Below, piece by piece: positions 1 to 64,000 of a stretch of 64,000 bases of DNA (its first letter is position 1; each line of letters starts with the position of its first letter). Position numbers and translations under genes: made by a program. Source of the DNA: Nesterenkonia muleiensis. Lineage in GTDB: Bacteria; Actinomycetota; Actinomycetes; Actinomycetales; Micrococcaceae. The notes beneath the pieces were generated by a model. That model had not been told where the DNA came from and ran no database searches. It was given only the letters and a program-made list of their open reading frames with translations. The stretch covers positions 248,001-312,000 of the forward strand of contig NZ_QWLD01000003.1 in NCBI RefSeq assembly GCF_003600155.1, given 5' to 3'.

Positions 1-24
1 CCTCTGGCGAGTAGCATATCCAGG

Positions 25-1695
25 GTGAACAGCGCCGACCCCCTCACCGCGCGGGCCGCCCCCGGGGCCGCTCCGGACACGCGCGGACAGGCGCGGCTGC
101 GGACCGCTCGCCTGGAGCTGGTGCTGGGTGCTGAGCGCTTCTACGCCGGGGTCTGGGGCTGGATTGTCCCGCTGACGGCCTTCGTGTGTGCGCTCGGGCT
201 GCGGCTGAGCGGGCTGAACAACCCGCATGCGCTGATCTTCGACGAGACCTACTACGCCAAGGACGCCTACGCCCTGCTGCAGGCAGGCTATGAGCTGGAA
301 TGGCCTGAAGACGCTGATGACCAGTGGCTGGCCGGTGCCCCGCAGCCGACGCAGAACGGTTCCTATGTGGTGCACCCTCCCCTAGGCAAATGGCTGATCG
401 CCCTGGGGATCGCTCGGTTCGGGATCGAGGAACCCTTCGGTTGGCGGTTCTCCTCCGCGGTAGCCGGCGCCCTGGGGGTCCTGCTGATCGCGTTGATCGC
501 CCAACGGATGTTCAGGTCGGTGTTCTTAGGCGGTGTGGCTGCGGTGCTGACCGCTGTGGAGGGCCACCATCTGGTGATGTCCCGGGTAGCGCTGTTGGAC
601 ATCTTCCTGATGCTCTTTGCGCTTGCCGCCTTCGGCGCGCTGCTGATCGACAGATACAGCGGACGACGACGTATGGCAGCCTGGGCGGCCCACAGCCCGC
701 CAGATTCGCCGGCCTGGGAACATGGCCCACTGCTGCTGTGGCGTCCGTGGCGGCTGGCCGCAGGCGTCCTGCTGGGCTGTGCGGTGGCCGTGAAGCTCTC
801 CGCCCTGGCGTTCATCGCCGTCTTCGGAATCATGGTGGTGCTCTGGGACCTTCAGGCGCGGCGCGCCGTGGGGGTGCGCAGATGGGTCAGCTCTGGGCTG
901 CTCCGGGACGGCCTGCCCGCGGTGGTGACGGTGGTGCCCGCTGCTGCGGTCACCTATCTGGCCTCCTGGACGGGGTGGCTGGTCAGCAGCGGAGGCTGGG
1001 GCAGGCAAGACTATGACCAGGATGCCTCAGGTGTGGCCGCAGTGATTCCCAGCCCCCTGCGCGCGCTGTGGAACTATCACAGTTCCGCCACGGACTTTCA
1101 CACTGGCCTGGACTCCGGACACGAGTATGCCTCCCACCCGTGGACCTGGCTGTTCATGGGGCGGCCGGTGTCCATGCACTATCAGGGACGCGACCAGGGG
1201 GAGGTCGACGAGTACACCGGGGAGCTCTGCGAAGCAGGCTCCTGCTCCTCGGCGATCGTCGACCTGGCCAATCCGCTGATCTGGTGGGCAGGGGTCATCG
1301 GGCTGCTGGTGGTGCTGCTGCTGTGGATCGGCCGCCGCGACTGGCGCTATGGGGCCATCCTCTCCGGCTTTGTGGCAGGCTTCGGGGTCTGGCTGCTGTT
1401 CCCCGACCGGACCATGTTCTTCTTCTACACGATCAGCTATCAGCCGTTTCTGATCCTCACCCTCGTGGTGCTGGCCTCGTTGGTGCTGCGGATCGGCACT
1501 GGAACTCTCAGCCTGTCCGGGAAGCGGCGCAGCAGCACCCAGATTGTCTATGCCCAGCAGCGAAATACGGTGCTGGTGCTGTGCTTCGTGCTGCTGGCTG
1601 TGGCCGTGTCGGTGTTCTTCTGGCCGGTCTGGACCGCGGAGTTCATCCCCTACGATCAGTGGCGGCTTCGCATGTGGCTGCAGTCATGGATCTGA
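25..1695 (+). CDS. Dolichyl-phosphate-mannose--protein O-mannosyltransferase (PMT family)
   Basis: This is a 556-residue polytopic membrane protein of the GT39 protein O-mannosyltransferase family, which transfers mannose from polyprenyl-phosphate-mannose to Ser/Thr of exported proteins. After about 45 residues comes a hydrophobic segment, then the first-loop acidic motif FDETYYAKDAY, characteristic of the family. Several further transmembrane stretches follow, with a large soluble region in the middle (about residues 330-400) and helices to the end. The length fits the actinobacterial family. The start is GTG at 25. The next gene begins 1 base after the stop, so the two are probably co-transcribed. 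Confidence 0.9.
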   Translation: MNSADPLTARAAPGAAPDTRGQARLRTARLELVLGAERFYAGVWGWIVPLTAFVCALGLRLSGLNNPHALIFDETYYAKDAYALLQAGYELEWPEDADDQWLAGAPQPTQNGSYVVHPPLGKWLIALGIARFGIEEPFGWRFSSAVAGALGVLLIALIAQRMFRSVFLGGVAAVLTAVEGHHLVMSRVALLDIFLMLFALAAFGALLIDRYSGRRRMAAWAAHSPPDSPAWEHGPLLLWRPWRLAAGVLLGCAVAVKLSALAFIAVFGIMVVLWDLQARRAVGVRRWVSSGLLRDGLPAVVTVVPAAAVTYLASWTGWLVSSGGWGRQDYDQDASGVAAVIPSPLRALWNYHSSATDFHTGLDSGHEYASHPWTWLFMGRPVSMHYQGRDQGEVDEYTGELCEAGSCSSAIVDLANPLIWWAGVIGLLVVLLLWIGRRDWRYGAILSGFVAGFGVWLLFPDRTMFFFYTISYQPFLILTLVVLASLVLRIGTGTLSLSGKRRSSTQIVYAQQRNTVLVLCFVLLAVAVSVFFWPVWTAEFIPYDQWRLRMWLQSWI

Positions 1696-1696
1696 G

Positions 1697-2383
1697 ATGA
1701 ACGCCCCGACCAAGGCAGAGGTGAGGCGCAGTATTCGCGCTGGCCGGGCAGCATTGAGCCGGCAGGAGCTGACCCGCCGGGCAGAGTCACTGGCCTCCGC
1801 GCTGGCACGGCATATCCCTCCGCAAGCAGTGGTGGCCGGATACCTTCCTATGCCGGGGGAACCTGATCTTCTGCCGTTTCTGGAACTGCATACGGCTCGG
1901 AGGGGGCCGGTCTACCTCCCTGTGGTCCCACCCACGGGCAAGCACCTGGAATGGTCCGCCTGGGCCCCTGGAGCTCCCGTCCGGCAGCACCCCCGGTTGC
2001 CGGTCACTGAACCGGACCCGGAGCTGACCGGTTCTGTATGCCTGGAGGTGGTGATCGGCAGGGTTGCTAAAGCCCGCAAGGATGCGCAGGGAGTTGAGGA
2101 GCCGCCGGCTGAGCAGGCCTCTCAGGGCCCCGCGCATCTGGTGTTCTTGGTACCGGCTCTTGCCGTGGACACCTCAGGAGCCCGACTGGGCCAGGGCGGC
2201 GGCTACTACGACACCTCCTTGGCGCCGCTCACCGGGCTCTTGGAGCAGCATCCGGGCCTGCGGTGTGAGGTGATCGCCGTCGTCCACTCCCACGAAGTGC
2301 TGGAGCCTGGCTCGTTTCCGGTGCAGCCGCATGACCTGCGGGCACCCCGAGTTGCCACCGAGTACCGCGTCGTCGGTATGTGA
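1697..2383 (+). CDS. 5-formyltetrahydrofolate cyclo-ligase
   Basis: The enzyme converts 5-formyl-THF to 5,10-methenyl-THF with ATP. The 228-residue product starts MNAPTKAEVRRSIRAGR, typical of the family's basic N-terminal helix. It has the conserved PMPGEPDL segment and a late GQGGGYYD nucleotide/folate loop (LGQGGGYYDTSL). An open frame extends upstream to 1544 inside the preceding gene, but the ATG at 1697, next to that gene's stop, gives the family-consistent N-terminus. The region around residues 110-145 (VAKARKDAQGVEEPPAEQ) is longer than I expect and may be a low-conservation insertion. Confidence 0.9.
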   Translation: MNAPTKAEVRRSIRAGRAALSRQELTRRAESLASALARHIPPQAVVAGYLPMPGEPDLLPFLELHTARRGPVYLPVVPPTGKHLEWSAWAPGAPVRQHPRLPVTEPDPELTGSVCLEVVIGRVAKARKDAQGVEEPPAEQASQGPAHLVFLVPALAVDTSGARLGQGGGYYDTSLAPLTGLLEQHPGLRCEVIAVVHSHEVLEPGSFPVQPHDLRAPRVATEYRVVGM

Positions 2384-2386
2384 TCG

Positions 2387-2418
2387 TATAATTGGCACTC
2401 GATACTGCCGAGTGCCAA
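2387..2418 (+). promoter_or_regulatory. CIRCE (HrcA) operator overlapping a TATAAT -10 box
   Basis: TATAAT at 2387-2392 is followed by a perfect inverted repeat, TTGGCACTC (2392-2400), 9-bp spacer, GAGTGCCAA (2410-2418). The 9-9-9 geometry and sequence match CIRCE, the operator of the heat-shock repressor HrcA. It sits directly after the cyclo-ligase stop and 37 bp before the FmdB start, so it would control FmdB transcription. I see no convincing -35 hexamer at standard spacing. Confidence 0.85.
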
Positions 2419-2454
2419 ACCCTCAACGTCACGATTCACCCAGGAGCGCACCAG

Positions 2455-2790
2455 ATGCCTACTTATGCCTATGCTTGCAAGGACTGCAGCCACGCCTTCG
2501 ACATTGTGCAGTCCTTCTCCGACGATGCGCTCACCGAATGTCCGCAGTGCCAGGGCCGGCTGCGCAAGAAGTTCGGCAATGTGGGTGTGACGTTCAAGGG
2601 GTCAGGCTTCTACCGCACCGATTCACGCGGTTCCTCCTCATCGAGCACGGACTCCGCCAAGGACAGCTCCTCCAGTGCCGGCGATTCAGCCTCGAAGAGT
2701 TCTGAAAGCTCGGGCAAGTCCTCTGAGTCTTCTTCACGCTCCGGCGGGTCGAGCTCCGCACCTAAGACCCCGGCGGCAAGCGCCAGCTGA
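2455..2790 (+). CDS. FmdB-family zinc-ribbon protein
   Basis: This 111-residue protein starts MPTYAYACKDC and carries two CxxC knuckles (CKDC and CPQC) that form the FmdB/CxxC_CXXC_SSSS zinc ribbon, usually described as a putative regulatory domain. After about residue 55 the sequence becomes a Ser/Lys/Asp-rich low-complexity tail (repeated SSS, SSE, KSS), presumably disordered. The ATG at 2455 is chosen because the ribbon begins at residue 1; the open frame upstream of it covers the CIRCE element. The operator implies heat-shock/HrcA control. Molecular function is unknown for the family. Confidence 0.85.
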   Translation: MPTYAYACKDCSHAFDIVQSFSDDALTECPQCQGRLRKKFGNVGVTFKGSGFYRTDSRGSSSSSTDSAKDSSSSAGDSASKSSESSGKSSESSSRSGGSSSAPKTPAASAS

Positions 2791-2816
2791 ACCTGAGTAA
2801 TCGCTCCGGTCTGACG

Positions 2817-3701
2817 TCAGTCCGTGGCACCGACCAACGTCAGGTGCAGACGGCCGGAATGACTTGCCTCTGCGATCTGCTCGGCTGTGGGCGCATCCAC
2901 CGCAAGCATCACCACGTCCGTAGACTCGCTGGCCGCACCCAGCCAATTCTCTGACTCCTCCTGCGGGACCCACAGCACAGGCACCGCCTCGGCCACCCGC
3001 CCGGTCCCACCGCCGCGCTCGGGGGCGTCTGAGGAGGCGGTCACGTCCACCCGCTGCCCTGGAGAGAGCAATCCAATGATCGCTGTGTCTGATGGCCTCA
3101 CAGGGACCGCGACAGTACCGGAGTCATAGCCTGCCAACAGTCCTGGTCCCACCAGCTGGGTCTGGTGCACCAGGGCCCCGGCAGGCAGCGCCACCGCCAC
3201 CGTTTCGCCCAGCAGCGCCTCCAGGCCGGGGGTGTGGCCGGCCGGTACTGCCGCGGCATCGACCTCAACTTCCTCCACCACTGCGGCGCTGAGCACCTCA
3301 CCTGCGACCAGGTCTGAGGTTGCCCGCACAGCAGTGGTGGTTTCAGCCCCAGCGTGCTCACGGGCCAGCAGCGCTGCCAGTGCTGCGCAGAGCCCCAGAA
3401 GCACAGCCACCGGAATTCTGAAGCGACGCACCCAGCGGTAAAGGCCGCCGGGTTTGAGCCGCCTGCGCACCCGCGGCGGGCGGGGCCGTGGTGGAGCCGC
3501 CTTCAGTTTATGAGCTCTGACCATCCGGGCAGGGGGTGAAGATGGTGGCCCCGTCCGGCGACGCCTGTGGCGTGGTTTCTCCGGGACAAACGGCACTGAG
3601 GAACCACTCTCAGCCCCCGAGCCTGACGAATCCGTGAGCTGGAGCCACGGCGGCCGGCGCGCTCTGCGCCTCCCAGTGCGGGAAAAACTCTGACTGCTCA
3701 T
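2817..3701 (-). CDS. SAF domain protein (CpaB/RcpC-like)
   Basis: The 294-residue protein has about 90 basic, Pro/Arg-rich cytoplasmic residues, a single transmembrane helix (IPVAVLLGLCAALAALLA), then an extracytoplasmic SAF/CpaB-like domain starting at VRATSDLVAGEVLSAAVVEE. The domain order matches Flp pilus assembly CpaB or the SAF proteins common in Actinobacteria. No other tad pilus genes are adjacent; a prepilin peptidase lies 60 kb away. GGAGGT directly abuts the ATG at 3701, so a slightly later start is possible. Exact role unknown. Confidence 0.75.
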   Translation of the reverse strand: MSSQSFSRTGRRRARRPPWLQLTDSSGSGAESGSSVPFVPEKPRHRRRRTGPPSSPPARMVRAHKLKAAPPRPRPPRVRRRLKPGGLYRWVRRFRIPVAVLLGLCAALAALLAREHAGAETTTAVRATSDLVAGEVLSAAVVEEVEVDAAAVPAGHTPGLEALLGETVAVALPAGALVHQTQLVGPGLLAGYDSGTVAVPVRPSDTAIIGLLSPGQRVDVTASSDAPERGGGTGRVAEAVPVLWVPQEESENWLGAASESTDVVMLAVDAPTAEQIAEASHSGRLHLTLVGATD

Positions 3702-3809
3702 ACCTCCAGCATGGAGTCTCTTGAGACTTTGACGCAGCTGATCTGGCTCCGCTGTGGAGTATCCGGCGTGCCGGGAGCCAGCGGTTCCTCTCTGGGGAAA
3801 ACTCCGGGC

Positions 3810-4018
3810 TCATCCCCAGTGCGGCGGCTTCTCCGCCTTCAGCCACTCCGCCCGGGAGTCTCGGTCTTCATCGGCATGCTCAGACTCCTCACCCGACGGC
3901 GCGTAGACCTGGGACTCGACCTCCTCAGACTGGCCAGAAGTCGCCGGGGCGATGACCCGCCGGTGGCCGTGGCGCCTGCCGGGACGTGACCGCCTCTCCT
4001 CTTCCGGGTCAGGGACCA
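3810..4018 (-). other. Probable frameshifted C-terminal tail of the helicase-like gene
   Basis: Downstream of the helicase-like stop at 4019, a different minus-strand frame stays open to a stop at 3810. It reads VPDPEEERRSRPGRRHGHR, continues as an acidic stretch, and ends RAEWLKAEKPPHWG. From memory, a (R/K)PPHW ending is typical of this helicase-like family in Micrococcales, so the tail likely belongs to the gene at 4019-7948. The frame change would lie about 4020-4055. Otherwise this 317-bp gap (3702-4018) holds no gene. Confidence 0.5.
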
Positions 4019-7000
4019 CTAGGAGAACCTGCGCTGCTGCGGTGCCGGCCACTGCTTATTCCTGCGGTGGGCGTCCTCATCCTCGATGTCAGCGGCTCCG
4101 CCGAATCTGACCTGACCGGTGTGCTGGGAGAGCATCCCCCGCCCGTGCTCAGCGAATTCCGGGCCGGCGCCGAGCCCGACCGCCTCAGCCACCTTCTCGG
4201 TGGCCGAACCCGGGTCGGTGAAGACTTCGATGGTCCACAGCACCATGTAGTGCCAGCCCAGTGATTCGAACGTGTCAGGGCGCAGCCGTGATCGTTCGCG
4301 CACGGGAAGCTCAGCATAGGCCGAGGTGCCGTCAGAGACCATCGCCACCGGTGTGACCGGTGTTTCCGCGGTGATCCGGCGCGGACATGCCGCAAGGTCC
4401 AGCGACCCGCGGAATCCGTCTTCGACACGGCCGCCGCGAGCGCGGATCCGGTCCACCAGGTCCAGAACCAGCGGATCGGTCAGTTCGGCGGAGCCGGAGG
4501 GGTTGGAGTGCTCGTCAGCGCCGAGCCTCAGCAGGTCGTGCACCAGCACGGCTCCTTCTTTCAGCTCGCTGCGGTCCAGGTCCTCGAAGGCGATCGAACT
4601 GACCACCGTAAGCCGCCCCCTGGCCCGGGTCACCGCCTGTCCGAAGTACTCCGGTCCGCGCGGGCCGGAGAGTTCGCCGAGCTCATGGGCAGGCTCCCCT
4701 TTGAGGGTGCGGCCGAAGCCGATGGAGAAGATCACATCGTCACGGACCACTCCGTGGGCGCGTTCCACCGGTGTCACCACGAACTTCTCACCGGTGCCGG
4801 TCCCCGCCGCGCCGGCGCCCGAGCCGCCGGGTATTCCGGCCGCGCCCTGTTCGAAGAACGGCACTGCCCACTGATGGTTGGCCAGGTGTAACCGGATGGC
4901 ATCGGCGACCCGCTTGGCGTGCCATTCAGAGCCAGTGACCACAGCCAACGACCGGTTGCGGTGAGCCCGCACATGCTCAAAAACCAGGTCCACCACACGG
5001 TTGACCTCCGCGGTCGGCGACTCCACCGGCTCACGCCCCACGCTGCCGGTGATCTGCTCCACCTGCAGTCTGCGTCCCTGACCGGTCAGCTGTGCGGCAT
5101 CGGGAAGCCGGATGAGCCCACTGCCGTACAAGGAGTCGGAGAGCAGCCCGGTCAGCTCCTGGTCCACACCGCGGTGCACCTGGCAGAGCCGATATTCCGG
5201 AAGGATGCGTGCCAGCTCAACGTAGATGGAATCTGGCACCTGGGCCTCGGCCTCACGGGCGATCGGGTCTGCGGAGACCACCATCGGCTTCGGCGCACCG
5301 GTGGCCGGATCGCCGAAGGCCACCACCTGCTCAGCGCGGGAGATCGCGCCCAGTGCTGCGGGAACGGCGAGTGTCTCGGCGTCCAGAAGCACGACGACGT
5401 CGAAGCGCGGCTTCTCAGCCGAAGGCGGGAAGTGGGCGGACAGTCCCAGCGGTGAGGTGGCCCAGATCGGGACCAACGGCTGGGTCAGCTCGGGAGAGAC
5501 CGACTCCATCGCCTCCACCGTGGGCGCAGCCTCGCGCAGCAGGCTGCGCAGGTGGGCAGCTGCTTCGGGGTGCGATTCCACCGCCGACTTCCAGCGCACC
5601 GCCAGCTCGGAGTTCAGCCGCTGTGCCCCAGAGGCGATATGTGCGGCGTCGGCTGCCCGGAATTCAGCTTCGACGGTGCGCAGGTTCTCCCCGGTGGTCA
5701 TGGCCAGATATTCGTCCCCGGAGATCATCGCCTCCAGGGCTGATTGCCACCACGCCAGCTCCAGCTCATCGGCCACTTGAGCTGCCGGGATCTTACGGTC
5801 AGCAAGATCGGTCAGCAGCTCTTCGAATCCCTGCTCGCGCAGCTGTTCGGCCAGCAGGGTGCGCTCAGGGAGGGTCTGCAGGGAACGTTCATCCGAGGTC
5901 AGCGCTTCCACCGCGGTGAAGAGATGGTCGGCGGAGACGTCGAACAGCGTGGTTTCGCCCACAGGTGCCAGGACTGCCACCAGTTTCTCCAGCCGGGACT
6001 GCACCTGTCCCACACGGTCCACCAGCGCATCGAGGTTCTTCGGCACTTTCGGTAAGGAGGTGTCGCCGCGGCCGTTCTTCACCGCCGTGGCGACCCATTC
6101 CTCGCGCTCGGACTGCACGTCCACCAGCGAGGAGTGCAGGTCATTGATCGAGACTCCGGAGCGGATGTATTCTTTGGCCACCCTGCGCAGCCGCGAACGC
6201 GCCATGGAGCTCATCTCCACGTTGTTCTGCCGGCGCCACCAGCCGGGTGCGGTGGCCGCAATGAGGTCGTCAACGTCCCGGGCGTAGATGTCGTGGCTGA
6301 AGCGCCCCAACGATTCTTGGACCCGTTGGAAGAGCAGCACCTGGGAGTGCCAGTCGGCGAAGCTGTCCCCCGGGGTGACCTCCACCGACTGGCAGGCCGA
6401 TTCGATCTGCTCCCGCAGTCCGGGCAGTTCGGCGTGCAGCTGGGCGACCAGCGCCTGGGCGTCCCGAGTCTCCTGCCGGTTAGAGAGTTTGGCGCCGAAC
6501 CACGGGCTGGTGCGGGTCTCGGCGGAGAATTCACCCAGCTCTGCGATGCGCTTGAGCTTCACCGCCACCGGCGAGCGGTCCACCGTGTTGTCCAGCACTG
6601 AACGTCTCAGCCGCACCGCAGTTCCCGGCGCCGGGCTGAGACTGGTCAGGGCAGCCAGAGCCTGCATGGCCTGATACGGTGAGCAGCTCCACCGTTCGCG
6701 GACCTTGTGCAGGCTCGCCACATGGTCTCGCAGCTGATGGCGGCGCTCCGAGAGCCTGCGGTGCAGCTCGGCCAGCCGGGGAGGCTCGGCCCGCTCGGCC
6801 CGTTTGATCGCCCGGATCACCTGGGCTTTGAGGTCCTCAGGGGGGGAGGACGCAGCCACATGCACTGCTAAGGTTCCGGCTTTGGCCGCCGAGAGCCGGT
6901 GAGCGAACTCGCTGAGCGTGTCAGTCCGCTCCGCCACCACCAGCACCCGTTTGCCGGACCAGGCAAGCCCTGCTGCGGCGTTGACTGCCGTTTGGGTCTG

Positions 7001-7948
7001 ACCGGTGCCCGGCGGGGCATTGATCACCGCTGAGACCCCTGAGAGCACGGCATCGAGCGCCTTCTGCTGGTCTTGGTCTGCATCGCAGAGCAAGCGCTCG
7101 GAGGATGGCGGCCGTTCATCCAGGGACTCGAGGCCGGCTACCGCGGCCAGCGGCTCAGGCTGGTCAAGCCGCTCGCCTGAGCTCAGCTGCTGCAGCAGAG
7201 AATGGTCCAGGTTCAGGGTGGAGGGATCGCCGAGGTCAGCGATGTCCGCAAAGGTCGAGACATAGAGTTGATTCCACACCTGCAGGCTGGACAATGGGGC
7301 TCTTTCCGCCTCCCCGGCCGCTGAGGAGGCGATCCGTCCCAGCAGATCGGAGGTCCGGGAAGGATCGAACCGTGCGGTGACGTAGCCTGTCTCGTAGAAC
7401 TCATGGGGGTCCAGCCGCAGCCCGTGGGCCTGTTCCAGGTGGCGGATAAGTGCGGGGTTGAGCCCGGCAGCGGAGGTGAACTGCAGCTCGTAGTCGGCGG
7501 AGCCGGCACGGGCCCCGGACCGGCTGCGCAGACTGATCGGCACCAGCATGACCGGTGCGGTGAAGGACTCGGTGCCGGCCGGGGTGGATTCGGTCCAGGA
7601 GGCGATCCCGGCGGCGAGGTAGCCGACCTCGATGCCTCGCTCCTCGGACATCTCCCGGATCTTGGCACGGATGCTCGCTGCCGCTTTGACCCCAGGGTCG
7701 AATACGCTCGGGTCGTTGAGCAGGGTGGAGAGCCGGGTGCGGCGCCCGCCCAGAAGCTGCATCAGACCGGAGGCATTGGCCTCGGTGAGATCGATCGAGT
7801 TGTGCTGGCTGGGTGTGAAGCGCAGCATGGTGTCGTTCTCAGTGCCGGTGCCGTGAGATTCGATCCATCGCAGAATCGGCGCGGTCTCATGCGCGGAATC
7901 CTCCGGGGCAGGGCTCTCTGCGGAAGCAGCGGACTTCTCTTCGGACAC
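4019..7948 (-). CDS. Large UPF1/SF1-type helicase-like protein with degenerate ATPase motifs
   Basis: This 1309-residue protein has an N-terminal DUF4011-like region (about residues 30-300), a P-loop-like motif APPGTGQTQT near residue 317, a long helical middle, a motif II region near residue 849 (FDVVVLLDAETL), and a C-terminal RecA-like half with QAVTRARGRL near residue 1103. The layout matches the DUF4011/AAA_11/AAA_12 superfamily-I helicases. The Walker A lysine is Gln317, and motif II lacks the usual DEAS arrangement, so ATPase activity is doubtful. It follows guaA by 42 bp and is probably co-transcribed. The annotated end may be premature (see 3810-4018). Cellular role unknown. Confidence 0.8.
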   Translation of the reverse strand: MSEEKSAASAESPAPEDSAHETAPILRWIESHGTGTENDTMLRFTPSQHNSIDLTEANASGLMQLLGGRRTRLSTLLNDPSVFDPGVKAAASIRAKIREMSEERGIEVGYLAAGIASWTESTPAGTESFTAPVMLVPISLRSRSGARAGSADYELQFTSAAGLNPALIRHLEQAHGLRLDPHEFYETGYVTARFDPSRTSDLLGRIASSAAGEAERAPLSSLQVWNQLYVSTFADIADLGDPSTLNLDHSLLQQLSSGERLDQPEPLAAVAGLESLDERPPSSERLLCDADQDQQKALDAVLSGVSAVINAPPGTGQTQTAVNAAAGLAWSGKRVLVVAERTDTLSEFAHRLSAAKAGTLAVHVAASSPPEDLKAQVIRAIKRAERAEPPRLAELHRRLSERRHQLRDHVASLHKVRERWSCSPYQAMQALAALTSLSPAPGTAVRLRRSVLDNTVDRSPVAVKLKRIAELGEFSAETRTSPWFGAKLSNRQETRDAQALVAQLHAELPGLREQIESACQSVEVTPGDSFADWHSQVLLFQRVQESLGRFSHDIYARDVDDLIAATAPGWWRRQNNVEMSSMARSRLRRVAKEYIRSGVSINDLHSSLVDVQSEREEWVATAVKNGRGDTSLPKVPKNLDALVDRVGQVQSRLEKLVAVLAPVGETTLFDVSADHLFTAVEALTSDERSLQTLPERTLLAEQLREQGFEELLTDLADRKIPAAQVADELELAWWQSALEAMISGDEYLAMTTGENLRTVEAEFRAADAAHIASGAQRLNSELAVRWKSAVESHPEAAAHLRSLLREAAPTVEAMESVSPELTQPLVPIWATSPLGLSAHFPPSAEKPRFDVVVLLDAETLAVPAALGAISRAEQVVAFGDPATGAPKPMVVSADPIAREAEAQVPDSIYVELARILPEYRLCQVHRGVDQELTGLLSDSLYGSGLIRLPDAAQLTGQGRRLQVEQITGSVGREPVESPTAEVNRVVDLVFEHVRAHRNRSLAVVTGSEWHAKRVADAIRLHLANHQWAVPFFEQGAAGIPGGSGAGAAGTGTGEKFVVTPVERAHGVVRDDVIFSIGFGRTLKGEPAHELGELSGPRGPEYFGQAVTRARGRLTVVSSIAFEDLDRSELKEGAVLVHDLLRLGADEHSNPSGSAELTDPLVLDLVDRIRARGGRVEDGFRGSLDLAACPRRITAETPVTPVAMVSDGTSAYAELPVRERSRLRPDTFESLGWHYMVLWTIEVFTDPGSATEKVAEAVGLGAGPEFAEHGRGMLSQHTGQVRFGGAADIEDEDAHRRNKQWPAPQQRRFS

Positions 7949-7990
7949 CGATTCCCTCCAACGCGTACAGGTCTGGAGGTCAGGGTACCC

Positions 7991-9592
7991 CTACTCCCAC
8001 TCGATGGTCCCCGGTGGTTTCGAGGTCACGTCGAGGGTTACCCGGTTGATCTCCTCGACCTCGTTGGTGATCCGGCTGGAGATGGTGGCCAGCACCTCAT
8101 AGGGCAGCCTGGACCAGTCGGCGGTCATCGCGTCCTCTGAGCTGACCGGACGCAGCACCACCGGATGCCCATAGGTGCGGCCGTCACCCTGGACACCTAC
8201 GCTGCGGACCTCGGCGAGCAGCACCACCGGCATCTGCCACACCTCGGCGTCGAGCCCGGATGCGGTGAGCTCCTCGCGAGCGATGGCGTCAGCTGCGCGC
8301 AGGATCTCCAGGCGCTCCTCGGTGACCTCACCGATGATCCGGATGCCCAGACCGGGACCGGGGAACGGATGGCGCTGGACGATTTCTGCCGGCAGGCCCA
8401 ACTCGGCTCCTACGGCGCGGACTTCATCCTTGAACAGGGCGCGCAGCGGCTCCACGAGCTTGAACTCAAGATCCTCAGGCAGCCCGCCGACGTTGTGGTG
8501 GGACTTGATGTTGGCAGCTCCCTCTCCGCCGCCGGATTCGACGACATCGGGGTAGAGGGTGCCCTGGACCAGGAACTCGACCTTGGCGCCCTCAGCCTCG
8601 GCCTCCTCCAGAATGTTGCGCTCTGCCTCCTCGAAGGCGCGGATGAACTCACGGCCGATGACTTTTCGCTTCTCTTCGGGGTCGCTCACCCCGGCCAGTG
8701 CGGAGAGGAAGCGCTTTTTCTCATCGGCGATGTACAGCTTGGCTCCGGTGGCGGCGACGAAATCGCGCTCTACCTGCCCGGCCTCTCCCTGCCGCATCAG
8801 CCCGTGGTCGACGAACACACAGGTCAGCTGGGAGCCGATGGCTTTCTGCACCAGGGCCGCGGCCACTGCCGAGTCCACACCGCCGGAGAGGCCGCAGATG
8901 GCCCGGGCCCCGCCGACCTGCTCGCGGATGGCTGCGACCTGCTCCTCGACAATGTTGCCCGTGGTCCACTCAGGTGCCAGGCCGGCCCCGGCGTAGAGGA
9001 AGTTCTCGATGATTCGCTGGCCCTGGGGAGAGTGTTTGACCTCGGGGTGCCACTGGACCCCGTAGAGTCTGCGGGCCTCATCGGCGAAACAGGCCACCGG
9101 GGCGGCGTCGGATGCGGCAAGAACCTCAAAGCCCTCCGGCGCGGCGGTGACGGCGTCGCCATGGCTCATCCAGGTGGTCTGGACCGGGTCGGTGCCGTCG
9201 AGCAGGCCGTGCGGGGCCGTGGTGGTGCGGACCTCGGTCTTGCCGTACTCACGCTGTCCGGTGCGGGCCACCTCGCCGCCGAGGGCGTGGGCCATGGCTT
9301 GGAAACCGTAGCAGATCCCCAGCACGGGGATACCGGCTTCGAACAGGTCGCGCTCCACTGCGGGTGCGCCTTGTGCGTAGACGCTGGCCGGTCCGCCGGA
9401 GAGGATGACCGCGGCGGGGCGCCGGGCGATGATCTCGTCTGCGGGGAGGGTGTGCGGCACCACCTCGGAGTAGACCCGGGCCTCGCGGACCCGGCGGGCG
9501 ATGAGCTGGGCGTACTGGGCGCCGTAGTCGACCACTAGCACGGTCTGCGCGGTCGAGTCGGGGCGTTCGGCTGCTGGTGCGGAAGTAGTCAC
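7991..9592 (-). CDS. guaA: GMP synthase (glutamine-hydrolysing)
   Basis: GuaA aminates XMP to GMP using glutamine and ATP, the last step of guanylate synthesis. The 533-residue protein has an N-terminal class-I glutamine amidotransferase with the catalytic Cys in GICYGFQ and the His/Glu pair in [11 protein letters not shown]-loop ATP pyrophosphatase domain ([10 protein letters not shown]) follows, then the C-terminal dimerisation domain ending [12 protein letters not shown]. Length and motifs are all standard. The helicase-like gene follows closely. Upstream lies a hairpin-rich 260-bp gap. Confidence 0.97.
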
Positions 9593-9640
9593 TGCCTCAT
9601 CCTAAACGGGGTGAGGCGCAGGCGTAGCAATCCACCGACT

Positions 9641-9853
9641 TCAGGCACGATGGCCACGGCACCGCGGCCGAGACCCGATTGAGCCGAGCGAAGACCCGAG
9701 CTTGCTCGGTGTCTTCCGAGGCGATTGAGGGTTGCGCACCGCAGGTGCGCAGAGCTGTGCGGGCTCTGCCCGCCAGCGGGACCACCTTCAGGCGCGATGG
9801 CGAGCGCAAACTCGCCGAGAGCTGAGCGGGCTCTGCCCGCCAGCGGGACCAAC
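9641..9853. repeat. Hairpin-rich intergenic repeat cluster between DUF3817 and guaA
   Basis: The gap holds four compact inverted repeats: a bulged GAAGACCCGAG/CTCGGTGTCTTC hairpin (9690-9716), TGCGCACC-gca-GGTGCGCA (9733-9751), and GCGGGC-tct-GCCCGC twice (9759-9773 and 9826-9840). The last two sit inside a 35-bp near-identical direct repeat (9751-9785 and 9818-9852). A 15-bp element, TTCAGGC(A/G)CGATGGC, also occurs twice (9641-9655, 9787-9801). The hairpins probably terminate transcription from DUF3817 or attenuate entry into guaA; no U-tract is obvious. Confidence 0.7.
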
Positions 9854-10381
9854 TCAGTAACGCGAGGCGGCCTCGGGGTTCGCCTCCAGGTCACGGCGGA
9901 CGAAACCGACCACTTTGCGTTCAACGAAGAAGCTGAAGAACGGCACCAGACCGCCGGAGATGATCAGGGCCATGCGCGCTGCACCCCAGCGGATCATGTA
10001 CCAAAGCCGGAACCCGGCCACCAGATAGACGATGTAGGCCACCCCATGGGCCTGGGCGATCATCGTGGAGGTGGAGCGGGCATCCTGCAGAGAGTCCGCA
10101 GGGTAGAAGCCGATGGCGTTGGACTCCCCCTCCACAGTGGTGCCGCCCACGTAGAGCTCGTAGCCGTCCCAGAAAGTCCAGCCGAACAGGGAGCCGCTGA
10201 TGAGGATCTTGGCGACCATGATCAGCAGGAAGGCCCCGGTGATGAAGGCCATCACCCGGTAGAAGCCCAGTGCGCTGCGGATCTGTGCCGAGGTGCCGTA
10301 GAACCGGCGGGACTTCCCACGGGGCCGCGGCGGCGGTGTGCCGATGGCGGCTCCGGTCTCGGTGCTGTTCTGCTCGGTCAT
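9854..10381 (-). CDS. DUF3817 integral membrane protein
   Basis: The 175-residue protein has a short polar N-terminus, then the DUF3817 core: ALGFYRVMAFITGAFLLIMV, a helix around HGVAYIVYLVAGFRLW, and a third pair of helices before the basic C-terminus. It is the small membrane family often beside guaA in Actinobacteria; function unknown. The start is ATG at 10381, overlapping the SURF1 stop by 4 bp (ATGA), which shows translational coupling to SURF1. An open frame extends upstream inside SURF1 but is not used. Confidence 0.85.
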   Translation of the reverse strand: MTEQNSTETGAAIGTPPPRPRGKSRRFYGTSAQIRSALGFYRVMAFITGAFLLIMVAKILISGSLFGWTFWDGYELYVGGTTVEGESNAIGFYPADSLQDARSTSTMIAQAHGVAYIVYLVAGFRLWYMIRWGAARMALIISGGLVPFFSFFVERKVVGFVRRDLEANPEAASRY

Positions 10382-11325
10382 CTTCTCTCCTCCACCACAT
10401 CTTGGTCCGGCGGTGTTCCTGTCCGCTCCGGATCCGTTGCGGTCTGCTTGGCCAACTGCTCTGCTCTCCACTGCTCTGCCCATTCTCGGTCCAGCCGCTC
10501 CTCCTCCAGCTCACGCTCGTGAGCATCCTTCACCAGACGCCACCACAGGTAGAACGCGAAACCTGCGAAGACCACCCACTCCACCGCGTAGAAGAGGTTG
10601 AGCCAGTTGATGTCGTTGCGCTCCGGCTGAGGACCTACCCAGACCGGCTCCAGGCCGAGGTTCTGCTGGCTGACCGGAACCCCTGACTCATGCTCGAGGT
10701 CGAATGCCACCACAAACCCTGAGTAGGAATCCTCCTCCCAGAGATTGATGAGCTCAGCTGCTGAAAGCGTCGGCAGCACGCCGTCGGGAAGGTCGCGGGG
10801 GCCAGGGCCGGGAGCTTCGGTGGGCAGGAGCCTGCCCTGAATGGCCATGTCGCTGAACAGGTCCGGCTGGGGAGTATCAGCGTCGGCCTCATCCTGAAAG
10901 CTGAGCGGGCCGGAAAAGAGCGACCCGCCCTCGTCGAGCCATCCTGGGTCATCGGTCCAGCCCAGCACCACCGGGATCACCTCACCACCAGGAGCATCTT
11001 CGACGCGAAACGCCGCCACCGCCCAGTACCCGTCCTCACCGTCCTGAAGCCGGGAATCCACCAGCAGGTGCGTACCGGGTATGAACTCGCCGGTGACGTC
11101 CACGATGCGGTCGGCTTCCTGGATGCTGATGGAGCGTGCGGGTTCGTAGATCTCGGTGAGCTCCACCGCGGTTTCGGTGTCCTCTGCGTAGCTGTGCTCA
11201 GTGCGGGACTGCTCGAACTGCCATGCTGAGAGCACCACGAAGACGGTGGCCAGTGCCAGTGCGAGGACCAGCATGGCGATCCATTTGGGTTGGCGGGCGG
11301 TGGCCCAGAAGGAGGATGAGGACAC
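10378..11325 (-). CDS. SURF1-family cytochrome oxidase assembly protein
   Basis: SURF1 proteins assist heme-copper oxidase assembly in the membrane. The 315-residue product shows the diagnostic layout: an N-terminal helix (WIAMLVLALALATVFVVLS) followed by AWQFEQ, a large periplasmic domain with VTGEFIPGTHLLVDSR, a second helix near the end (LNLFYAVEWVVFAGFAFYLW) and a charged C-terminal tail of about 60 residues. It is coupled to DUF3817 by a 4-bp overlap. Confidence 0.88.
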   Translation of the reverse strand: MSSSSFWATARQPKWIAMLVLALALATVFVVLSAWQFEQSRTEHSYAEDTETAVELTEIYEPARSISIQEADRIVDVTGEFIPGTHLLVDSRLQDGEDGYWAVAAFRVEDAPGGEVIPVVLGWTDDPGWLDEGGSLFSGPLSFQDEADADTPQPDLFSDMAIQGRLLPTEAPGPGPRDLPDGVLPTLSAAELINLWEEDSYSGFVVAFDLEHESGVPVSQQNLGLEPVWVGPQPERNDINWLNLFYAVEWVVFAGFAFYLWWRLVKDAHERELEEERLDREWAEQWRAEQLAKQTATDPERTGTPPDQDVVEERR

Positions 11326-11428
11326 TGCACCAGAATACGCGGGCCCCGGCGCGAGTTCTACATGGGGTAGAAGATGTTCTGTCCCGCGCCGATTTCGGCT
11401 ATCCCGATCCCGGTGTCAGGATAGTGGC

Positions 11429-12073
11429 ATGATGCGACTGGACCACGTCTCCTTTGCTGTCGGCCCGGATGGAATGGACGCCACCGTAGACCGGATCACG
11501 GAAGCTTTGGGGGTTGACCGCGTCAAAGGCGGCATCCACCCGAGGTTCGGCACCGCCAATGCGATTATCCCTTTGGCCGGTAAGCAGTACCTGGAAGTTG
11601 TTGAGGTTCTGGACCATCCCAGCGCGGATAAGGCCCCTTTCGGGCAGGCGGTGCGCAACCGTTCCCAGATCGGCGGCGGGTGGATGGGCTGGTGCGTCAC
11701 CGTTGATGACCTGGCCCCTTTCGAGGAGCGGCTGGGCCGGCGCAGCGTGCCGGGCAACCGCAAGTTCCCCGACGGCCAGGAGCTGACCTGGCAGCAGATC
11801 GGTATCAAAGGGCTGATCGCTGATCCGCAGGTGCCGTATCTGCTGCGCTGGGACTTGGGAACTGAGCACCTGCACCCCTCCCGCGCCTATGAGCCGCAGG
11901 CGCGGCTGACCAAGCTGTCGATCGCCGGCTCACCACAGCGGGTGGCCGACTGGCTGGGCTCCCCGGAGGCAGACCCGTTCGACGACGTTGACGTCGACTG
12001 GATCGCCCCGTCAGGAACTCCCGGGATTATGAGCGTGACGTTCTCCACGCCTAAGGGCGAGGTCACGATATAG
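11429..12073 (+). CDS. VOC-superfamily glyoxalase-like domain protein
   Basis: This 214-residue protein begins (M)MRLDHVSFAVGPDGM, the opening strand-helix of a vicinal-oxygen-chelate fold, and carries KQYLEVVEVLDHP in the first half, matching the Glyoxalase-like domain (PF13468 type). No specific substrate can be read from the sequence. Two adjacent ATGs (11429, 11432) are possible starts; longer upstream frames are rejected because the fold begins here. Its 3' end overlaps the convergent gene by 11 bp. Confidence 0.8.
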   Translation: MMRLDHVSFAVGPDGMDATVDRITEALGVDRVKGGIHPRFGTANAIIPLAGKQYLEVVEVLDHPSADKAPFGQAVRNRSQIGGGWMGWCVTVDDLAPFEERLGRRSVPGNRKFPDGQELTWQQIGIKGLIADPQVPYLLRWDLGTEHLHPSRAYEPQARLTKLSIAGSPQRVADWLGSPEADPFDDVDVDWIAPSGTPGIMSVTFSTPKGEVTI

Positions 12074-12851
12074 CCGCAGTGATCGCCAGCGCCGCCGTCA
12101 TGGCAACGGCGAAGGCAGGCATCATGAAGATGCGCAGATAGTCGGCCCGGCGCACAGCACGACGACGCCGGGAAATTTTTTGCTGCTCCTCCAGTGGGGC
12201 GGCAAGAACATCATCGGTGTAGCGGTTGCGTGAAGATCGCAGGAACTCCAGCACAGTGGCCGCCGCTAACACCCCCGCACCGATGATCAGGAGCATGGGC
12301 GCTAACAGTTCAACGGCGGGCTCCTGCAGGACGAACGCCGGCAGCAGCAGCGAGGCGAGGACGACCACAAAGATGACGATGCTGGCTGTCCGGTGACGCG
12401 CCACGAACCCCATGACCGCGGCGGCCTTCCAATTCACCGCCACGATGATGAGTCCGATGAAGAGGAAAATCAACAGCATGCCGGCTGAGACGCTTGCTGG
12501 TTCCCCGGCTCCCACCCCGGGAGCGGACCAGATCATCAGCATCATCCCGAGCAGTTGTCCCATAGTAGGAAGCGTGTCACTGACGAAACTACGTGATTCC
12601 TGATCAGGGTTGACCGGGAGGTTCAGGCTTGCCGCGTAGGCCCGGGCGGGCCCGAAAACCTCCTCAGCAGTATCCCCTGACTCCGCACAGTGCGAATTCA
12701 CCTCTGCCAGGGCGGCGCCGATGTCATCACCGGCGGCTCCTTTGAGTCGGAGTTCGAGCACGAACTCCTCGGCCCATGCAGGGTTCACATCGGGAGCAAA
12801 TTCTTGTCCCAGAGCGTACTTCTTGTTTCTCTGCTGTCGAATCCCGTTCAT
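12063..12851 (-). CDS. PadR-linked membrane protein (HAAS/DUF1700-like)
   Basis: The 262-residue protein has a soluble N-terminal helical domain (about residues 1-90, with WAEEFVLELRLKG and ALAEVNSHCAESG) followed by six hydrophobic segments. It is the second gene of a PadR operon, overlapping the regulator by 4 bp (ATGA). This two-gene layout is typical of PadR plus HAAS/DUF1700-type membrane proteins. Role unknown; probably an envelope-stress or membrane-homeostasis module. Confidence 0.7.
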   Translation of the reverse strand: MNGIRQQRNKKYALGQEFAPDVNPAWAEEFVLELRLKGAAGDDIGAALAEVNSHCAESGDTAEEVFGPARAYAASLNLPVNPDQESRSFVSDTLPTMGQLLGMMLMIWSAPGVGAGEPASVSAGMLLIFLFIGLIIVAVNWKAAAVMGFVARHRTASIVIFVVVLASLLLPAFVLQEPAVELLAPMLLIIGAGVLAAATVLEFLRSSRNRYTDDVLAAPLEEQQKISRRRRAVRRADYLRIFMMPAFAVAMTAALAITAAIS

Positions 12852-13201
12852 CGGTCCTCCTCGGGGCCGGTTTCGTCAAGAATCTGATGGGTTGTCAAGG
12901 TGAAGGCTCGCCATCTCTGGGTGAGGTCATCCAGCGCGGCGTGGCCCTGACTGGTGAGGGCGTAGTACTTGCGTCCTGGGCCGCCTTCGCCTGGCCGCCA
13001 CTCGATCTCCACACGGCCGGACTGCTCAAAGCGTTTCAGCAGCGGGTAGAGCGTGCCGCCTTTGACAGGGCCGAGGCCCCCAGCGGCCAATCGCGCCGAT
13101 ATCTCATAGCCGTAGGTGGGACCATCGGCAAGGACCCGCAGCACACAGAGTTCGAGCACACCGCGCATCCACTCTCCGGGCCACTCATGCTCTGAACTCA
13201 T
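12848..13201 (-). CDS. PadR-family transcriptional regulator
   Basis: This 117-residue regulator has the PadR winged helix: RGVLELCVLRVLADGPTYGYEI, LGPVKGGTLYPLLKRFEQSG, EIEWRPGEGGPGRKYYALT, then a short C-terminal dimer helix (PadR-s1 type). It is the first gene of the operon with the membrane protein at 12063. An inverted repeat lies at its start codon, suggesting autoregulation. Confidence 0.92.
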   Translation of the reverse strand: MSSEHEWPGEWMRGVLELCVLRVLADGPTYGYEISARLAAGGLGPVKGGTLYPLLKRFEQSGRVEIEWRPGEGGPGRKYYALTSQGHAALDDLTQRWRAFTLTTHQILDETGPEEDR

Positions 13202-13227
13202 ATCTAGATCATATCCTTAACTAGATA
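13201..13227 (-). promoter_or_regulatory. Putative PadR operator
   Basis: TATCTAG (13201-13207) and CTAGATA (13221-13227) form a perfect 7-bp inverted repeat with a 13-bp spacer, overlapping the padR start codon. It lies in AT-richer DNA than its surroundings. PadR proteins usually bind such palindromes in their own promoters. Confidence 0.6.
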
Positions 13228-13292
13228 GACAAGCACTATAGATGAACATGCCGAGGGTTTGAGAGCAGCTGCATGGATCGGAGCACAACTAA

Positions 13293-13327
13293 GCCGGCCC
13301 CACACCACTTTCTGGTGCGGGGCCGGC
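13293..13327 (-). terminator. Stem-loop terminator downstream of DUF1461 gene
   Basis: The 15-bp arms 13293-13307 and 13313-13327 (GCCGGCCCC core with GGGGCCGGC) pair with a single mismatch around a 5-nt loop. It sits 26 bp after the DUF1461 stop on the minus strand, between that gene and the padR operon. Confidence 0.75.
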
Positions 13328-13352
13328 GTCGTTCGGCGATGGAGTCGGGCGG

Positions 13353-14597
13353 TCAGCTGGCGGCAGCGGCCTGGTTGAGCTCCTCCTCCAGCTTGGCGCG
13401 CCTGCGCTCATGAATCTCTGCCAGGCGCTCGGCGCGTCGGGCACGGCGGCGCTTGGTGGGCCAGGTGATCAGCAGGACGATGAGGCTCATCAGCAGCAGG
13501 AGCACTCCCAGCCAGATGCCAGCGTCGATCCAGAACTGCTCCGGGTAGAGCCTGATGAGCGCGGAGTCCGAGGCGAAGCTCCAGTTGCCCTGGGGGAAGA
13601 ACAGATGGTGGAACTCAGTGAAGAACCGCTCCCAGCCGATGAGGAGCGGAGTCACCACACCGGCGACCATCAGCCCGAGGGTCACCCAGGCACCGGCGAA
13701 CAGACCCCGGGCAAACCCGCCCGGACGCCACCTGCGCAGCAGTAGAGCCAGCAGCAGGCTGATCACCACGAGCCCTGCAGCGATGATCATGGCGTACCAG
13801 ATCAGGATCTTGACATCGGCCATATGGGAGACCTCTGCCTCGGTGAACAGCGGCTCTCCGCCGGGGGCCAGCTGATTCAAGTATCGAGAGTCGGCGGCGT
13901 TGAGCAGGAAGTCAGTGCCGTATGAGCCGTAGAGCAGCCGCTCCCGCAAGTCCCACCCTCCAGGATCCTGCGGGAAGCCCGGGCGCCAATAGGTGAACAT
14001 GAGGAACAGCGGGCTCGCCACTACGCGGATAGCCAGCACAGCGAGGACCAGCGGGGTGAAGATCGCGATCAGCACGGTGAAGAATCGGGAGATGCCTCGT
14101 CTGCTCTTCTCCACCTCCTCCTGCAGCTCGTCCTCATTCGGCGGCGCGGGCACTCGCTGAGCCGGTGGCGCGGTGACCGGCTGTTCGGAGGGGCGCTGCT
14201 GAGGCAGATGCTCTTGGGGCGGGGCCGCTGCCGTAGCAGGAGAGGCTGCCGGGGCGGCAGCACCCACCGGCTGCTGCTCACGCGGCAGCACGGTGGTGGT
14301 CTGATCACCGGTCGAAGGCGGAACGACCTCGGTAGCCTGCTCATCCTCCTCCGGTGAGACCGCTGCTGGAGGCGCCGGAATGCCCGCCGCAGGCGCGGTG
14401 GAGGGCTCAGGTGCCGGTTCCGAGGGCTGTTCCTGTTCGGCGGAGGCGTCGTCGTTGTCTGCACTCGGCTCGGTCTCGAAATGGTCCTCGGGGAAGTCAG
14501 GTTCCTCGGAGACGAAGGCACCGTAGTCCAGCCCGGACTCGTAGTCCTTGTCATCCGCAGGGCTTTCGCGGGGTTCCTCAGGGTTCTGGCTCATCAT
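13353..14597 (-). CDS. TIGR01906/DUF1461 integral membrane protein
   Basis: The 414-residue protein has a long Pro/Glu/Ala-rich disordered N-terminus (about residues 1-155), then five or so transmembrane helices. Between the first two helices is the family signature: LRERLLYGSYGTDFLLNAAD and LFTEAEVSHMADVK. The basic C-terminal tail is rich in Arg/Glu. Function unknown. The ATG at 14597 follows GGAGAGG at good spacing, so it is preferred over the ATG 12 bases upstream. Confidence 0.82.
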   Translation of the reverse strand: MMSQNPEEPRESPADDKDYESGLDYGAFVSEEPDFPEDHFETEPSADNDDASAEQEQPSEPAPEPSTAPAAGIPAPPAAVSPEEDEQATEVVPPSTGDQTTTVLPREQQPVGAAAPAASPATAAAPPQEHLPQQRPSEQPVTAPPAQRVPAPPNEDELQEEVEKSRRGISRFFTVLIAIFTPLVLAVLAIRVVASPLFLMFTYWRPGFPQDPGGWDLRERLLYGSYGTDFLLNAADSRYLNQLAPGGEPLFTEAEVSHMADVKILIWYAMIIAAGLVVISLLLALLLRRWRPGGFARGLFAGAWVTLGLMVAGVVTPLLIGWERFFTEFHHLFFPQGNWSFASDSALIRLYPEQFWIDAGIWLGVLLLLMSLIVLLITWPTKRRRARRAERLAEIHERRRAKLEEELNQAAAAS

Positions 14598-14695
14598 TCG
14601 CCTCTCCACGCATTACTGGCCATCATCAACCAACAGTAGAGCCCGGCGGTGGAACTGCGCCGGAACACGCCCGGCAAGTTGCGGATTACTTCGGC

Positions 14696-15694
14696 TCAGG
14701 CCGTCAGCTCGTGGCTTCCTGAGTCGTATCGTCCCAGGTCACCGGTGACTCCAGCAGCCGCGGCCCGGGAACCCAGAACCAGAGCGTAGACCCAGTATGC
14801 CGCCAGCACCGCCGCGCCGATGCCGATGCGCAGCCAGTCTGGCCAGGGGGCAGGGGTGACGAAGCCTTCCACAATGCCAGAGACCAGAAGCACCAGGCAT
14901 AAGCCCAGCGCCACGGTGATGAGCCTGCGGGCCTCCTCCGCCACCGAGGTCAGACGCTTTCTCTGCCCAGGCGCCACCCATGCCCAGAAGATCCGCAGTC
15001 CGGCCGCCGCGGCGATGAAGATGGCGGTCAGCTCCATCAGCCCGTGCGGGAGGATGTTGAGCCAGAAGTCTGCGGCGGCACCCTGTTCGTGCATGACTCC
15101 ACCGGCGATGCCGATGCTGACCGCGTTGATCCCTAAGATCCACACCGGCCAGATCCCGGTGACCCCGAAGATCACCGACTGAGCTGCGATCCAGGCATTA
15201 TTGGTCCAGACCTGGGAGGCGAAGGCCGAGCTGGGGTGTTCGGAGTAGTAGTTGACGAAGTCCTCGTCCGCGTAGGCCTGGCGGGCGGGCTCAGGCATGA
15301 TCAGGTCGATCTGGGGGTGGTGATAGGTCCACCATCCAGCCACTGCGCCCACCGTGAGGAAGGCGGCCCCGATGATCACCGTCAGCCACCGCAGCCGGTA
15401 GAACGCCACCGGCAGTGACTGAGTGAAGAAGTAGGCAAAGGAGACCAATGCGTTCTCCCCGGTGCCGGTGAGATGGGCACGCGCCCGGCCGATGCTGGCC
15501 GAGAGCTTCGCCGCCACCGGTGAGTCCGGCTCCACCGCCTGAATCATCGACAGGTGTGTGGAAGCCCGCTGATAGAGCAGGAGCATCTCATCAGCCTCGG
15601 CCGCGGTCAGCCGACTGCGGGAGGCAAGCTCGTAGAGCCGGTCCCACTGCGGCTTGTGTACGGCGATGAACGCGTCGATGTCCACGACCTCCAC
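14696..15694 (-). CDS. SpoIIM-type (stage II sporulation protein M-like) membrane protein
   Basis: The 332-residue protein has an N-terminal soluble helical domain (DAFIAVHKPQWDRLYELASR) and about six transmembrane helices, including AAVLAAYWVYALVLGSRA. This is the SpoIIM-like/DUF95 family, which in non-sporulating Actinobacteria typically sits divergent from an RDD protein, as here (gene at 15766). Two GTG starts (15694 or 15685) are possible; GGAGG lies between them. Function outside sporulators is unknown. Confidence 0.8.
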   Translation of the reverse strand: MEVVDIDAFIAVHKPQWDRLYELASRSRLTAAEADEMLLLYQRASTHLSMIQAVEPDSPVAAKLSASIGRARAHLTGTGENALVSFAYFFTQSLPVAFYRLRWLTVIIGAAFLTVGAVAGWWTYHHPQIDLIMPEPARQAYADEDFVNYYSEHPSSAFASQVWTNNAWIAAQSVIFGVTGIWPVWILGINAVSIGIAGGVMHEQGAAADFWLNILPHGLMELTAIFIAAAAGLRIFWAWVAPGQRKRLTSVAEEARRLITVALGLCLVLLVSGIVEGFVTPAPWPDWLRIGIGAAVLAAYWVYALVLGSRAAAAGVTGDLGRYDSGSHELTA

Positions 15695-15765
15695 ACTATA
15701 TGGTGGCAGGTGGGCGAGTCTGAACGCGACTCGGCACGAAACGACCGACGGGAAGTGAGCCGATC

Positions 15766-16578
15766 ATGCGCCATGTGATCACCGGTGAGGCAGTCGCCCT
15801 GGAGCTGCCCTCAGTATCGCTGATCACCCGAGGGGCCTCCCTGCTGCTGGATCTGGTCATCTACTGGACAGCGATGGCCCTAGCGTTTCTTGCCCTGGGG
15901 CTGACTGGCCAGAGCATCGGCTTCAACGACGCCGCCGCCGCGGCCATCGGCCTGTCCACCATGGTCGGGTTCTTGGTCATCGCCCCGATCACCGTGGAGA
16001 CCCTGACCCGGGGGCGCTCTGTGGGGAAACTCGCCTTCGGCATCCGCGTGGTGCGCGATGACGGAGGCGCCGTTCGCTTCCGACACTGTCTGATCCGGGG
16101 GTTGGCCGGTTTCCCGGAGGTCTACCTGACCTTGGGCCTGCTGCCGCTGCTGATCGGCATGTTCACCGAACGTGGTAAGCGTCTCGGGGATGTGATGGCA
16201 GGAACCTATGCCATCAGAGTCCGTCACCCCCTGGTGCGGCCGATGATGCTGCCGGTGCCGGCGACCATGGCGGCCTGGGCGCAGATCGCAGACATCGGCA
16301 GGGTTCCGGAGGACCTGGCGGCACGCGCGGGCCGGCTGCTGCGGACCGTAGAAGCTGGAAAACGTAGGGTGGATATGGACGCCATCACCACAGTCAGCGA
16401 CCGGCTGGCCTCAGAGATCATCAGGTACGTGGCTCCGGCTCCACCTGCCACATCCTCGCTGGAGTTCCTCTCCGCGGTGATGGCAGAGCGGCGCAACCGC
16501 GAGTATCAGCGGCTGCGTGTCCAGCAGGAGCGCACCGAGAGCCTCCACCGGCGTATCCACTCCCTGCCGTACTCCTGA
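15766..16578 (+). CDS. RDD-family membrane protein
   Basis: The 270-residue protein has an N-terminal RDD domain with the R-D pattern in TRGASLLLDLVIYW, GRSVGKLAFGIRVVRDDGG and RGKRLGDVMAGTYAIRV, and three to four helices before residue 150. A soluble, Arg/Glu-rich helical C-terminal half follows. It is divergent from the SpoIIM-like gene, 71 bp apart, a pairing typical of Actinobacteria. Proposed roles are transport or ion balance, but none is proven for this form. Confidence 0.85.
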   Translation: MRHVITGEAVALELPSVSLITRGASLLLDLVIYWTAMALAFLALGLTGQSIGFNDAAAAAIGLSTMVGFLVIAPITVETLTRGRSVGKLAFGIRVVRDDGGAVRFRHCLIRGLAGFPEVYLTLGLLPLLIGMFTERGKRLGDVMAGTYAIRVRHPLVRPMMLPVPATMAAWAQIADIGRVPEDLAARAGRLLRTVEAGKRRVDMDAITTVSDRLASEIIRYVAPAPPATSSLEFLSAVMAERRNREYQRLRVQQERTESLHRRIHSLPYS

Positions 16579-16688
16579 GGCTCGAGCGCAAAGGCGACGG
16601 GGAAGATCCAGCGCCAGAGCCCGAATACGGCTAGCAGGATCACCGCGATCCACAACGTTCCGTACGACACTCCCGACAGCAGACCCAT
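16506..16688 (-). CDS. Possible small single-pass membrane protein
   Basis: A 60-codon frame downstream of ahcY encodes one convincing transmembrane helix (LWIAVILLAVFGLWRWIFPV) with a basic tail. GGAAAG lies just upstream of the ATG. It overlaps the 3' end of the convergent RDD gene by 73 bp, where its C-terminal third may be only a shadow frame. Not recognised; it could be a chance frame. Confidence 0.3.
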   Translation of the reverse strand: MGLLSGVSYGTLWIAVILLAVFGLWRWIFPVAFALEPQEYGREWIRRWRLSVRSCWTRSR

Positions 16689-16765
16689 CCGCTTTCCGAT
16701 GAGAGCATGGCAAGTGCGAACCCACGCGCCATCGTCTCAGTTCTGCATGGACCGCCGGGACCAAC

Positions 16766-18246
<1,481 letters not shown>

Positions 18247-18247
<1 letters not shown>

Positions 18248-18411
18248 CAGTTGTCCTTCAGCAGTCTGGGCACACCGGATTCGATCGGATAGCGGCGAGT
18301 CTCATCATTGATGGCGATAAGTTCCTCACCGTCCTGCCGCAGCGGGCTGCCGGTGACCGGGCACCGCAGAATTCGGAGAACGGCAGGATCGAGCGCGGGC
18401 GTGGCGGGCAT
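18247..18411 (-). CDS. Trm112-like small protein (UPF0434 family)
   Basis: This 54-residue gene begins [20 protein letters not shown] and ends [14 protein letters not shown], the Trm112/YcaR pattern of a short beta-rich zinc-ribbon-like domain. Only one Cys remains of the usual metal ligands. Trm112-type proteins activate SAM-dependent methyltransferases in eukaryotes and archaea; the bacterial role is unclear. The stop overlaps the ahcY start by 1 base, tying it to SAH removal. Confidence 0.8.
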
Positions 18412-18644
18412 GGCCTCCAGCGTACCTCTCCGCAGGCACGACGACGTTTCGCCACGTCATATCCCGACGTGTTGGCTCCGCTGGTGGGCTGAGCCCGTAC
18501 AGTCCCTGACGTCTGGGGTGCCTCGGCCGTGCCACCGCCGCCTTCACACCTGAAGAGTGGCTTCGCAGCAGCGCTGCCAGCAGTAAGACACGGGGTGGGG
18601 CCAATCCCGCATTGTCAGGGCAATGGTCGGTAGGCTCAGGCACT

Positions 18645-19013
18645 GTGGATTCCAAACGCCGCTGCACCAAGCACAGCTGTGAGACTCCGGCTGTGGCGAC
18701 CCTGACCTATTCCTATGCCGACTCCACCGTGGTGGTCGGTCCGATCAGCGTCTACGCCGAGCCGCACACCTATGACCTCTGTTCCCTCCATGCCGATGCT
18801 GTCAGCGTCCCACGCGGCTGGGAGGTCCTCCGCGTGGGCTACGCCAGGGCCGAGGAGAGCGGGGACGACCTCCTGGCGCTGGCCGATGCGGTGCGCGAGC
18901 CCCGCCGGGCCCCGGCGGAGGCCGTCCCTGCCCGCCAGGCCCCACCGCCGCTTTCTGCACCCGAGGGGGATTCAGGAATCGCTCGCCATCACCTCCGCCT
19001 GGTCCGCGACTAG
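18645..19013 (+). CDS. DUF3499 family protein
   Basis: The 122-residue protein from the GTG at 18645 begins DSKRRCTKHSCETPAVATLTY, followed by TVVVGPISVYAEPHTYDLCSLHADAVSVPRGWEVLR. The paired Cys residues suggest a small metal-binding domain, as in the actinobacterial DUF3499 family. The C-terminus is a Pro/Ala-rich tail. Function unknown; it normally sits, as here, in the DUF5719/WhiB/LCP neighbourhood. The 233 bp between it and the Trm112-like gene hold divergent promoters and a CACGTC/GACGTG palindrome, but I recognise no riboswitch. Confidence 0.85.
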   Translation: MDSKRRCTKHSCETPAVATLTYSYADSTVVVGPISVYAEPHTYDLCSLHADAVSVPRGWEVLRVGYARAEESGDDLLALADAVREPRRAPAEAVPARQAPPPLSAPEGDSGIARHHLRLVRD

Positions 19014-19045
19014 AGTCAAGGACTGCTCACCAGGCTGCCACCAGC

Positions 19046-20890
19046 TCAGCTGTCAATGCGCAGCAGGATGTGCTGACCTCCGGGACTGATCGGCTCCAGC
19101 TGTCCAGTGGTGAACCGGCCTTCCTCATCCCTGGTGACGGTGCCCCCGTATGCCTGGCCCTGGACATCGAGGATGAGCACTGCATAAAGGTCATCCAGAC
19201 CTGCAGCGCCGGCATAGTCTTCAAGGTCCTCGCCACGGATCTCAGCGGAGGCGCCGGGGTCAACCTCTTCGACCAGATCATCGGTGGACCGGCCCTCACT
19301 GTCAAAGAGCCGGTAGGTGACCTGCACCTGCTCCTGAGCCGGTGGCGCCAAGAACCGCAGCTCCGGCTGGTAGCCGGTGGGCAGCAGCGCCCCAGACCCG
19401 GCGGCCAGCGGTGGCGCTGAGGCGGACCAGCTGAAGTCCGCGGCCGGGTCGGTCTCCTGCTCCTCCGTTTCAGGCTCGAGCTCCAGACCGGTAAAAGGAT
19501 CGGTCTCCGGCTCCAGTTCCACCTCAACGGTGACCGGCTGGCCGTCCCCGGTGCTGCGGACCGCCGCCAGAGTCGGATGGTCGGTGCTCAGCACCACATC
19601 ATAGGTGCCGGGCTCAAGTCCGTGGAGTCCGGCGACGGAGACCCTGCCCGGCTCCAGGCTGAACACACCTGGGGTGCCGGTCTCCAGCTGACCCTCGGGC
19701 CCGAAGACCTGCAGCTCAACAGTGACGTGCTCAGTCCCCGGGGCGTAGAACCACAGCTGGGGATCCTCGTCATCACCGGCGGGAACGCCGAGGGCATAGT
19801 GCTGCTGCTGCGGCCCTGGGAGCGCATCCAGCTGCTCGAGACCCTGCCCAGTGCCACCTGTGGCCAGAGCTGACTGCAGGTGGGCGGCTACCGGCGCGCC
19901 CTGGGACCGGACCTGCACGGCCAGCTGCGACTCGCCCTCGCTGAGTCCAGCCAGGTTCACGCTGCGCACGGTGTTGCCCGGGACCAGCAGTGTGGTCGAT
20001 CCGAGGGTACCGGTCTCGCCCTCGGCATCGAAGGTGATGACCTCCACAGTGGCGTCACGGCTCTGCGGGTTGGCCAGTGTCAGCAGCGAGTTCGCCCCGG
20101 TTCCGCTCTCCGGTCCCAGAAACCACTGGCTTCGCTGCGGCGTGCTGCATCTGCCCGCCGCCAGCCCGGTCACCGGGCCGGAGTCCGCCTGGTAGATGAA
20201 GCTCGCCGCGGCAGCGGCGTCCTGGGCGGGGCTCACCCCCTCCACCGGCTGGATCTCCAGCAGTGCAGAGTCCTCACCGGCCTCGAACTCTCCGGTGATC
20301 AGGGCACGCTCGGCCAGACTCGTCTCCGAGGCCTCTGCGGTCTGGTCCGGCTCAATGAACACTTCAGCCTCTCCTGGGCCATCGTGGTCCACCAACCGCC
20401 AGTCAGCGGCCGGCAGCCGGCCGTCGGATGCGGCGAACACTGCTGCGTCCCGGCTGATCGCCGCTGAATCATCCCGCTGCTGGTACTGCAGCAGGCCATC
20501 GTCGGAGAGGCTGTCCGGCTGACCCGGCACTGGCGGGCAGGAGAGCCTTTCGGTCACCGCCGGTGCCGGCACCATATGGGACTGCTGGAGAAGCGGCTGC
20601 TCGGTGTCCTCGAGGGCGAACTGCAGGCCCGCCGAACCGCCTGCCGCAGCGACCAGACCCAGCCCGGCCAGCACGGCCGCGAGCCGTCCTCCCCTGCCGG
20701 CAGATCCCGACGACGCCCGCTGGGGGGCCGGTGACGAAGGTGCGCGCTCTTCGCTCACCGCTGGGGAGGCTGGCGGCTGCTCCGGAAGCCCCTGGGCATG
20801 CCTGGCAGCGGCACGCTGCTGGTCTCTCTGCGCCTGTTTCTGGGCTTTGCGCTGGGCCTTGATGTACTTTTTGACCTTCTTGGAGCTCAT
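19046..20890 (-). CDS. DUF5719 family envelope-associated protein
   Basis: The 614-residue protein has a basic, Gln/Ala-rich cytoplasmic N-terminus of about 65 residues (KKVKKYIKAQRKAQKQAQRD), one transmembrane anchor (LAAVLAGLGLVAAAGGSAGL), and a long exported region of beta-rich repeats typical of DUF5719. An acidic linker near residues 470-495 contains repeated LEPETE. It overlaps the upstream glycosyltransferase by 4 bp, so the two are translationally coupled. Molecular function is unknown; an accessory role to the glycosyltransferase is inferred. Confidence 0.82.
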   Translation of the reverse strand: MSSKKVKKYIKAQRKAQKQAQRDQQRAAARHAQGLPEQPPASPAVSEERAPSSPAPQRASSGSAGRGGRLAAVLAGLGLVAAAGGSAGLQFALEDTEQPLLQQSHMVPAPAVTERLSCPPVPGQPDSLSDDGLLQYQQRDDSAAISRDAAVFAASDGRLPAADWRLVDHDGPGEAEVFIEPDQTAEASETSLAERALITGEFEAGEDSALLEIQPVEGVSPAQDAAAAASFIYQADSGPVTGLAAGRCSTPQRSQWFLGPESGTGANSLLTLANPQSRDATVEVITFDAEGETGTLGSTTLLVPGNTVRSVNLAGLSEGESQLAVQVRSQGAPVAAHLQSALATGGTGQGLEQLDALPGPQQQHYALGVPAGDDEDPQLWFYAPGTEHVTVELQVFGPEGQLETGTPGVFSLEPGRVSVAGLHGLEPGTYDVVLSTDHPTLAAVRSTGDGQPVTVEVELEPETDPFTGLELEPETEEQETDPAADFSWSASAPPLAAGSGALLPTGYQPELRFLAPPAQEQVQVTYRLFDSEGRSTDDLVEEVDPGASAEIRGEDLEDYAGAAGLDDLYAVLILDVQGQAYGGTVTRDEEGRFTTGQLEPISPGGQHILLRIDS

Positions 20891-23800
20891 CGGTGCACCT
20901 CCACACCGCCGTCGAGCCGCGAGTCGGAGACCACAGGGAGAATGCGCCAGCTGCGCGGTAGCGGCAGCGCTAGTAGCACAAAGATCAGCAGCAGAGAGCC
21001 TGTGGTAAGCAGAATGGGGTACTGCAGCTGGGAGCTGTGACTGAGCACCAGCTGGCCCTGCGGGTTCTCCGCGAAGTCGCCGGGCAGATGGAACTGCCGG
21101 ATCCAGGCCATCTCGTCGGGTTCGATGTCCAAGCTGTTGGCGGTCACCGGCCTCAGCTGCTGCTCGTCCAGGGAAACGTGCCAGCCTGCAGCACGCTCGG
21201 CGGCGATTTCCACGTAGTACTCGGTGTCCTCATCCAGGACCAGCGGGGTCCCGTCGGGCTCCTGGACCTCGCCCAGATCAACGCTGATGCGGTGATAGGC
21301 ACTGGGCAGCAGCGCCACCGGTTCCCCCTGCTCGGTGACGATCCGTGCCCATGCTGTCGATGTCCCCCTGAGCCCGGGGGTGGCGGCGAGCTCTGGGGCA
21401 GCGTCGTTCTCCACCCGCCACAGGGCGCCGAATTCGGTCTCGCCCACTGGGATCAGCCCCTCTGCTGTGTCAGCGGCCTCACGCAGAGCGGTCCCCTCCC
21501 TGATGAGCACATAGCCGATGCCCAGCTCATGGGCGGTCTCGGTGATGCCCTCTGAGCCGGAGGCGATGACACCGGCGACCAGCTCGCCGAGACGCTGCTG
21601 AGAATCGCTGAGGCTGCCGAACTCCCGGTGATCATCAGCAGGTGAGCCCGCGCCGAACCAGGAGGCGGGAGCACCGGAGGTCGCCCAGAGCGGAAGGCCC
21701 TGTACCGCCGCTGCGGTGCGGTGTTTGTCCAAAGTGGCACCATCGCGGGAGCGGATTTGGGCATTCACGCCCTCTTGGGATGAGGAAAGCACAAGGGTAC
21801 GCACTGCGGCGGGACCGGTTCCGAGATCTGCAGCGGTGGCCGGCACCGTGCGCTCGGTGCCCGGGCCGATGAGCGTCTGTTCGGTGTTGACTGCTGTGAT
21901 GGTCTTCTCGGACAACTCGGTGGCAGGCATCAGCCGGGGTGCTGCCCAGAAGACACCAGCGGCGAAGATGGCAAGCACCAGCAGCGTGGAGGCCACTGGG
22001 GAGAAGACCCCGCCGAGGGCAGAGTCCGCGGTCTGGGAGGTCCTCAGGCCACTGATGGCCGCGGCGATCAGGCACAGCATGAGCGCTGAGACCAGAGGCC
22101 CGGTGTATCCGCCGACGACTTCACCACCTGATGTGCCTGCCGCCAGCCGGCTGATCAGGGCGGAGTACCCGATCAGGCCGATGCCGATCAGTCCGCAGGC
22201 CAGCACCACCACCCTGCGACCGGCCGCCAGCAGGGCCAGCACGGAGATCAGCAGCAGTGGCGCTCCGATGAGCAGGGCAAGGCGAAGTGCCCAAAAATCG
22301 CCGGCGAGCAGATCCGGCAGCCAGGCCATGCCCCCAGCCCTGATCGCTCCCGGAAGGCCCTCGCTGGGGTCGAACCCTTGGGAGAAGCCCAGCATCTGCT
22401 GCCAGACCGGGGCCGCGCTTCCCGCCTCGGAGACCGGGAGTGCGGCACCACCGGGTTCGGCGACCAGGGCCGCGACAAGGTTCCCTCTGCGGTCCAGAAC
22501 TGAGAGCAGCATGGGGGCGAAGACTGCGAGGGCGGGCACCGGCAGCAGCCACAGCACCCTGCCGGCCCTGCGCAAAACCAGGGCGGCGATCACACAGGTC
22601 AGCACTGCGGGAACCAGCAGCACCGGCGCGGCGGAGGTGACAACGGCCATCAGCAGAGCCGCGGCGGCAGCGGTCTCCCAGCCTGCGGTCAGCCGCAGTG
22701 CCGCCACCTTCGCCCCTGTGCTGCTTCGGTGTCCGTGGGCACGCACTGCACGGACTGCGGTGAGCACCAGCACCGGCAGCAGAATGTGTGCGATCACCGC
22801 ACCGATGCGGCCCTGACCGGAGGCGGTGTGCAGCGCCGGCAGCAGTGCCCAGATCAGAGCTGCGATGACCCGGTGGAAGGCCCTGGTGCTCCACAGCCCG
22901 GCGGCCCACCACGCGGTCAGTGCGCTCAGCGGCGCGGACAGGATCACCACCCAGAGCAGCACTGCCGAGGCATGTCCCAGGCTGAGTGCAGAGAGCATGA
23001 GCAGCACCGCGTTGAAGGGATCCGCCGCGGCACGCTCACCCAGAGAATCAGCCGCCAGGAAGGATATGGTGTGATGCCACACCTCAAGAACCGATCCGGA
23101 GACCGGAACAGCGGCCCCGCCACCGAGCGCGCTGGCGGTGAGCAGGTCGCGGAAACCGACCAGGGACACCCCGGTCAGTGCGATGAGCACCAGGAATAGG
23201 CCGAGCCTGTCCTCAGAGCGCCGTGCTGGCATCTGATCGAACTCACCGCCTCCGGCACCGACATCCAGCAGTGCGCGCTCGTCTTCGGAAGCGCCCTCGG
23301 CCCCGGCGGTGCGCTCACCACTGACTCCCACCGTCTCCGCAGAGGTGTCCCGGCGCCGCTGCTCACGCAGCCTGCTGCTGCTCAGCCGGTTCTGCCGCAC
23401 CGCAGTGCGCCCCTGGGTCAGGGTGTGTTTGGCGTCCTCCCCGCTGCGCTCGGGGCGGGAGAGCGCGGCCCTGCGGCCGGCGGCCCCGTGCCGGCGCAGA
23501 CGGCCCAACGCGGAGAGGTTCAGCAGGGCCGCTGCGGAGTGGCCCAGCTGGGTAATTCCGGCGTCGGGGGCTTTGCACACCAACAGCGCCACTGTCCGCA
23601 GCACCGCGGCAAGCCACATGGTCCCCCAGAGAAACGGCACCGCCACAGCATGGGCTCCGGTGAGCCGGGTCCTCACCTGACTGCGCCGCTGCCTGCCGGG
23701 CAGCAGCAGGGCACCGGCCATCCGGTGAACCATTTCCCTCTGGTCAGGCTGAACACGCCGCACTGCTGCGCCGGATTCGATCACCGTACGGGCTCCGACC

Positions 23801-24507
23801 TCCCTGGCGCGGGCACAGAAGTCGGCTCCCGCGTAGTCAGCCTCCAGCTCGGGACTGAATCCACCGAGGTCACCGAACAGTCTGGCCCGCACGAGCATGC
23901 CGTGGGCGGAGACCGCCGGGACCTCGTCGCGCCCGTCGTACTGCCCCTGATCGAGCTCCTTGGGCTCAGTCAGGCTGACCACTTCCCCGGAACGCGCGGT
24001 CCACAGTCCGGCGTTGACCAGCCGGGGGTCCTCAATCCCGGCGATCCACTGTTTGGCCCCGACGATCTCCACCGACCGGTGGGTCGCCTCATCCTTGACG
24101 GTGAAGACCCGCTCCTCCAAGTGCTGAAGAACCTCTGGCTCGGGCACGGCATCGGCCGGGAGTATCCACAGCCATTGGTACCGAGGGGTGAAACCGTCGC
24201 CGAGCTGGCGCTCCAGACTCCGCCACAGCGGAGTGGACTTCACTCCAGCGGGCCCGTTGGTCAGTGTTTGCCTAGCCTGGCGCCGGTCGGTCACCAGCCG
24301 GGAACTGAGCGAGCGGGAGAGATCCTGCGGCCCTGCATAGCCAGGTGAGCTGAGTTCGATCACGCTGTCCGGCTGACGAGTCTGCCATTCGAGCCCGGCG
24401 GAGAGGTTCAGCGCCCGGCCGTGGGTGTCCCACTGCGGGGATGCAAAACCGCCGCCGTCATGGACGACGACAGCGGCGATATGGAGCCGAGCAGCCGGAC
24501 CGCTCAC
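20887..24507 (-). CDS. Very large family-2 glycosyltransferase with C-terminal membrane domain
   Basis: This 1206-residue protein begins with a GT-A domain (about residues 1-300; RYQWLWILPADAVPEPEVL resembles the DxD-like region) and later ELEADYAGADFCARAREVGA. A basic linker (about residues 330-400) and then roughly 12-14 transmembrane helices with an extracytoplasmic C-terminal domain follow. Such giant enzymes precede DUF5719 and lie beside WhiB in many Actinobacteria. Glycosylation of an exported polymer is likely; donor and acceptor cannot be read. The start is GTG at 24507. Confidence 0.85.
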   Translation of the reverse strand: MSGPAARLHIAAVVVHDGGGFASPQWDTHGRALNLSAGLEWQTRQPDSVIELSSPGYAGPQDLSRSLSSRLVTDRRQARQTLTNGPAGVKSTPLWRSLERQLGDGFTPRYQWLWILPADAVPEPEVLQHLEERVFTVKDEATHRSVEIVGAKQWIAGIEDPRLVNAGLWTARSGEVVSLTEPKELDQGQYDGRDEVPAVSAHGMLVRARLFGDLGGFSPELEADYAGADFCARAREVGARTVIESGAAVRRVQPDQREMVHRMAGALLLPGRQRRSQVRTRLTGAHAVAVPFLWGTMWLAAVLRTVALLVCKAPDAGITQLGHSAAALLNLSALGRLRRHGAAGRRAALSRPERSGEDAKHTLTQGRTAVRQNRLSSSRLREQRRRDTSAETVGVSGERTAGAEGASEDERALLDVGAGGGEFDQMPARRSEDRLGLFLVLIALTGVSLVGFRDLLTASALGGGAAVPVSGSVLEVWHHTISFLAADSLGERAAADPFNAVLLMLSALSLGHASAVLLWVVILSAPLSALTAWWAAGLWSTRAFHRVIAALIWALLPALHTASGQGRIGAVIAHILLPVLVLTAVRAVRAHGHRSSTGAKVAALRLTAGWETAAAAALLMAVVTSAAPVLLVPAVLTCVIAALVLRRAGRVLWLLPVPALAVFAPMLLSVLDRRGNLVAALVAEPGGAALPVSEAGSAAPVWQQMLGFSQGFDPSEGLPGAIRAGGMAWLPDLLAGDFWALRLALLIGAPLLLISVLALLAAGRRVVVLACGLIGIGLIGYSALISRLAAGTSGGEVVGGYTGPLVSALMLCLIAAAISGLRTSQTADSALGGVFSPVASTLLVLAIFAAGVFWAAPRLMPATELSEKTITAVNTEQTLIGPGTERTVPATAADLGTGPAAVRTLVLSSSQEGVNAQIRSRDGATLDKHRTAAAVQGLPLWATSGAPASWFGAGSPADDHREFGSLSDSQQRLGELVAGVIASGSEGITETAHELGIGYVLIREGTALREAADTAEGLIPVGETEFGALWRVENDAAPELAATPGLRGTSTAWARIVTEQGEPVALLPSAYHRISVDLGEVQEPDGTPLVLDEDTEYYVEIAAERAAGWHVSLDEQQLRPVTANSLDIEPDEMAWIRQFHLPGDFAENPQGQLVLSHSSQLQYPILLTTGSLLLIFVLLALPLPRSWRILPVVSDSRLDGGVEVHR

Positions 24508-24539
24508 CGGATGGTTCCCCTCTGTTCGGCTGGGATCAC

Positions 24540-25094
24540 CTAGCGGGCCCGCTTCTTCAGCTTCCGGCGCTCACGTTCGGACAGCCCTCCCCAGATTCCG
24601 AAGCGCTCGTCATTGGCCAGAGCATAGTCCAGACATTCCTGTTTCACATGGCAGGCTCCGCATACCTTCTTGGCATCACGGGTGGATCCGCCCTTCTCCG
24701 GGAAAAACGCCTCCGGATCGGTCTGCGCACAGAGGGCATCGACCTGCCACGCCAGCTCGCCTTCGACCTGCTCGGCCGGGATCAGGGTGGGGATGCCCAG
24801 CCAGATTGAGTCGAGGGCTTTCGCCTCGGAGCCGGTGGTGTCAGGCTCAGCGCGGCGGGAAGGCGCCTCGCTCAGTGCCGTGACAGTGCCGTCTGCGCCG
24901 GCCTCAGCCTCCTCGGCGGCGGCCAGGAATGCGGTGGCCTGATCGTCCAGGGTCTTGCCGTGCTCGAGATTCTCGGCCGCAGCGGGATCGGCCGGGTCCA
25001 CGAACCAGTCAGAAGGCACATCCAGACCGCTGCTGCGGACAGATGGCTCGCCCTGCTCGGGACTGATCTGTCTCAGCCGCTGTGCATTCCCCAT
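24540..25094 (-). CDS. WhiB-family iron-sulfur transcription factor
   Basis: WhiB proteins bind a [4Fe-4S] cluster and partner with the primary sigma factor. The C-terminal 80 residues hold the four Cys (LCAQTDPEAFF, then VCGACHVKQEC), the GIWGG turn and the basic LSERERRKLKKRAR tail. Sequence and position beside DUF5719/TIGR03089 suggest the WhiB2/WhmD subfamily, which controls septation. The 184-residue length includes a roughly 100-residue acidic N-terminal extension, longer than usual; an internal start is possible, but no better RBS stood out. Confidence 0.92.
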   Translation of the reverse strand: MGNAQRLRQISPEQGEPSVRSSGLDVPSDWFVDPADPAAAENLEHGKTLDDQATAFLAAAEEAEAGADGTVTALSEAPSRRAEPDTTGSEAKALDSIWLGIPTLIPAEQVEGELAWQVDALCAQTDPEAFFPEKGGSTRDAKKVCGACHVKQECLDYALANDERFGIWGGLSERERRKLKKRAR

Positions 25095-25273
25095 ACTGCG
25101 GGCCTCCCTGGCGCTTTCCTCACGATACGATCACGGTCAATGTGTTGCCCCTAATTACACTGGTGTGAGTAAACATTCGTCAAGTGCTCCCGGCGAGTCG
25201 CTTCTGCCCCGCCGAGCACCGGATGCACAAAGCACGATGCCGTGATCAGCAGTTTTCCATAGGAGGTCCAGAC

Positions 25274-26098
25274 ATGAGTCCACTGACGCTGGGGAGCCCG
25301 GCACGGAGGGTTCCGACCGAGTTCGCAGAGCTGCTGCAGCTGCTGGGCTCGCGGCCTCAGCCGGCGGTGGTTCACTACAGTGCTGGTCCCGCCGGCGGGG
25401 AAACCCCGCACGGCTCTCGGCCGCGTGCAGAGGCCGCGGCCATCACACCTGAAGCTGTTGGCGTGCCTCAAGGCACACCATCCTCAGTCGCCTCGGAAGA
25501 GCCCGAACGAATCGAGCTCTCCGGCCGGGTGCTGGCCAATTGGGCCACCAAAATGATCGGTCTCTTCGCCGAAGAGCACGACCTCTCCCCGGATGACACG
25601 GTGCTGGTGGATATGCAGCTGCACTGGAAGACTGCTGCGGTCGTCCTGGCCGCCGGGACCATGGGGACTGAGGTCCGGCTGGCAGCACCCGGCGCCCCAG
25701 GGGCAGAGACGGCAGCCAAGCTGGTGGTGACAGACCGCCCCCTGGAGGTGATCGACAGCGGCGCGCTGGGGGAGGCCGAACTGGCCGCTGTCTCCCCCGG
25801 GCTGTTGGACGTGTCTTTCGCGGAGGCAACAGGTCAGCAGATTCCAGCCTGGGTCACCGATGTCTCCGCCGAGGTGCGGCAGCACCCCGACCACTTGCTG
25901 GCCCCGCTGCCTGCTGTGGCGCTGCCGGACGCCGCAGACGCCCCGGAGGACGGGCCTCTGGTGCTGACCGAATGGGGCCCTGAGAGCTATCCTCAGATGC
26001 TGGGCACATGGAGCTCCGGCGGCGTCGTCGTCCTGTTCGCCGGGACGCCCGGCGGAGAGCGCTGGGAGCAGATGCGCCGCAACGAAGGACTTACCTAG
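25274..26098 (+). CDS. TIGR03089 family protein
   Basis: The 274-residue protein matches the actinobacterial TIGR03089 family, a stripped-down relative of the AMP-forming enzyme N-domain: SGRVLANWATKMIGLFAEEH, VLVDMQLHWKTAAVVLAAGTMG and LTEWGPESYPQML. It lacks the adenylation core motifs, so it is not expected to be an acyl-CoA synthetase. AGGAGGTCC upstream fixes the start at 25274. The C-terminus overlaps the convergent GtrA gene by 8 bp. Function unknown. Confidence 0.88.
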   Translation: MSPLTLGSPARRVPTEFAELLQLLGSRPQPAVVHYSAGPAGGETPHGSRPRAEAAAITPEAVGVPQGTPSSVASEEPERIELSGRVLANWATKMIGLFAEEHDLSPDDTVLVDMQLHWKTAAVVLAAGTMGTEVRLAAPGAPGAETAAKLVVTDRPLEVIDSGALGEAELAAVSPGLLDVSFAEATGQQIPAWVTDVSAEVRQHPDHLLAPLPAVALPDAADAPEDGPLVLTEWGPESYPQMLGTWSSGGVVVLFAGTPGGERWEQMRRNEGLT

Positions 26099-26618
26099 CG
26101 GTATGGTCGCCCACCCGGGGAACCTCACCGGTGTAGGGGGCGGCATAGGCGGCCGCGCGGGCCGTGTCAGCATCGCTGCTGCCGGTGAAGACCCAGAGCT
26201 TATACGCCACGAACCGGAAGCACATAGCCACCCCCATACCGATGATCGAACCGGAGATGAATGACGCCAGCTCGCTGCGCAGCCCCAGGACGTAGTAGGA
26301 GAACGCCACACACCCGGACATGATCAGCAGCCCGATGGCGTTCATCAACACGAACATCATCAGCTCACGCAGCCGGGTGCGGGTGCGCTGGTGCCGGAAG
26401 GTCCAGTAGCGGTTGCCGAGCCAGGAGAACAGCGTTGCAACGGCCACAGAGATGGCTTTGGCCTTCACATGTGAATCGTTCATGGTGCCGGTGATCAGCC
26501 AGAGGAAGACTGCGGAGTCGATGACGAACGCTACGGCGCCGACGGTGCCGAATTTGGCGAGTTCCCGCCAGAGCAGCTTGAAGAGTCCGACGGCGCGGCT
26601 CCACAGAGAGGTGATCAT
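26091..26618 (-). CDS. GtrA-family membrane protein
   Basis: GtrA-like proteins have four helices and are thought to move lipid-linked sugars. This 175-residue product has FGTVGAVAFVIDSAVFLWLI, LFSWLGNRYWTFRHQRTR (the family's NRxWTF signature), then two more helices and a short tail. The start is ATG at 26618, since the open frame before it is not GtrA-like. It sits with the glycosyltransferase and LCP genes, consistent with envelope polysaccharide work. Confidence 0.9.
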   Translation of the reverse strand: MITSLWSRAVGLFKLLWRELAKFGTVGAVAFVIDSAVFLWLITGTMNDSHVKAKAISVAVATLFSWLGNRYWTFRHQRTRTRLRELMMFVLMNAIGLLIMSGCVAFSYYVLGLRSELASFISGSIIGMGVAMCFRFVAYKLWVFTGSSDADTARAAAYAAPYTGEVPRVGDHTAR

Positions 26619-26714
26619 GCTGGACACCGCAGAGACTCTACCAGCGCTGATGTCGTGCCCGCGGCACGCCAACCCTCCATCACCCGTCCGAAAGTCACAG
26701 TGCTCGCACCTCAA

Positions 26715-28376
26715 CTACCCTGCGGGGCTGCAGTCGCCGTTGGTGTTGGCAGCCTGCTCCAGGAGACCGAGCTCGCCACGGGCCTGCGCTTCGATGAGGT
26801 AGACCTCGGTAAGGGCCGAACCATCAGCCTGTGTCAGCTCTGCCGGATCAGCAGTCTCCTGGTCCGCGGGCTCATCGCCGGCCACCGCGTCATCGGTCTG
26901 GTCCGGGGTGGGGCCAGGGGCGTCCCCATCTGGTTCAGCGGCGTCCTCTGGCGAATCCGGCTCGGTCTGCGCCTCGTCCTGATCCTCAGCCACCGCGTCG
27001 TCGTCGGCTCCCTCATTGGCGATCAGCTCATCGACCCGGGCGTGGATCTGATCAAAGTCGGGATAGGTGGAGAACAGATCACCGGCGGTGCCGAAATCGG
27101 GGGCGCCGAGGGTCAGCCGCTGCGGCTGGTTCCTCTGGGCGTCGGCGGCCAGGTCCAGCAGACTGCCCAGCTGTGACTGCGGCAGATTCGTCTCCACCAG
27201 GTTCTCTCCAGCGGCCATGATCTCGGTGAACCTGGTCAGCAGGGTCTGGGGGGAGAATTGTCCGATCATCGCCTGCTGGACGCACTGCTGGCGCTGGATG
27301 CGGTTGAAATCGTTGCTGAAGTCGCGGGAGCGGGCGAAGGAGAGCGCGTCGTCGCCGTCGAGCTCCAGGGTGCCGGGCTCGAACCAGCGGTCCCCCCACT
27401 GGTTGGTCTCAGGGTGGCGGCCCCGGTAGGGAACCCAGCCGCCGGAATCTACGGTGATTCCGCCCATGGCGTCGATCAGCTCGGCGAACCCGCCCATATC
27501 AACCATCACATAGCCGTGGATCCGCAGATCCAGGGTGCCTGAGGCGGCGTCCATCATGGCTTCGACCCCGGGATCCCGGGCCTCTGGGTAGAGGTGGCTG
27601 TAGTTGTTGTGCACCTCGGTGTAGAGGAAGTTGATGATGCAGTCGTTTCCGCAGTTGTAGCCGTTGGGGTAGACCTCCAGCATCGGGGAGTCCTCGCTGA
27701 ACCGGGCATTCTGGAAATTGCGCGGGATCGAGAAGATGATCGTCTCGGCGGTGGACTGGCTGACGGAGACCACATGGATGGAGTCGGGGCGCAGACCCTC
27801 ACGGCCCTCCCCGGCATCGGCGCCGAGCAGCAGGAAGTTGTAGCGGCCGTCCTCGGCGGGGATCGCCGCGCCGGAGGAGAAGATCCCGGCCAGGGCCTGG
27901 CGCCCTTCATTGACCAGGTGCGCGGCGTAGCCAAGGCCCCCGGAGGTCAGAGTGGTGAGCAGGATCAGCACCACGGCGATGATCGGTTTGAAGCCCGGCG
28001 CCAGCTGACCGAACCGGATCAGCCGGAAGGTGTCCAGCCACAGGATGAGCCATCCTACGGCCAGGGCTGCCAGCAGGAGGGAGCCCAGCCACATGACGAA
28101 CGGCTGGGTCAGGGCGGTGAGCAGGACTGAGCGCATGGTGAAGTACATGGCCGCCCCTAGCAGGAGGGTGAACCAGCAGGCGACGGTGACGGCGAGCGCG
28201 AACCGGCCCAGGGAGCGTGACCCGGCAACGATCTGGGCGCCGCCGGGGACGAACAGGGTCAACGCCGACAGCAGGGTGGCGCGTGTGGTCCGGTCACGGT
28301 CGCTGGCGGCCCGCGGGTTGCGCAGGAGGTCGTTCTGCCCGCTGAATTCGTGGTAAGTGATGGTGGGGGTGATCAC
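26715..28376 (-). CDS. LytR-CpsA-Psr (LCP) family protein
   Basis: LCP proteins attach teichoic-acid or polysaccharide chains to peptidoglycan. The 553-residue product has four N-terminal hydrophobic segments (about residues 30-160), which is unusual against the single anchor of classic LCPs but common in actinobacterial forms. The extracytoplasmic LCP domain follows, with [40 protein letters not shown] and the basic/acidic active-site residues. An Asp/Glu/Pro-rich linker precedes the end. It overlaps purE by 4 bp. Confidence 0.92.
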
Positions 28377-28990
28377 GCCGTCGGCTCGCTTCCCCCCGCA
28401 CCTGGCGATGCGGCGGGTTTGCTGCTCTCGCTCGTGCCGTCGTCCCGTGCCCGGAAGCTGCTCAGCTGTGCCGCCTCCGTCCGCAGCGCCTGCCCCTTGG
28501 CGTGGGCCTGGGCGGCCAGCTCGCTCTGAAAGTCGAGGAGTCTCTCCCGCAGGGCTGCCGCCTGCGCATCGGCGCCGGCAGCCAAGGTGCGCACCGCCAG
28601 CAGTCCGGCGTTGCGCGCCCCACCCACCGAGACGGTGGCCACCGGCACCCCGGCCGGCATCTGAACGATGGAGAGCAGGGAGTCCATGCCGTCGAGGTGC
28701 TTCAGCGGGACAGGGACCCCGATCACCGGCAGAGGGGTCACCGAGGCGAGCATGCCCGGAAGGTGGGCTGCTCCCCCGGCGCCGGCGATGATCACCCGCA
28801 GGCCGCGGGCGTGGGCCTGCTGGCCATAGTCGATCATCTCGGCAGCCATCCGGTGGGCGGAGACCACGTCGGCTTCGAAGGGGATGCCGAACTCTTCGAG
28901 AGCCTCGGCTGCAGCTTTCATCACCGGCCAGTCGGAGTTGGACCCCATGACCAGGCCGACGAGTGCCGTTGTGGACTCCGTGGTGGTCAT
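28373..28990 (-). CDS. purE: N5-carboxyaminoimidazole ribonucleotide mutase
   Basis: PurE converts N5-CAIR to CAIR in purine synthesis. The 205-residue protein has [31 protein letters not shown] with the catalytic His, and [16 protein letters not shown], all class-I PurE motifs. Residues beyond about 165 form an extra Ala/Gln-rich helix and polar tail absent from minimal PurE. It overlaps purK upstream (4 bp) and the LCP gene downstream (4 bp). Confidence 0.97.
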
Positions 28991-30246
28991 ATTGTTCCCT
29001 CCTCTGGTCCTTCGATCAGGATCCGCGCGGTGTCGGCCGCTGTGTGCCGGGCCCGGTCCAGACGTTTGATGGTGGCCTCGTAATCCTCATTCGGCCGGGT
29101 GGTCTGGCTCAGGAGATTGATGTGGCCGATCTTCCGGCCTGGGCGCTGCTCTTTGCCGTAGAGGTGGATCTTCGAATGCGGGGAGCGGCGCATCGCCGCA
29201 TGCACTGAGGGGTGAACCCCTTGTTCGGCACGTCCGGGGTCAGCCGAGCCGAGCAGGTTCTTCATCACCACGTAGCCGCGGGCACCGCCGGTGACCGAGG
29301 TGTTTCCCAGCGGCAGGTCGAGCACTGCGCGCAGGTGCTGCTCGAACTGGCTGGTGACCGAGCCGTCCATGCTCCAGTGCCCGGAGTTGTGCGGCCGCAT
29401 GGCAAGTTCGTTGATGTAGATCCCGGGAGACAGATCAGTGGCGGTGTCAGTTTCGGAGATCTCGAACAGCTCCACGGCCAGCATCCCGGTGACGCCGAGC
29501 TTCTCGGCAATGGTCCGGGCGATGCGCTCAGCTTCTGCCATGTGGTGCTCAGAGGTCCTCGGTGCCGGGGCGATGACCTCATCGCAGACCCCGTCGGTCT
29601 GGTTGGATTCCACCACCGGGTAGGCGACCACAGCGCCGGAGGCTCGGCGGGCGACCTGCGCGGAGAGCTCCCGGGTGAAGGGGATCCTCTGTTCAGCCAG
29701 CAGCCCGGTCTTCTCCGCTGCGGCACGGTCGAACCAATCCTGCGCTGACGGGGTGGACTCGGCGCTGTCGATGATGCGCACGCCCTTGCCGTCGTAGCCG
29801 CCTCGCGGGGTCTTCAGCACCACCGGCCAGCCGACGGCGTTGCCGAAACTGACCAGTTCCGCAGCGGTGCCCACCTCGGCCCAGTGCGGGGTGGGCAGAC
29901 CGAGTTCCTGCACCGCCCGCCGCATGGCGAGTTTGTCCTGGGCGTAGACCAGCGCACCGGGTGAGGGGTTCATCGCGACCCCTGCCTGATCGAGCGCTGC
30001 GAGTACGTCGGCGGGCACATGTTCATGGTCGAAGGTGATAGCGTCCAGGCCTTCGGCGAAGGCCAGCACGTCAGCACTGCTGCGGTAATCACCGAGAGTG
30101 GTGTGTGGGATGACCTGTGCCGCGGAGGCGCTCGGGCTGCCGGCCAGCAGGTGCAGCTCGATGCCGAGCTCAACCGCCGCCGGTGCCATCATGCGGGCCA
30201 GCTGCCCGTCTCCGAGCACCCCGATCTTAGGTACAGAAGTAGTCAC
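28987..30246 (-). CDS. purK: 5-(carboxyamino)imidazole ribonucleotide synthase
   Basis: PurK makes N5-CAIR from AIR, bicarbonate and ATP. This 419-residue ATP-grasp protein opens with [20 protein letters not shown] and has [18 protein letters not shown] (ATP loop) and [12 protein letters not shown]-like [13 protein letters not shown] near the active site. It is the first gene of purK-purE-LCP. Length is slightly above the usual 380-390. Confidence 0.97.
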
Positions 30247-30420
30247 AGTTCCCCATTATGCGCGCTATCGCCGATCATCGGCTCCGCGCAACACCGCAAG
30301 GGCCAGCACCTGGGCAGAGAATCCAGTGGGCTGTAGCGCAGAGACTCCCGGCGAATACGCAGGGTACGGCCCTACTCTGGTGTGGACCGGTACGCTTCGC
30401 GATGAAAGGAACACTGAGCC

Positions 30421-31545
30421 ATGGCACGGTACGTGGTGACATTTGACACCTCTGACTCTGCAGTGCTGCAGGATGACGCTCCCGGACTCCTCAGCTCCCA
30501 GGGGTTCTCCACCGAGACCTACTTTCCCCGCTTGGGAATCGGGGTGGTCGAGGGTGAGCCGGATCAGCTGGAGTCCTTGAGCAGCCGGTGCCGTGAGCAG
30601 AACCGCCCCATGAGCTACACCCCGGAGCTGACCTACTACGCCATCACCGACACTGCCGAGCCGGGGTTCGAGGACACCTCAGAACTTACCTGGGGGCTGC
30701 AGGCCATCGGCATCGCCTCCGCCCAGCAGCTGGGGCAGGCCGGGGCCGGTGTGCGCGTGGCCGTGCTCGATACCGGGTTCGACGCTGCGCACCCGGATTT
30801 CGCCGCACGCACCATCGTCACCGAGTCCTTCATTGACGGTGAAGGGCCCGACGACGCCCACGGCCATGGCACTCACTGCATCGGCACCGCCTGCGGCCCG
30901 TGGCAGCCGGAGACGGGCCCGGGGTACGGGGTGGCACCGGAATCAGAGATCTATTCAGGCAAAGTGCTCGGCGACGACGGCACCGGCTCGGACACTTCGA
31001 TCCTGGCCGGTATCGACTGGGCCCTGCAGAATGACTGCCAGGTCATTTCCATGTCCCTGGGTGCGGATGTGCGCGAGGTGCACCCCCCGTATGTGGCTGC
31101 CGGGCGCCGCGCCCTGGAGAGCGGATCGCTGATCATCGCTGCGGCCGGAAACAACGCTCAGCGCAGCGAAGGGGATCCCGGGTTCGTCGGTGCCCCGGCG
31201 AACAGCCCGCACATCATGGCTGTCGCCGCTGTGGACTCGCAGCTGCGCACCGCAGATTTCTCCGCCAGGTCCGCACCCCACGACGGCGGGGAGATCGACC
31301 TCACCGCCCCCGGAGTGGATGTCTACTCCGCCTGGCTGGGAGAAGAGCGGCACCGGTCCATCAGCGGCACCTCCATGGCCACCCCGCATGTCTCCGGGAT
31401 CGCCGCGCTGATCTGCGGAGTCAGCGAGACCCGTGGTGAGCAGCTCTGGCAGGAGCTGGTCACCCATGCCGCAGCACTTGAGGACGAAGACCCTGAGGAT
31501 GTCGGTGCCGGCCTAGCCACCGTCCCCGAGCCGCAGGACCGGTAA
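30421..31545 (+). CDS. S8 (subtilisin-type) serine peptidase without signal peptide
   Basis: The 374-residue subtilase has catalytic Asp117 in VAVLDTGFD, His149 in HGHGTHCIG and Ser318 in SGTSMATPHVSG, with the AAAGNN oxyanion region. The N-terminal ~95 residues begin RYVVTFDTSDSAVLQDD, which looks like an I9-type propeptide strand but carries no signal sequence or anchor, so the enzyme is predicted to be cytoplasmic or released by other means. GAAAGGAAC precedes the ATG. The small gene 15 bp downstream is probably co-transcribed and resembles a free-standing propeptide/inhibitor. Confidence 0.88.
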   Translation: MARYVVTFDTSDSAVLQDDAPGLLSSQGFSTETYFPRLGIGVVEGEPDQLESLSSRCREQNRPMSYTPELTYYAITDTAEPGFEDTSELTWGLQAIGIASAQQLGQAGAGVRVAVLDTGFDAAHPDFAARTIVTESFIDGEGPDDAHGHGTHCIGTACGPWQPETGPGYGVAPESEIYSGKVLGDDGTGSDTSILAGIDWALQNDCQVISMSLGADVREVHPPYVAAGRRALESGSLIIAAAGNNAQRSEGDPGFVGAPANSPHIMAVAAVDSQLRTADFSARSAPHDGGEIDLTAPGVDVYSAWLGEERHRSISGTSMATPHVSGIAALICGVSETRGEQLWQELVTHAAALEDEDPEDVGAGLATVPEPQDR

Positions 31546-31560
31546 AGCCCAGGGAGTGCT

Positions 31561-31839
31561 GTGAGCATGTCAGAGAAGGAATGGATCGTCACGGTCGACG
31601 ATCAGGATCTCCACCGGCTCGATGAGATCGTTGCCGAGCTCGAATCCGCCGGGCTGGAGGTCATCCGCGTGCTTCGCAGCCTAGGTCAGGTCACCGGCCG
31701 CACCCAGACGAAGGACGCGGTCGGAGGCAGCGCTGCTGAGGATTCGGCTCCTGAACCGCTTGCCGCGGTCTCAGGGGTTGTCTCAGTAGATGCTGTGCAG
31801 CAGTACAGCATCAAGCCCCCGGATGCCGAGGTTCAGTAG
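31561..31839 (+). CDS. Small propeptide (I9)-like protein, candidate inhibitor or chaperone of the adjacent subtilase
   Basis: The 92-residue protein reads EWIVTVDDQDLHRLDEIVAE, LESAGLEVIRVLRSLGQVTG, then a disordered linker and LAAVSGVVSVDAVQQYSIKP. The strand-helix-strand-helix-strand pattern, with a final V-x-x-V/Q-Y strand, resembles subtilisin propeptide/I9 domains, and the gene directly follows an S8 peptidase. It has no signal peptide, like its partner. The start could be GTG 31561 or ATG 31567. The assignment is structural inference, not a database match. Confidence 0.65.
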   Translation: MSMSEKEWIVTVDDQDLHRLDEIVAELESAGLEVIRVLRSLGQVTGRTQTKDAVGGSAAEDSAPEPLAAVSGVVSVDAVQQYSIKPPDAEVQ

Positions 31840-32073
31840 CCCCTGATTCAGCGATGACCCCTTCTCCGTGAAGGAGGTTTTCGGTTCCTCTTCCAGGGGG
31901 ACGTCACCGAACTCCTCACGGTCGTGAACGACCTCCAACCATCGGGCCAATGCCGCGTCCTTATCCCCGGCATAGGCCTTGGAGGCACCGGCCTCGTCGA
32001 GCAGCTTGACCCAGTCGTCCCAGGCAATGCCGCTGGTTTCTTCGATCCCCGCCGTACTATGCGCCTTGACCAT
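31783..32073 (-). CDS. Hypothetical protein (small, DUF4287-like N-terminus)
   Basis: The 96-residue frame begins MVKAHSTAGIEETSGIAWDD, followed by WVKLLDEAGASKAYAGDKDA, loosely resembling small actinobacterial DUF4287-type domains. Its last ~19 codons overlap the convergent propeptide-like gene, and that tail (LNLGIRGLDAVLLHSIY) does not look conserved, so the gene may be 3'-truncated or frameshifted. Function unknown. Confidence 0.45.
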   Translation of the reverse strand: MVKAHSTAGIEETSGIAWDDWVKLLDEAGASKAYAGDKDAALARWLEVVHDREEFGDVPLEEEPKTSFTEKGSSLNQGLLNLGIRGLDAVLLHSIY

Positions 32074-32121
32074 GCGCCTAAGAATAATAGCCGCTGGCCT
32101 GCTCAGACCAGAGATGCGATG

Positions 32122-32481
32122 CTAATGGGCCGTGACCTGGCGCAGCGTATCCGGGGCTGGGAACGGAAGACTGTGGTCCTGCACATCAGCTCCCACAGCG
32201 GCGGCAGCACCGAAGTCATCTTCACGGACTCGAATGCCGCTAGGGCTCAGTTCGGTGATGCGCACGCGGACCGTGGTGCCGTCGGCGCGCTGAAACAGCC
32301 ACGGCTCAGCCAGGAACGACAAGCCCATCGCATCAAGGGTTTCCTCGGCTTCGAGCCAATCGACCTCGCCGGTGACCTCGCGGCCGAGGATGTCGACAGC
32401 CACGAACTGCTCTCCTGCCATGCATATCCAGCCGATGCGTTCGCCGTCTTCGCGCCTGTGTTCGATCCAGTCATCTTTCAC
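32122..32481 (-). CDS. Hypothetical protein
   Basis: From the GTG at 32481 the 119-residue product reads KDDWIEHRREDGERIGWICM, then AGEQFVAVDILGREVTGEVD and WLFQRADGTTVRVRITELSP, a coherent mixed alpha/beta protein with a beta-rich second half and no membrane segment. GGAG lies just upstream of the GTG. The longer frame to 32580 would overlap the tetR end and lacks protein-like character. Not recognised. Confidence 0.6.
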   Translation of the reverse strand: MKDDWIEHRREDGERIGWICMAGEQFVAVDILGREVTGEVDWLEAEETLDAMGLSFLAEPWLFQRADGTTVRVRITELSPSGIRVREDDFGAAAAVGADVQDHSLPFPAPDTLRQVTAH

Positions 32482-32554
32482 AGCTCCAGGATATCCCCGG
32501 CCCGCTACGCAGAAAGCCCGACCATGCTCAAGGCGACTTAGGCTCTGTGCCCAC

Positions 32555-33160
32555 CTACAGTTCCGCTTCCAGATACGCACGAACCGTCACACTCAGATGG
32601 GGCAGCTGCTGTGCTGGATCAAACCCCGGGTTCAGCGCGGCCCCCAGGTACATGGCGCCGATCATGGCACTGATCCACGCCACCGCCTGATCAACATTCT
32701 GGGTGCTATGGATCTGGCCGGAGTCCACCGCCCTGCGCAGCAGAACCCGAATGCCTTCCTGCTCATCGCGATCGACCCGCTCCATTTCTGCGCTGATCTC
32801 GGGGTCGCGGTAGGCCTGGAGCATCGCCTCCAGCACCAGCTGCGCCACCATTGGGTGCGCTGCGGCAGGCTCAGCCAGATGGGATACATACCTCAGCAGC
32901 GCCTGAAGCGGATCTGGTTCTGCCACGAGCCTCTCCAGCAGTGAATGGGTATCCTGCTCGTCCTGGGTGAGCACCGCCAGAAACACCTCTTTCTTGCCTG
33001 TGAAGTAGTGGTAGAGGTTGCCCGGGCTGATTCCTGCCTGTGTGCAGAGCTGTGCGGTGGTGGTGCGTTCGTACCCCTGTTCGGCGAAGAGGACCGCAGC
33101 GCAGTCGAGGATGTGCTGGCGCTTAGCGGCGTATTGTTCAGGATCGACTGTTCGCGCCAT
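32555..33160 (-). CDS. TetR-family transcriptional regulator
   Basis: The 201-residue regulator starts ARTVDPEQYAAKRQHILDCA and has the TetR helix-turn-helix TTTAQLCTQAGISPGNLYHYF near residues 35-55, followed by a helical ligand-binding domain. It is divergent from the YqeB-like gene, with a palindrome in the shared 123-bp gap. Ligand unknown. Confidence 0.93.
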   Translation of the reverse strand: MARTVDPEQYAAKRQHILDCAAVLFAEQGYERTTTAQLCTQAGISPGNLYHYFTGKKEVFLAVLTQDEQDTHSLLERLVAEPDPLQALLRYVSHLAEPAAAHPMVAQLVLEAMLQAYRDPEISAEMERVDRDEQEGIRVLLRRAVDSGQIHSTQNVDQAVAWISAMIGAMYLGAALNPGFDPAQQLPHLSVTVRAYLEAEL

Positions 33161-33192
33161 ACACGCCCTTTCTCCTTATGCATCGATTAATA

Positions 33193-33204
33193 GAGTGATC
33201 GCTC
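33193..33204. promoter_or_regulatory. Candidate TetR operator
   Basis: GAGTGATCGCTC is a near-perfect palindrome (one asymmetric pair) in the tetR/yqeB-like divergent promoter region, surrounded by AT-rich sequence. Position and type suit a TetR-family operator controlling both genes. Confidence 0.45.
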
Positions 33205-33283
33205 GGTTTTAGGATACTCTGGTTTCTGGTCGCCGCGCAGAACGTCGCGGAGGGACAGCACGTCCACCAGAAGGAGCACCCCT

Positions 33284-33970
33284 GTGTCCGGACCCAGAAT
33301 CACAGTGACCGTCGATTCGAAAATGGCACCAGCCTTCGCCGCCGCCGGTGCAGTCATCGGGTTGGTGGCCTCACTGCTGGTGGGCCCTGCGGTGTCGTGG
33401 CTGCTCGAGAGGATCGATACCGCACCAGCGCCGCTGCGTCTGATCGATCAACTGCCGCTGATCTGGTCGATGCCCCTGCTGACACTGCTCGGCGCTTTCG
33501 GCGGGTGGGTTGTCTTCAGCATCTGGAACGACGAAGTGGGGCGCGTGGTGGTCGATCAGGAGTCAGTGCGCCTGGAGTCGAAGAAGTCCTCCAGCATCTT
33601 TTCCCGCCAAGAGATCGCAGAGATATTTCTTGACAAGGATGAACTCGTCATAGTCGATGACCGCCTCGGGGAGCTCTCCCGGACAGTATCGGACAACGGC
33701 CTGGCGGAGAAGCTCACCCAAGCCTTCACCAGCTATGAATACCCCTGGGCAGGCACGAAGGATCCGCGCGATGACGCCTTCACCGACTGGGTGGACCGCA
33801 GTCCAGGGCTCGACAGCGCCGCCCACTCTCTGCTGAGGGCACGCCGTCGTGCCCTCACCGATGGAAAGACCGGGGAGGCAGAGTCCCTGCGCGATGAACT
33901 GGCCGAGCGAGGCGTCGTCGTCCGTGATCGGGGTGAGAAGCAGCAGTACCGGCTCCTCCCCCAGCCCTGA
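33284..33970 (+). CDS. YqeB-like membrane protein
   Basis: The 228-residue protein has two N-terminal transmembrane helices (AFAAAGAVIGLVASLLVGPA; PLLTLLGAFGGWVVFSIW), then a soluble domain with EVGRVVVDQESVRLESKKSS and IFSRQEIAEIFLDKDELVIV, resembling YqeB-family proteins of Firmicutes and Actinobacteria. Function unknown. AAGGAG precedes the GTG start. The TetR gene is divergent and probably regulates it. Confidence 0.75.
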   Translation: MSGPRITVTVDSKMAPAFAAAGAVIGLVASLLVGPAVSWLLERIDTAPAPLRLIDQLPLIWSMPLLTLLGAFGGWVVFSIWNDEVGRVVVDQESVRLESKKSSSIFSRQEIAEIFLDKDELVIVDDRLGELSRTVSDNGLAEKLTQAFTSYEYPWAGTKDPRDDAFTDWVDRSPGLDSAAHSLLRARRRALTDGKTGEAESLRDELAERGVVVRDRGEKQQYRLLPQP

Positions 33971-33989
33971 CCGCCACAGCTGAGTCAAC

Positions 33990-34380
33990 GTGCTGGTGGT
34001 CTTCGAAGCCGGCCTGGGAGCCAGCGGCCGCTACTGGGTCCCTGTGCAGAACGAGGTCAGCAGCTTCGCGACTGCTGTGGCCTATGACCGGGCAGGCTAC
34101 GGCAAGAGCGAACCCGCTCCGTTTCCCCTACCCTGGATCGGCTGGCCGGCGATCTGATCACGGTTGTTGAGTCAGTTCCGCACCGGCACCTGGTGCTGGT
34201 CGGTCACAGTTGGGGAGGCCCGATAGTCCGCAGACTCGCTCAGCAGCGAGCTGCGCGTGGGGCACGGTCGAGGAGGACAGGCGCCCTGTCACAGGACTCG
34301 AAGCCATGCGCTCACGGACCGGTGAACCAGCAGACATTCCCGTCCACGTGCTCGCCCTCCCCGGCTCGCAGCACGACTGA
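33990..34380 (+). pseudogene. Decayed alpha/beta hydrolase
   Basis: The first fragment, from GTG 33990, reads VLVVFEAGLGASGRYWVPV and VAYDRAGYGKSEPAP, the typical N-terminal alpha/beta-hydrolase strand and oxyanion region, and stops at 34157. After a shift near 34128 a second frame reads LDRLAGDLITVVESVPHRHL, then VLVGHSWGGPIVRRLA with the nucleophile elbow GHSWGG. A third frame gives ADIPVHVLALPGSQHD and stops about 34370. No intact frame links these pieces. Confidence 0.75.
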
Positions 34381-34522
34381 CTGCGGCTGCGGCAGCCTCC
34401 TCGACTCTTTCCTCGAACTGTGTGGCGTTCTCCGTCAGCTCGGGCTGCAAGCCCGCTCACCTTGATCACCCGCACGAGTGCAGTGGTGATGTTCACGTGT
34501 CTTTTTCGCTCGCGATACGTGC

Positions 34523-34545
34523 CTGAAACACAAAACTGTTTACTG
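34523..34545 (+). promoter_or_regulatory. Amine-island operator-like motif (copy A)
   Basis: CTGAAACACA (34523-34532), 4-bp centre, TGTTTACTG lies 58 bp before the dimethylamine monooxygenase operon. It closely matches the element before the GS-like operon (45051-45073, read on the minus strand: CTGAAACACA, 5-bp centre, TGTTTACT). The half-sites AAACA/TGTTT are inverted, as for a dimeric regulator. Confidence 0.5.
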
Positions 34546-34603
34546 TGGGAAAACAACGTTTATCAGCTATTGACGGCAGCTTGCCTGTCAGGAGACGCAC
34601 GGA

Positions 34604-35152
34604 ATGCCCACACTTGAGCAGACCTCAGTACCAGCCTGGGCCGTCGCGACTGCTGGCATGCCCCTCGACCGTGTCGCCGCGCGCGCAGCCCTGGTCACTT
34701 TCGCTTCGGACCAGGAGCCGCGCAGGACCTGGGGGCAGGAACTGGACCACGCAGGCATCCCCTACGATCTGATTGATCTCTCAGAAGCCTCCAAAGCTGA
34801 TATCCGCCAAGCGGTGGGCCTCCTCATCGATTCAGCCTCGGTGGGTTTCCGGCTGATGCTCCACGGACCCCTGGCTCCAGTCCTGGCCGCCCGAGCCGCC
34901 GCCCTGGAGCATTCTCTGCTGGACGAAGAGATCATCGTCTGCACCACAGAGGTGTCAGAGATACCGCTGTACTGCGTCCACTGCACCGGAGAGTCAGTGG
35001 TCAGGGCCGCGATCGACGACGTCGTCACCTGTCTGCACTGCGGGACCGACCTGCTGGTCTATTACCACGTATCCCGCAGACAGGGCAGCTTCCTGGGATT
35101 CAAGCATGACGCTGAAGCCTACGAACTGACGGGTGCGGGAGAAGCCGCATGA
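34604..35152 (+). CDS. Dimethylamine monooxygenase subunit, DmmA-like family
   Basis: The 182-residue protein has an alpha/beta N-terminal domain (ARAALVTFASDQEPRRTWGQ) like a sulfite-reductase/flavodoxin-type fold, and a C-terminal zinc ribbon with two CxxC pairs (CVHC and CLHC) ending in LVYYHVSRRQGSFLGFKHDA. This matches the DmmA-like family found with DUF3445 proteins. It is the first of three overlapping genes for oxidative demethylation of dimethylamine. CAGGAG precedes the ATG. Its role within the complex is not established from sequence. Confidence 0.75.
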   Translation: MPTLEQTSVPAWAVATAGMPLDRVAARAALVTFASDQEPRRTWGQELDHAGIPYDLIDLSEASKADIRQAVGLLIDSASVGFRLMLHGPLAPVLAARAAALEHSLLDEEIIVCTTEVSEIPLYCVHCTGESVVRAAIDDVVTCLHCGTDLLVYYHVSRRQGSFLGFKHDAEAYELTGAGEAA

Positions 35153-36090
35153 GCGCGCCGACCCTGGAGTTGGAGATCGCAGACATCACTGAGTCAGCAC
35201 CTGAAGTGAGCACCCTGACGCTGAAGCACCCAGAAGGCCGAGTACTGCCCTCCTTCACCCCGGGCTCCCACTTGGTGCTCGAATGCTCAGGAAAAGCCAA
35301 CGCCTACTCGCTGATCTCAGACCCGGTCATGCCCACCAGCTACCAGATCTCCGTTCTGCGGATCCATGAAGGCAGCGGCGGCAGCCGCTGGCTTCACGAG
35401 CGACAGCCGGGGGAACGCCTGACAGCCCGTCCGCCCCGCTCCGCCTTCGCACCACAGCTGAAAGCCCGCAAGCAGCTGCTGATCGCCGGAGGCATCGGAG
35501 TTACCCCGATCTTCTCGCACCTGCGCGCTGCCGCCGCGTGGGGCATCCCCGTCGAAGTCCTCTACGCCCACCGGCCCGGTCACGGTGCCCACTGCGACGA
35601 GCTGAAGACCCTGGCCCCGGGCCGGGTCAGGTGTCTGGACTCGCGGGCGGAGTTCGCCGCCGCCTTCGCAGAGGCCGTGATCCGCCAGCCGATCGGTACG
35701 CATCTGTACTGCTGCGGCCCGGAGCCGTTCATGGACATTGTGGTCGGCACCGCCAGGGGGGCAGGCTGGCCGCCCGGACGGATTCACACTGAACGCTTCG
35801 GCATCGACGCCCTGGATCCCGGTGACCCCTTCGAGGTGGTGCTGACCGAGTCGAACCAGAAGTTCACCGTCCCGTCCGGGATCTCCCTGCTGGAGGCACT
35901 GGAGAAGAAGGGCTTCGACATCCCGAATCTCTGCCGCCAGGGTGTGTGTGGTGAATGCGTGCTCCCAGTCAGGACCGGGGCGGTCCTGCATCGCGACCAC
36001 TTCCTCACCGAGGAGGAGAAAGAGTCCGACGAACAGATGATGTGCTGCGTCTCCCGGGCGCGGGAGGAAGAACTGGAGATTGCCCTATGA
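35149..36090 (+). CDS. PDR/VanB-family reductase of dimethylamine monooxygenase
   Basis: The 313-residue protein carries an FMN/FAD-binding barrel (ANAYSLISDP), an NAD(P)-binding domain (GGIGVTPIFSHLRAA; YCCGPEPFM) and a C-terminal plant-type [2Fe-2S] ferredoxin (CRQGVCGECVLPVRTG and a later MCCVS). It feeds electrons from NAD(P)H to the heme oxygenase subunit encoded next. It overlaps the DmmA-like gene by 4 bp and the following gene by 4 bp (ATGA). Confidence 0.9.
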   Translation: MSAPTLELEIADITESAPEVSTLTLKHPEGRVLPSFTPGSHLVLECSGKANAYSLISDPVMPTSYQISVLRIHEGSGGSRWLHERQPGERLTARPPRSAFAPQLKARKQLLIAGGIGVTPIFSHLRAAAAWGIPVEVLYAHRPGHGAHCDELKTLAPGRVRCLDSRAEFAAAFAEAVIRQPIGTHLYCCGPEPFMDIVVGTARGAGWPPGRIHTERFGIDALDPGDPFEVVLTESNQKFTVPSGISLLEALEKKGFDIPNLCRQGVCGECVLPVRTGAVLHRDHFLTEEEKESDEQMMCCVSRAREEELEIAL

Positions 36091-37100
36091 CCACCACCGC
36101 ACCGCCGCTGGAGAGGGACCTGGTGGAGACCTTCCCCTTTCCCTTCCCGCAGGACACCTACCGGTACTCCACCAATGTGGAGCCGGCAGGCAAGCTGGTA
36201 CCCACACCCGCCGGACAGTGGGGTGCGTCCATGCTCCACGTGGACAGCGAGTACCACCATGAGCTGGACGAACGTGCTGCGATCCTCCAGCGGGATCCTT
36301 CCCGCCAGCAAGTGCTGCCTCATATGCGTCCGGCCGCATGGGACGCCATGCTGACCCTGATGCAGGAGCTGGGGACGGCCTACCCGCGGGAGTTCACACT
36401 CACCCGCGACGATGACGGCACCTTCACCTGGATCAACCGCAAGCAAGGCATCGAACAGCGGTTCACCTACGCCGATGAGACCACCCTGCCGGAGCCCGAG
36501 ACCGGCCCGCTGGGATTCATCGGATCCCAAGTGCAGGAGGACATCGCCCTGCTGGACCAGCGGGAGGGGCAGCTGTTCGTCGACGCCGGAATCATTACCT
36601 TTGCCGCCGACTGGAGTTTCGGCTTCGACGTCGGCATGAGCTTCCTGGAGATCCACGGCCCGGTCCCCCGGGTTCACGACATGGGGGTGATCGCCCGCGC
36701 CCAGACCTTCCTGATGCGGCTGCAGCCCTCGACGCCTTACCGGCGTACCAACTGGACCCTGACCATCGGGCGGCGACTGGACGTCTCCACCGAGGTCTAC
36801 CACGAATGGGGTCCTGATCGCGGGTGGATTCAGACCACCGATGACCAGACCTTCGGCGCAAGCGTCCATCTCCGCGTGGAGGTCCAGCACCTGGTGCGCC
36901 TGCCGGACTCCGGTGCGGTGATGTTCCTGATCCGCACCTACATGCTCCCTCTCGAACAGCTTGCCCGCATCGAGCCGTGGCGAGCCCGCACCCACGCGGT
37001 ACTCCAAGAGCTCCCGGAGGATATGGCCGACTACAAAGGCTTCATCTCCTACCGGGATCGCGCCGTCGCCTGGCTCGAAAGCCAGGCGCCGTCGTCGTAG
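36087..37100 (+). CDS. Heme-dependent oxidative N-demethylase (DUF3445), dimethylamine monooxygenase catalytic subunit
   Basis: From ATG 36087 the 337-residue product matches the DUF3445/HODM family, which oxidises dimethylamine to methylamine and formaldehyde: FAADWSFGFDVGMSFLEIHG, IHGPVPRVHD, QPSTPYRRTNWTLTIGRRLD and VEVQHLVRLPDSGAVMFLIR. The arrangement with a PDR reductase and a DmmA-like protein supports dimethylamine as the substrate. The frame is open upstream to 35955, but only the ATG overlapping the reductase stop gives the family N-terminus. Confidence 0.88.
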   Translation: MTTTAPPLERDLVETFPFPFPQDTYRYSTNVEPAGKLVPTPAGQWGASMLHVDSEYHHELDERAAILQRDPSRQQVLPHMRPAAWDAMLTLMQELGTAYPREFTLTRDDDGTFTWINRKQGIEQRFTYADETTLPEPETGPLGFIGSQVQEDIALLDQREGQLFVDAGIITFAADWSFGFDVGMSFLEIHGPVPRVHDMGVIARAQTFLMRLQPSTPYRRTNWTLTIGRRLDVSTEVYHEWGPDRGWIQTTDDQTFGASVHLRVEVQHLVRLPDSGAVMFLIRTYMLPLEQLARIEPWRARTHAVLQELPEDMADYKGFISYRDRAVAWLESQAPSS

Positions 37101-37157
37101 TCCCTGTCCCCTCACCAATGATCACTTCGCACTAGTAATGAATGGAGGTCTGCGCCG

Positions 37158-38387
37158 ATGGACGTCGAGATGATGCAGGAATTCGCAGACGTAGCGTGGA
37201 TATTGGCGGCCATGACGGTCGTCCTGCTGATGTTCCCCGGATTGGCGCTGTTCTACGGCGGCATGTCCGGGTCCAAGAATGTGCTCAATATGTTCGCCAT
37301 GGCGATGACCACCCTGGGCACGGTCTCAATCATCTATGTGTTCTACGGACACGGGATGGTGCTCGGCGAATCGCTGGGAGGTGTGATCGGCAATCCGACC
37401 GACTACTTCGGAATCATCGGCCATGAAGAGGTCGGGGTCGACGGAGGCTTCACCGAAATCATCGACCTGGCGTTCTTCACCCTCTTCGCCTGCATCACGG
37501 TGTCGATCATCGCCTCCGGCGCACTGGGCCGGATGAAGTTCTCGGCCTGGTTGGTGTTCTCGGTGGTCTGGGCCACCCTGGTGTACTTCCCCCTGGGCCA
37601 CTGGGTCTTCGGCGACGGCTGGATGGCTGAGTACATCAACTTCCACGACTACGCCGGCGGCACCGCAGTGCATATGGCCTCAGGGTTCGGCGCTCTGGCG
37701 CTTGCCCTGGTGCTGGGGCCGCGCAAGAACACTGGGACCAGGCCGCACAGCCTGCCTCTGGTGCTGCTCGGTGCAGGCATCCTGTGGATGGGCTGGTTCG
37801 GCTTCAACGGCGGCACAGCGGCAGGAGCCAATTACCTCGCCCAGTACACCATCATGACCACGCTCTACGCCGGTGGCACCGGCATGCTCGGGTTCATGTT
37901 CTATGAGAAGATCAGGACCGGGAAGGCTACGGTTCTGGGCATGGCCTCGGGCATCATCGCCGGTCTGGTGGCCATCACGCCTGCGGCCGATGCCGTGGAC
38001 CCCTTCGGTGCTCTCGCGCTGGGCTTCATCGCCGGCGCCTTCGTCGCCTGGGCATGCACCTGGAAGACCAGACTCGGAATCGATGAATCCCTGGACGCCT
38101 TCGCGGTGCACGGTATCGGGGGTATTGTCGGCGCGATGTTCGTGGTCTTCTTCGGCTGGGCCACCTACACCAACGACGAACCGATCCGCGGTGTGCTCTT
38201 CGGCGGCGACATCGGCCTGCTCGGTGGAGAGCTGATCGCAATCGGCGTGACCTGTGCCTATGCCTTCGGCATGACATGGATCATCGTGAAGATCATGGAC
38301 AAGACCATGGGCATCCGCGTCAGCGAGGAGGACGAGGACGACCTCGACTTCACCCTCCACGGCCAGACCGCCTACGACAACAAATAG
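37158..38387 (+). CDS. amt: Ammonium/methylammonium transporter
   Basis: The 409-residue Amt has an N-out layout with eleven helices. The twin pore histidines are seen in YAGGTAVHMASGFGALAL and DAFAVHGIGGIVGA, and the PLGHWVFG loop is present. GGAGG precedes the ATG at 37158. It follows the demethylase operon by 57 bp and precedes a PII gene by 11 bp. In this context it could take up methylammonium as well as ammonium. Confidence 0.95.
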   Translation: MDVEMMQEFADVAWILAAMTVVLLMFPGLALFYGGMSGSKNVLNMFAMAMTTLGTVSIIYVFYGHGMVLGESLGGVIGNPTDYFGIIGHEEVGVDGGFTEIIDLAFFTLFACITVSIIASGALGRMKFSAWLVFSVVWATLVYFPLGHWVFGDGWMAEYINFHDYAGGTAVHMASGFGALALALVLGPRKNTGTRPHSLPLVLLGAGILWMGWFGFNGGTAAGANYLAQYTIMTTLYAGGTGMLGFMFYEKIRTGKATVLGMASGIIAGLVAITPAADAVDPFGALALGFIAGAFVAWACTWKTRLGIDESLDAFAVHGIGGIVGAMFVVFFGWATYTNDEPIRGVLFGGDIGLLGGELIAIGVTCAYAFGMTWIIVKIMDKTMGIRVSEEDEDDLDFTLHGQTAYDNK

Positions 38388-38398
38388 GGAGAGCCGCC

Positions 38399-38737
38399 AT
38401 GAAACTCGTCACCGCAGTCATCCAGCGCAAGAAGCTCGACGCTGTCACCGAAGCGCTGGCCACCAAGGGAATCGGCGGTCTGACCGTCACCGATGTGCTC
38501 GGCTATGGCACCCAGGGGGGCCGCAAAGAGGTCTTCCGCGGCAAGGAGTTCTCCGTGGACTTCCTGCCCAAGACCAAGATTGAGGTGGTGGTACCCGGCG
38601 AAATCGTCGAGGAGATCATCGACGCCATAGTCGCCGCAGCACGCACCGGAGAGATCGGCGACGGCAAAGTCTGGGCCACTGAAATCACCGGCGTGGTGCG
38701 TGTGCGCACCGGCGAACACGGCGCCGACGCCATCTAG
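38399..38737 (+). CDS. PII signal-transduction protein, atypical T-loop
   Basis: The 112-residue protein opens MKLVTAVIQRKKLDAVTEAL and has VEFLPK-like VDFLPKTKIEVVV and the C-terminal GDGKVWATEITGVVRVRTGE, a clear PII. The T-loop is unusual: GYGTQGGRKEVFRGKEFSVD carries Phe at positions 46 and 51, so the Tyr51 used for uridylylation or adenylylation is absent, and the RQKG stretch is TQGG. It presumably gates the adjacent Amt without covalent control. The ATG at 38399 is preceded by GGGAGAG. Confidence 0.93.
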   Translation: MKLVTAVIQRKKLDAVTEALATKGIGGLTVTDVLGYGTQGGRKEVFRGKEFSVDFLPKTKIEVVVPGEIVEEIIDAIVAAARTGEIGDGKVWATEITGVVRVRTGEHGADAI

Positions 38738-38763
38738 TCCCCCACTTCCATGTGGGCCCTCCC

Positions 38764-38807
38764 GAAGGTGGGGGTGTCTGTCACCGACAGCAGACACCCC
38801 CACCTTC
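38764..38807. terminator. Strong stem-loop between converging operons
   Basis: A perfect 17-bp stem (GAAGGTGGGGGTGTCTG, 38764-38780; its complement 38791-38807) with a 10-nt loop lies 26 bp after the PII stop and 33 bp before the end of the convergent XRE-cupin gene. It probably terminates transcription from both sides. Confidence 0.85.
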
Positions 38808-38840
38808 TCCTGCGCGGACCACCGCCGCGGCGCCTGAGGA

Positions 38841-39518
38841 TCAGTGATAGGTGTTGTCCGGAAACGCGATGATAGAGAGGAACCGGATAGGAAGCTCCAG
38901 CAGCCCGGTCGGCCCATGCGGTGCTTCGCCGTCGAACTGCAGGGTGTCTCCGGGAGCAAGCCGGTAGGTGGAGATGCCGTGGCCGTACTCCATCACACCT
39001 TCAAGCAAGTAGATGAACTCGGTGCCGGGGTGCTGAAAGAGGGGATAGGCATCTGAGTCCTGGCTCAGGGTGACAAGGAGGGACTCCAGGCGCTTGTGCT
39101 GGCCGCGAAGCGCGCCCAACAGCTCGTAGGCGTGCCCGGCCTTGGTTCCGTTGCGAGTGATCATGGGTCCGTTTCCGGCAGCGGTGTAGACCGCTTCCCG
39201 CTCCGTATCGGCACCCCGGAACAGGCTGGTCACAGGAACGTCAAGCCCGCGTGCCAACAGCCCCAGCGTGGACAGTGAGGAGGAGGTCTGGGCATTCTCA
39301 ACCTTGGAGAGCATCGCCTTGGAGAGGCCGATCCGCTCAGCCATCTCTGAGACCGAGAGCCCGTGCTGCTGCCTCAGTGCACGAACGTTGAAGCCAATGG
39401 TCTCGGCAAGGCTATCCGTTGACAGCGGTTCATCGGCAGCGCGTTCGCGCGCTTGTCCAGCCACATTGCGAAGCAGCTGCTCGTCGCCGTCGGTGGGTTC
39501 AGGGTTCTCTGCAGTCAT
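38841..39518 (-). CDS. XRE-family regulator with C-terminal cupin
   Basis: The 225-residue protein has an N-terminal acidic extension, an HTH (LRQQHGLSVSEMAERIGLSK) at about residues 50-95, and a cupin domain (FQHPGTEFIYLLEGVMEYGH; YRLAPGDTLQFDGEAPHGP). XRE-cupin regulators of this shape often sense amine or amino-acid metabolites, such as PuuR for putrescine. It lies beside the amine-oxidase operon and is the best candidate for its regulator. GTG 39521 and ATG 39518 are both possible starts. Confidence 0.9.
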   Translation of the reverse strand: MTAENPEPTDGDEQLLRNVAGQARERAADEPLSTDSLAETIGFNVRALRQQHGLSVSEMAERIGLSKAMLSKVENAQTSSSLSTLGLLARGLDVPVTSLFRGADTEREAVYTAAGNGPMITRNGTKAGHAYELLGALRGQHKRLESLLVTLSQDSDAYPLFQHPGTEFIYLLEGVMEYGHGISTYRLAPGDTLQFDGEAPHGPTGLLELPIRFLSIIAFPDNTYH

Positions 39519-39580
39519 CACTCTAGGGTAATTGACGTTTCCCCGGAGGAGACAACAATTCGTCGACTCTTGTCTGGCTC

Positions 39581-40714
39581 TCAGCTGCGGAAAGCGAACC
39601 GGGGCAGGACCGACCTGCTCTCCACAGCGTCAGCAATGAGTCTGCCCAGCAGCGGTGCGAACTTGGCACCGTGCCCGGAGCAGGGCGAGGCCACCGTGAT
39701 GGGCCCCACCGTGTCGATCAGAAAGTCCTGATCGCCGGTCATGGTGAACAGGCAACTGGCCGCCGCCACCGGATCATGTTCGAGTCCGGGGAAGTGCTGC
39801 TCCAGGTATCGCCCGACGTCGCGCCTGGCACGCGGGTCGATCACCTTGTCCCGTCCACTGGCCGTCGTCGGAAAAGCACTGTTGAACTGGCCGATCTTCA
39901 TCGCCGGCTCAGCCCCTCCGTCAGCACCCGAGGGCAATGTGTAGAACTCGCCGTCGCCCTCCCGGGAACGCCCTTTGTGCACCACAGTGGGGTAATGCAC
40001 CGTCGCATCGCGCTGACGGAAGTAAAAGACCTCCTGCTGCTTGACGGTGAACTGCGGCAGCTCGGGCTTGAGTCCCAGCTCGCGCAGGAATCCCGGCAAC
40101 TGCTCCGGCAGCCACGCCCCCATGGAGAGCACCACATGTGATGCTGACCATGAGGCCCCGGTCTCCGCGTGAACCATGATTCCGCTCTCCATAGCCTCGA
40201 TCGACTCCACCGTCACGCCTGTGCTGACCTCGGCGCCGTGCCGCTCGGCCAGGCGCACCATCGCTGCCACTGAGGTGTCGGCGTTGAGCCATCCGGCGTC
40301 TGGATGGAACATCGTAGGTTCGTCAACCCTGATTCCGGGCCAGCGCTCTGCGATCTCCTGGGCAGTCATCATCTGCGCCGAAACGCCGCTGGAACGCAGC
40401 ACCTCCAACAGTCCCGCCGGATCGCGCGCTCCTCCGGTGTCCAGGCCGCCGGTGAAGGTTCTCAGCGGCTGACCGGACTCAGCTTCCAACTGGTCCCAGT
40501 AGCGCTCCGCTATGCCGGTGAGTTCGACATAGAAGGGGTCTGCATATGCTCGCCGGAAGATGCGGGAAGTGCCGTGGCTGGAACCGTGGGGGTGTCCGAT
40601 GCGGAACCGCTCGAGCAGCGCCACGCCGCACCCCGACGCCGCAAGATGCCAGGCCGCAGATGCACCGGCCAGCCCGGCCCCGATGACGACGACATCTGCC
40701 TCAGTGGTGACCAA
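39581..40714 (-). CDS. solA: FAD-dependent amine oxidase, SolA/monomeric sarcosine oxidase family
   Basis: The 377-residue DAO-type flavoprotein has VVIGAGLAGASAAWHLAASG, the SSHGTSRIFRRAY motif of monomeric sarcosine/N-methyltryptophan oxidases, a Lys in MKIGQF where MSOX activates oxygen, and a Cys in AASCLFTMTGDQDF where MSOX binds FAD covalently. It overlaps the preceding glutamate-synthase-like gene by 14 bp, so it works in the same pathway. In this context N-methylglutamate is a plausible substrate; the exact secondary amine is unproven. Confidence 0.85.
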   Translation of the reverse strand: MVTTEADVVVIGAGLAGASAAWHLAASGCGVALLERFRIGHPHGSSHGTSRIFRRAYADPFYVELTGIAERYWDQLEAESGQPLRTFTGGLDTGGARDPAGLLEVLRSSGVSAQMMTAQEIAERWPGIRVDEPTMFHPDAGWLNADTSVAAMVRLAERHGAEVSTGVTVESIEAMESGIMVHAETGASWSASHVVLSMGAWLPEQLPGFLRELGLKPELPQFTVKQQEVFYFRQRDATVHYPTVVHKGRSREGDGEFYTLPSGADGGAEPAMKIGQFNSAFPTTASGRDKVIDPRARRDVGRYLEQHFPGLEHDPVAAASCLFTMTGDQDFLIDTVGPITVASPCSGHGAKFAPLLGRLIADAVESRSVLPRFAFRS

Positions 40715-42044
40715 CAGCGCCCCCGGGAATCCAGTCGGTACCCGCCAGCGGCACCTTCGCCATGGCCGCGGACTCCACGGTAAGAGCGACCAGATCCTCC
40801 GGCTCCAGATGGTTCACATGAGACTTGCCGCAGGCCCGGGCGATGGTCTGCGCCTCCATCGTCATCACCTGAAGGTAGTTGGCCAGCCTGCGTCCGGCGG
40901 TCTCAGGGTCCAAGCGCTTCTGGAGTTCAGGGTCCTGGGTGGTGATGCCCGTAGGGTCCCTGCCGTCCTGGTAATCGTCGAAGAACCCGGCGGCGGAGCC
41001 GAGCTGCTCATATTCCTCGGCATAATCGGGGTCGTTGTCGCCCAGTGCGATCAGCGCCGCCGAACCGATCGCTACCGCGTCCGCACCCAGCGCCAAGGCC
41101 TTGGCGACGTCGGCTCCGGTGCGGATACCTCCAGAGACGATGAGCTGGACCTCCCGCTCCACTCCGAGCTCGCGCAGGGCGCAGGCTGCCTGCGGTACCG
41201 CAGCAAGGGTGGGGATGCCCACATGTTCGATGAAGACCTCCTGGGTAGCCGCCGTAGACCCTTGCATTCCGTCGACGACCACGACGTCGGCTCCGGCGTG
41301 GACTGCCAGCTTGACGTCGTAGTAGGTGCGGGACGCTCCGACTTTGATGTATACCGGCACCTTCCAGTCGGTAATCTCACGCAGCTCCTGAATTTTGATG
41401 GTCAGGTCGTCAGGCCCGGTCCAGTCCGGATGCCTGCAGGCCGAGCGCTGGTCGATGCCCACTGGAAGGGTGCGCATTTCAGCGACTCGCTCCGTGATCT
41501 TCTGCCCCAGCAGCATTCCGCCTCCGCCGGGCTTGGCACCCTGGCCGAGGACCACCTCAATGGCATCGGCCATGCGCAGGTGGTCGGGGTTCATTCCGTA
41601 GCGGGAGGGCAGGTACTGATAGACCAGGGTCTTGGACTGCCGTCGCTCCTCATTGGTCATCCCGCCGTCTCCGGTGGTGGTGGAGGTGCCCACCGCGGAG
41701 GCTCCGCGGCCCAATGCTTCTTTGGCACGCCCGGAGAGCGCACCGAAGCTCATCCCGGCGATGGTGACCGGGATGTCCAGATGAAGAGGGTTTTCCGCGT
41801 AGCGGGCACCGAGGACCACATCGGTGCCGCAGCGCTCACGATAGCCCTCGAGCGGGTATCGGGACATGGAGGCGCCCAGGAAGAGCAGATCGTCGAAATG
41901 GGGCAGACGCCGCTTGGAACCGCCACCGCGGATGTCGTAAACGCCGGTCTCTGCAGCTCGGCGGATATCAGCGATGGTGGCACGGTCAAAGGTGGCGGAC
42001 TCGCGCAGTCCACGTGCGGCGCGCATATCGGATCGTGTGGTCAC
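40701..42044 (-). CDS. FMN-binding glutamate-synthase-like subunit (GlxD / MgsC type)
   Basis: The 447-residue protein corresponds to the FMN domain of glutamate synthase: AGMSFGALSGRAKEALGRGA, EVVLGQGAKPGGGGMLLGQK and ELGVEREVQLIVSGGIRTGA. In N-methylglutamate synthase this subunit transfers the methylamino group from gamma-glutamylmethylamide to 2-oxoglutarate. The triple-Cys [3Fe-4S] motif of GltB is not evident. It follows GlxC by 13 bp and overlaps the oxidase downstream. A different amide donor remains possible. Confidence 0.85.
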   Translation of the reverse strand: MTTRSDMRAARGLRESATFDRATIADIRRAAETGVYDIRGGGSKRRLPHFDDLLFLGASMSRYPLEGYRERCGTDVVLGARYAENPLHLDIPVTIAGMSFGALSGRAKEALGRGASAVGTSTTTGDGGMTNEERRQSKTLVYQYLPSRYGMNPDHLRMADAIEVVLGQGAKPGGGGMLLGQKITERVAEMRTLPVGIDQRSACRHPDWTGPDDLTIKIQELREITDWKVPVYIKVGASRTYYDVKLAVHAGADVVVVDGMQGSTAATQEVFIEHVGIPTLAAVPQAACALRELGVEREVQLIVSGGIRTGADVAKALALGADAVAIGSAALIALGDNDPDYAEEYEQLGSAAGFFDDYQDGRDPTGITTQDPELQKRLDPETAGRRLANYLQVMTMEAQTIARACGKSHVNHLEPEDLVALTVESAAMAKVPLAGTDWIPGGAVGHH

Positions 42045-42057
42045 TGATGGTCCTCTC

Positions 42058-42753
42058 TCAGTAGCTGGCCGCGTTGTCTACCCTGAAGTGGTAGAGCCGG
42101 CGCGCTGAGCCGTAACGGGTGTAGTCGCGGGTGTCGTCGTCGGAGTATCCGGCGGCGTCGAGGAGCTCCCTCAACTCCGAGTGATGCTCTTGGCTCATGG
42201 GCTTGGGGATGCAGTCAGCACCGAGCGAGGAGACCTCGCCCCTGACGAAGAGGCGGGCCTCATAGATGGAGTCGCCGAGTGCCTCACCGGCGTCCCCACG
42301 CACGACGAGCCTGCCGGATTGAGCCATGAAGGCGCTCATATGGCCGATGCTTCCGCCGACGATGATGTCCACGCCCTTCATGGAGATGCCGCAGCGAGCT
42401 GCGGCATCCCCGTCGATCACCAGCATGCCTCCGTGGGCAGTGGCGCCGGCGGACTGGCTGGCGTTTCCCTGGACATGCACCCGGCCGCTCATCATGTTCT
42501 CGGCGACACCGACCCCGGCATTGCCGGTGATGGTGATGGCAGCATGCTTGTTCATGCCGGCGGCGTAGTACCCGACGTGTCCCTCTACGGTGATCTGGAC
42601 CTCGGCGTCGACCCCTGCTGCCACTGCGTGGGCTCCGCGAGGATTGGTGATCAGGACCTCCCCTGTCAGATCCTCTGCATGCAGCGCCTGGTTCGCCTCT
42701 CGCAAGGTGGTGGTGGAGAGGTCAAAGATGAGGGTATCGATTGCGGTGCTCAT
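42058..42753 (-). CDS. Glutamate-synthase GXGXG-domain subunit (GlxC / MgsB type)
   Basis: The 231-residue beta-helix protein matches the C-terminal GXGXG domain of glutamate synthase as a separate subunit: VEGHVGYYAAGMNKHAAITI, GNAGVGVAENMMSGRVHVQG and GGSIGHMSAFMAQSGRLVVR. It is a structural partner of the FMN subunit. The ATG at 42753 overlaps the GlxB stop by 4 bp. Confidence 0.88.
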   Translation of the reverse strand: MSTAIDTLIFDLSTTTLREANQALHAEDLTGEVLITNPRGAHAVAAGVDAEVQITVEGHVGYYAAGMNKHAAITITGNAGVGVAENMMSGRVHVQGNASQSAGATAHGGMLVIDGDAAARCGISMKGVDIIVGGSIGHMSAFMAQSGRLVVRGDAGEALGDSIYEARLFVRGEVSSLGADCIPKPMSQEHHSELRELLDAAGYSDDDTRDYTRYGSARRLYHFRVDNAASY

Positions 42754-43679
42754 GCAATTGCCACCTCCTTCAGCTCGGCCTGCTTCCGCGACCATGCGTA
42801 GATCCTGTTCGGCTCGGGCTCATAGAGGATCGCGTCCTCCACCCCGGGCAGTTCGGCCAATGCGCGGTATTCACTGGCCATGGCGACCCAGTCCTCGGTT
42901 TCGGCGATGATCGCAGGCTTACAGGCGATGGCATCGCGGACCACGGCGAAGGAGTCCCGGTCTGAGACCAGCAGAGTGTAGAAGCCGTCGAAATTCTCGG
43001 CGAGCGCGTCGACGGCCTGCTCCAAGCCGCTGCCCTCGATCATCCGGTCAGCGATGAACCGGGCCCCGACTTCGGTGTCGTTCTCCGAGTCGAACTCCAC
43101 GCCTTTGCGCCTCAGCTCCCGGCGGATGGTGGCGTGGTTGGAGAAGCTGCCGTTGTGCACCATGCACTGCCCGTCACCTACCGCATAGGGATGACAGCCT
43201 CCTGGGGTCACCGCGGACTCGGTGGCCATCCGGGTATGGCCGACCCCCTGCCAGCCCTCGGCGCTGCGGAGGCCGTAGGCCTCGGCAAGGTCACGCGGGT
43301 GGCCGACCCCCTTGAGCACTGCGAGGTCCTGCCCGAAGCCGCAGATGAGCGCCTCCGGGGCGATCTCCGCCACAGCTGTCTTCAACTCTTCAACGTCGGT
43401 GACGGCGCTGGCCAGCTGGGTGGCGTCGGCCTGATGCACGCTCACCTCGGTGCCAAGCTGCGCGGTCAGCGCCTCGGAGAGCTCCCCGGCTGTGAGACCG
43501 GATTCCAGCACTGAGACGGTGACAGTTCCCGGTGGTGACCAGGTGGGGTCGCCGTAGACGGCCACACCTGCCGAATCGGCGCCGCGCTCCTCCATCTCAC
43601 AGAGCATGGAGGTCAGCAATTTTCCCAGTCTCGGGTAGAGCTCGGGATTGCGCAGGTGCAATCCGACGATTCCGCACAT
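42750..43679 (-). CDS. Class-II glutamine amidotransferase subunit (GlxB / MgsA type)
   Basis: The 309-residue Ntn-type amidotransferase starts MCGIVGLHLRNPELY, exposing the catalytic Cys2, and shows GHTRMATESAVTPGGCHPYA and VHNGSFSNHATIRRELRRKG. With GlxC and GlxD it forms a three-subunit glutamate-synthase-like enzyme. In the N-methylglutamate pathway the hydrolysed amide is gamma-glutamylmethylamide. It follows the GS-like gene by 15 bp. Confidence 0.9.
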   Translation of the reverse strand: MCGIVGLHLRNPELYPRLGKLLTSMLCEMEERGADSAGVAVYGDPTWSPPGTVTVSVLESGLTAGELSEALTAQLGTEVSVHQADATQLASAVTDVEELKTAVAEIAPEALICGFGQDLAVLKGVGHPRDLAEAYGLRSAEGWQGVGHTRMATESAVTPGGCHPYAVGDGQCMVHNGSFSNHATIRRELRRKGVEFDSENDTEVGARFIADRMIEGSGLEQAVDALAENFDGFYTLLVSDRDSFAVVRDAIACKPAIIAETEDWVAMASEYRALAELPGVEDAILYEPEPNRIYAWSRKQAELKEVAIA

Positions 43680-43694
43680 GTTTGCGTGTCCTTT

Positions 43695-45011
43695 CTAGAA
43701 GGCGGTCAGGTAGCGTGTCAGCTCCCATTCGGTGACCTGGGCGTGGTAGTCGTAGAACTCTTGGCGTTTGATCTTGGCGTAGTAACCGCCGACATCCGGA
43801 TTGACGGTTCCGAGGACATCCAGAATGGTCTTGTCGGTCTCAAAGGATTCGACGGCGTCCATGAGCGTCAGCGGCAGCCTGGGAGCATCCTCTCGCTTCC
43901 CGCCGGGGGTTCCCGGGCTGGTCTTCTTGGCAATGCCGTCCAGCCCGGCGCCGATGAGCGCGGCCGCGGCAAGGTAGGGGTTGGCGGAGCCGTCGCCGCC
44001 GCGCAGCTCGACGCGCTGCTCGTCGGGCACGCGAATATAGTGAGTGCGGTCGTTGCCGCCGTATGTGGCGGTGCGCGGGGCCCAGGACGCACCGGAGGTG
44101 GTCGACACGGCACCGGTGCGCTTATAGGAGTTGACGGTGGGAGCCAGCAGGGCCTGTAGGGCGCAGGCATGTTCCAGCAGCCCGCCGACGAAGTGGTAGG
44201 CGGTCTCGGAGAGTCCCAGTCCATGGAGATCCTTGTTCTCACCGGGAAAGACCGGCTTGCCCTGTGAGGTCAGAGAGATGTGGAAGTGCAGGCCTGAGCC
44301 GGTGCGGTCGGCAAAAGGCTTGGGCATAAAGGTGGCGATCATGCCGCGTTTCTCTGCGACCATGGTGATGAGGTAGCGCAGGGTGACCACTCGGTCGGCA
44401 GTGGTGAGGGCGTCGGCGTAGCGGAAGTTCTGCTCGAACTGACCGTTGCCGTCCTCATGGTCGTTGGCGTAGTTTCCCCAGCCCAGGGCGTTCATGGCCT
44501 GCGAGATCTCGGAGAGGTGCCCGAACATGCGGGTGACGCCGCGGGCGTCGTAGCAGGGCTGGGCGTGGTTGTCGCCATCGTCGGCGGTGACGAGCTTGCC
44601 GTTCTCGTCCCTCTTCAGCAGGAAGTACTCCACTTCAGCGCCCAGATGCGGCTCGAAGCCGCTCTCGGCGGCGCGGGCGATCAGGTCTTTGAGGATCACG
44701 CGCGGCGAGTAGCCCCAGCGTTCGCCCTCCACATGCGGGTCGCAGTGGACGATGGCCAGGCCCTCGCGGATGAACGGCACCGGAGTGAAGCTGGAGGCGT
44801 CGGGCAAAGCCATGATGTCGGGGTCCTTCGGCTCCTGGCCCATGGCCCCGGCGGCGTAGCCGGCAAAGCCGACGCCCTCCTCAATGAGCGTATCGAGGGC
44901 TTCGACGGGCACCAGTTTGGCGCAGGGCTTGCCGTGGAGGTCGACGAAGAGCGCCAGGATGAATGTGGTGCCGTGCTCTGCGACGAGGTCTTTGAGATCC
45001 GGGGAGGACAT
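43695..45011 (-). CDS. Glutamine-synthetase-like enzyme (GlnT / gamma-glutamylmethylamide synthetase type)
   Basis: The 438-residue protein is a GS-fold ligase: HEDGNGQFEQNFRYAD, GSGLHFHISLTSQGKPVFPG and SWAPRTATYGGNDRTHYIRV. It belongs to the GlnT/GmaS group rather than GlnA. Coupling to three Mgs-type subunits suggests ligation of methylamine to glutamate, giving gamma-glutamylmethylamide. AAGGT upstream favours ATG 45011 over the GTG at 45026. An operator-like palindrome lies 40 bp upstream. Confidence 0.85.
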   Translation of the reverse strand: MSSPDLKDLVAEHGTTFILALFVDLHGKPCAKLVPVEALDTLIEEGVGFAGYAAGAMGQEPKDPDIMALPDASSFTPVPFIREGLAIVHCDPHVEGERWGYSPRVILKDLIARAAESGFEPHLGAEVEYFLLKRDENGKLVTADDGDNHAQPCYDARGVTRMFGHLSEISQAMNALGWGNYANDHEDGNGQFEQNFRYADALTTADRVVTLRYLITMVAEKRGMIATFMPKPFADRTGSGLHFHISLTSQGKPVFPGENKDLHGLGLSETAYHFVGGLLEHACALQALLAPTVNSYKRTGAVSTTSGASWAPRTATYGGNDRTHYIRVPDEQRVELRGGDGSANPYLAAAALIGAGLDGIAKKTSPGTPGGKREDAPRLPLTLMDAVESFETDKTILDVLGTVNPDVGGYYAKIKRQEFYDYHAQVTEWELTRYLTAF

Positions 45012-45050
45012 GGACGTACCTTTCACTGCCAGGAATCAGTGTACACCTCA

Positions 45051-45073
45051 AGTAAACACATGATGTGTTTCAG
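45051..45073 (-). promoter_or_regulatory. Amine-island operator-like palindrome (copy B)
   Basis: AAACACAT-g-ATGTGTTT (45054-45070) is a near-perfect 8+1+8 palindrome 40 bp upstream of the GS-like gene. Its flanks (CTGA/TACT read on the minus strand) match copy A before the dimethylamine operon. Confidence 0.65.
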
Positions 45074-45107
45074 AGGTGTGAACGGAGGGTCTCAGCAGCG
45101 AAACAAG

Positions 45108-45139
45108 GAGGCGGCAGCACTGCGCAGTGCTGCCGCCTC
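45108..45139 (-). terminator. Palindromic terminator after tmm
   Basis: GAGGCGGCAGCACTGC (45108-45123) and its exact complement (45124-45139) form a 16-bp perfect palindrome 21 bp after the tmm stop, with the loop taken from the centre. It separates the tmm operon from the GS-like operon. Confidence 0.8.
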
Positions 45140-45159
45140 GCATGGTCCGCGCCGTGCAG

Positions 45160-46518
45160 TCAGGGAGCCGCGGCCTTGGCAGCGGCTGAGGTCAGATACG
45201 CCTCCAGGCTGTCGTCCAGAGCCTGCATCCAGGACGTATGGTGCGGCACCGCCACGGTTCCAGTCATCACTGAGCGGTAGCACCGGTCACGGTAAGTGAG
45301 GATGTCCTCCTTCTTATCGTGCTTCCACTCCAGGAAGGTCTCAACCACAGTGTCCAGGTCGAAGGCAGGATAGTCAGTAGCCTCGATGAGGTCCTTGATG
45401 TAGTCGGCCTGGAACTGCACATCATCACGCACTGTGGCGGCCGCCTCCATGCGGGAGAGCCACCTGTTGACATCATTCCGCCGCTGCTCAGCCTGCGGCA
45501 ACCCTATCCGGCCCAGAATCACATCTCGAACGAACCAGGCCTGTGCGTCGAACATGTTGAAAGTGAACCACTGATCCTGCATGCCCAGGTAGTAGAAGCC
45601 CGGAGCACCTTCATAGACGACCCCTTTGTAGAGGTTGTCCGGGTACAAGGTGTTCGCGGTGCGAAGCTTCAGCTCCTCGGATAGGAATGGGAAGTGGTGA
45701 CGGTACCCGGTGGCCAGGACCACCGCGTCGAAATCGCGGGAGCGTCCGTCGGCGAAGTGCACCGCTGTCCCTTCGAAACGTTCCACCAGGGGCCATTCCT
45801 GAAGGCTCTGCGGCCAGCCGAAGCCCATGGGAGCGCTGCGATAGCTGAAGGTCACAGAGGCCGCCCCCAGCTTATGGGACTGGATGCCGATATCCTCCGC
45901 CGAGTAGCTTCCCCCAATGACCAGCAGGTGCTTGCCCGCCAGATGCTCCGCGCCACGGAAGTCGTGGGCGTGGACGACTGGACCCGGGAAGGTTTCGATG
46001 CCGGAGAAGGACGGCACATTCGGGTAGGAGAAGTGCCCGGAGGCGACGATGACCTCGTCGAACTGCTCGGTGGTCTCGGTCTGGCTGGGCAGGTGCTCCG
46101 CTGTGACCAGATAGCCGCCGCTCCGGTGGGCCTCCACACGACGCACCGAGGTGGAGAGCCTCACCCAATTCTTCAGCCCGGCGCCGGCCACACGGCCGTT
46201 GATGTAGTCCCACAGCACCGCCCGGGGCGGATAGGAGGAGATGGGGCGGCCGAAGTGGTCGTCAAAGGTGTAGTCAGCGAACTCCAAGCACTCCTTGGGC
46301 CCGTTGGACCACAGGTGACGGTACATGCTGGAGTGGACAGGCTCGCTGTACTCATCCACACCAGTGCGCCAGGTATAGTTCCACTGCCCGCCCCAGTCGG
46401 ACTGCTTCTCGTAGCAGACGATCTCAGGGATTTCCGCTCCCTGGGCGGCCGCGGAGGCAAAGGCTCGCAGCTGGGCCATGCCGGACGGGCCGGCTCCGAT
46501 GATGGCAACGCGCGTCAT
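45160..46518 (-). CDS. tmm: Trimethylamine monooxygenase (flavin-containing monooxygenase)
   Basis: Tmm oxidises trimethylamine (and often dimethyl sulfide) to its N-oxide with NADPH and FAD. The 452-residue protein has GAGPSGMAQLRAFASAAAQG (FAD), the FMO fingerprint FPGPVVHAHDF, GGSYSAEDIG (NADPH), and long segments I recognise from bacterial Tmm: QSDWGGQWNYTWRTGVDEYS, MYRHLWSNGPKECLEFADY and QDQWFTFNMFDAQAW. Length matches the 445-460 of the family. A cupin gene ends just upstream; a strong terminator follows. Confidence 0.92.
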   Translation of the reverse strand: MTRVAIIGAGPSGMAQLRAFASAAAQGAEIPEIVCYEKQSDWGGQWNYTWRTGVDEYSEPVHSSMYRHLWSNGPKECLEFADYTFDDHFGRPISSYPPRAVLWDYINGRVAGAGLKNWVRLSTSVRRVEAHRSGGYLVTAEHLPSQTETTEQFDEVIVASGHFSYPNVPSFSGIETFPGPVVHAHDFRGAEHLAGKHLLVIGGSYSAEDIGIQSHKLGAASVTFSYRSAPMGFGWPQSLQEWPLVERFEGTAVHFADGRSRDFDAVVLATGYRHHFPFLSEELKLRTANTLYPDNLYKGVVYEGAPGFYYLGMQDQWFTFNMFDAQAWFVRDVILGRIGLPQAEQRRNDVNRWLSRMEAAATVRDDVQFQADYIKDLIEATDYPAFDLDTVVETFLEWKHDKKEDILTYRDRCYRSVMTGTVAVPHHTSWMQALDDSLEAYLTSAAAKAAAP

Positions 46519-46524
46519 GGCTGA

Positions 46525-46905
46525 TCAGGCAGCGAAGTCGCGGTCGCCGGCGAAGAAGCCCAGGGCGTAGTCGTCGGTCTCGAACCGAACCGGGGTGCCT
46601 TTCGGGAAGAAGAGGATGTCTCCTTTGTTGGCGATCACCTGCTCGCCGGTGTTGAGCTCGGTGAGCTTGAACTGACCCTCGACGACGAGCTTCATCTCGT
46701 CGTATGTGTAGGTGTAGTCCAGGGGGCTTCCGGCTTTGAGCTCGAAGAAGCCGCTGCACATGCGGGCACCTTCGGGGTTCATGTAGGCATCGCCGATGAA
46801 TGCCTCCACACCGGGCTCGTTCATTGAGGGGATGCCGCTCTTGGCGCCCTCCACCTTGTGGATGGCACCACCTTTGGTCATCGTGCCGAGCAGTTGCTGT
46901 TCCAT
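46525..46905 (-). CDS. EutQ-like cupin protein
   Basis: The 126-residue single-domain cupin has MCSGFFELKAGSPLDYTYTY, DEMKLVVEGQFKL (first cupin motif, lacking the usual two His) and KGDILFFPKGTPVRFETDDY (second motif), resembling EutQ/DUF861 proteins. It lies 6 bp before tmm in the same operon. Few metal-ligand His residues are present, so a metal-independent binding or protein-stabilising role is as likely as catalysis. Confidence 0.75.
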   Translation of the reverse strand: MEQQLLGTMTKGGAIHKVEGAKSGIPSMNEPGVEAFIGDAYMNPEGARMCSGFFELKAGSPLDYTYTYDEMKLVVEGQFKLTELNTGEQVIANKGDILFFPKGTPVRFETDDYALGFFAGDRDFAA

Positions 46906-46949
46906 AGTTCCTCTTATTCCTTTCTGGATTGTTCAGGACATTGGCAGGC

Positions 46950-47801
46950 TCAGGCCGCGTGCTTCATGCGGGTATCGCAGTTTTCAGCCACGGCTCCGAT
47001 GGCGGTCAGAGTCTGATCTACGGTCAGGGTGCGGTAGCCCTGGGTGATGCGGGTGCCGTCACGCTGGGAGTGACGCCGCTCCAGCAGGGCTGCGCGAGTG
47101 CTTGCGTCGACCTCGTCGAGCCTCTGCCCGAAAATCTCCAGCCAGAGGCGCAGGTCCCTGACGCTGCTGGGTCCTGCACCCATGGCCAGCAGCGTCTCAT
47201 CGTCGGCGTCGTTGAACTGCTTGTGAAGCCGTTGCGGATCCAGGACGTCCTCGACCATGGATTCGCAGTCGGCGTCGTCGGTGCGGACCCAGGTGTCGGC
47301 GCCCTCGGCGCTCCCACCCGGCGAGTAGGCGTAGGCCGAGGCGAGCTGCTCGCGGAAGCTGGCGGCATCGGTCCAGCCGCTGGGCGCTTCGCGCACCCAG
47401 TCCTGATCATCGGCACTGACGGCAGGGCGGTCGGGCACCAGCAGGCGGGTGATAGCGCGGTCCCGGACAGCCCCAAGGACCTCGTAGGCGTCGGCGGGGA
47501 GAAAGACCTCACGCCGCGGCGGCCAGACATCCATCGGTGAGAAATCACCGTGGTGGCCACCAACGTGGAAGAGGAACAGTGGAGGGTACTGATCCCGGCG
47601 GCGACTGGGCAGGGCAGCGTAGAAGAGGGCCACAGCGGACTGAATCATCGCACTGGCGCCGACCGCACCCATCGGTTCGTCGACGACGACGCCAATGCGG
47701 TCCCACAGTGCCCACCGGGGAAGCACCTCCTGCAGTGTGCAAGGATGTCCGGACCGCTGTGCGGTGAACAGCTCTGGCCAGCACTGCACGGAGACATGCA
47801 T
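46950..47801 (-). CDS. Hypothetical protein, first gene of the tmm operon
   Basis: I do not recognise this 283-residue protein. It starts MHVSVQCWPELFTAQRSGHP after GGAGGGG, and contains DQYPPLFLFHVGGHHGDFSP, MDVWPPRREVFLPADAYEVL and a charged helical C-terminal half (LRLWLEIFGQRLDEVDASTR). There is no signal peptide or membrane segment. The HVGGHHGDFSPMD cluster could bind metal. It precedes the cupin by 44 bp and tmm; its place in the operon suggests a role in trimethylamine or TMAO handling, but that is inference. Confidence 0.7.
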   Translation of the reverse strand: MHVSVQCWPELFTAQRSGHPCTLQEVLPRWALWDRIGVVVDEPMGAVGASAMIQSAVALFYAALPSRRRDQYPPLFLFHVGGHHGDFSPMDVWPPRREVFLPADAYEVLGAVRDRAITRLLVPDRPAVSADDQDWVREAPSGWTDAASFREQLASAYAYSPGGSAEGADTWVRTDDADCESMVEDVLDPQRLHKQFNDADDETLLAMGAGPSSVRDLRLWLEIFGQRLDEVDASTRAALLERRHSQRDGTRITQGYRTLTVDQTLTAIGAVAENCDTRMKHAA

Positions 47802-47845
47802 ACAGGTGACCCCTCCTTCAGGCGATGAGGATGGAGAGTCTCCAG

Positions 47846-47879
47846 AGTGAAACAGAGGACAATATGTGTCACTTCAGGA
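47846..47879 (-). promoter_or_regulatory. Weaker amine-island operator-like motif upstream of the tmm operon
   Basis: The stretch GTGAAACAGAGGACAATATG followed by TGTCACTTC in the 166-bp gap contains GTGAAACA and, on the other strand, GTGACACATA, resembling the half-sites of copies A and B with a longer centre. The rest of 47802-47967 is AT-rich and presumably carries the tmm operon promoter; no gene is seen there. Confidence 0.3.
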
Positions 47880-47967
47880 AACGTTGTATCACCACAGTAC
47901 ACATAGGATTATTTCATCGATGTATCAGCCCGGTGACAATACGATAGCCATTCCCTCTCATCGCCTA

Positions 47968-48741
47968 TCACATCTCCTCAAGAGCTCCGGGGTCCTCCGG
48001 CAGAACCTGGCCACCGTCGACCACCAGCGTCTGGCCGGTGACATAGCCGGCCTGCGGCGAGGCGAAGTAGAGCGCGGCGTAGCCGATGTCCTCCACCGCG
48101 CCGAGCCGCTTCTGCGGGATCGCCGCGGCCATACCGTCCAGATACTCCTGACCGAGATCAGCCAGCCCCTCGGTCATGATGTTGCCCGGCAGCACGGCGT
48201 TGATGGTCACCCCGCGCGGGGCCAGCTCCATCGCGGCGGTGCGCACATAGCCGAGCTGGGCGGCCTTGCTCGCCCCGTAGTGCGCCCACCCGGGGTAGCC
48301 GGTGATCGGGCCGGTGATCGACGAGGTCACCACCACCCGTCCGAGTGCCGAAGCCGCCAGATGATCCAGGCAGGCCGCCACGCAGAAAGCCGTGCCGTAG
48401 AAGTTGGTGCCGATCACCTCATCCAGGGCCGCCCGGTCCAGATTCTCCAGCCGGGCGGAGGGGAAAATCCCCGCATTGGTGCACAGCGCATCGATGCCGC
48501 CGAAGGCCTCCACGGTCGCAGCGGCCAGCTCACGGCAGGACTCCTCGCTGGTCACATCGGTGACCTGGGTGGCCACCGGCGCATTGCCCAGGCTCTGTGC
48601 CGCCGCGTCCAGCGACACCTGGCTGCGCCCGGCGATCATCACGTTCGCCCCGGCGGAGGTGAAGACCCGTGCGATCCCTAAGCCGATCCCCTTGCTGCCG
48701 CCGGTGATGACCACCGTGCGACCCTCAAAAGTGCTAAACAC
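47968..48741 (-). CDS. Short-chain dehydrogenase/reductase
   Basis: The 257-residue SDR has the TGxxxGIG cofactor loop ([18 protein letters not shown]), NAG ([11 protein letters not shown]), the catalytic Ser in VTSSITGPI and the YxxxK pair in HYGASKAAQ. It is the last gene of the kinase/copper-amine-oxidase operon, 13 bp after the oxidase, so it may process an amine-derived carbonyl product. Substrate unknown. Confidence 0.9.
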
Positions 48742-48754
48742 AGCTCATTCCTCC

Positions 48755-50764
48755 TCAGTGGCAGTGGCAGACGCCGCCGCAGCAGCCGGCGGCAGGCGTC
48801 TCTGCCGGGTAGTCGAGCATGGGGTTGCCGTCAAAGAAGCCAGCGGGTTTTAGGTGGAATCCAACTCTTGCCACGGGCATGACCGGCCAGTCCTCGGGGC
48901 GTGGGGCGTGGTGGGCGCAGAGGATCGGCCAGACCACCAGGTCAGCGCCCTCCAGCGGGCGGTCGGCGGCGGCGTATCTCGGCAGTCCGTCACCGCCGGG
49001 GTTCTGTGGAACGTACTCCCCTGCGGCGTAACGCTCCCGCTCCTTGAAAGCGGTCACCCAAAGGTGCTTCCGGGTGAATCCGCCGCGGTTGTACTGCTGG
49101 GAGCCGGGTTGGGCCAGCGGCAGCGCCATGGACCCGCCGAGCTCCAGCTTGTATCCGACGTTGTTGCCGGTAGCCGGGTTCACCTTCTCCGCATTGGCGA
49201 TGATCCAGCTGCGTCCGCGCAGCGGATCCGCCACCCGTTGACCCTCGGCCTCTGTTCTGAGCAGGGTCTTGGACTCGTACCAGGCATTTCCCCAGACGTT
49301 CTCCGCCGACGGTGCGACCTCCGCCTGGACCTCGTAGACGCTGTTGTTCGGCCCGTCGACGTTCATATCCAGCCGCATGCCGAAGAAGTGCTGATGATTG
49401 GGGCCGTAGAGACCGGGGGCCAGCACCGTGCCATATTGGGGCCGCTCGCCGTCGAAGGCGCCGGTGGACAGAATGCCTGTGAGTTTGGCCTCGAACTCGA
49501 TCGAACCGTCCAGATAGAGGTACCAGTAGAAGCCGTAGTCGTAGTTGCCCACCGTAGTGAATATGCTGATCACCAGGCGCCGATTGCGCCGCACCTCGGC
49601 CTCACCGGTGCGGTAGTCAGTGTGCTTCCAGCCGATCCCGGCGTCCTCCTCATGGATGCAGATGGCATTGTCGATGGTCACCGGTTCGCCATCCTGATTG
49701 CAGACGTGGGCGTCCAGGTAGGTGATCTCACCGAGGCAGTCGCAGCCCAGGACCAGGGAATTGGCCATACCGCCGAGTCCGTACTCGCCCTCATCGAAGA
49801 CGTTCTTGTTCCAGTGGGTGTGCCCGGGGTCTCCGTAGGGCACGTACATCTCAGACAGCGAGGCGCGGTAGAGCACCGGGCGTTCGGTGCCGCGGTCGGT
49901 GTAGGTGATGTTGTGCAGCACCAGGCCCTCACGAGGGGTGAAACCGATGCGGAGCTTCCAGTTGGCCCAGGCGATTCCGTGGTCATCCATGATGAACGAG
50001 GGCCCTTGGGACTGGCTGATCTCGATGGGCTTCATCGGCTCGCGAACTTGGTCGAAATGCGGCGAGTTCTCCGGGTCGATGATGGTCTCCACGGAGTAGT
50101 TGCCCTTCTTCGGCGGCAGCTCGACGACGCCGTAGTCGTCGACCGCGAGGATCTCCCGCTTGTCCAGATCCACGGTGATGATCAGATTCTCCACCGGCTT
50201 GGCGTATCCATTGGGATCGTCCTGATCTGCGCAGATGAACAGAAGGGGACGTGAGATTCGGCGGGCGGAGGGATCATCCTCAAGCATCGTGTAGCCGGCA
50301 GCCCATTTGTCCACGATGGCGTGCGAAGGGTCAGTGACTCCGCGCTTGACCAATGCCTCCTGAACTCTGGGATCGGCGCGGATCAGCTCCTCGCAGAAGA
50401 GGAACTCCTCCTCAGCCATGGGCGGCTGCACATCAGGCACCTCGCTCAGACTGACCACGGAGCTCTGAGTAAGGTCGACGACGGCCTCCAGAGTCCGCTG
50501 CTGCCGGCGGTCTCTGAGCAGCAGGAATGCTTCTCTGCTGACCGGTGTGCCCTCGGCGTCGAAAGCTTGCACCGCGCTCTTGGTGGGTTCTTTGAGCTCG
50601 ATGAACACGAACCGGCACTCATCGTGCACCTCGGGATGCTGTTTCAGGAGCGACGACGCGGTCCCGATCTCCTCTGCAGCCAGCGGCTCCAGCGGATGCA
50701 CCGGAGCCGCTGGCTCGGCTGCGGCACCTGCTCCGACTTCGGCGGTGGTCGATTCAGTTGTCAT
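48755..50764 (-). CDS. Copper-containing primary amine oxidase (TPQ type)
   Basis: The enzyme deaminates a primary amine to aldehyde, ammonia and H2O2. The 669-residue protein has the TPQ precursor Tyr408 in VGNYDYGFYW, the catalytic Asp region NVFDEGEYGLGG, and copper ligands in GPNHQHFFGMRLDM. No signal peptide is evident, as in Arthrobacter-type enzymes. The N-terminal ~30 residues are a disordered Ala/Pro extension. The end is remarkable: AAGCCGGVCHCH, a Cys/His-rich tail that could bind copper. It lies 15 bp after the kinase gene. Confidence 0.93.
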   Translation of the reverse strand: MTTESTTAEVGAGAAAEPAAPVHPLEPLAAEEIGTASSLLKQHPEVHDECRFVFIELKEPTKSAVQAFDAEGTPVSREAFLLLRDRRQQRTLEAVVDLTQSSVVSLSEVPDVQPPMAEEEFLFCEELIRADPRVQEALVKRGVTDPSHAIVDKWAAGYTMLEDDPSARRISRPLLFICADQDDPNGYAKPVENLIITVDLDKREILAVDDYGVVELPPKKGNYSVETIIDPENSPHFDQVREPMKPIEISQSQGPSFIMDDHGIAWANWKLRIGFTPREGLVLHNITYTDRGTERPVLYRASLSEMYVPYGDPGHTHWNKNVFDEGEYGLGGMANSLVLGCDCLGEITYLDAHVCNQDGEPVTIDNAICIHEEDAGIGWKHTDYRTGEAEVRRNRRLVISIFTTVGNYDYGFYWYLYLDGSIEFEAKLTGILSTGAFDGERPQYGTVLAPGLYGPNHQHFFGMRLDMNVDGPNNSVYEVQAEVAPSAENVWGNAWYESKTLLRTEAEGQRVADPLRGRSWIIANAEKVNPATGNNVGYKLELGGSMALPLAQPGSQQYNRGGFTRKHLWVTAFKERERYAAGEYVPQNPGGDGLPRYAAADRPLEGADLVVWPILCAHHAPRPEDWPVMPVARVGFHLKPAGFFDGNPMLDYPAETPAAGCCGGVCHCH

Positions 50765-50779
50765 GACAGGGTTGTCCTT

Positions 50780-51868
50780 TCAGTCGAGGAGCCAGGTGGC
50801 GGAGGTCAGATAATTCTGGGCTATCCGAGCAGTGCCAGGGACTTGCTGAGCCCAAATCGCCGGCGGCAGGGCGTCCTCACGGTGGGTGGTGGTCCAGCCG
50901 ACCATCTGCAGGCGGCGGATCATACTCAGCGCGCAGGCATAGCTGATCTGGTCCTGGTTCAGCGGCCGCACCGAGGTGTAGCCGGCGATCCAGTCCTTGG
51001 CGATCGCCGGAGTGTAGGTCTCATGTTCGATGAAAGTGAAGGCCGAGGCGAAGTCGTAGAGGAACCAGCTGAAGCCGCAGTCGTCGAAGTCGATGACGGT
51101 GAGTTCCCCGCCTGCGCTCATGATGTTGGAGGGCCGCAGATCGGCATGGATCAGCCCGAGGCCCTGCCCCGACTGCGTCAGTGGCGCGACCTCCTGCAGT
51201 GCTTTGGCCTCAGCGGCCGCCATGAGGCTCTGCTGCTCAGGCGTCAGTTCGGCATTGCGCCAGTCGCCCCAGCGCGAGCCTTCTCCCAGCATGTCCTCGA
51301 TGTTCCAGGTGAACCGGTCGAAGTCCTCCGGCCGGCTCCACCGCTGGGACTGATCGTGGAACTGAGCGGTGATCTCACCGATCCGTCGGTAGTACGGGCG
51401 CGGGTCTGTCATGTCCTCGAGCACCTCGCCCTCGATGAAGGCGAAAGCCACCACATACCAGGGCCCGTCTGCGGTCTTAGGCGGTTCAGCCGGCTGATCG
51501 ACCGCGAGCATCAGCGAGCCGTCGGGCAGCGGCAGCACCTCCGGGACCGGCACATCTGTCTCGGCCGCCAGCGCCTGCACCCAGGTCAGCTCCGAGGCGA
51601 TCTGCTGGGGATCCACATAGGCGGGTCGGTGTACCCGCAGTACTGCGCGGGGGCGGCCGTCCACCTCAAGGCGGAACGTGGCGTTCTCGGATACCGCGAT
51701 GAGCTTGATCGTTGTGCTCATCGAGTCCAGGCCCCAGCCGGCGGTCACGGCCTCAGCGAGCCAGGCGGGGGCGTCGTCGTTCTTCTGCAGGGCGGCGAAG
51801 ACGGCGAACGGGTCAGCGGCGGCAACGGTGGAATCAGTCACAGTTCCATAGTGCGTCGTCCATGTCAC
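50780..51868 (-). CDS. APH/choline-kinase-type phosphotransferase
   Basis: The 362-residue protein has the aminoglycoside-phosphotransferase fold: GLIHADLRPSNIMSAGG (Brenner HxDxxxxN motif) and LTVIDFDDCGFSWFLYDFAS (DFD metal site). It is divergent from a class-III PLP enzyme and leads the copper-amine-oxidase operon. Pairing of such kinases with class-III PLP phospho-lyases is known for ethanolamine and hydroxylysine breakdown, so an amino-alcohol substrate is likelier than an antibiotic. Confidence 0.82.
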   Translation of the reverse strand: MTWTTHYGTVTDSTVAAADPFAVFAALQKNDDAPAWLAEAVTAGWGLDSMSTTIKLIAVSENATFRLEVDGRPRAVLRVHRPAYVDPQQIASELTWVQALAAETDVPVPEVLPLPDGSLMLAVDQPAEPPKTADGPWYVVAFAFIEGEVLEDMTDPRPYYRRIGEITAQFHDQSQRWSRPEDFDRFTWNIEDMLGEGSRWGDWRNAELTPEQQSLMAAAEAKALQEVAPLTQSGQGLGLIHADLRPSNIMSAGGELTVIDFDDCGFSWFLYDFASAFTFIEHETYTPAIAKDWIAGYTSVRPLNQDQISYACALSMIRRLQMVGWTTTHREDALPPAIWAQQVPGTARIAQNYLTSATWLLD

Positions 51869-51895
51869 ATCAAATGTTTCCTAATACACCCAATC

Positions 51896-51914
51896 GTTTA
51901 CACACATGAAACAC
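51896..51914. promoter_or_regulatory. Amine-island operator-like motif (copy C)
   Basis: GTTTAC-acacat-GAAACAC sits in the 114-bp divergent gap between the kinase and PLP-enzyme genes. It contains the same GTTTAC and GAAACAC words as copies A and B but in everted order. A further TGTTTC lies 16 bp to its left. Confidence 0.4.
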
Positions 51915-51982
51915 TGGGGGAAGCGGCTAGGGGTCCTCGCCTGTCAGGATGGGAGCAGTGCAGATTCATCAGGAGGATCACT

Positions 51983-53326
51983 ATGGCCACCCGTTCCACG
52001 ATCATGGACAGCAACAGCTTCCGTGCCGAACATGCCAAAGGTCTGGATCAGGAGACGCGTAAGCTCACCCAACGCCGCGAGGAACTGCTCGGGGGCTCTT
52101 ACCGTCTGTTCTACCGGAAACCGGTGCATCTGGTGCGCGGCGAGGGACAGTACCTCTGGGACGCCGCGGGGAAGAAGTACCTGGACATGTATAACAATGT
52201 GGCCAGCATCGGGCATGCGCATCCAGCAGTGGTGGCGGCCGTGCTCGAACAGATGCAGGCGCTGAACACCCATACCCGCTACCTGCACGAGCGCATCCTC
52301 GACTACACCGATGCCTTCGGCACCACACTGCCCGGCTACCTTGACCCCGGAGACTACAAGGCGATGTACATGTGCACCGGCTCGGAGGCCAACGACCTGG
52401 CTCTGCGCATTGCCAAGACCTCTTCCGGGGGCACTGGGCTGATTGCGACCACAGAGGCCTACCACGGCAACTCCGAGCTGAGTTCCTCGGTCTCCCCGGC
52501 CCTGGGCTCCGGACAGCCGATCGGGGAGAACGTCTGGCTGCTGCCGGCTCCGGACAGTTACCGCACCGGTGTGGCGGACATCGGCCCCTGGTTCGCTCAG
52601 CAGCTGCGCGAGGCGATTGCCGATATGGAGTCACAGGGCGTGAAGCTGGCCGGGTTCATCGCCGACTCGATCTTCTCCTCCGACGGCGTACTTCCCGGCA
52701 GCTATCTGAGCGAGGCCGTCGAGGTGGTGCACCAGGCCGGTGGTGTGTTCATCGCCGATGAGGTCCAGCCCGGCTTCGCCCGGACCGGGGAGAACTTCTG
52801 GGGCTTCGCCGCCCACGGGGTGGCCCCAGACATCATCACCACCGGCAAACCGATGGGCAACGGGATTCCAGTCTCCGGGCTGTTCGCCCGTGCCGAGGTG
52901 CTGGCCAGCTTCAGCGACAGCATCCCCTATTTCAACACTTTCGGCGGTAACCCGGTGTCGATGGCTGCCGCCCAGGCGGTGCTCGACGTGATCCGCAGTG
53001 AGGGCCTGCAGGAACATGCCAGAACCGTCGGCGCCAAGACGCTGGAGGCCTTCCGGCAGGTCGGCGCGAACCATGAGAGCGTCGGCGATGTGCGCGGCGC
53101 GGGCCTGTTCATCGGCTTCGAGCTGGTCAAGGACAGGGCGACCCGTGAGCCGCACCGCGAACTGGCCCTGGAGATGCTGGAGGAACTCCGCGGCCGTGGT
53201 GTGCTGACCTCTGTGGCAGGGCCGCACGGCAATGTGCTGAAGCTGCGTCCGCCGCTGCCGTTCAGCGAGCAAGACATCCCCTGGGCCGCCGACGCCCTGG
53301 ACGATTCGCTGAGCGCACTGGAATAG
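51983..53326 (+). CDS. Class-III PLP aminotransferase-fold enzyme (AGXT2L/phospho-lyase-like)
   Basis: The 447-residue enzyme has the class-III pattern with FYRKPVHLVRGEGQYLWDAA, NNVASIGHAHPAVVAAV, IADEVQPGFARTG and the PLP lysine K289 in TTGKPMGNGIPVSG. The RKPVHLVRGEGQ and LNTHTRYLHERILDY segments are features I associate with ethanolamine-phosphate/phosphohydroxylysine phospho-lyases and relatives. The divergent kinase supports a phosphorylated amine substrate, but ordinary transamination cannot be excluded. AGGAGGA fixes the ATG at 51983, although the frame is open for 1.6 kb upstream. Confidence 0.88.
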   Translation: MATRSTIMDSNSFRAEHAKGLDQETRKLTQRREELLGGSYRLFYRKPVHLVRGEGQYLWDAAGKKYLDMYNNVASIGHAHPAVVAAVLEQMQALNTHTRYLHERILDYTDAFGTTLPGYLDPGDYKAMYMCTGSEANDLALRIAKTSSGGTGLIATTEAYHGNSELSSSVSPALGSGQPIGENVWLLPAPDSYRTGVADIGPWFAQQLREAIADMESQGVKLAGFIADSIFSSDGVLPGSYLSEAVEVVHQAGGVFIADEVQPGFARTGENFWGFAAHGVAPDIITTGKPMGNGIPVSGLFARAEVLASFSDSIPYFNTFGGNPVSMAAAQAVLDVIRSEGLQEHARTVGAKTLEAFRQVGANHESVGDVRGAGLFIGFELVKDRATREPHRELALEMLEELRGRGVLTSVAGPHGNVLKLRPPLPFSEQDIPWAADALDDSLSALE

Positions 53327-53327
53327 G

Positions 53328-53354
53328 TGTGAGGCGGAGGACCTGAGCCTCACA
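53328..53354 (+). terminator. Stem-loop after the PLP-enzyme gene
   Basis: TGTGAGGC (53328-53335) pairs perfectly with GCCTCACA (53347-53354) across an 11-nt loop, starting 1 base after the stop codon. Confidence 0.6.
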
Positions 53355-53400
53355 GGCTGCACTGAAGATCAATGAGTGATGGTGGTCTGCTGGTCGAGCG

Positions 53401-53640
53401 TCAGCCGAAGCTGGCCGCCGACACGGCGGTAGACGCTGCGCTGGTCATCAGGACATCAAATGGTTCTGCGAGATCCGCACGTGATACTGAGACTGGGTAC
53501 ACCAGAGCAGCAGCATCCTCTCCGACCTCGACTACACGGGCATCTGTGATCTCGTCGCCGTCCCAGCCCGGCACGTCGTTCAGAGCTCGCGACGGCGTCG
53601 CGGTCCATCACATAGGCTACGCAGATGCCCTGGAGCGTAT
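53401..53640 (-). pseudogene. Remnant of an NTF2/SnoaL-like (DUF4440-type) protein
   Basis: On the minus strand one frame reads RALNDVPGWDGDEITDARVV, then EVGEDAAALVYPVSVSRADL and AEPFDVLMTSAAS before a stop at 53401. This resembles the C-terminal half of small NTF2-like proteins, but the expected final SAWVRR/FHQ strands are lost. Upstream a neighbouring frame (CVAYVMDRDAVAS) appears to supply the preceding piece, so a frameshift near 53595 is likely. No intact start is seen. Confidence 0.5.
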
Positions 53641-53671
53641 TGTCAATGATGCGAACGACAGAAGAGACGGT

Positions 53672-54541
53672 ATGAGCGAGAAATCACCGCCGGCGGACAT
53701 CCCTGGCCCAATACTGCATGCGCTGCGGTGTCCGCTCTGCGGTCAGCAGCTCGAGCAAGATGCCGCCCGGCTCCACTGCCCGAGCGGGCACAGCTTCGAC
53801 CGCGCCAAACAGGGGCACATCACGCTGCGGCGCGGCGGTCCCACGCCGAAGAACGCCGACACACCAGCGATGGTCGCCGCTCGCGAGGCCTTGCTGGACA
53901 CCAGCCTGTATGAGCCGATCAAAGATCAGCTCAGTGCGGCGGTTGCCGCACAGCTCGACGCCGTCCGCGCGCCGTTGGTGGCCGACCTCGGCGGCGGCAC
54001 CGGCTACTACCTTGCCGGGGTCCTGGACCGGTTGCCCAATGCCCACGGCGTGTGCATCGACCTCTCAGCAGCCGCGTTGAAGCGCGCCGCACGGTGCCAT
54101 CTGCGCGCTGCGGCCATCGGGAGCAACCTTCTGGCCGATCCTCTCCCGCTGGCGACGGGGTCGGTAGCAGTAGCCACGAGCATCTTCGGCCCGCGCAATG
54201 TGCCCGAGATTCAACGAGTCCTCGGCACCGGTGGCCTACTGGTGGTGGCCACCCCCACCAAGGAGCACTTGGCGGAGCTGGTGGAGCCACTGGGGATGCT
54301 GCAGGTCGATCAGCGCAAGGATGAACGCCTCGCGGCCAGCCTCACCGCGTTCACACAGATCGCAGCCGAGCACCTCACCTACCGTGTTCCGGTGAGCTCT
54401 GAGCAGGCCGGGGCGCTTGTCAGGATGGGGCCGAGCGCTCATCACATCACCGCGGACGACCTCGACGCCCGCCTTCGCCACCTACCAGATGACCTGACCA
54501 TCACGGTATCGGTGAACCTGGGCCTCTACACCATGAGATAA
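53672..54541 (+). CDS. 23S rRNA (guanine-N1) methyltransferase, RlmA/TlrB family
   Basis: The 289-residue protein starts MSEKSPPADIPGPILHALRC and carries the N-terminal zinc site CPLCGQ...CPSGHSFD, followed by KQGHITLRRG and a Rossmann SAM domain (VADLGGGTGYYLAGVL; VATSIFGPRNVPEIQRV). This is the RlmA family that methylates G745/G748; the G748 form (TlrB) gives macrolide resistance. Which base is used cannot be read. The frame is open upstream to 53372, but that part overlaps the pseudogene and is not protein-like. Confidence 0.9.
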   Translation: MSEKSPPADIPGPILHALRCPLCGQQLEQDAARLHCPSGHSFDRAKQGHITLRRGGPTPKNADTPAMVAAREALLDTSLYEPIKDQLSAAVAAQLDAVRAPLVADLGGGTGYYLAGVLDRLPNAHGVCIDLSAAALKRAARCHLRAAAIGSNLLADPLPLATGSVAVATSIFGPRNVPEIQRVLGTGGLLVVATPTKEHLAELVEPLGMLQVDQRKDERLAASLTAFTQIAAEHLTYRVPVSSEQAGALVRMGPSAHHITADDLDARLRHLPDDLTITVSVNLGLYTMR

Positions 54542-54685
54542 GCCCAACCAAAATTCTCCGGAGCCACTATTCACAGTAAGGCGTCCCGGATCAGCGCTTC
54601 TTTTCCGGCCACGTCAAGTCCTTCGGATACCTGCGTTGGGCACTCTGGCACTGTGAGGGGCGAACCTGCAGGACCCCTGCAGCGC

Positions 54686-55663
54686 TCAGCCAGCCGCGAT
54701 GAGCTGATCAGCTAGTTCCGTGCGCTCGTAGAGGACGTACCTTCCGAATCGGTTCGTCTGAAGAAGCCCCGCACGGGCCAGAGCCCGCAGGTGCTGATTC
54801 ACTGCAGCAGTCGTGACGCCCATGAAGAGGGCGATCGCAGTAGACGACGCGGGCTCGTCGAGAGAGACGAGCAATTCGGTGCGCGTGCGCCCGAGGATCC
54901 CCACCAGCCCGAGGCGCGAATCGACCTCCGATGCCGCGAGACGACCCCGTCCGCGCGCGCGGTAGGTGAAGATAAGGTCGCTGTGCGAAAGATTGGGGAG
55001 ATTCGTCCCCCACTTCACGAGCGTCGGCAGGAACGTCACCCCTCGGTGGTCCGTCGACACGTCGAAGCCGTTGCCAGAGCGGGCGCGAAGGGGGAGCACG
55101 AGATCGTTTCCCCGCACCATGAAGGCTGGTATTGCGCTGCCGATCGCCGCGGCGACCCCGTTAGCTGCCAGCTCCGCACCACGGTAAGTCACGTCCGCTT
55201 CGAGAACCCGCTTGAACGCTGGCCAATGCGCCGCGAAGCAGGCGTGCCAATAGTCCTCAACGGTCTCGAGCACGAACTCCTTGAGCGCACTGTCAGTACG
55301 CCCCATGATCTCAGGCGGAGAACCCCACACGCGCTCCGCATCCCTGCGGAAGATCGTCGCTGGGACCTCCGCCAACGCCGCAAGTTCCTGCGCGAAGGAG
55401 GATCCACGCCGAACCGGATGCTGCATGAGTGTGTCGAGGATCCACTTGTCTGGATTGATCAGGCTGAGGACCCGCTCCTTCCCGACCTTCTCGCGTGCGG
55501 CAGCAGTCTCTTCGAACCACTTCTCATGGAAGGGGTGGCGCTCCGGATAACGCACGATCATCGTGCTCAACGCCAGTTCGCACAGCGGGCTCGGGGCAAA
55601 CCTCAGTCTCCCCACAGCATTCCGCACGATCACCTGGTCCATGAAGCAATACGCTATATCCAT
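54686..55663 (-). CDS. ArsR-type winged-helix regulator with large N-terminal domain (DUF5937-like)
   Basis: The 325-residue protein has a ~235-residue N-terminal domain (RFAPSPLCELALSTMIVRYP; ANGVAAAIGSAIPAFMVRGN) and a C-terminal winged helix (ALFMGVTTAAVNQHLRALAR, then LLQTNRFGRYVLYERT), the DUF5937/ArsR layout. It is divergent from the ABC exporter, with a 35-bp gap, so it almost certainly regulates it. Confidence 0.85.
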   Translation of the reverse strand: MDIAYCFMDQVIVRNAVGRLRFAPSPLCELALSTMIVRYPERHPFHEKWFEETAAAREKVGKERVLSLINPDKWILDTLMQHPVRRGSSFAQELAALAEVPATIFRRDAERVWGSPPEIMGRTDSALKEFVLETVEDYWHACFAAHWPAFKRVLEADVTYRGAELAANGVAAAIGSAIPAFMVRGNDLVLPLRARSGNGFDVSTDHRGVTFLPTLVKWGTNLPNLSHSDLIFTYRARGRGRLAASEVDSRLGLVGILGRTRTELLVSLDEPASSTAIALFMGVTTAAVNQHLRALARAGLLQTNRFGRYVLYERTELADQLIAAG

Positions 55664-55698
55664 TGCGGGCGCGAGTCATCCTCCCCTAGGTTCGCGAC

Positions 55699-56649
55699 AT
55701 GAACCATCCCGCCGCGATCGAACTGGATTCGCTAACCCGGCGCTACCACACTCCGCGCGGCGAGGTCGTCGCTCTCGATGACGTCTCGCTCACGGTCACC
55801 CCCGGTCAGATCGTCGCAGTACTCGGCGAGAACGGCGCGGGCAAGACCACCCTCGCGAAGATCCTCTCGACCCTGCTACATCCCTCCGCCGGGGCGGCGC
55901 GTGTCTTCGGGCACGACGTCGTCACGGATGCACGACGCGCACGCGCCCTCACCACCGCGGTGTTCGGCGGAGATCGCGGCCTCTACCCGATGCTCAGCGG
56001 ACGGGAGAACCTCCGCTACTTCGGTGTGGTCCACGGCGTTGCCTCCCGCGAACTGCGTCGTCAGATGCCACGGCTCCTGGAGGAGGCCGGTCTCACCGAG
56101 GCGGCGAACCGGCGCGTGGAGACGTACTCGAAGGGGATGCGTCAGCGCCTGCACCTCTGCATCGGCCTTCTCACCCGCCCCCGCGTACTGCTGTTAGACG
56201 AGCCTACGGTCGGTCTCGACCCCAAGGAGAGTGCCCGTCTGCGCGAGACGATCGCGGAGTTTCCCAGCGAGGGCACGACCGTACTGCTGACCAGCCACAA
56301 TCTCCTAGACGTCGAGCGTCTCGCCGAGCGCGTGGTGATGCTCAGCTCCGGGCGCATCAGCCACGACTTGCCCCTCGACGAATTCCGCCGTCTGGCGGGT
56401 CATGATGCAGTGGTCAAGCTGCGGCTGCCAGCTGGTGCTCGGCTCACGCCCGAACTTGAAGCCCTAGGAGCGGACATTCAGACCGGCGGGGACGGCACTG
56501 TCATCACGCTGTCGATCCGCCGCTGGTCTCCCGCCGTGCTGGGCGAGATCTCCGCCGCGCTGCGTGGGCAGAACATCCTTGATCTTGACGTGCGCCCCGC
56601 GACCCTCGACGAGGCCTTCGCCAACGCGGCGGAAGGGCGCTGGCGATGA
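55699..56649 (+). CDS. ABC-2 exporter ATPase subunit
   Basis: The 316-residue ATPase has Walker A (GENGAGKTTLAKIL), signature (YSKGMRQRLHLCIGLL), Walker B (VLLLDEPTVGLDP) and switch His (LLTSHNLLDVERLAE), with the C-terminal extension typical of drug-resistance (DrrA-like) ABC-2 systems. It overlaps the first permease by 4 bp. The substrate may be an antibiotic or peptide. Confidence 0.93.
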   Translation: MNHPAAIELDSLTRRYHTPRGEVVALDDVSLTVTPGQIVAVLGENGAGKTTLAKILSTLLHPSAGAARVFGHDVVTDARRARALTTAVFGGDRGLYPMLSGRENLRYFGVVHGVASRELRRQMPRLLEEAGLTEAANRRVETYSKGMRQRLHLCIGLLTRPRVLLLDEPTVGLDPKESARLRETIAEFPSEGTTVLLTSHNLLDVERLAERVVMLSSGRISHDLPLDEFRRLAGHDAVVKLRLPAGARLTPELEALGADIQTGGDGTVITLSIRRWSPAVLGEISAALRGQNILDLDVRPATLDEAFANAAEGRWR

Positions 56650-57407
56650 TGCGGACCCTTTACGAACTCACCCGGAACCAGGCTCTGATTGTCGCCACCC
56701 GTCCGGTGAACATCGCCACCGGCGTTGTCACGCCGCTGATGTTCATGTCGCTGCTCACGCTGCCCAGGCTCGATGATATGACTCCGACGGAGGCGACCCG
56801 AGTCTTCACCGGCGTGCTACTCGCCGCCTTCTGGAGCGCCTCGCTCTGGAGCGGGGCCGGAATCCTCCGCCGGGAGAGGTGGTTCGGCACCCTGGCACCG
56901 AGCTTCACCGGACGCCCCGGACCGGTGGCCGTCATGACGGGCAAGACGCTCGGCGGAGTCGTCTACGACGTGGCACTGATCTTCTTGAGCAATACCGTCT
57001 TCGTCCTGGTCTTCGGTATCCGGCTGGAGATCGGCGCACCCGGTGCCTTCGCTCTCGGGATCGCTGCGGTCATCGCCTGCGGGGTCGCATCGAGCCTCTT
57101 AATCGGTGCCGTACTCATCCTGTCGCGGCATGCTTTCCAGCTCACGACCGCCTTCGGCACCCCGATCCTCCTGCTCGGGGGCACGATCATCCCGCACGAG
57201 GTACTGCCCTCCTGGGTGGCGGCGATCGGTCAGGTGATCAATCTCGCCTGGCTGCAGCGTTTCCTCGCCTCCACCGCCGACCGGCCCGACTGGGCAGCGC
57301 TGGGAGCCGCCCTCGCGATCTCCGCCTGCTACGCCGCCGTCGGAGTATGGTGCCTTCACCTCACGCTTCGCCGCGCCAGGAAGGAGGGGACTCTTGAACT
57401 GGCGTGA
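56646..57407 (+). CDS. ABC-2 type exporter permease
   Basis: The 253-residue membrane protein has six predicted helices and an ABC-2 layout, with a cytoplasmic start (MMRTLYELTRNQALIVATRP), AGILRRERWFGTLAPSFTG between helices, and IPHEVLPSWVAAIGQVINL near the end. It is the first of two non-identical permeases and overlaps the second by 14 bp. Confidence 0.87.
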   Translation: MMRTLYELTRNQALIVATRPVNIATGVVTPLMFMSLLTLPRLDDMTPTEATRVFTGVLLAAFWSASLWSGAGILRRERWFGTLAPSFTGRPGPVAVMTGKTLGGVVYDVALIFLSNTVFVLVFGIRLEIGAPGAFALGIAAVIACGVASSLLIGAVLILSRHAFQLTTAFGTPILLLGGTIIPHEVLPSWVAAIGQVINLAWLQRFLASTADRPDWAALGAALAISACYAAVGVWCLHLTLRRARKEGTLELA

Positions 57408-58170
57408 ACTGCTCCTTGCGAACATCCGCCTCGGCGGGCTGCTCCACCGCGCACGCTGGCCGCTCAGCGTCTGGGTAGTGGGCGCACTGCTGCCCGAGAT
57501 CTTCCGCATGCTGGTCTACGTCCTGATCGGCTACATCGTCGGTGACACAGCCGGGCTGCAGTTCGCCCTGGTCGGCTGCTTCGCGTTGGGGATGATTTCC
57601 TCGACCGTATCCGCCATCTCCGACGTCCCGGTCGACGATGTGCAGGCGGGAACCTACCGTACGGTGCTGCTGGGCAGCCTATCGCCGTTCACGCAGTACC
57701 TCGGCCGTGCCCTCGTCATCGCTGCCAACGGGCTGGTCCTCACGGTCATCGCGACGAGCGTCGTCGCCCTTGTCACGGGCCAGGGCACACTGCTGCTGTC
57801 GCTGCTGCCGCACACATGGATGCTCGTGCCCGCCGCATTCAGTACCTCGATGCTAGGGCTGTTGGTCATTGCCCCGGCCATCGGGAGCAATTGGGAGGGC
57901 ATCACCTACAACACCGCCACCGGTGTACTGGTGGTGATGTCCGGCGCGGTCTTCTCCCTGACGAACCCGGCGGCATCCGCGATCGGGCAAGCGCTGCCGC
58001 TCACGCACGTAATCCAGGCGCTGCGGCTCGCCCTCGAAGGACAGCCCTATGGGGAACGCCTCGTCCTCGAGGTACTGACCGGCCTCGTATGGGGGCTCGC
58101 CGCCTATGTGCTCTTTCGCTGGCAGGGCGCGCGCGGCAAACGCACCGCCCGCGGGGCCTTCGCCGCCTGA
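57394..58170 (+). CDS. ABC-2 type exporter permease (second)
   Basis: The 258-residue membrane protein shares the layout of its neighbour: DVQAGTYRTVLLGSLSPFTQ between helices 2 and 3, GQALPLTHVIQALRLALEGQ before the last helix, and a basic tail. With the ATPase it forms a heterodimeric-permease exporter. Confidence 0.87.
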   Translation: MNWRELLLANIRLGGLLHRARWPLSVWVVGALLPEIFRMLVYVLIGYIVGDTAGLQFALVGCFALGMISSTVSAISDVPVDDVQAGTYRTVLLGSLSPFTQYLGRALVIAANGLVLTVIATSVVALVTGQGTLLLSLLPHTWMLVPAAFSTSMLGLLVIAPAIGSNWEGITYNTATGVLVVMSGAVFSLTNPAASAIGQALPLTHVIQALRLALEGQPYGERLVLEVLTGLVWGLAAYVLFRWQGARGKRTARGAFAA

Positions 58171-58652
58171 TCACGCGCTCAACCGGCCCCCGGCGGGCTG
58201 CCCCCGAAGGCTCACCAGCCGGCCCCTGGCTCTGTACGGATTATGTCCGGGTACTGGTGCCATTCCACCCGTCCATCCATCCGGGGTGCCTCTCTAATGG
58301 GTAGTGGCTGGCCTGGTGCTGGCTGGTTAGGTTGGTGACTGGCTGCTGGGGATGTGGCTCCTGGTGCCTCTGACCCCGGGCTCCGGGGATGTCTATCTGG
58401 TGGGCAGGTCAGGCTAGGTCTAACACTGGGTCACTGACCTAGTCCACTGGTTCACCTGAATCGCGTCGCTCCAGATGGAACGTGAGGCACGAGCAAGCTG
58501 CTCTCAAGCTTCGCAATCTGCCGCTGTCGCAAGCAACATCTCGATAACAAACCCTGCTCACCATTGACACTCGGTGGTTGCGACAGAAGGGTAGAAGCAA
58601 GAAATACGTTAGCCATGGAACATACGCAATAAATATATAAAGGATACGTAAC
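58171..58652. other. Non-coding gap; GC-rich repeats then AT-richer DNA
   Basis: The first 270 bp are rich in CTGGCTGG/GGTGCCTCT-type short repeats and a CCCCGGGCTCCGGGG hairpin that could terminate the exporter operon. From about 58450 the composition becomes clearly more AT-rich and stays so to about 59590. A minus-strand open frame here (58439-58690) looks accidental. AAGGAT near 58641 could serve as an RBS for the ATG at 58653. Confidence 0.5.
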
Positions 58653-58744
58653 ATGAGACCCGCTTTACTTCTTAGCGAAGAAAAACTCACTCTGCAACTT
58701 CATCGCCCTCGCGTCATTTCCGCTTTCCAATCGTCCTTCTGATA

Positions 58745-59389
58745 GTGGCGGGCCTGTTAGGGCTGGGTTTTGCACCAGCACAAGCTGCAGAACAGGCACC
58801 TAATACCCATGTGACACCAGCATCAGGTCCAGTTGCCGAAGAGACTATAAGTGTTCATGCCTCTGCAGAAGCGCTCGAGGCGGAGCCGATGGAGTCTCTA
58901 GAGATCGAGTTGACTGATGACGAGTTATCTAATTTATCCGCCATCGAAGAGCACATCGATTCGGATGGACAGCTTAGTCTGACGGCCGCCGAAGACGATT
59001 CCAGGATCGATCAAGCATTCTTAGAAGAGTTTGCTGAAGGCTACGCAAGCTTGGGTAATGGCAGTGGGATCAGCGGACAAACAGTACAGCCGTCCGAGGC
59101 AACTACTTCGTCGAACGGCGTTGGCATCAATACCGTCATAGGTTCAGCGATGTATCTCGACAGTGGCAATGCGAGTGCGCTGTCTGCCTCGATGGCAACA
59201 GGAGTTACGGTGGCTGGAATTGTTGGATTTCTCACGGCGAAGACTGGAATCGGCCCAGTTGCCGCAGCAACTACGGCGGGAGCTCTAGGACTAATAGGCG
59301 GTCTTAGCGCCCTGTGTAACTCATGGGGACGTGGCATCGTTATGAGTACTGGCCCCACCCCGGTCTGCTGGTCACAACCTGAATGGTGA
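58745..59389 (+). CDS. Secreted Gly/Ala-rich two-cysteine protein, bacteriocin-precursor-like
   Basis: I do not recognise a named family. The frame encodes a signal peptide core (IVLLIVAGLLGLGFAPAQA), an acidic propeptide-like region (about residues 25-110), then a hydrophobic Gly/Ala-rich stretch (VGFLTAKTGIGPVAAATTAG, ALGLIGGLSA) and a terminal CNSWGRGIVMSTGPTPVC loop ending WSQPEW. The in-frame GTG at 58745 cuts the signal peptide. The open frame reaches 58676 with no start, but ATG 58653 (MRPALLLSEEK) would join it by a -1 shift at the A-run 58681-58685, so a sequence error, frameshift or slippage is likely. Base composition is lower-GC than its neighbours. The layout resembles class-II bacteriocin-like precursors. 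Confidence 0.65.
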   Translation: MAGLLGLGFAPAQAAEQAPNTHVTPASGPVAEETISVHASAEALEAEPMESLEIELTDDELSNLSAIEEHIDSDGQLSLTAAEDDSRIDQAFLEEFAEGYASLGNGSGISGQTVQPSEATTSSNGVGINTVIGSAMYLDSGNASALSASMATGVTVAGIVGFLTAKTGIGPVAAATTAGALGLIGGLSALCNSWGRGIVMSTGPTPVCWSQPEW

Positions 59390-59391
59390 TC

Positions 59392-59586
59392 ATGAATACA
59401 AAACTACTTACTGTCATCGGGATCTTACTGGCCCTTAGCGGGATGATCCTCGGCATCGCAGGGGTAGCTACTGCGTGGTCCGAAACCAGCATTTCGCCAG
59501 TCTGGGCATTACTGCTGGGATCAGGTGCAATATTCATCCTGCTAATCATCCAACGCCGCAAAGTAATGCCCCCTAGAGTGGTATAA
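59392..59586 (+). CDS. Small two-helix membrane protein, possible immunity protein
   Basis: The 64-residue protein has two helices (LLTVIGILLALSGMILGIAG; PVWALLLGSGAIFILLII) joined by ATAWSETSIS, with a basic end QRRKVMPPRVV. The ATG at 59392 follows the precursor stop by 2 bp, with GGTGAT as RBS; an ATG 9 bp earlier overlaps that stop. Size, topology and coupling fit self-immunity proteins of bacteriocin loci, but the assignment rests only on context. Confidence 0.55.
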   Translation: MNTKLLTVIGILLALSGMILGIAGVATAWSETSISPVWALLLGSGAIFILLIIQRRKVMPPRVV

Positions 59587-59720
59587 CCATCCCGGTACCG
59601 GTGGTTGGTATCCGGGGTCGATGCCTGCTTCTTTGAGCTGTTCGGCGACGGTCTTGGACCGCTGCTCATATCCCTCATCTGGGGGAATAGGGTATTGGGT
59701 GTTTCCTGCTGGTTAGCGTC

Positions 59721-60793
59721 CGAGGTCGGGCCCGGTGTCCCGAGGCGTGGGTGCCGTGGGCGCGCCACGATGCCGGTCACACGCTGCCGTTCGACGACCA
59801 AGTTGCGTGGCTGGCAACGAAATCGTCGAAGTCCACGGTGACGGAGCTGATGCGTGTGGCGTGGCGCACGGTCGGATCGATCATCGACCGCGTCTGGGCC
59901 GACGCCGAGAAGATCCAGGACCGATTCAACGGGCTGCGCCGGATCGGGATCGATGAGATCAGTTACAAGAAGGGCCACAAGTACCTGATAGTCGTCGTCA
60001 ACCACACACCAAGCAGCTCGTGTGGGCAGCGCCGGGACGCAGCAAGGACACGCTGCGGTAGTTCTTCGACCTCCTCGGCCCCGACAGGTGCGAGCAGATC
60101 ACGCATGTTTCCGCCGACGGGGCGGACTGCATCGCCGATGTCGTCGCGGAGAAGGGCCCGGCCGCGGTTCGTGGCGCCGATCCGTTCCACATCGTGCAGT
60201 GGGCGACCGAGGCGCTCAACGACCTACGGCGCGAGTCGTGGAACGAGGCCCGAAAACTCGCGCGGAAGGAACCGTCCAGGCCGCGTGGCAGACCCGCAGC
60301 CGACGCGCCAGAGCGGCCACAATCCGACCGCGCTAAAAGGCTGAAAGGGGCCCGGTTCGCGTTGCTGAAAAATCCCGAGGACCTCACCGAGAAGCAAACC
60401 ACGAAGCTCGCATAGATCGTGAAAGCCGACCCGAAACTGTACCGCGCCTACCTCCTCAAAGAGGGCCTCCGGCAGGTGTTCAAGCTCCCCCTCTACGACG
60501 CGAGGACCGCGCTTGAGGGATGGGTTCAGTGGGCACCCCGATCCCGCATCCCGGCTTTTGTGAAGCTGCAACGCTCGATCGTGAAACACCGCGACCGGAC
60601 CCTCGCCGCGATCGAGCACGGTCTCTCTAACGGGCTGATCGAGTCAACCAACACTAAGATCAGACTCATCACAAGGATGGCATTCGGGTTCCGGTCAGCC
60701 GAGGCTCTGATCGCTCTGGCGATACTCTCCCTCGGACCCCACCGACCCGCCCTCCCCGGACGAACATGACCCACAGGTACGTCAGGAGAGCCG
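59721..60793 (+). pseudogene. ISL3-family transposase, broken
   Basis: Pieces of one ISL3 transposase lie in three frames: RCPEAWVPWARHDAGHTLPF (from 59733), SSKSTVTELMRVAWRTVGSI and RRIGIDEISYKKGHKYLIVV up to about 60000, then after a shift QWATEALNDLRRESWNEARK, an in-frame TAG at 60413-60415, and WVQWAPRSRIPAFVKLQRSI with GLSNGLIESTNTKIRL near the C-terminus. The N-terminal zinc-binding portion is missing before 59721. The end CAGGAGAGCC near 60793 resembles an ISL3 right terminus; no matching left end was found close by. Confidence 0.85.
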
Positions 60794-60834
60794 GAAAACA
60801 AAGCTGATAGCCCACTGATCTGGGGCGATATGCT

Positions 60835-61875
60835 CTACCGCGTGTAGGACTCCCACTTGCGGCGGGGATGTTCAGCCTCGACCACCCGCACGGTCCCCGA
60901 CTTCGAGCGCATGACGATCGACTGGGTGGTCACGTAGTTGCCGCTGTAGCGCACCCCGCGGAGCAGATCACCGTCGGTGATGCCGGTGGCGGCGAAGTAG
61001 CAGTTGTCCGAGGCGACCAGATCCTCGGTGGTGAGGATGGTATCAACGTCGTGCCCGGCGTCGATGGCTTTCTGCTTCTCCTCATCGTCCTTGGGCGCGA
61101 GCCGGCCCTGGATCACACCACCGATCGCCTTGATCGCACAGGCGGTGACGATGCCTTCCGGTGTACCGCCAGTGCCCATGAGCACGTCCACGCCGGTGCC
61201 CGGCCTGGCCGCAGCGATGCCGCCGGCCACATCACCGTCCATGATGAACCGGGTGCGCGCGCCGGCCTCACGGATCTCTTCGACCAGCTTGGAATGCCGT
61301 GGACGGTCCAGCACGCACACATTGAGCTGATCCACACCTTTTCCGGTGGCTTTGGCCACCAGATGCAGATTCTGCTTCACCGGCAGCCGCAGATCGACCA
61401 TATCGGCTGCCTCCGGGCCGGTGACCAGCTTATCCATGTAGAACACCGCTGAAGGATCAAACATCGACCCGCGCTCTGCCACGGCCAGCACCGAGAGCGC
61501 ATTGTCATAGCCCAGAGCCGTCAGCCGGGTTCCGTCGATGGGGTCCACAGCCACATCGGCCTCCGGCCCTGAACCGTTGCCCACGTGCTCGCCGTTGAAC
61601 AGCATGGGCGCCTCGTCCTTCTCACCCTCACCGATCACCACCACGCCATTGAGGTTGACGGTGTCCAGCAGCGAGCGCATGGCATCGACTGCCGCGCCGT
61701 CGGCACCGTTCTTATCCCCTTTGCCGACCCAGGCTCCGCCGGAGATGGCCGCAGCCTCAGTGACCCGCACCAACTCCAGCGCCAAGTTGCGGTCAGGCGC
61801 GTCATCGCCGACGGCCAGTTTTGGGTTCAGGTGCGAGAAGTCCTCGTCCTTCTGGCCTGCTTTCCTTGCGGTCAC
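60835..61875 (-). CDS. glpX: Class II fructose-1,6-bisphosphatase
   Basis: GlpX dephosphorylates fructose-1,6-bisphosphate in gluconeogenesis. The 346-residue protein has [18 protein letters not shown], the metal motif [12 protein letters not shown], and [20 protein letters not shown]. Length and motifs match actinobacterial GlpX. It is divergent from DUF4245. Confidence 0.96.
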
Positions 61876-61977
61876 TGTGGTCTACCTCCGCGTGTTGGGA
61901 TGGGCCTGACCTCCACGTCAGGCCTCAGCTCCAGCATATCGGTTGGTGTTGCCTGCGCTAATGAGACAATGAGGGGC

Positions 61978-62601
61978 GTGAGTGAAGACAGACCGGTGCA
62001 GATCACCCAATCCCAGGCTCAGCGCCTGCGCACCCCCATGATGGGCATGATCATCACCATGGCGGTTCTGGTGGGGATCCTGGCCCTGATGTGGTTCATG
62101 AATCCAGAGCCGGATGTCACCTATACCCGTGACGAGGATGTGCCGGAGGCCGCCGGCTGGGCCGACGAGGTCGCCGGCTACTCCCCCATAGCCCCCGATG
62201 TTCCCGCAGGCTGGACGGCCAACTACGCCCGGTGGGAGACCCGCGCCGAGCATGGTGTGGAGGTCTGGGAGGTCGGCTACACCACTGATGCGGTGAACTT
62301 CCTGGGCTTTGCTCAGACCGACAATGCCAACCCTGCCTGGGTCAATGACGAGACCGAGCAGGCACAGGCCACCGGAACCACCAATGTGGGAGGTCTGAGC
62401 TTTGAAACCCGGGAACGAGGCGATCGGCACTACTATGTGCTGGCCGCCGAAGACAACCATATCGACGGCACCACGGTGGTCATCAGCTCCGATGCAGGCG
62501 CTGAGGAGGCCCAGGCCGGCCTGGAGGCTATTGTCGACTCCATCGGCCGTGAGGTTCCGGACAGTGAACGCAACGACGGCGTGGAGGAGAACGATGAGTG
62601 A
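61978..62601 (+). CDS. DUF4245 membrane-anchored protein
   Basis: The 207-residue protein has a short cytoplasmic start (SEDRPVQITQSQAQRLRTPM), one helix (MGMIITMAVLVGILALMWFM) and an extracytoplasmic DUF4245 domain (YSPIAPDVPAGWTANYARWE; VEVWEVGYTTDAVNFLGFAQ). This family typically sits between glpX and fumarase or carbonic anhydrase in Actinobacteria. GTG 61978 is chosen; ATG 61969 is also possible. It overlaps the carbonic anhydrase start by 8 bp. Confidence 0.88.
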   Translation: MSEDRPVQITQSQAQRLRTPMMGMIITMAVLVGILALMWFMNPEPDVTYTRDEDVPEAAGWADEVAGYSPIAPDVPAGWTANYARWETRAEHGVEVWEVGYTTDAVNFLGFAQTDNANPAWVNDETEQAQATGTTNVGGLSFETRERGDRHYYVLAAEDNHIDGTTVVISSDAGAEEAQAGLEAIVDSIGREVPDSERNDGVEENDE

Positions 62602-63220
62602 CGAGGCGGCGAAGCAACCCACACCGGCCGAGGCGTGGCAGCTGCTCACCGAAGGCAATCAGCGCTTTGTCAGCGGCAACGTCCACCACCCCAACCAGAA
62701 TGCGGCGCGGCGATCTTCGCTGACTGATTCGCAGCACCCGATGGCGGTGATCTTCGGCTGCTCAGATTCCCGCCTGGCCGCTGAGATCATCTTCGATGTG
62801 GGCTTGGGCGATGTGTTTGTGGTCCGCACCGCCGGCCAGGTGATCGATGATGCGGTGATGGGTTCCCTGGAGTTCAGTGTGGACGTGCTGCAGGTGCCGC
62901 TGATCGTGGTGCTGGGCCACGATTCCTGCGGCGCGGTCTCGGCGGCGATCACTGCCGCGGAGACCGGCACCCTGCCCACTGGGCATGTGCGCAACCTGGT
63001 GGAGCGGATCTTCCCGTCAGTGCTGGCGGCCAACAGGTCTGGTGCTCAAAACATCAACGAAACAGTGGAGGAGCATGTGAAGCAGACTGCCATCCGCATC
63101 GTCGACCATTCCCGTGTCCTCCACGATGCCGTCTCAGAGGGCCGCACCGGGGTCGTCGGGGTGACCTACCGGCTCGCCGAGGGCAACGCAGACCTGGTCT
63201 CACAAATCGGAGCCCTGTGA
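62594..63220 (+). CDS. Beta-class carbonic anhydrase
   Basis: The 208-residue zinc enzyme has the CSDSR motif (IFGCSDSRLAAEIIFD) and HDSC (LGHDSCGAVSAAI), giving the Cys-Asp-His-Cys set of beta-carbonic anhydrases, which hydrate CO2. It starts ATG 62594 inside the DUF4245 3' end; the longer open frame upstream is not used. Confidence 0.95.
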   Translation: MSDEAAKQPTPAEAWQLLTEGNQRFVSGNVHHPNQNAARRSSLTDSQHPMAVIFGCSDSRLAAEIIFDVGLGDVFVVRTAGQVIDDAVMGSLEFSVDVLQVPLIVVLGHDSCGAVSAAITAAETGTLPTGHVRNLVERIFPSVLAANRSGAQNINETVEEHVKQTAIRIVDHSRVLHDAVSEGRTGVVGVTYRLAEGNADLVSQIGAL

Positions 63221-63224
63221 GTCA

Positions 63225-63740
63225 GTGATATCACTGGTCGGCGAGCTGATCACCTCGGGGAACGCGGCACACCTTGTCGCAGGGCTCCTGCTGCTGATCG
63301 GAGGGGGAGCCTTCGCAGTCTGCGGCATCGCCCTGGCGTTCATCGACATCCAGCAGCACCGCCTGCCCAACAGGATCGTCTACCCTTGGGCCGGTTTCAC
63401 CCTCAGCCTGCTGGTGCTGATCACCTTCCTGCTCGGCGATCTCCCCGGGTTGGGCCGGGCGATCGCCGCGGGCCTGGCGTGGGGGCTGCTGTTCCTGGCC
63501 GTTCGGCTGATTCACCCACCGTCGATCGGCATGGGCGACGTGAAGCTCACCGTGGTGCTGGGCATGTATGCCGGCTTCCTGGGCTGGGAGGTGCTCTTGG
63601 CCGCCGTCGCACTGTCTTTCCTGATTGGTGGCCTGGTCTCGCTGTGGCTGCTGGTCACCAAACGGGCCAGTTCATCCAGCAGGATCGCCTTCGGCCCGTT
63701 CCTGATCCTGGGCGCAGCGGGGGCCCTGATCCTCAGCTGA
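63225..63740 (+). CDS. A24-family prepilin peptidase, minimal form
   Basis: The 171-residue membrane protein has the two catalytic Asp sites IDIQQHRLPNRIVYP and GMGDVKLTVVLGMY, with about six helices. It lacks the N-terminal methylase domain, as in TadV-type prepilin peptidases. The SAF-domain protein at 2817 could be part of the same pilus system elsewhere in the genome. The start is GTG, 5 bases after the carbonic anhydrase stop. Confidence 0.9.
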   Translation: MISLVGELITSGNAAHLVAGLLLLIGGGAFAVCGIALAFIDIQQHRLPNRIVYPWAGFTLSLLVLITFLLGDLPGLGRAIAAGLAWGLLFLAVRLIHPPSIGMGDVKLTVVLGMYAGFLGWEVLLAAVALSFLIGGLVSLWLLVTKRASSSSRIAFGPFLILGAAGALILS

Positions 63741-63761
63741 GGAGGCGACGCGTCGTGTAGC

Positions 63762-63830
63762 CCTGCTAGATTGCAACTTTGCTTCCTGCTAAAGTTCAAG
63801 TACCCAACCTGCTAGATTGAAACTAAGGAT
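63762..63830 (+). repeat. Three tandem 23-bp repeats upstream of ATPase gene
   Basis: Units begin at 63762, 63785 and 63808, each starting CCTGCTA; units 1 and 3 share CCTGCTAGATTG(C/A)AACT, while unit 2 is CCTGCTAAAGTTCAAGT. The exact 23-bp spacing (about two helical turns) and location directly before the ATG at 63832 suggest an operator array. AAGGA inside the last unit is the probable RBS. Confidence 0.75.
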
Positions 63831-63831
63831 C

Positions 63832-64000
63832 ATGTCTCAGCAGAACTACCTCAGGCGCTTCGTCGATGATTTCCTCGATGAAACAATGCCCCACCTGCCG
63901 GCCTTCATGATCACCGGCCCACGCGCGAGCGGCAAAACGACCACAGCCTTGGAACGCGCCGCCTCAGTGTTGCGATTGGATGAGCCAGCTGTCGCAGACA
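63832..64000 (+). CDS. AAA-type ATPase (DUF4143-family-like), partial at window end
   Basis: The 56 visible codons read MSQQNYLRRFVDDFLDETMP, then PAFMITGPRASGKTTTALER with a Walker A (GPRASGKTT) and ASVLRLDEPAVAD. This is the usual N-terminus of the stand-alone ATPases with a C-terminal DUF4143 domain, which appear sporadically in bacteria and whose function is unclear. The rest lies beyond 64000. Confidence 0.75.
   Translation, partial: MSQQNYLRRFVDDFLDETMPHLPAFMITGPRASGKTTTALERAASVLRLDEPAVAD

Follow-up and report, generated by a model that had tools for sequence, protein, structure and literature searches.

A methylated-amine gene island in Nesterenkonia muleiensis with a proposed N-methylglutamate oxidase

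How does a bacterium demethylate N-methylglutamate when the genes that would make this intermediate are followed by an unexpected flavoprotein gene? The N-methylglutamate pathway of Proteobacteria resembles the locus studied here in GmaS and MgsABC, alike by family, gene order and GmaS catalytic residues; it differs at the last step, which belongs to MgdABCD there, whereas a single-chain DAO follows mgsC in the window, i.e., the whole stretch of 64,000 nucleotides that was analysed (G000:C9:248001-312000, G000 being the N. muleiensis assembly). We put at roughly 0.7 the probability that this protein is an N-methylglutamate oxidase standing in for MgdABCD, a reading that draws on gene content, the overlap with mgsC, the missing MgdC and MgdD homologues, an MSOX-type active site, clade and linkage. 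From these lines of evidence we infer the enzyme's substrate, products, use of O2 and role in vivo, the substrate being the step most in doubt.

Gene content of the island

The island spans positions 34604-46518. Its plus strand carries three dimethylamine monooxygenase genes, Amt and PII, and its minus strand an XRE-cupin regulator, the MSOX-family flavoprotein, mgsC, mgsB, mgsA, gmaS and tmm, then a EutQ-like cupin, every named gene being an intact open frame at the following coordinates:

34604..35152, plus strand: dimethylamine monooxygenase, DmmA-family subunit (NF041259, 98.2 bits, cut-off 60; PF22289, 45 bits)
35149..36090, plus strand: dimethylamine monooxygenase, reductase subunit with Fer2 and NAD-binding parts (PF22290, 74.5, cut-off 33; PF00111, 47.1 bits)
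36087..37100, plus strand: dimethylamine monooxygenase, haem subunit, HODM alpha-like (PF11927, 225.5 bits, cut-off 25; no match in the NCBIfam search)
37158..38387, plus strand: Amt ammonium/methylammonium transporter (TIGR00836, 397.5 bits, cut-off 343.3)
38399..38737, plus strand: PII signal protein (PF00543, 92.8 bits, cut-off 25)
38841..39521, minus strand: XRE-cupin regulator (PF01381 and PF07883)
39581..40714, minus strand: MSOX-family FAD oxidase, proposed N-methylglutamate oxidase (DAO fold, active-site residues, clade, linkage)
40701..42044, minus strand: mgsC, FMN glutamate-synthase domain (PF01645, 300.1 bits, cut-off 20.4)
42058..42795, minus strand: mgsB, GXGXG domain (PF01493, 37.9 bits, cut-off 32.5)
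42750..43679, minus strand: mgsA, class II glutamine amidotransferase domain (PF13522, 64.4 bits, cut-off 27)
43695..45026, minus strand: gmaS, gamma-glutamylmethylamide synthetase (TIGR03105, 602.6 bits, cut-off 469.6)
45160..46518, minus strand: tmm, trimethylamine monooxygenase (NF058570, 746.5 bits, cut-off 675)
46525..46905, minus strand: EutQ-like cupin, adjoining tmm (PF06249, 50 bits)

Family profiles above their cut-offs thus bear out the cluster proposed in the first-pass annotation, namely dimethylamine monooxygenase, Amt/PII, a GmaS-like ligase, an MgsABC-like synthase and Tmm. The DmmA-family, reductase and haem subunits, standing in one row, probably form a dimethylamine monooxygenase, judging by family; MgsA, MgsB and MgsC also stand in one row, as is characteristic of the N-methylglutamate pathway. 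The dimethylamine and trimethylamine enzymes are as in the accessible text of PMC5520151, and EutQ-like genes are placed near Tmo and Mao in that of PMC5023230. The XRE-cupin regulator is conserved with mgs clusters, being found at 54/61 actinobacterial and 14/19 proteobacterial mgsC loci (best 80 of at least 580 relatives).

The gmaS product finds its nearest solved structures in GmaS 7cql (379 bits) and the glutamate-methylamine ligase 9qur (359.6 bits), against 190.2 bits for the best glutamine synthetase structure, and these scores rule out an ordinary glutamine synthetase. Among the active-site residues named in the accessible part of PMC7948447, the ligase keeps Lys30, Tyr147, Asp177, Glu179, Glu186, Asn188 and Trp300, and it has Ala at the place of glutamine synthetase's ammonium-binding Asp50; one pocket residue deviates, Gln175 being replaced by Ala. 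This catalytic pattern and the TIGR03105 score argue, Gln175 aside, for a methylamine-type GmaS active site, as had been supposed for the glutamine synthetase-like enzyme.

Read as a pathway, the island would supply the cell with nitrogen from methylated amines. Tmm would convert trimethylamine to its N-oxide, from which a further enzyme would produce dimethylamine. Trimethylamine N-oxide demethylase (Tdm) is one long chain in which DUF1989 is fused to GcvT; in G000 only a 223-aa frame with PF09347 was found. DmmABC would then take dimethylamine to methylamine, GmaS would join methylamine to glutamate, and MgsABC would turn the resulting gamma-glutamylmethylamide into N-methylglutamate. At the end, the flavoprotein at 39581-40714 would use O2 to convert N-methylglutamate into glutamate, formaldehyde and H2O2, and the formaldehyde would pass to a mycothiol-dependent dehydrogenase encoded elsewhere in G000.

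A copper amine oxidase gene lies at 48755-50764, 2 kb past tmm. Conceivably, this enzyme oxidises methylamine directly and leaves the GmaS/Mgs/oxidase row as a minor or nitrogen-limited side route, considering that it falls in the primary-amine oxidase family (PRK11504, 871.8 bits) and that methylamine oxidation by a copper enzyme is known from Arthrobacter strains (accessible part of PMC5023230). We regard this as very improbable: the nearest solved relative is a phenylethylamine oxidase (501.5 bits), ahead of the yeast methylamine oxidase (about 396-402 bits), the neighbouring genes, one for a class III aminotransferase and one for an APH protein like ethanolamine/choline kinases, suggest another amine, and the overlap of the flavoprotein gene with mgsC would go unexplained.

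Family of the oxidase and search for mgdABCD

The oxidase frame (39581-40714, minus strand) starts with TTG at 40714, followed by GTC as second codon, and mgsC ends at 40701, which confirms the previously noted overlap of 14 bp. The product is a DAO protein (PF01266, 155.5 bits, cut-off 27.9) that falls short of the curated models for the two named enzymes nearest to it, reaching 234.9 bits against a cut-off of 257 for N-methyltryptophan oxidase (PRK11259) and 204.1 against 479.65 for soxA_mon. A plain SolA/MTOX or MSOX is thereby ruled out; of the earlier label, "SolA/MSOX-type", the MSOX family is apt and the SolA equivalog is not. The protein was modelled as MSOX and has the fold of the MSOX/MTOX family. 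With MSOX and MTOX (SolA) it has in common this fold, the covalent-FAD Cys, the O2-activating Lys and the Arg52/Tyr55/Lys348 carboxylate clamp, all kept in the alignment, but it is only 28-30% identical to them, has Phe at the position of MSOX His269 and a replacement at the gate residue Met245, sits in an operon with mgs, and carries the clade-specific R96, K246, D264, S-P-C motif and A349. G000 also has a distant DAO and four further frames of the MSOX family.

The claim that mgdABCD is absent, for which a genome search had been proposed, withstood that search, the call resting on the MgdC and MgdD homologues. SoxG (PF04268), the MgdD homologue, gave 0 matches in G000; it was matched in 8 of 21 genomes searched, including the genus mate G071, and in none of the tool's 14 control genomes. 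SoxA (TIGR01372), the MgdC homologue, gave long matches in 4/5 genomes searched, three of them over the cut-off, G071 included; no full-length SoxA/MgdC was found in G000, where the best TIGR01372 match spans positions 594-988, the GcvT part alone. With Methylophaga MgdC as query, G000 yielded three matches: one spans 43 residues, and the other two fall in the GcvT part. MgdA is itself a protein of the broad DAO family, several of which are encoded in G000. With these missing homologues and positive controls, mgdABCD elsewhere in the genome is ruled out as the source of the last step; the case for its absence is strong but not absolute, as the 3.68-Mb assembly consists of 57 contigs and is 98.18% complete. 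Heterotetrameric sarcosine oxidase and MgdABCD would perform the same kind of reaction, N-demethylation of an amino acid, and their catalytic chain is distantly related to the window oxidase; they consist of four chains, whereas the latter is one, with no GcvT/folate part in it or beside it.

Flavoproteins beside mgsC in other genomes

Within the order, mgsC is present in 17 of 297 genomes, the 16 relatives being 69-86% identical to that of the window. An MSOX-type oxidase adjoins it in 3 of those 16 other genomes, and the neighbours of mgsC in Bifidobacteriaceae-type genomes are a CCG/Fe-S protein, EtfB, EtfA and another kind of DAO. A larger set of named mgsC loci, the best 80 of at least 580 relatives, comprises 61 from Actinomycetota and 19 from Pseudomonadota; among these best 80, MgdC lies near mgsC in 14/19 of the latter and 0/61 of the former. 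The oxygen-dependent variant claimed at first is in keeping with the MSOX oxidase residues, the complete MgsABC and the missing MgdC and MgdD homologues, but the claim was framed too narrowly, because in this best-80 set MgdC is lacking beside mgsC at all 61 actinobacterial loci.

Of the same 61 loci (again from the best 80 of at least 580), 56 have a single-chain DAO nearby, divided among three types (14 in the MSOX-type clade, 41 type B and 1 ETF-linked), and 5 gave no DAO match in the fetched stretch. By type B we mean any DAO in the fetched stretch that falls outside the MSOX-type clade, is not of the ETF type and is without MgdC; its hosts are Mycolicibacterium, Gordonia, Nocardia, Rhodococcus and others, and in Nocardia and Rhodococcus it lies upstream of gmaS or farther, not directly after mgsC. 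At 11 of the 14 MSOX-type loci, the oxidase starts at most 90 bp from mgsC, measured by aligned ends. An actinobacterial gmaS-mgsABC cluster like the present one has been described in Mycobacterium sp. 141/155 (PMC5023230), where the last step is assigned to mgdABCD homologues elsewhere in the genome and, in the accessible part of that paper, no DAO beside mgsC is mentioned. The window genome differs in having no mgdC/D homologues and a DAO of the MSOX kind beside mgsC; the mycobacterial mgsC loci that we examined have another DAO type.

Could N-methylglutamate instead be oxidised by a dehydrogenase that passes electrons to some acceptor other than O2? In favour of this, Proteobacteria use a dehydrogenase, and in Bifidobacteriaceae the DAO is accompanied by EtfA, EtfB and an Fe-S/CCG protein. 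For the window enzyme we hold this to be improbable, since its clade keeps the O2-activating Lys and the flavin-linking Cys, present in every MSOX-type row tabulated, and these are replaced in the others: the lysine by Leu in 13 type B rows (of 42, the 13 checked), by Gln or Val in 3 ETF-linked rows and by Val in 3 proteobacterial MgdA rows, and the cysteine by Gly in all of these. Among the rows checked, the lysine is kept by the window's type only. That a DAO type without the lysine has ETF genes of its own is as expected; the surroundings of the MSOX-type clade members yielded neither ETF nor CCG homologues. An O2-using oxidase is the reading that we prefer.

Clade, linkage and the question of substrate

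The sister of the window oxidase in a 55-row tree is the oxidase of the Streptomyces sp. NBC_01320 plasmid (support 99/90); the two belong to a sub-clade of 6 rows, all mgsC-linked and without M20, within a clade of 22 rows (support 100/98), 19 of them mgsC-linked. The G000 paralogue L005 was left out of this tree, and L006 is in the 89-row tree alone, which omits L033 (same contig as L124). The linkage label needs 4 changes on the 55-row tree against 16.0 in shuffles (0/500 as low). As the linked rows were gathered mostly through mgsC, the 19/22 is inflated; the search from the oxidase side found the clade in 3/396 phylum genomes and 2 plasmid records, one of each with mgsC, i.e., in just 2/5 clade members. 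The members without nearby mgsC, namely G054, G069 and a Streptomyces cadmiisoli plasmid, branch from within the linked rows, the pattern expected of losses. Of the 46 genomes of the phylum sample with an oxidase match, 5 carry mgsC; apart from G000, the two genes are in each case on different contigs or some 2 Mb apart. The notion that every oxidase relative is an N-methylglutamate enzyme is ruled out by these distant phylum homologues unlinked to mgsC; 29 of the 48 phylum matches besides the window's entered the residue table and the tree, the rest having no locus.

Two basic residues, R96 and K246 in A1 numbering (Arg97 and Lys247 in the 377-aa protein), mark the clade. The mgsC-linked rows have R96 in 19/19 and K246 in 18/19 (L069 has Gln); of the 27 unlinked homologues lying farther out, only L136, which adjoins the clade, has either, and it has both; neither residue is found in the three reference enzymes or four own paralogues of G000. 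By alignment they fall near the MSOX gate residues Phe100 and Met245 (named in the accessible part of PMC12582975), although in distant references the alignment near R96 is displaced by a few columns and two alignments differ for MSOX at 96 and 100. Among the unlinked members, Asp and Glu occupy the two places in the S. cadmiisoli protein, which otherwise keeps the clade motif; G069 has Met instead of K246; and G054, whose genome is without mgsC, keeps both, so that the signature can occur independently of the pathway. R96 and K246 may form a putative site for the gamma-carboxylate of N-methylglutamate, which the S. cadmiisoli member would have reversed after leaving the pathway.

The oxidase might still act on some other N-methyl or N-alkyl amino acid, such as sarcosine or products of ureide or methylhydantoin breakdown, and merely travel with mgs, another enzyme demethylating N-methylglutamate. 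The three clade members without nearby mgsC point that way, as do an adjoining M20 amidohydrolase of allantoate/N-carbamoyl type at 7 of the 14 named clade loci and in the unlinked G054, and the other MSOX-family/DAO paralogues of G000, each of which is a candidate for acting on N-methylglutamate. We judge it unlikely, because the window's own sub-clade is wholly mgsC-linked and free of M20, the oxidase gene overlaps mgsC, and the replaced gate Met245 has the two clade-specific basic residues nearby.

The NBC_01320 module, the best of three plasmid records returned by the oxidase query and, coming from an independent collection, the clearest example of the row, also weighs against this alternative. 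It reads glnT, glutamine amidotransferase, glutamate synthase, FMN glutamate synthase, FAD oxidoreductase and S-(hydroxymethyl)mycothiol dehydrogenase, without room for an extra demethylase between mgsC and the formaldehyde dehydrogenase. The gene order seems to state the chemistry, with methylamine entering and formaldehyde released and detoxified, and the position of this sister oxidase fits formaldehyde as product. The oxidase/mgsC overlap is 11 bp there, and transposase genes flank the module on both sides. A mycothiol-dependent formaldehyde dehydrogenase is also encoded in G000, outside the window (628.1 bits, cut-off 512.9). Only one clade member was seen to have such a neighbour; among 96 other loci scanned, a homologue lies near mgsC in 2, both type B.

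We rate the oxidase-ended row as a new variant of the known N-methylglutamate pathway; in the open-licence PMC literature, searched by titles and abstract starts, we found no report of an "N-methylglutamate oxidase". A broader proposal stands at about even odds: Actinobacteria may have replaced the four-subunit dehydrogenase with single-chain flavoproteins at least three times independently, by an MSOX-type true oxidase, a DAO without the O2 lysine and the ETF/Fe-S-coupled DAO of termite-gut-type Bifidobacteriaceae, the first being a new enzyme, N-methylglutamate oxidase, whose specificity comes from R96 and K246 reading the gamma-carboxylate. If so, a methylamine pathway of global importance would have several solutions, unrelated in detail, to its final reaction, and mgdABCD would be a poor pathway marker in Actinobacteria. 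An O2-dependent last step would yield H2O2 and formaldehyde together and need no respiratory acceptor, with a change in energy yield and stress, and the field would gain, besides a module that is compact and movable, a testable enzyme with which N-methylglutamate could be measured. As for the window copy, the island has a GC content of about 63-65%, close to the 60-69% of its surroundings, and gives no sign of recent import.

Kinds of DAO at the mgsC loci

A second kind of DAO, the single-chain type B, which falls outside both the MSOX-type clade and the ETF type and has no MgdC alongside, was found in 41 of the 61 named actinobacterial mgsC loci (stretches L048-L123 around relatives elsewhere; best 80 of 580 relatives). 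It is distant from MgdA, the O2 lysine is missing in 13 of the 13 rows checked, and it probably represents a further stand-in for Mgd. In L029:9461-16042, another such stretch, and in related loci of the Bifidobacteriaceae type, the genes behind mgsC encode a CCG/Fe-S protein, EtfB, EtfA and a DAO, and this row is a putative third, ETF-coupled variant of the pathway's last step.

Company kept by the Mgs genes

The single row of the window's island, uniting Mgs, PII, Dmm and Tmm, is rare among the 80 named loci (best 80 of 580 relatives): PII lies near mgsC in one, and Tmm, sought there, in none. At L025:6833-8041, and in 19 of the 61 actinobacterial loci of that set, gmaS-mgsABC is accompanied by an M20 amidohydrolase of the allantoate/N-carbamoyl amino acid type; this enzyme may connect methylamine with the degradation of ureides or methylurea.

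Genes adjoining the island

46525-46905, EutQ-like cupin, adjoining tmm
46950-47801, 283-aa frame flanked by the cupin and short-chain dehydrogenase genes
47968-53326, second amine cluster adjoining the island: short-chain dehydrogenase, copper primary-amine oxidase, APH/choline-kinase-like protein, class III aminotransferase

Because a canonical TMAO demethylase was looked for in the window genome and not found, the EutQ-like cupin is a speculative candidate for catalysing the missing conversion of TMAO to DMA. Of the 13 actinobacterial mgsC loci where Dmm genes are present too, 7 carry a homologue of this cupin (best 80 of 580 relatives). The 283-aa frame gave no match in a Pfam and NCBIfam profile search. 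The substrate of the second amine cluster is perhaps ethanolamine.
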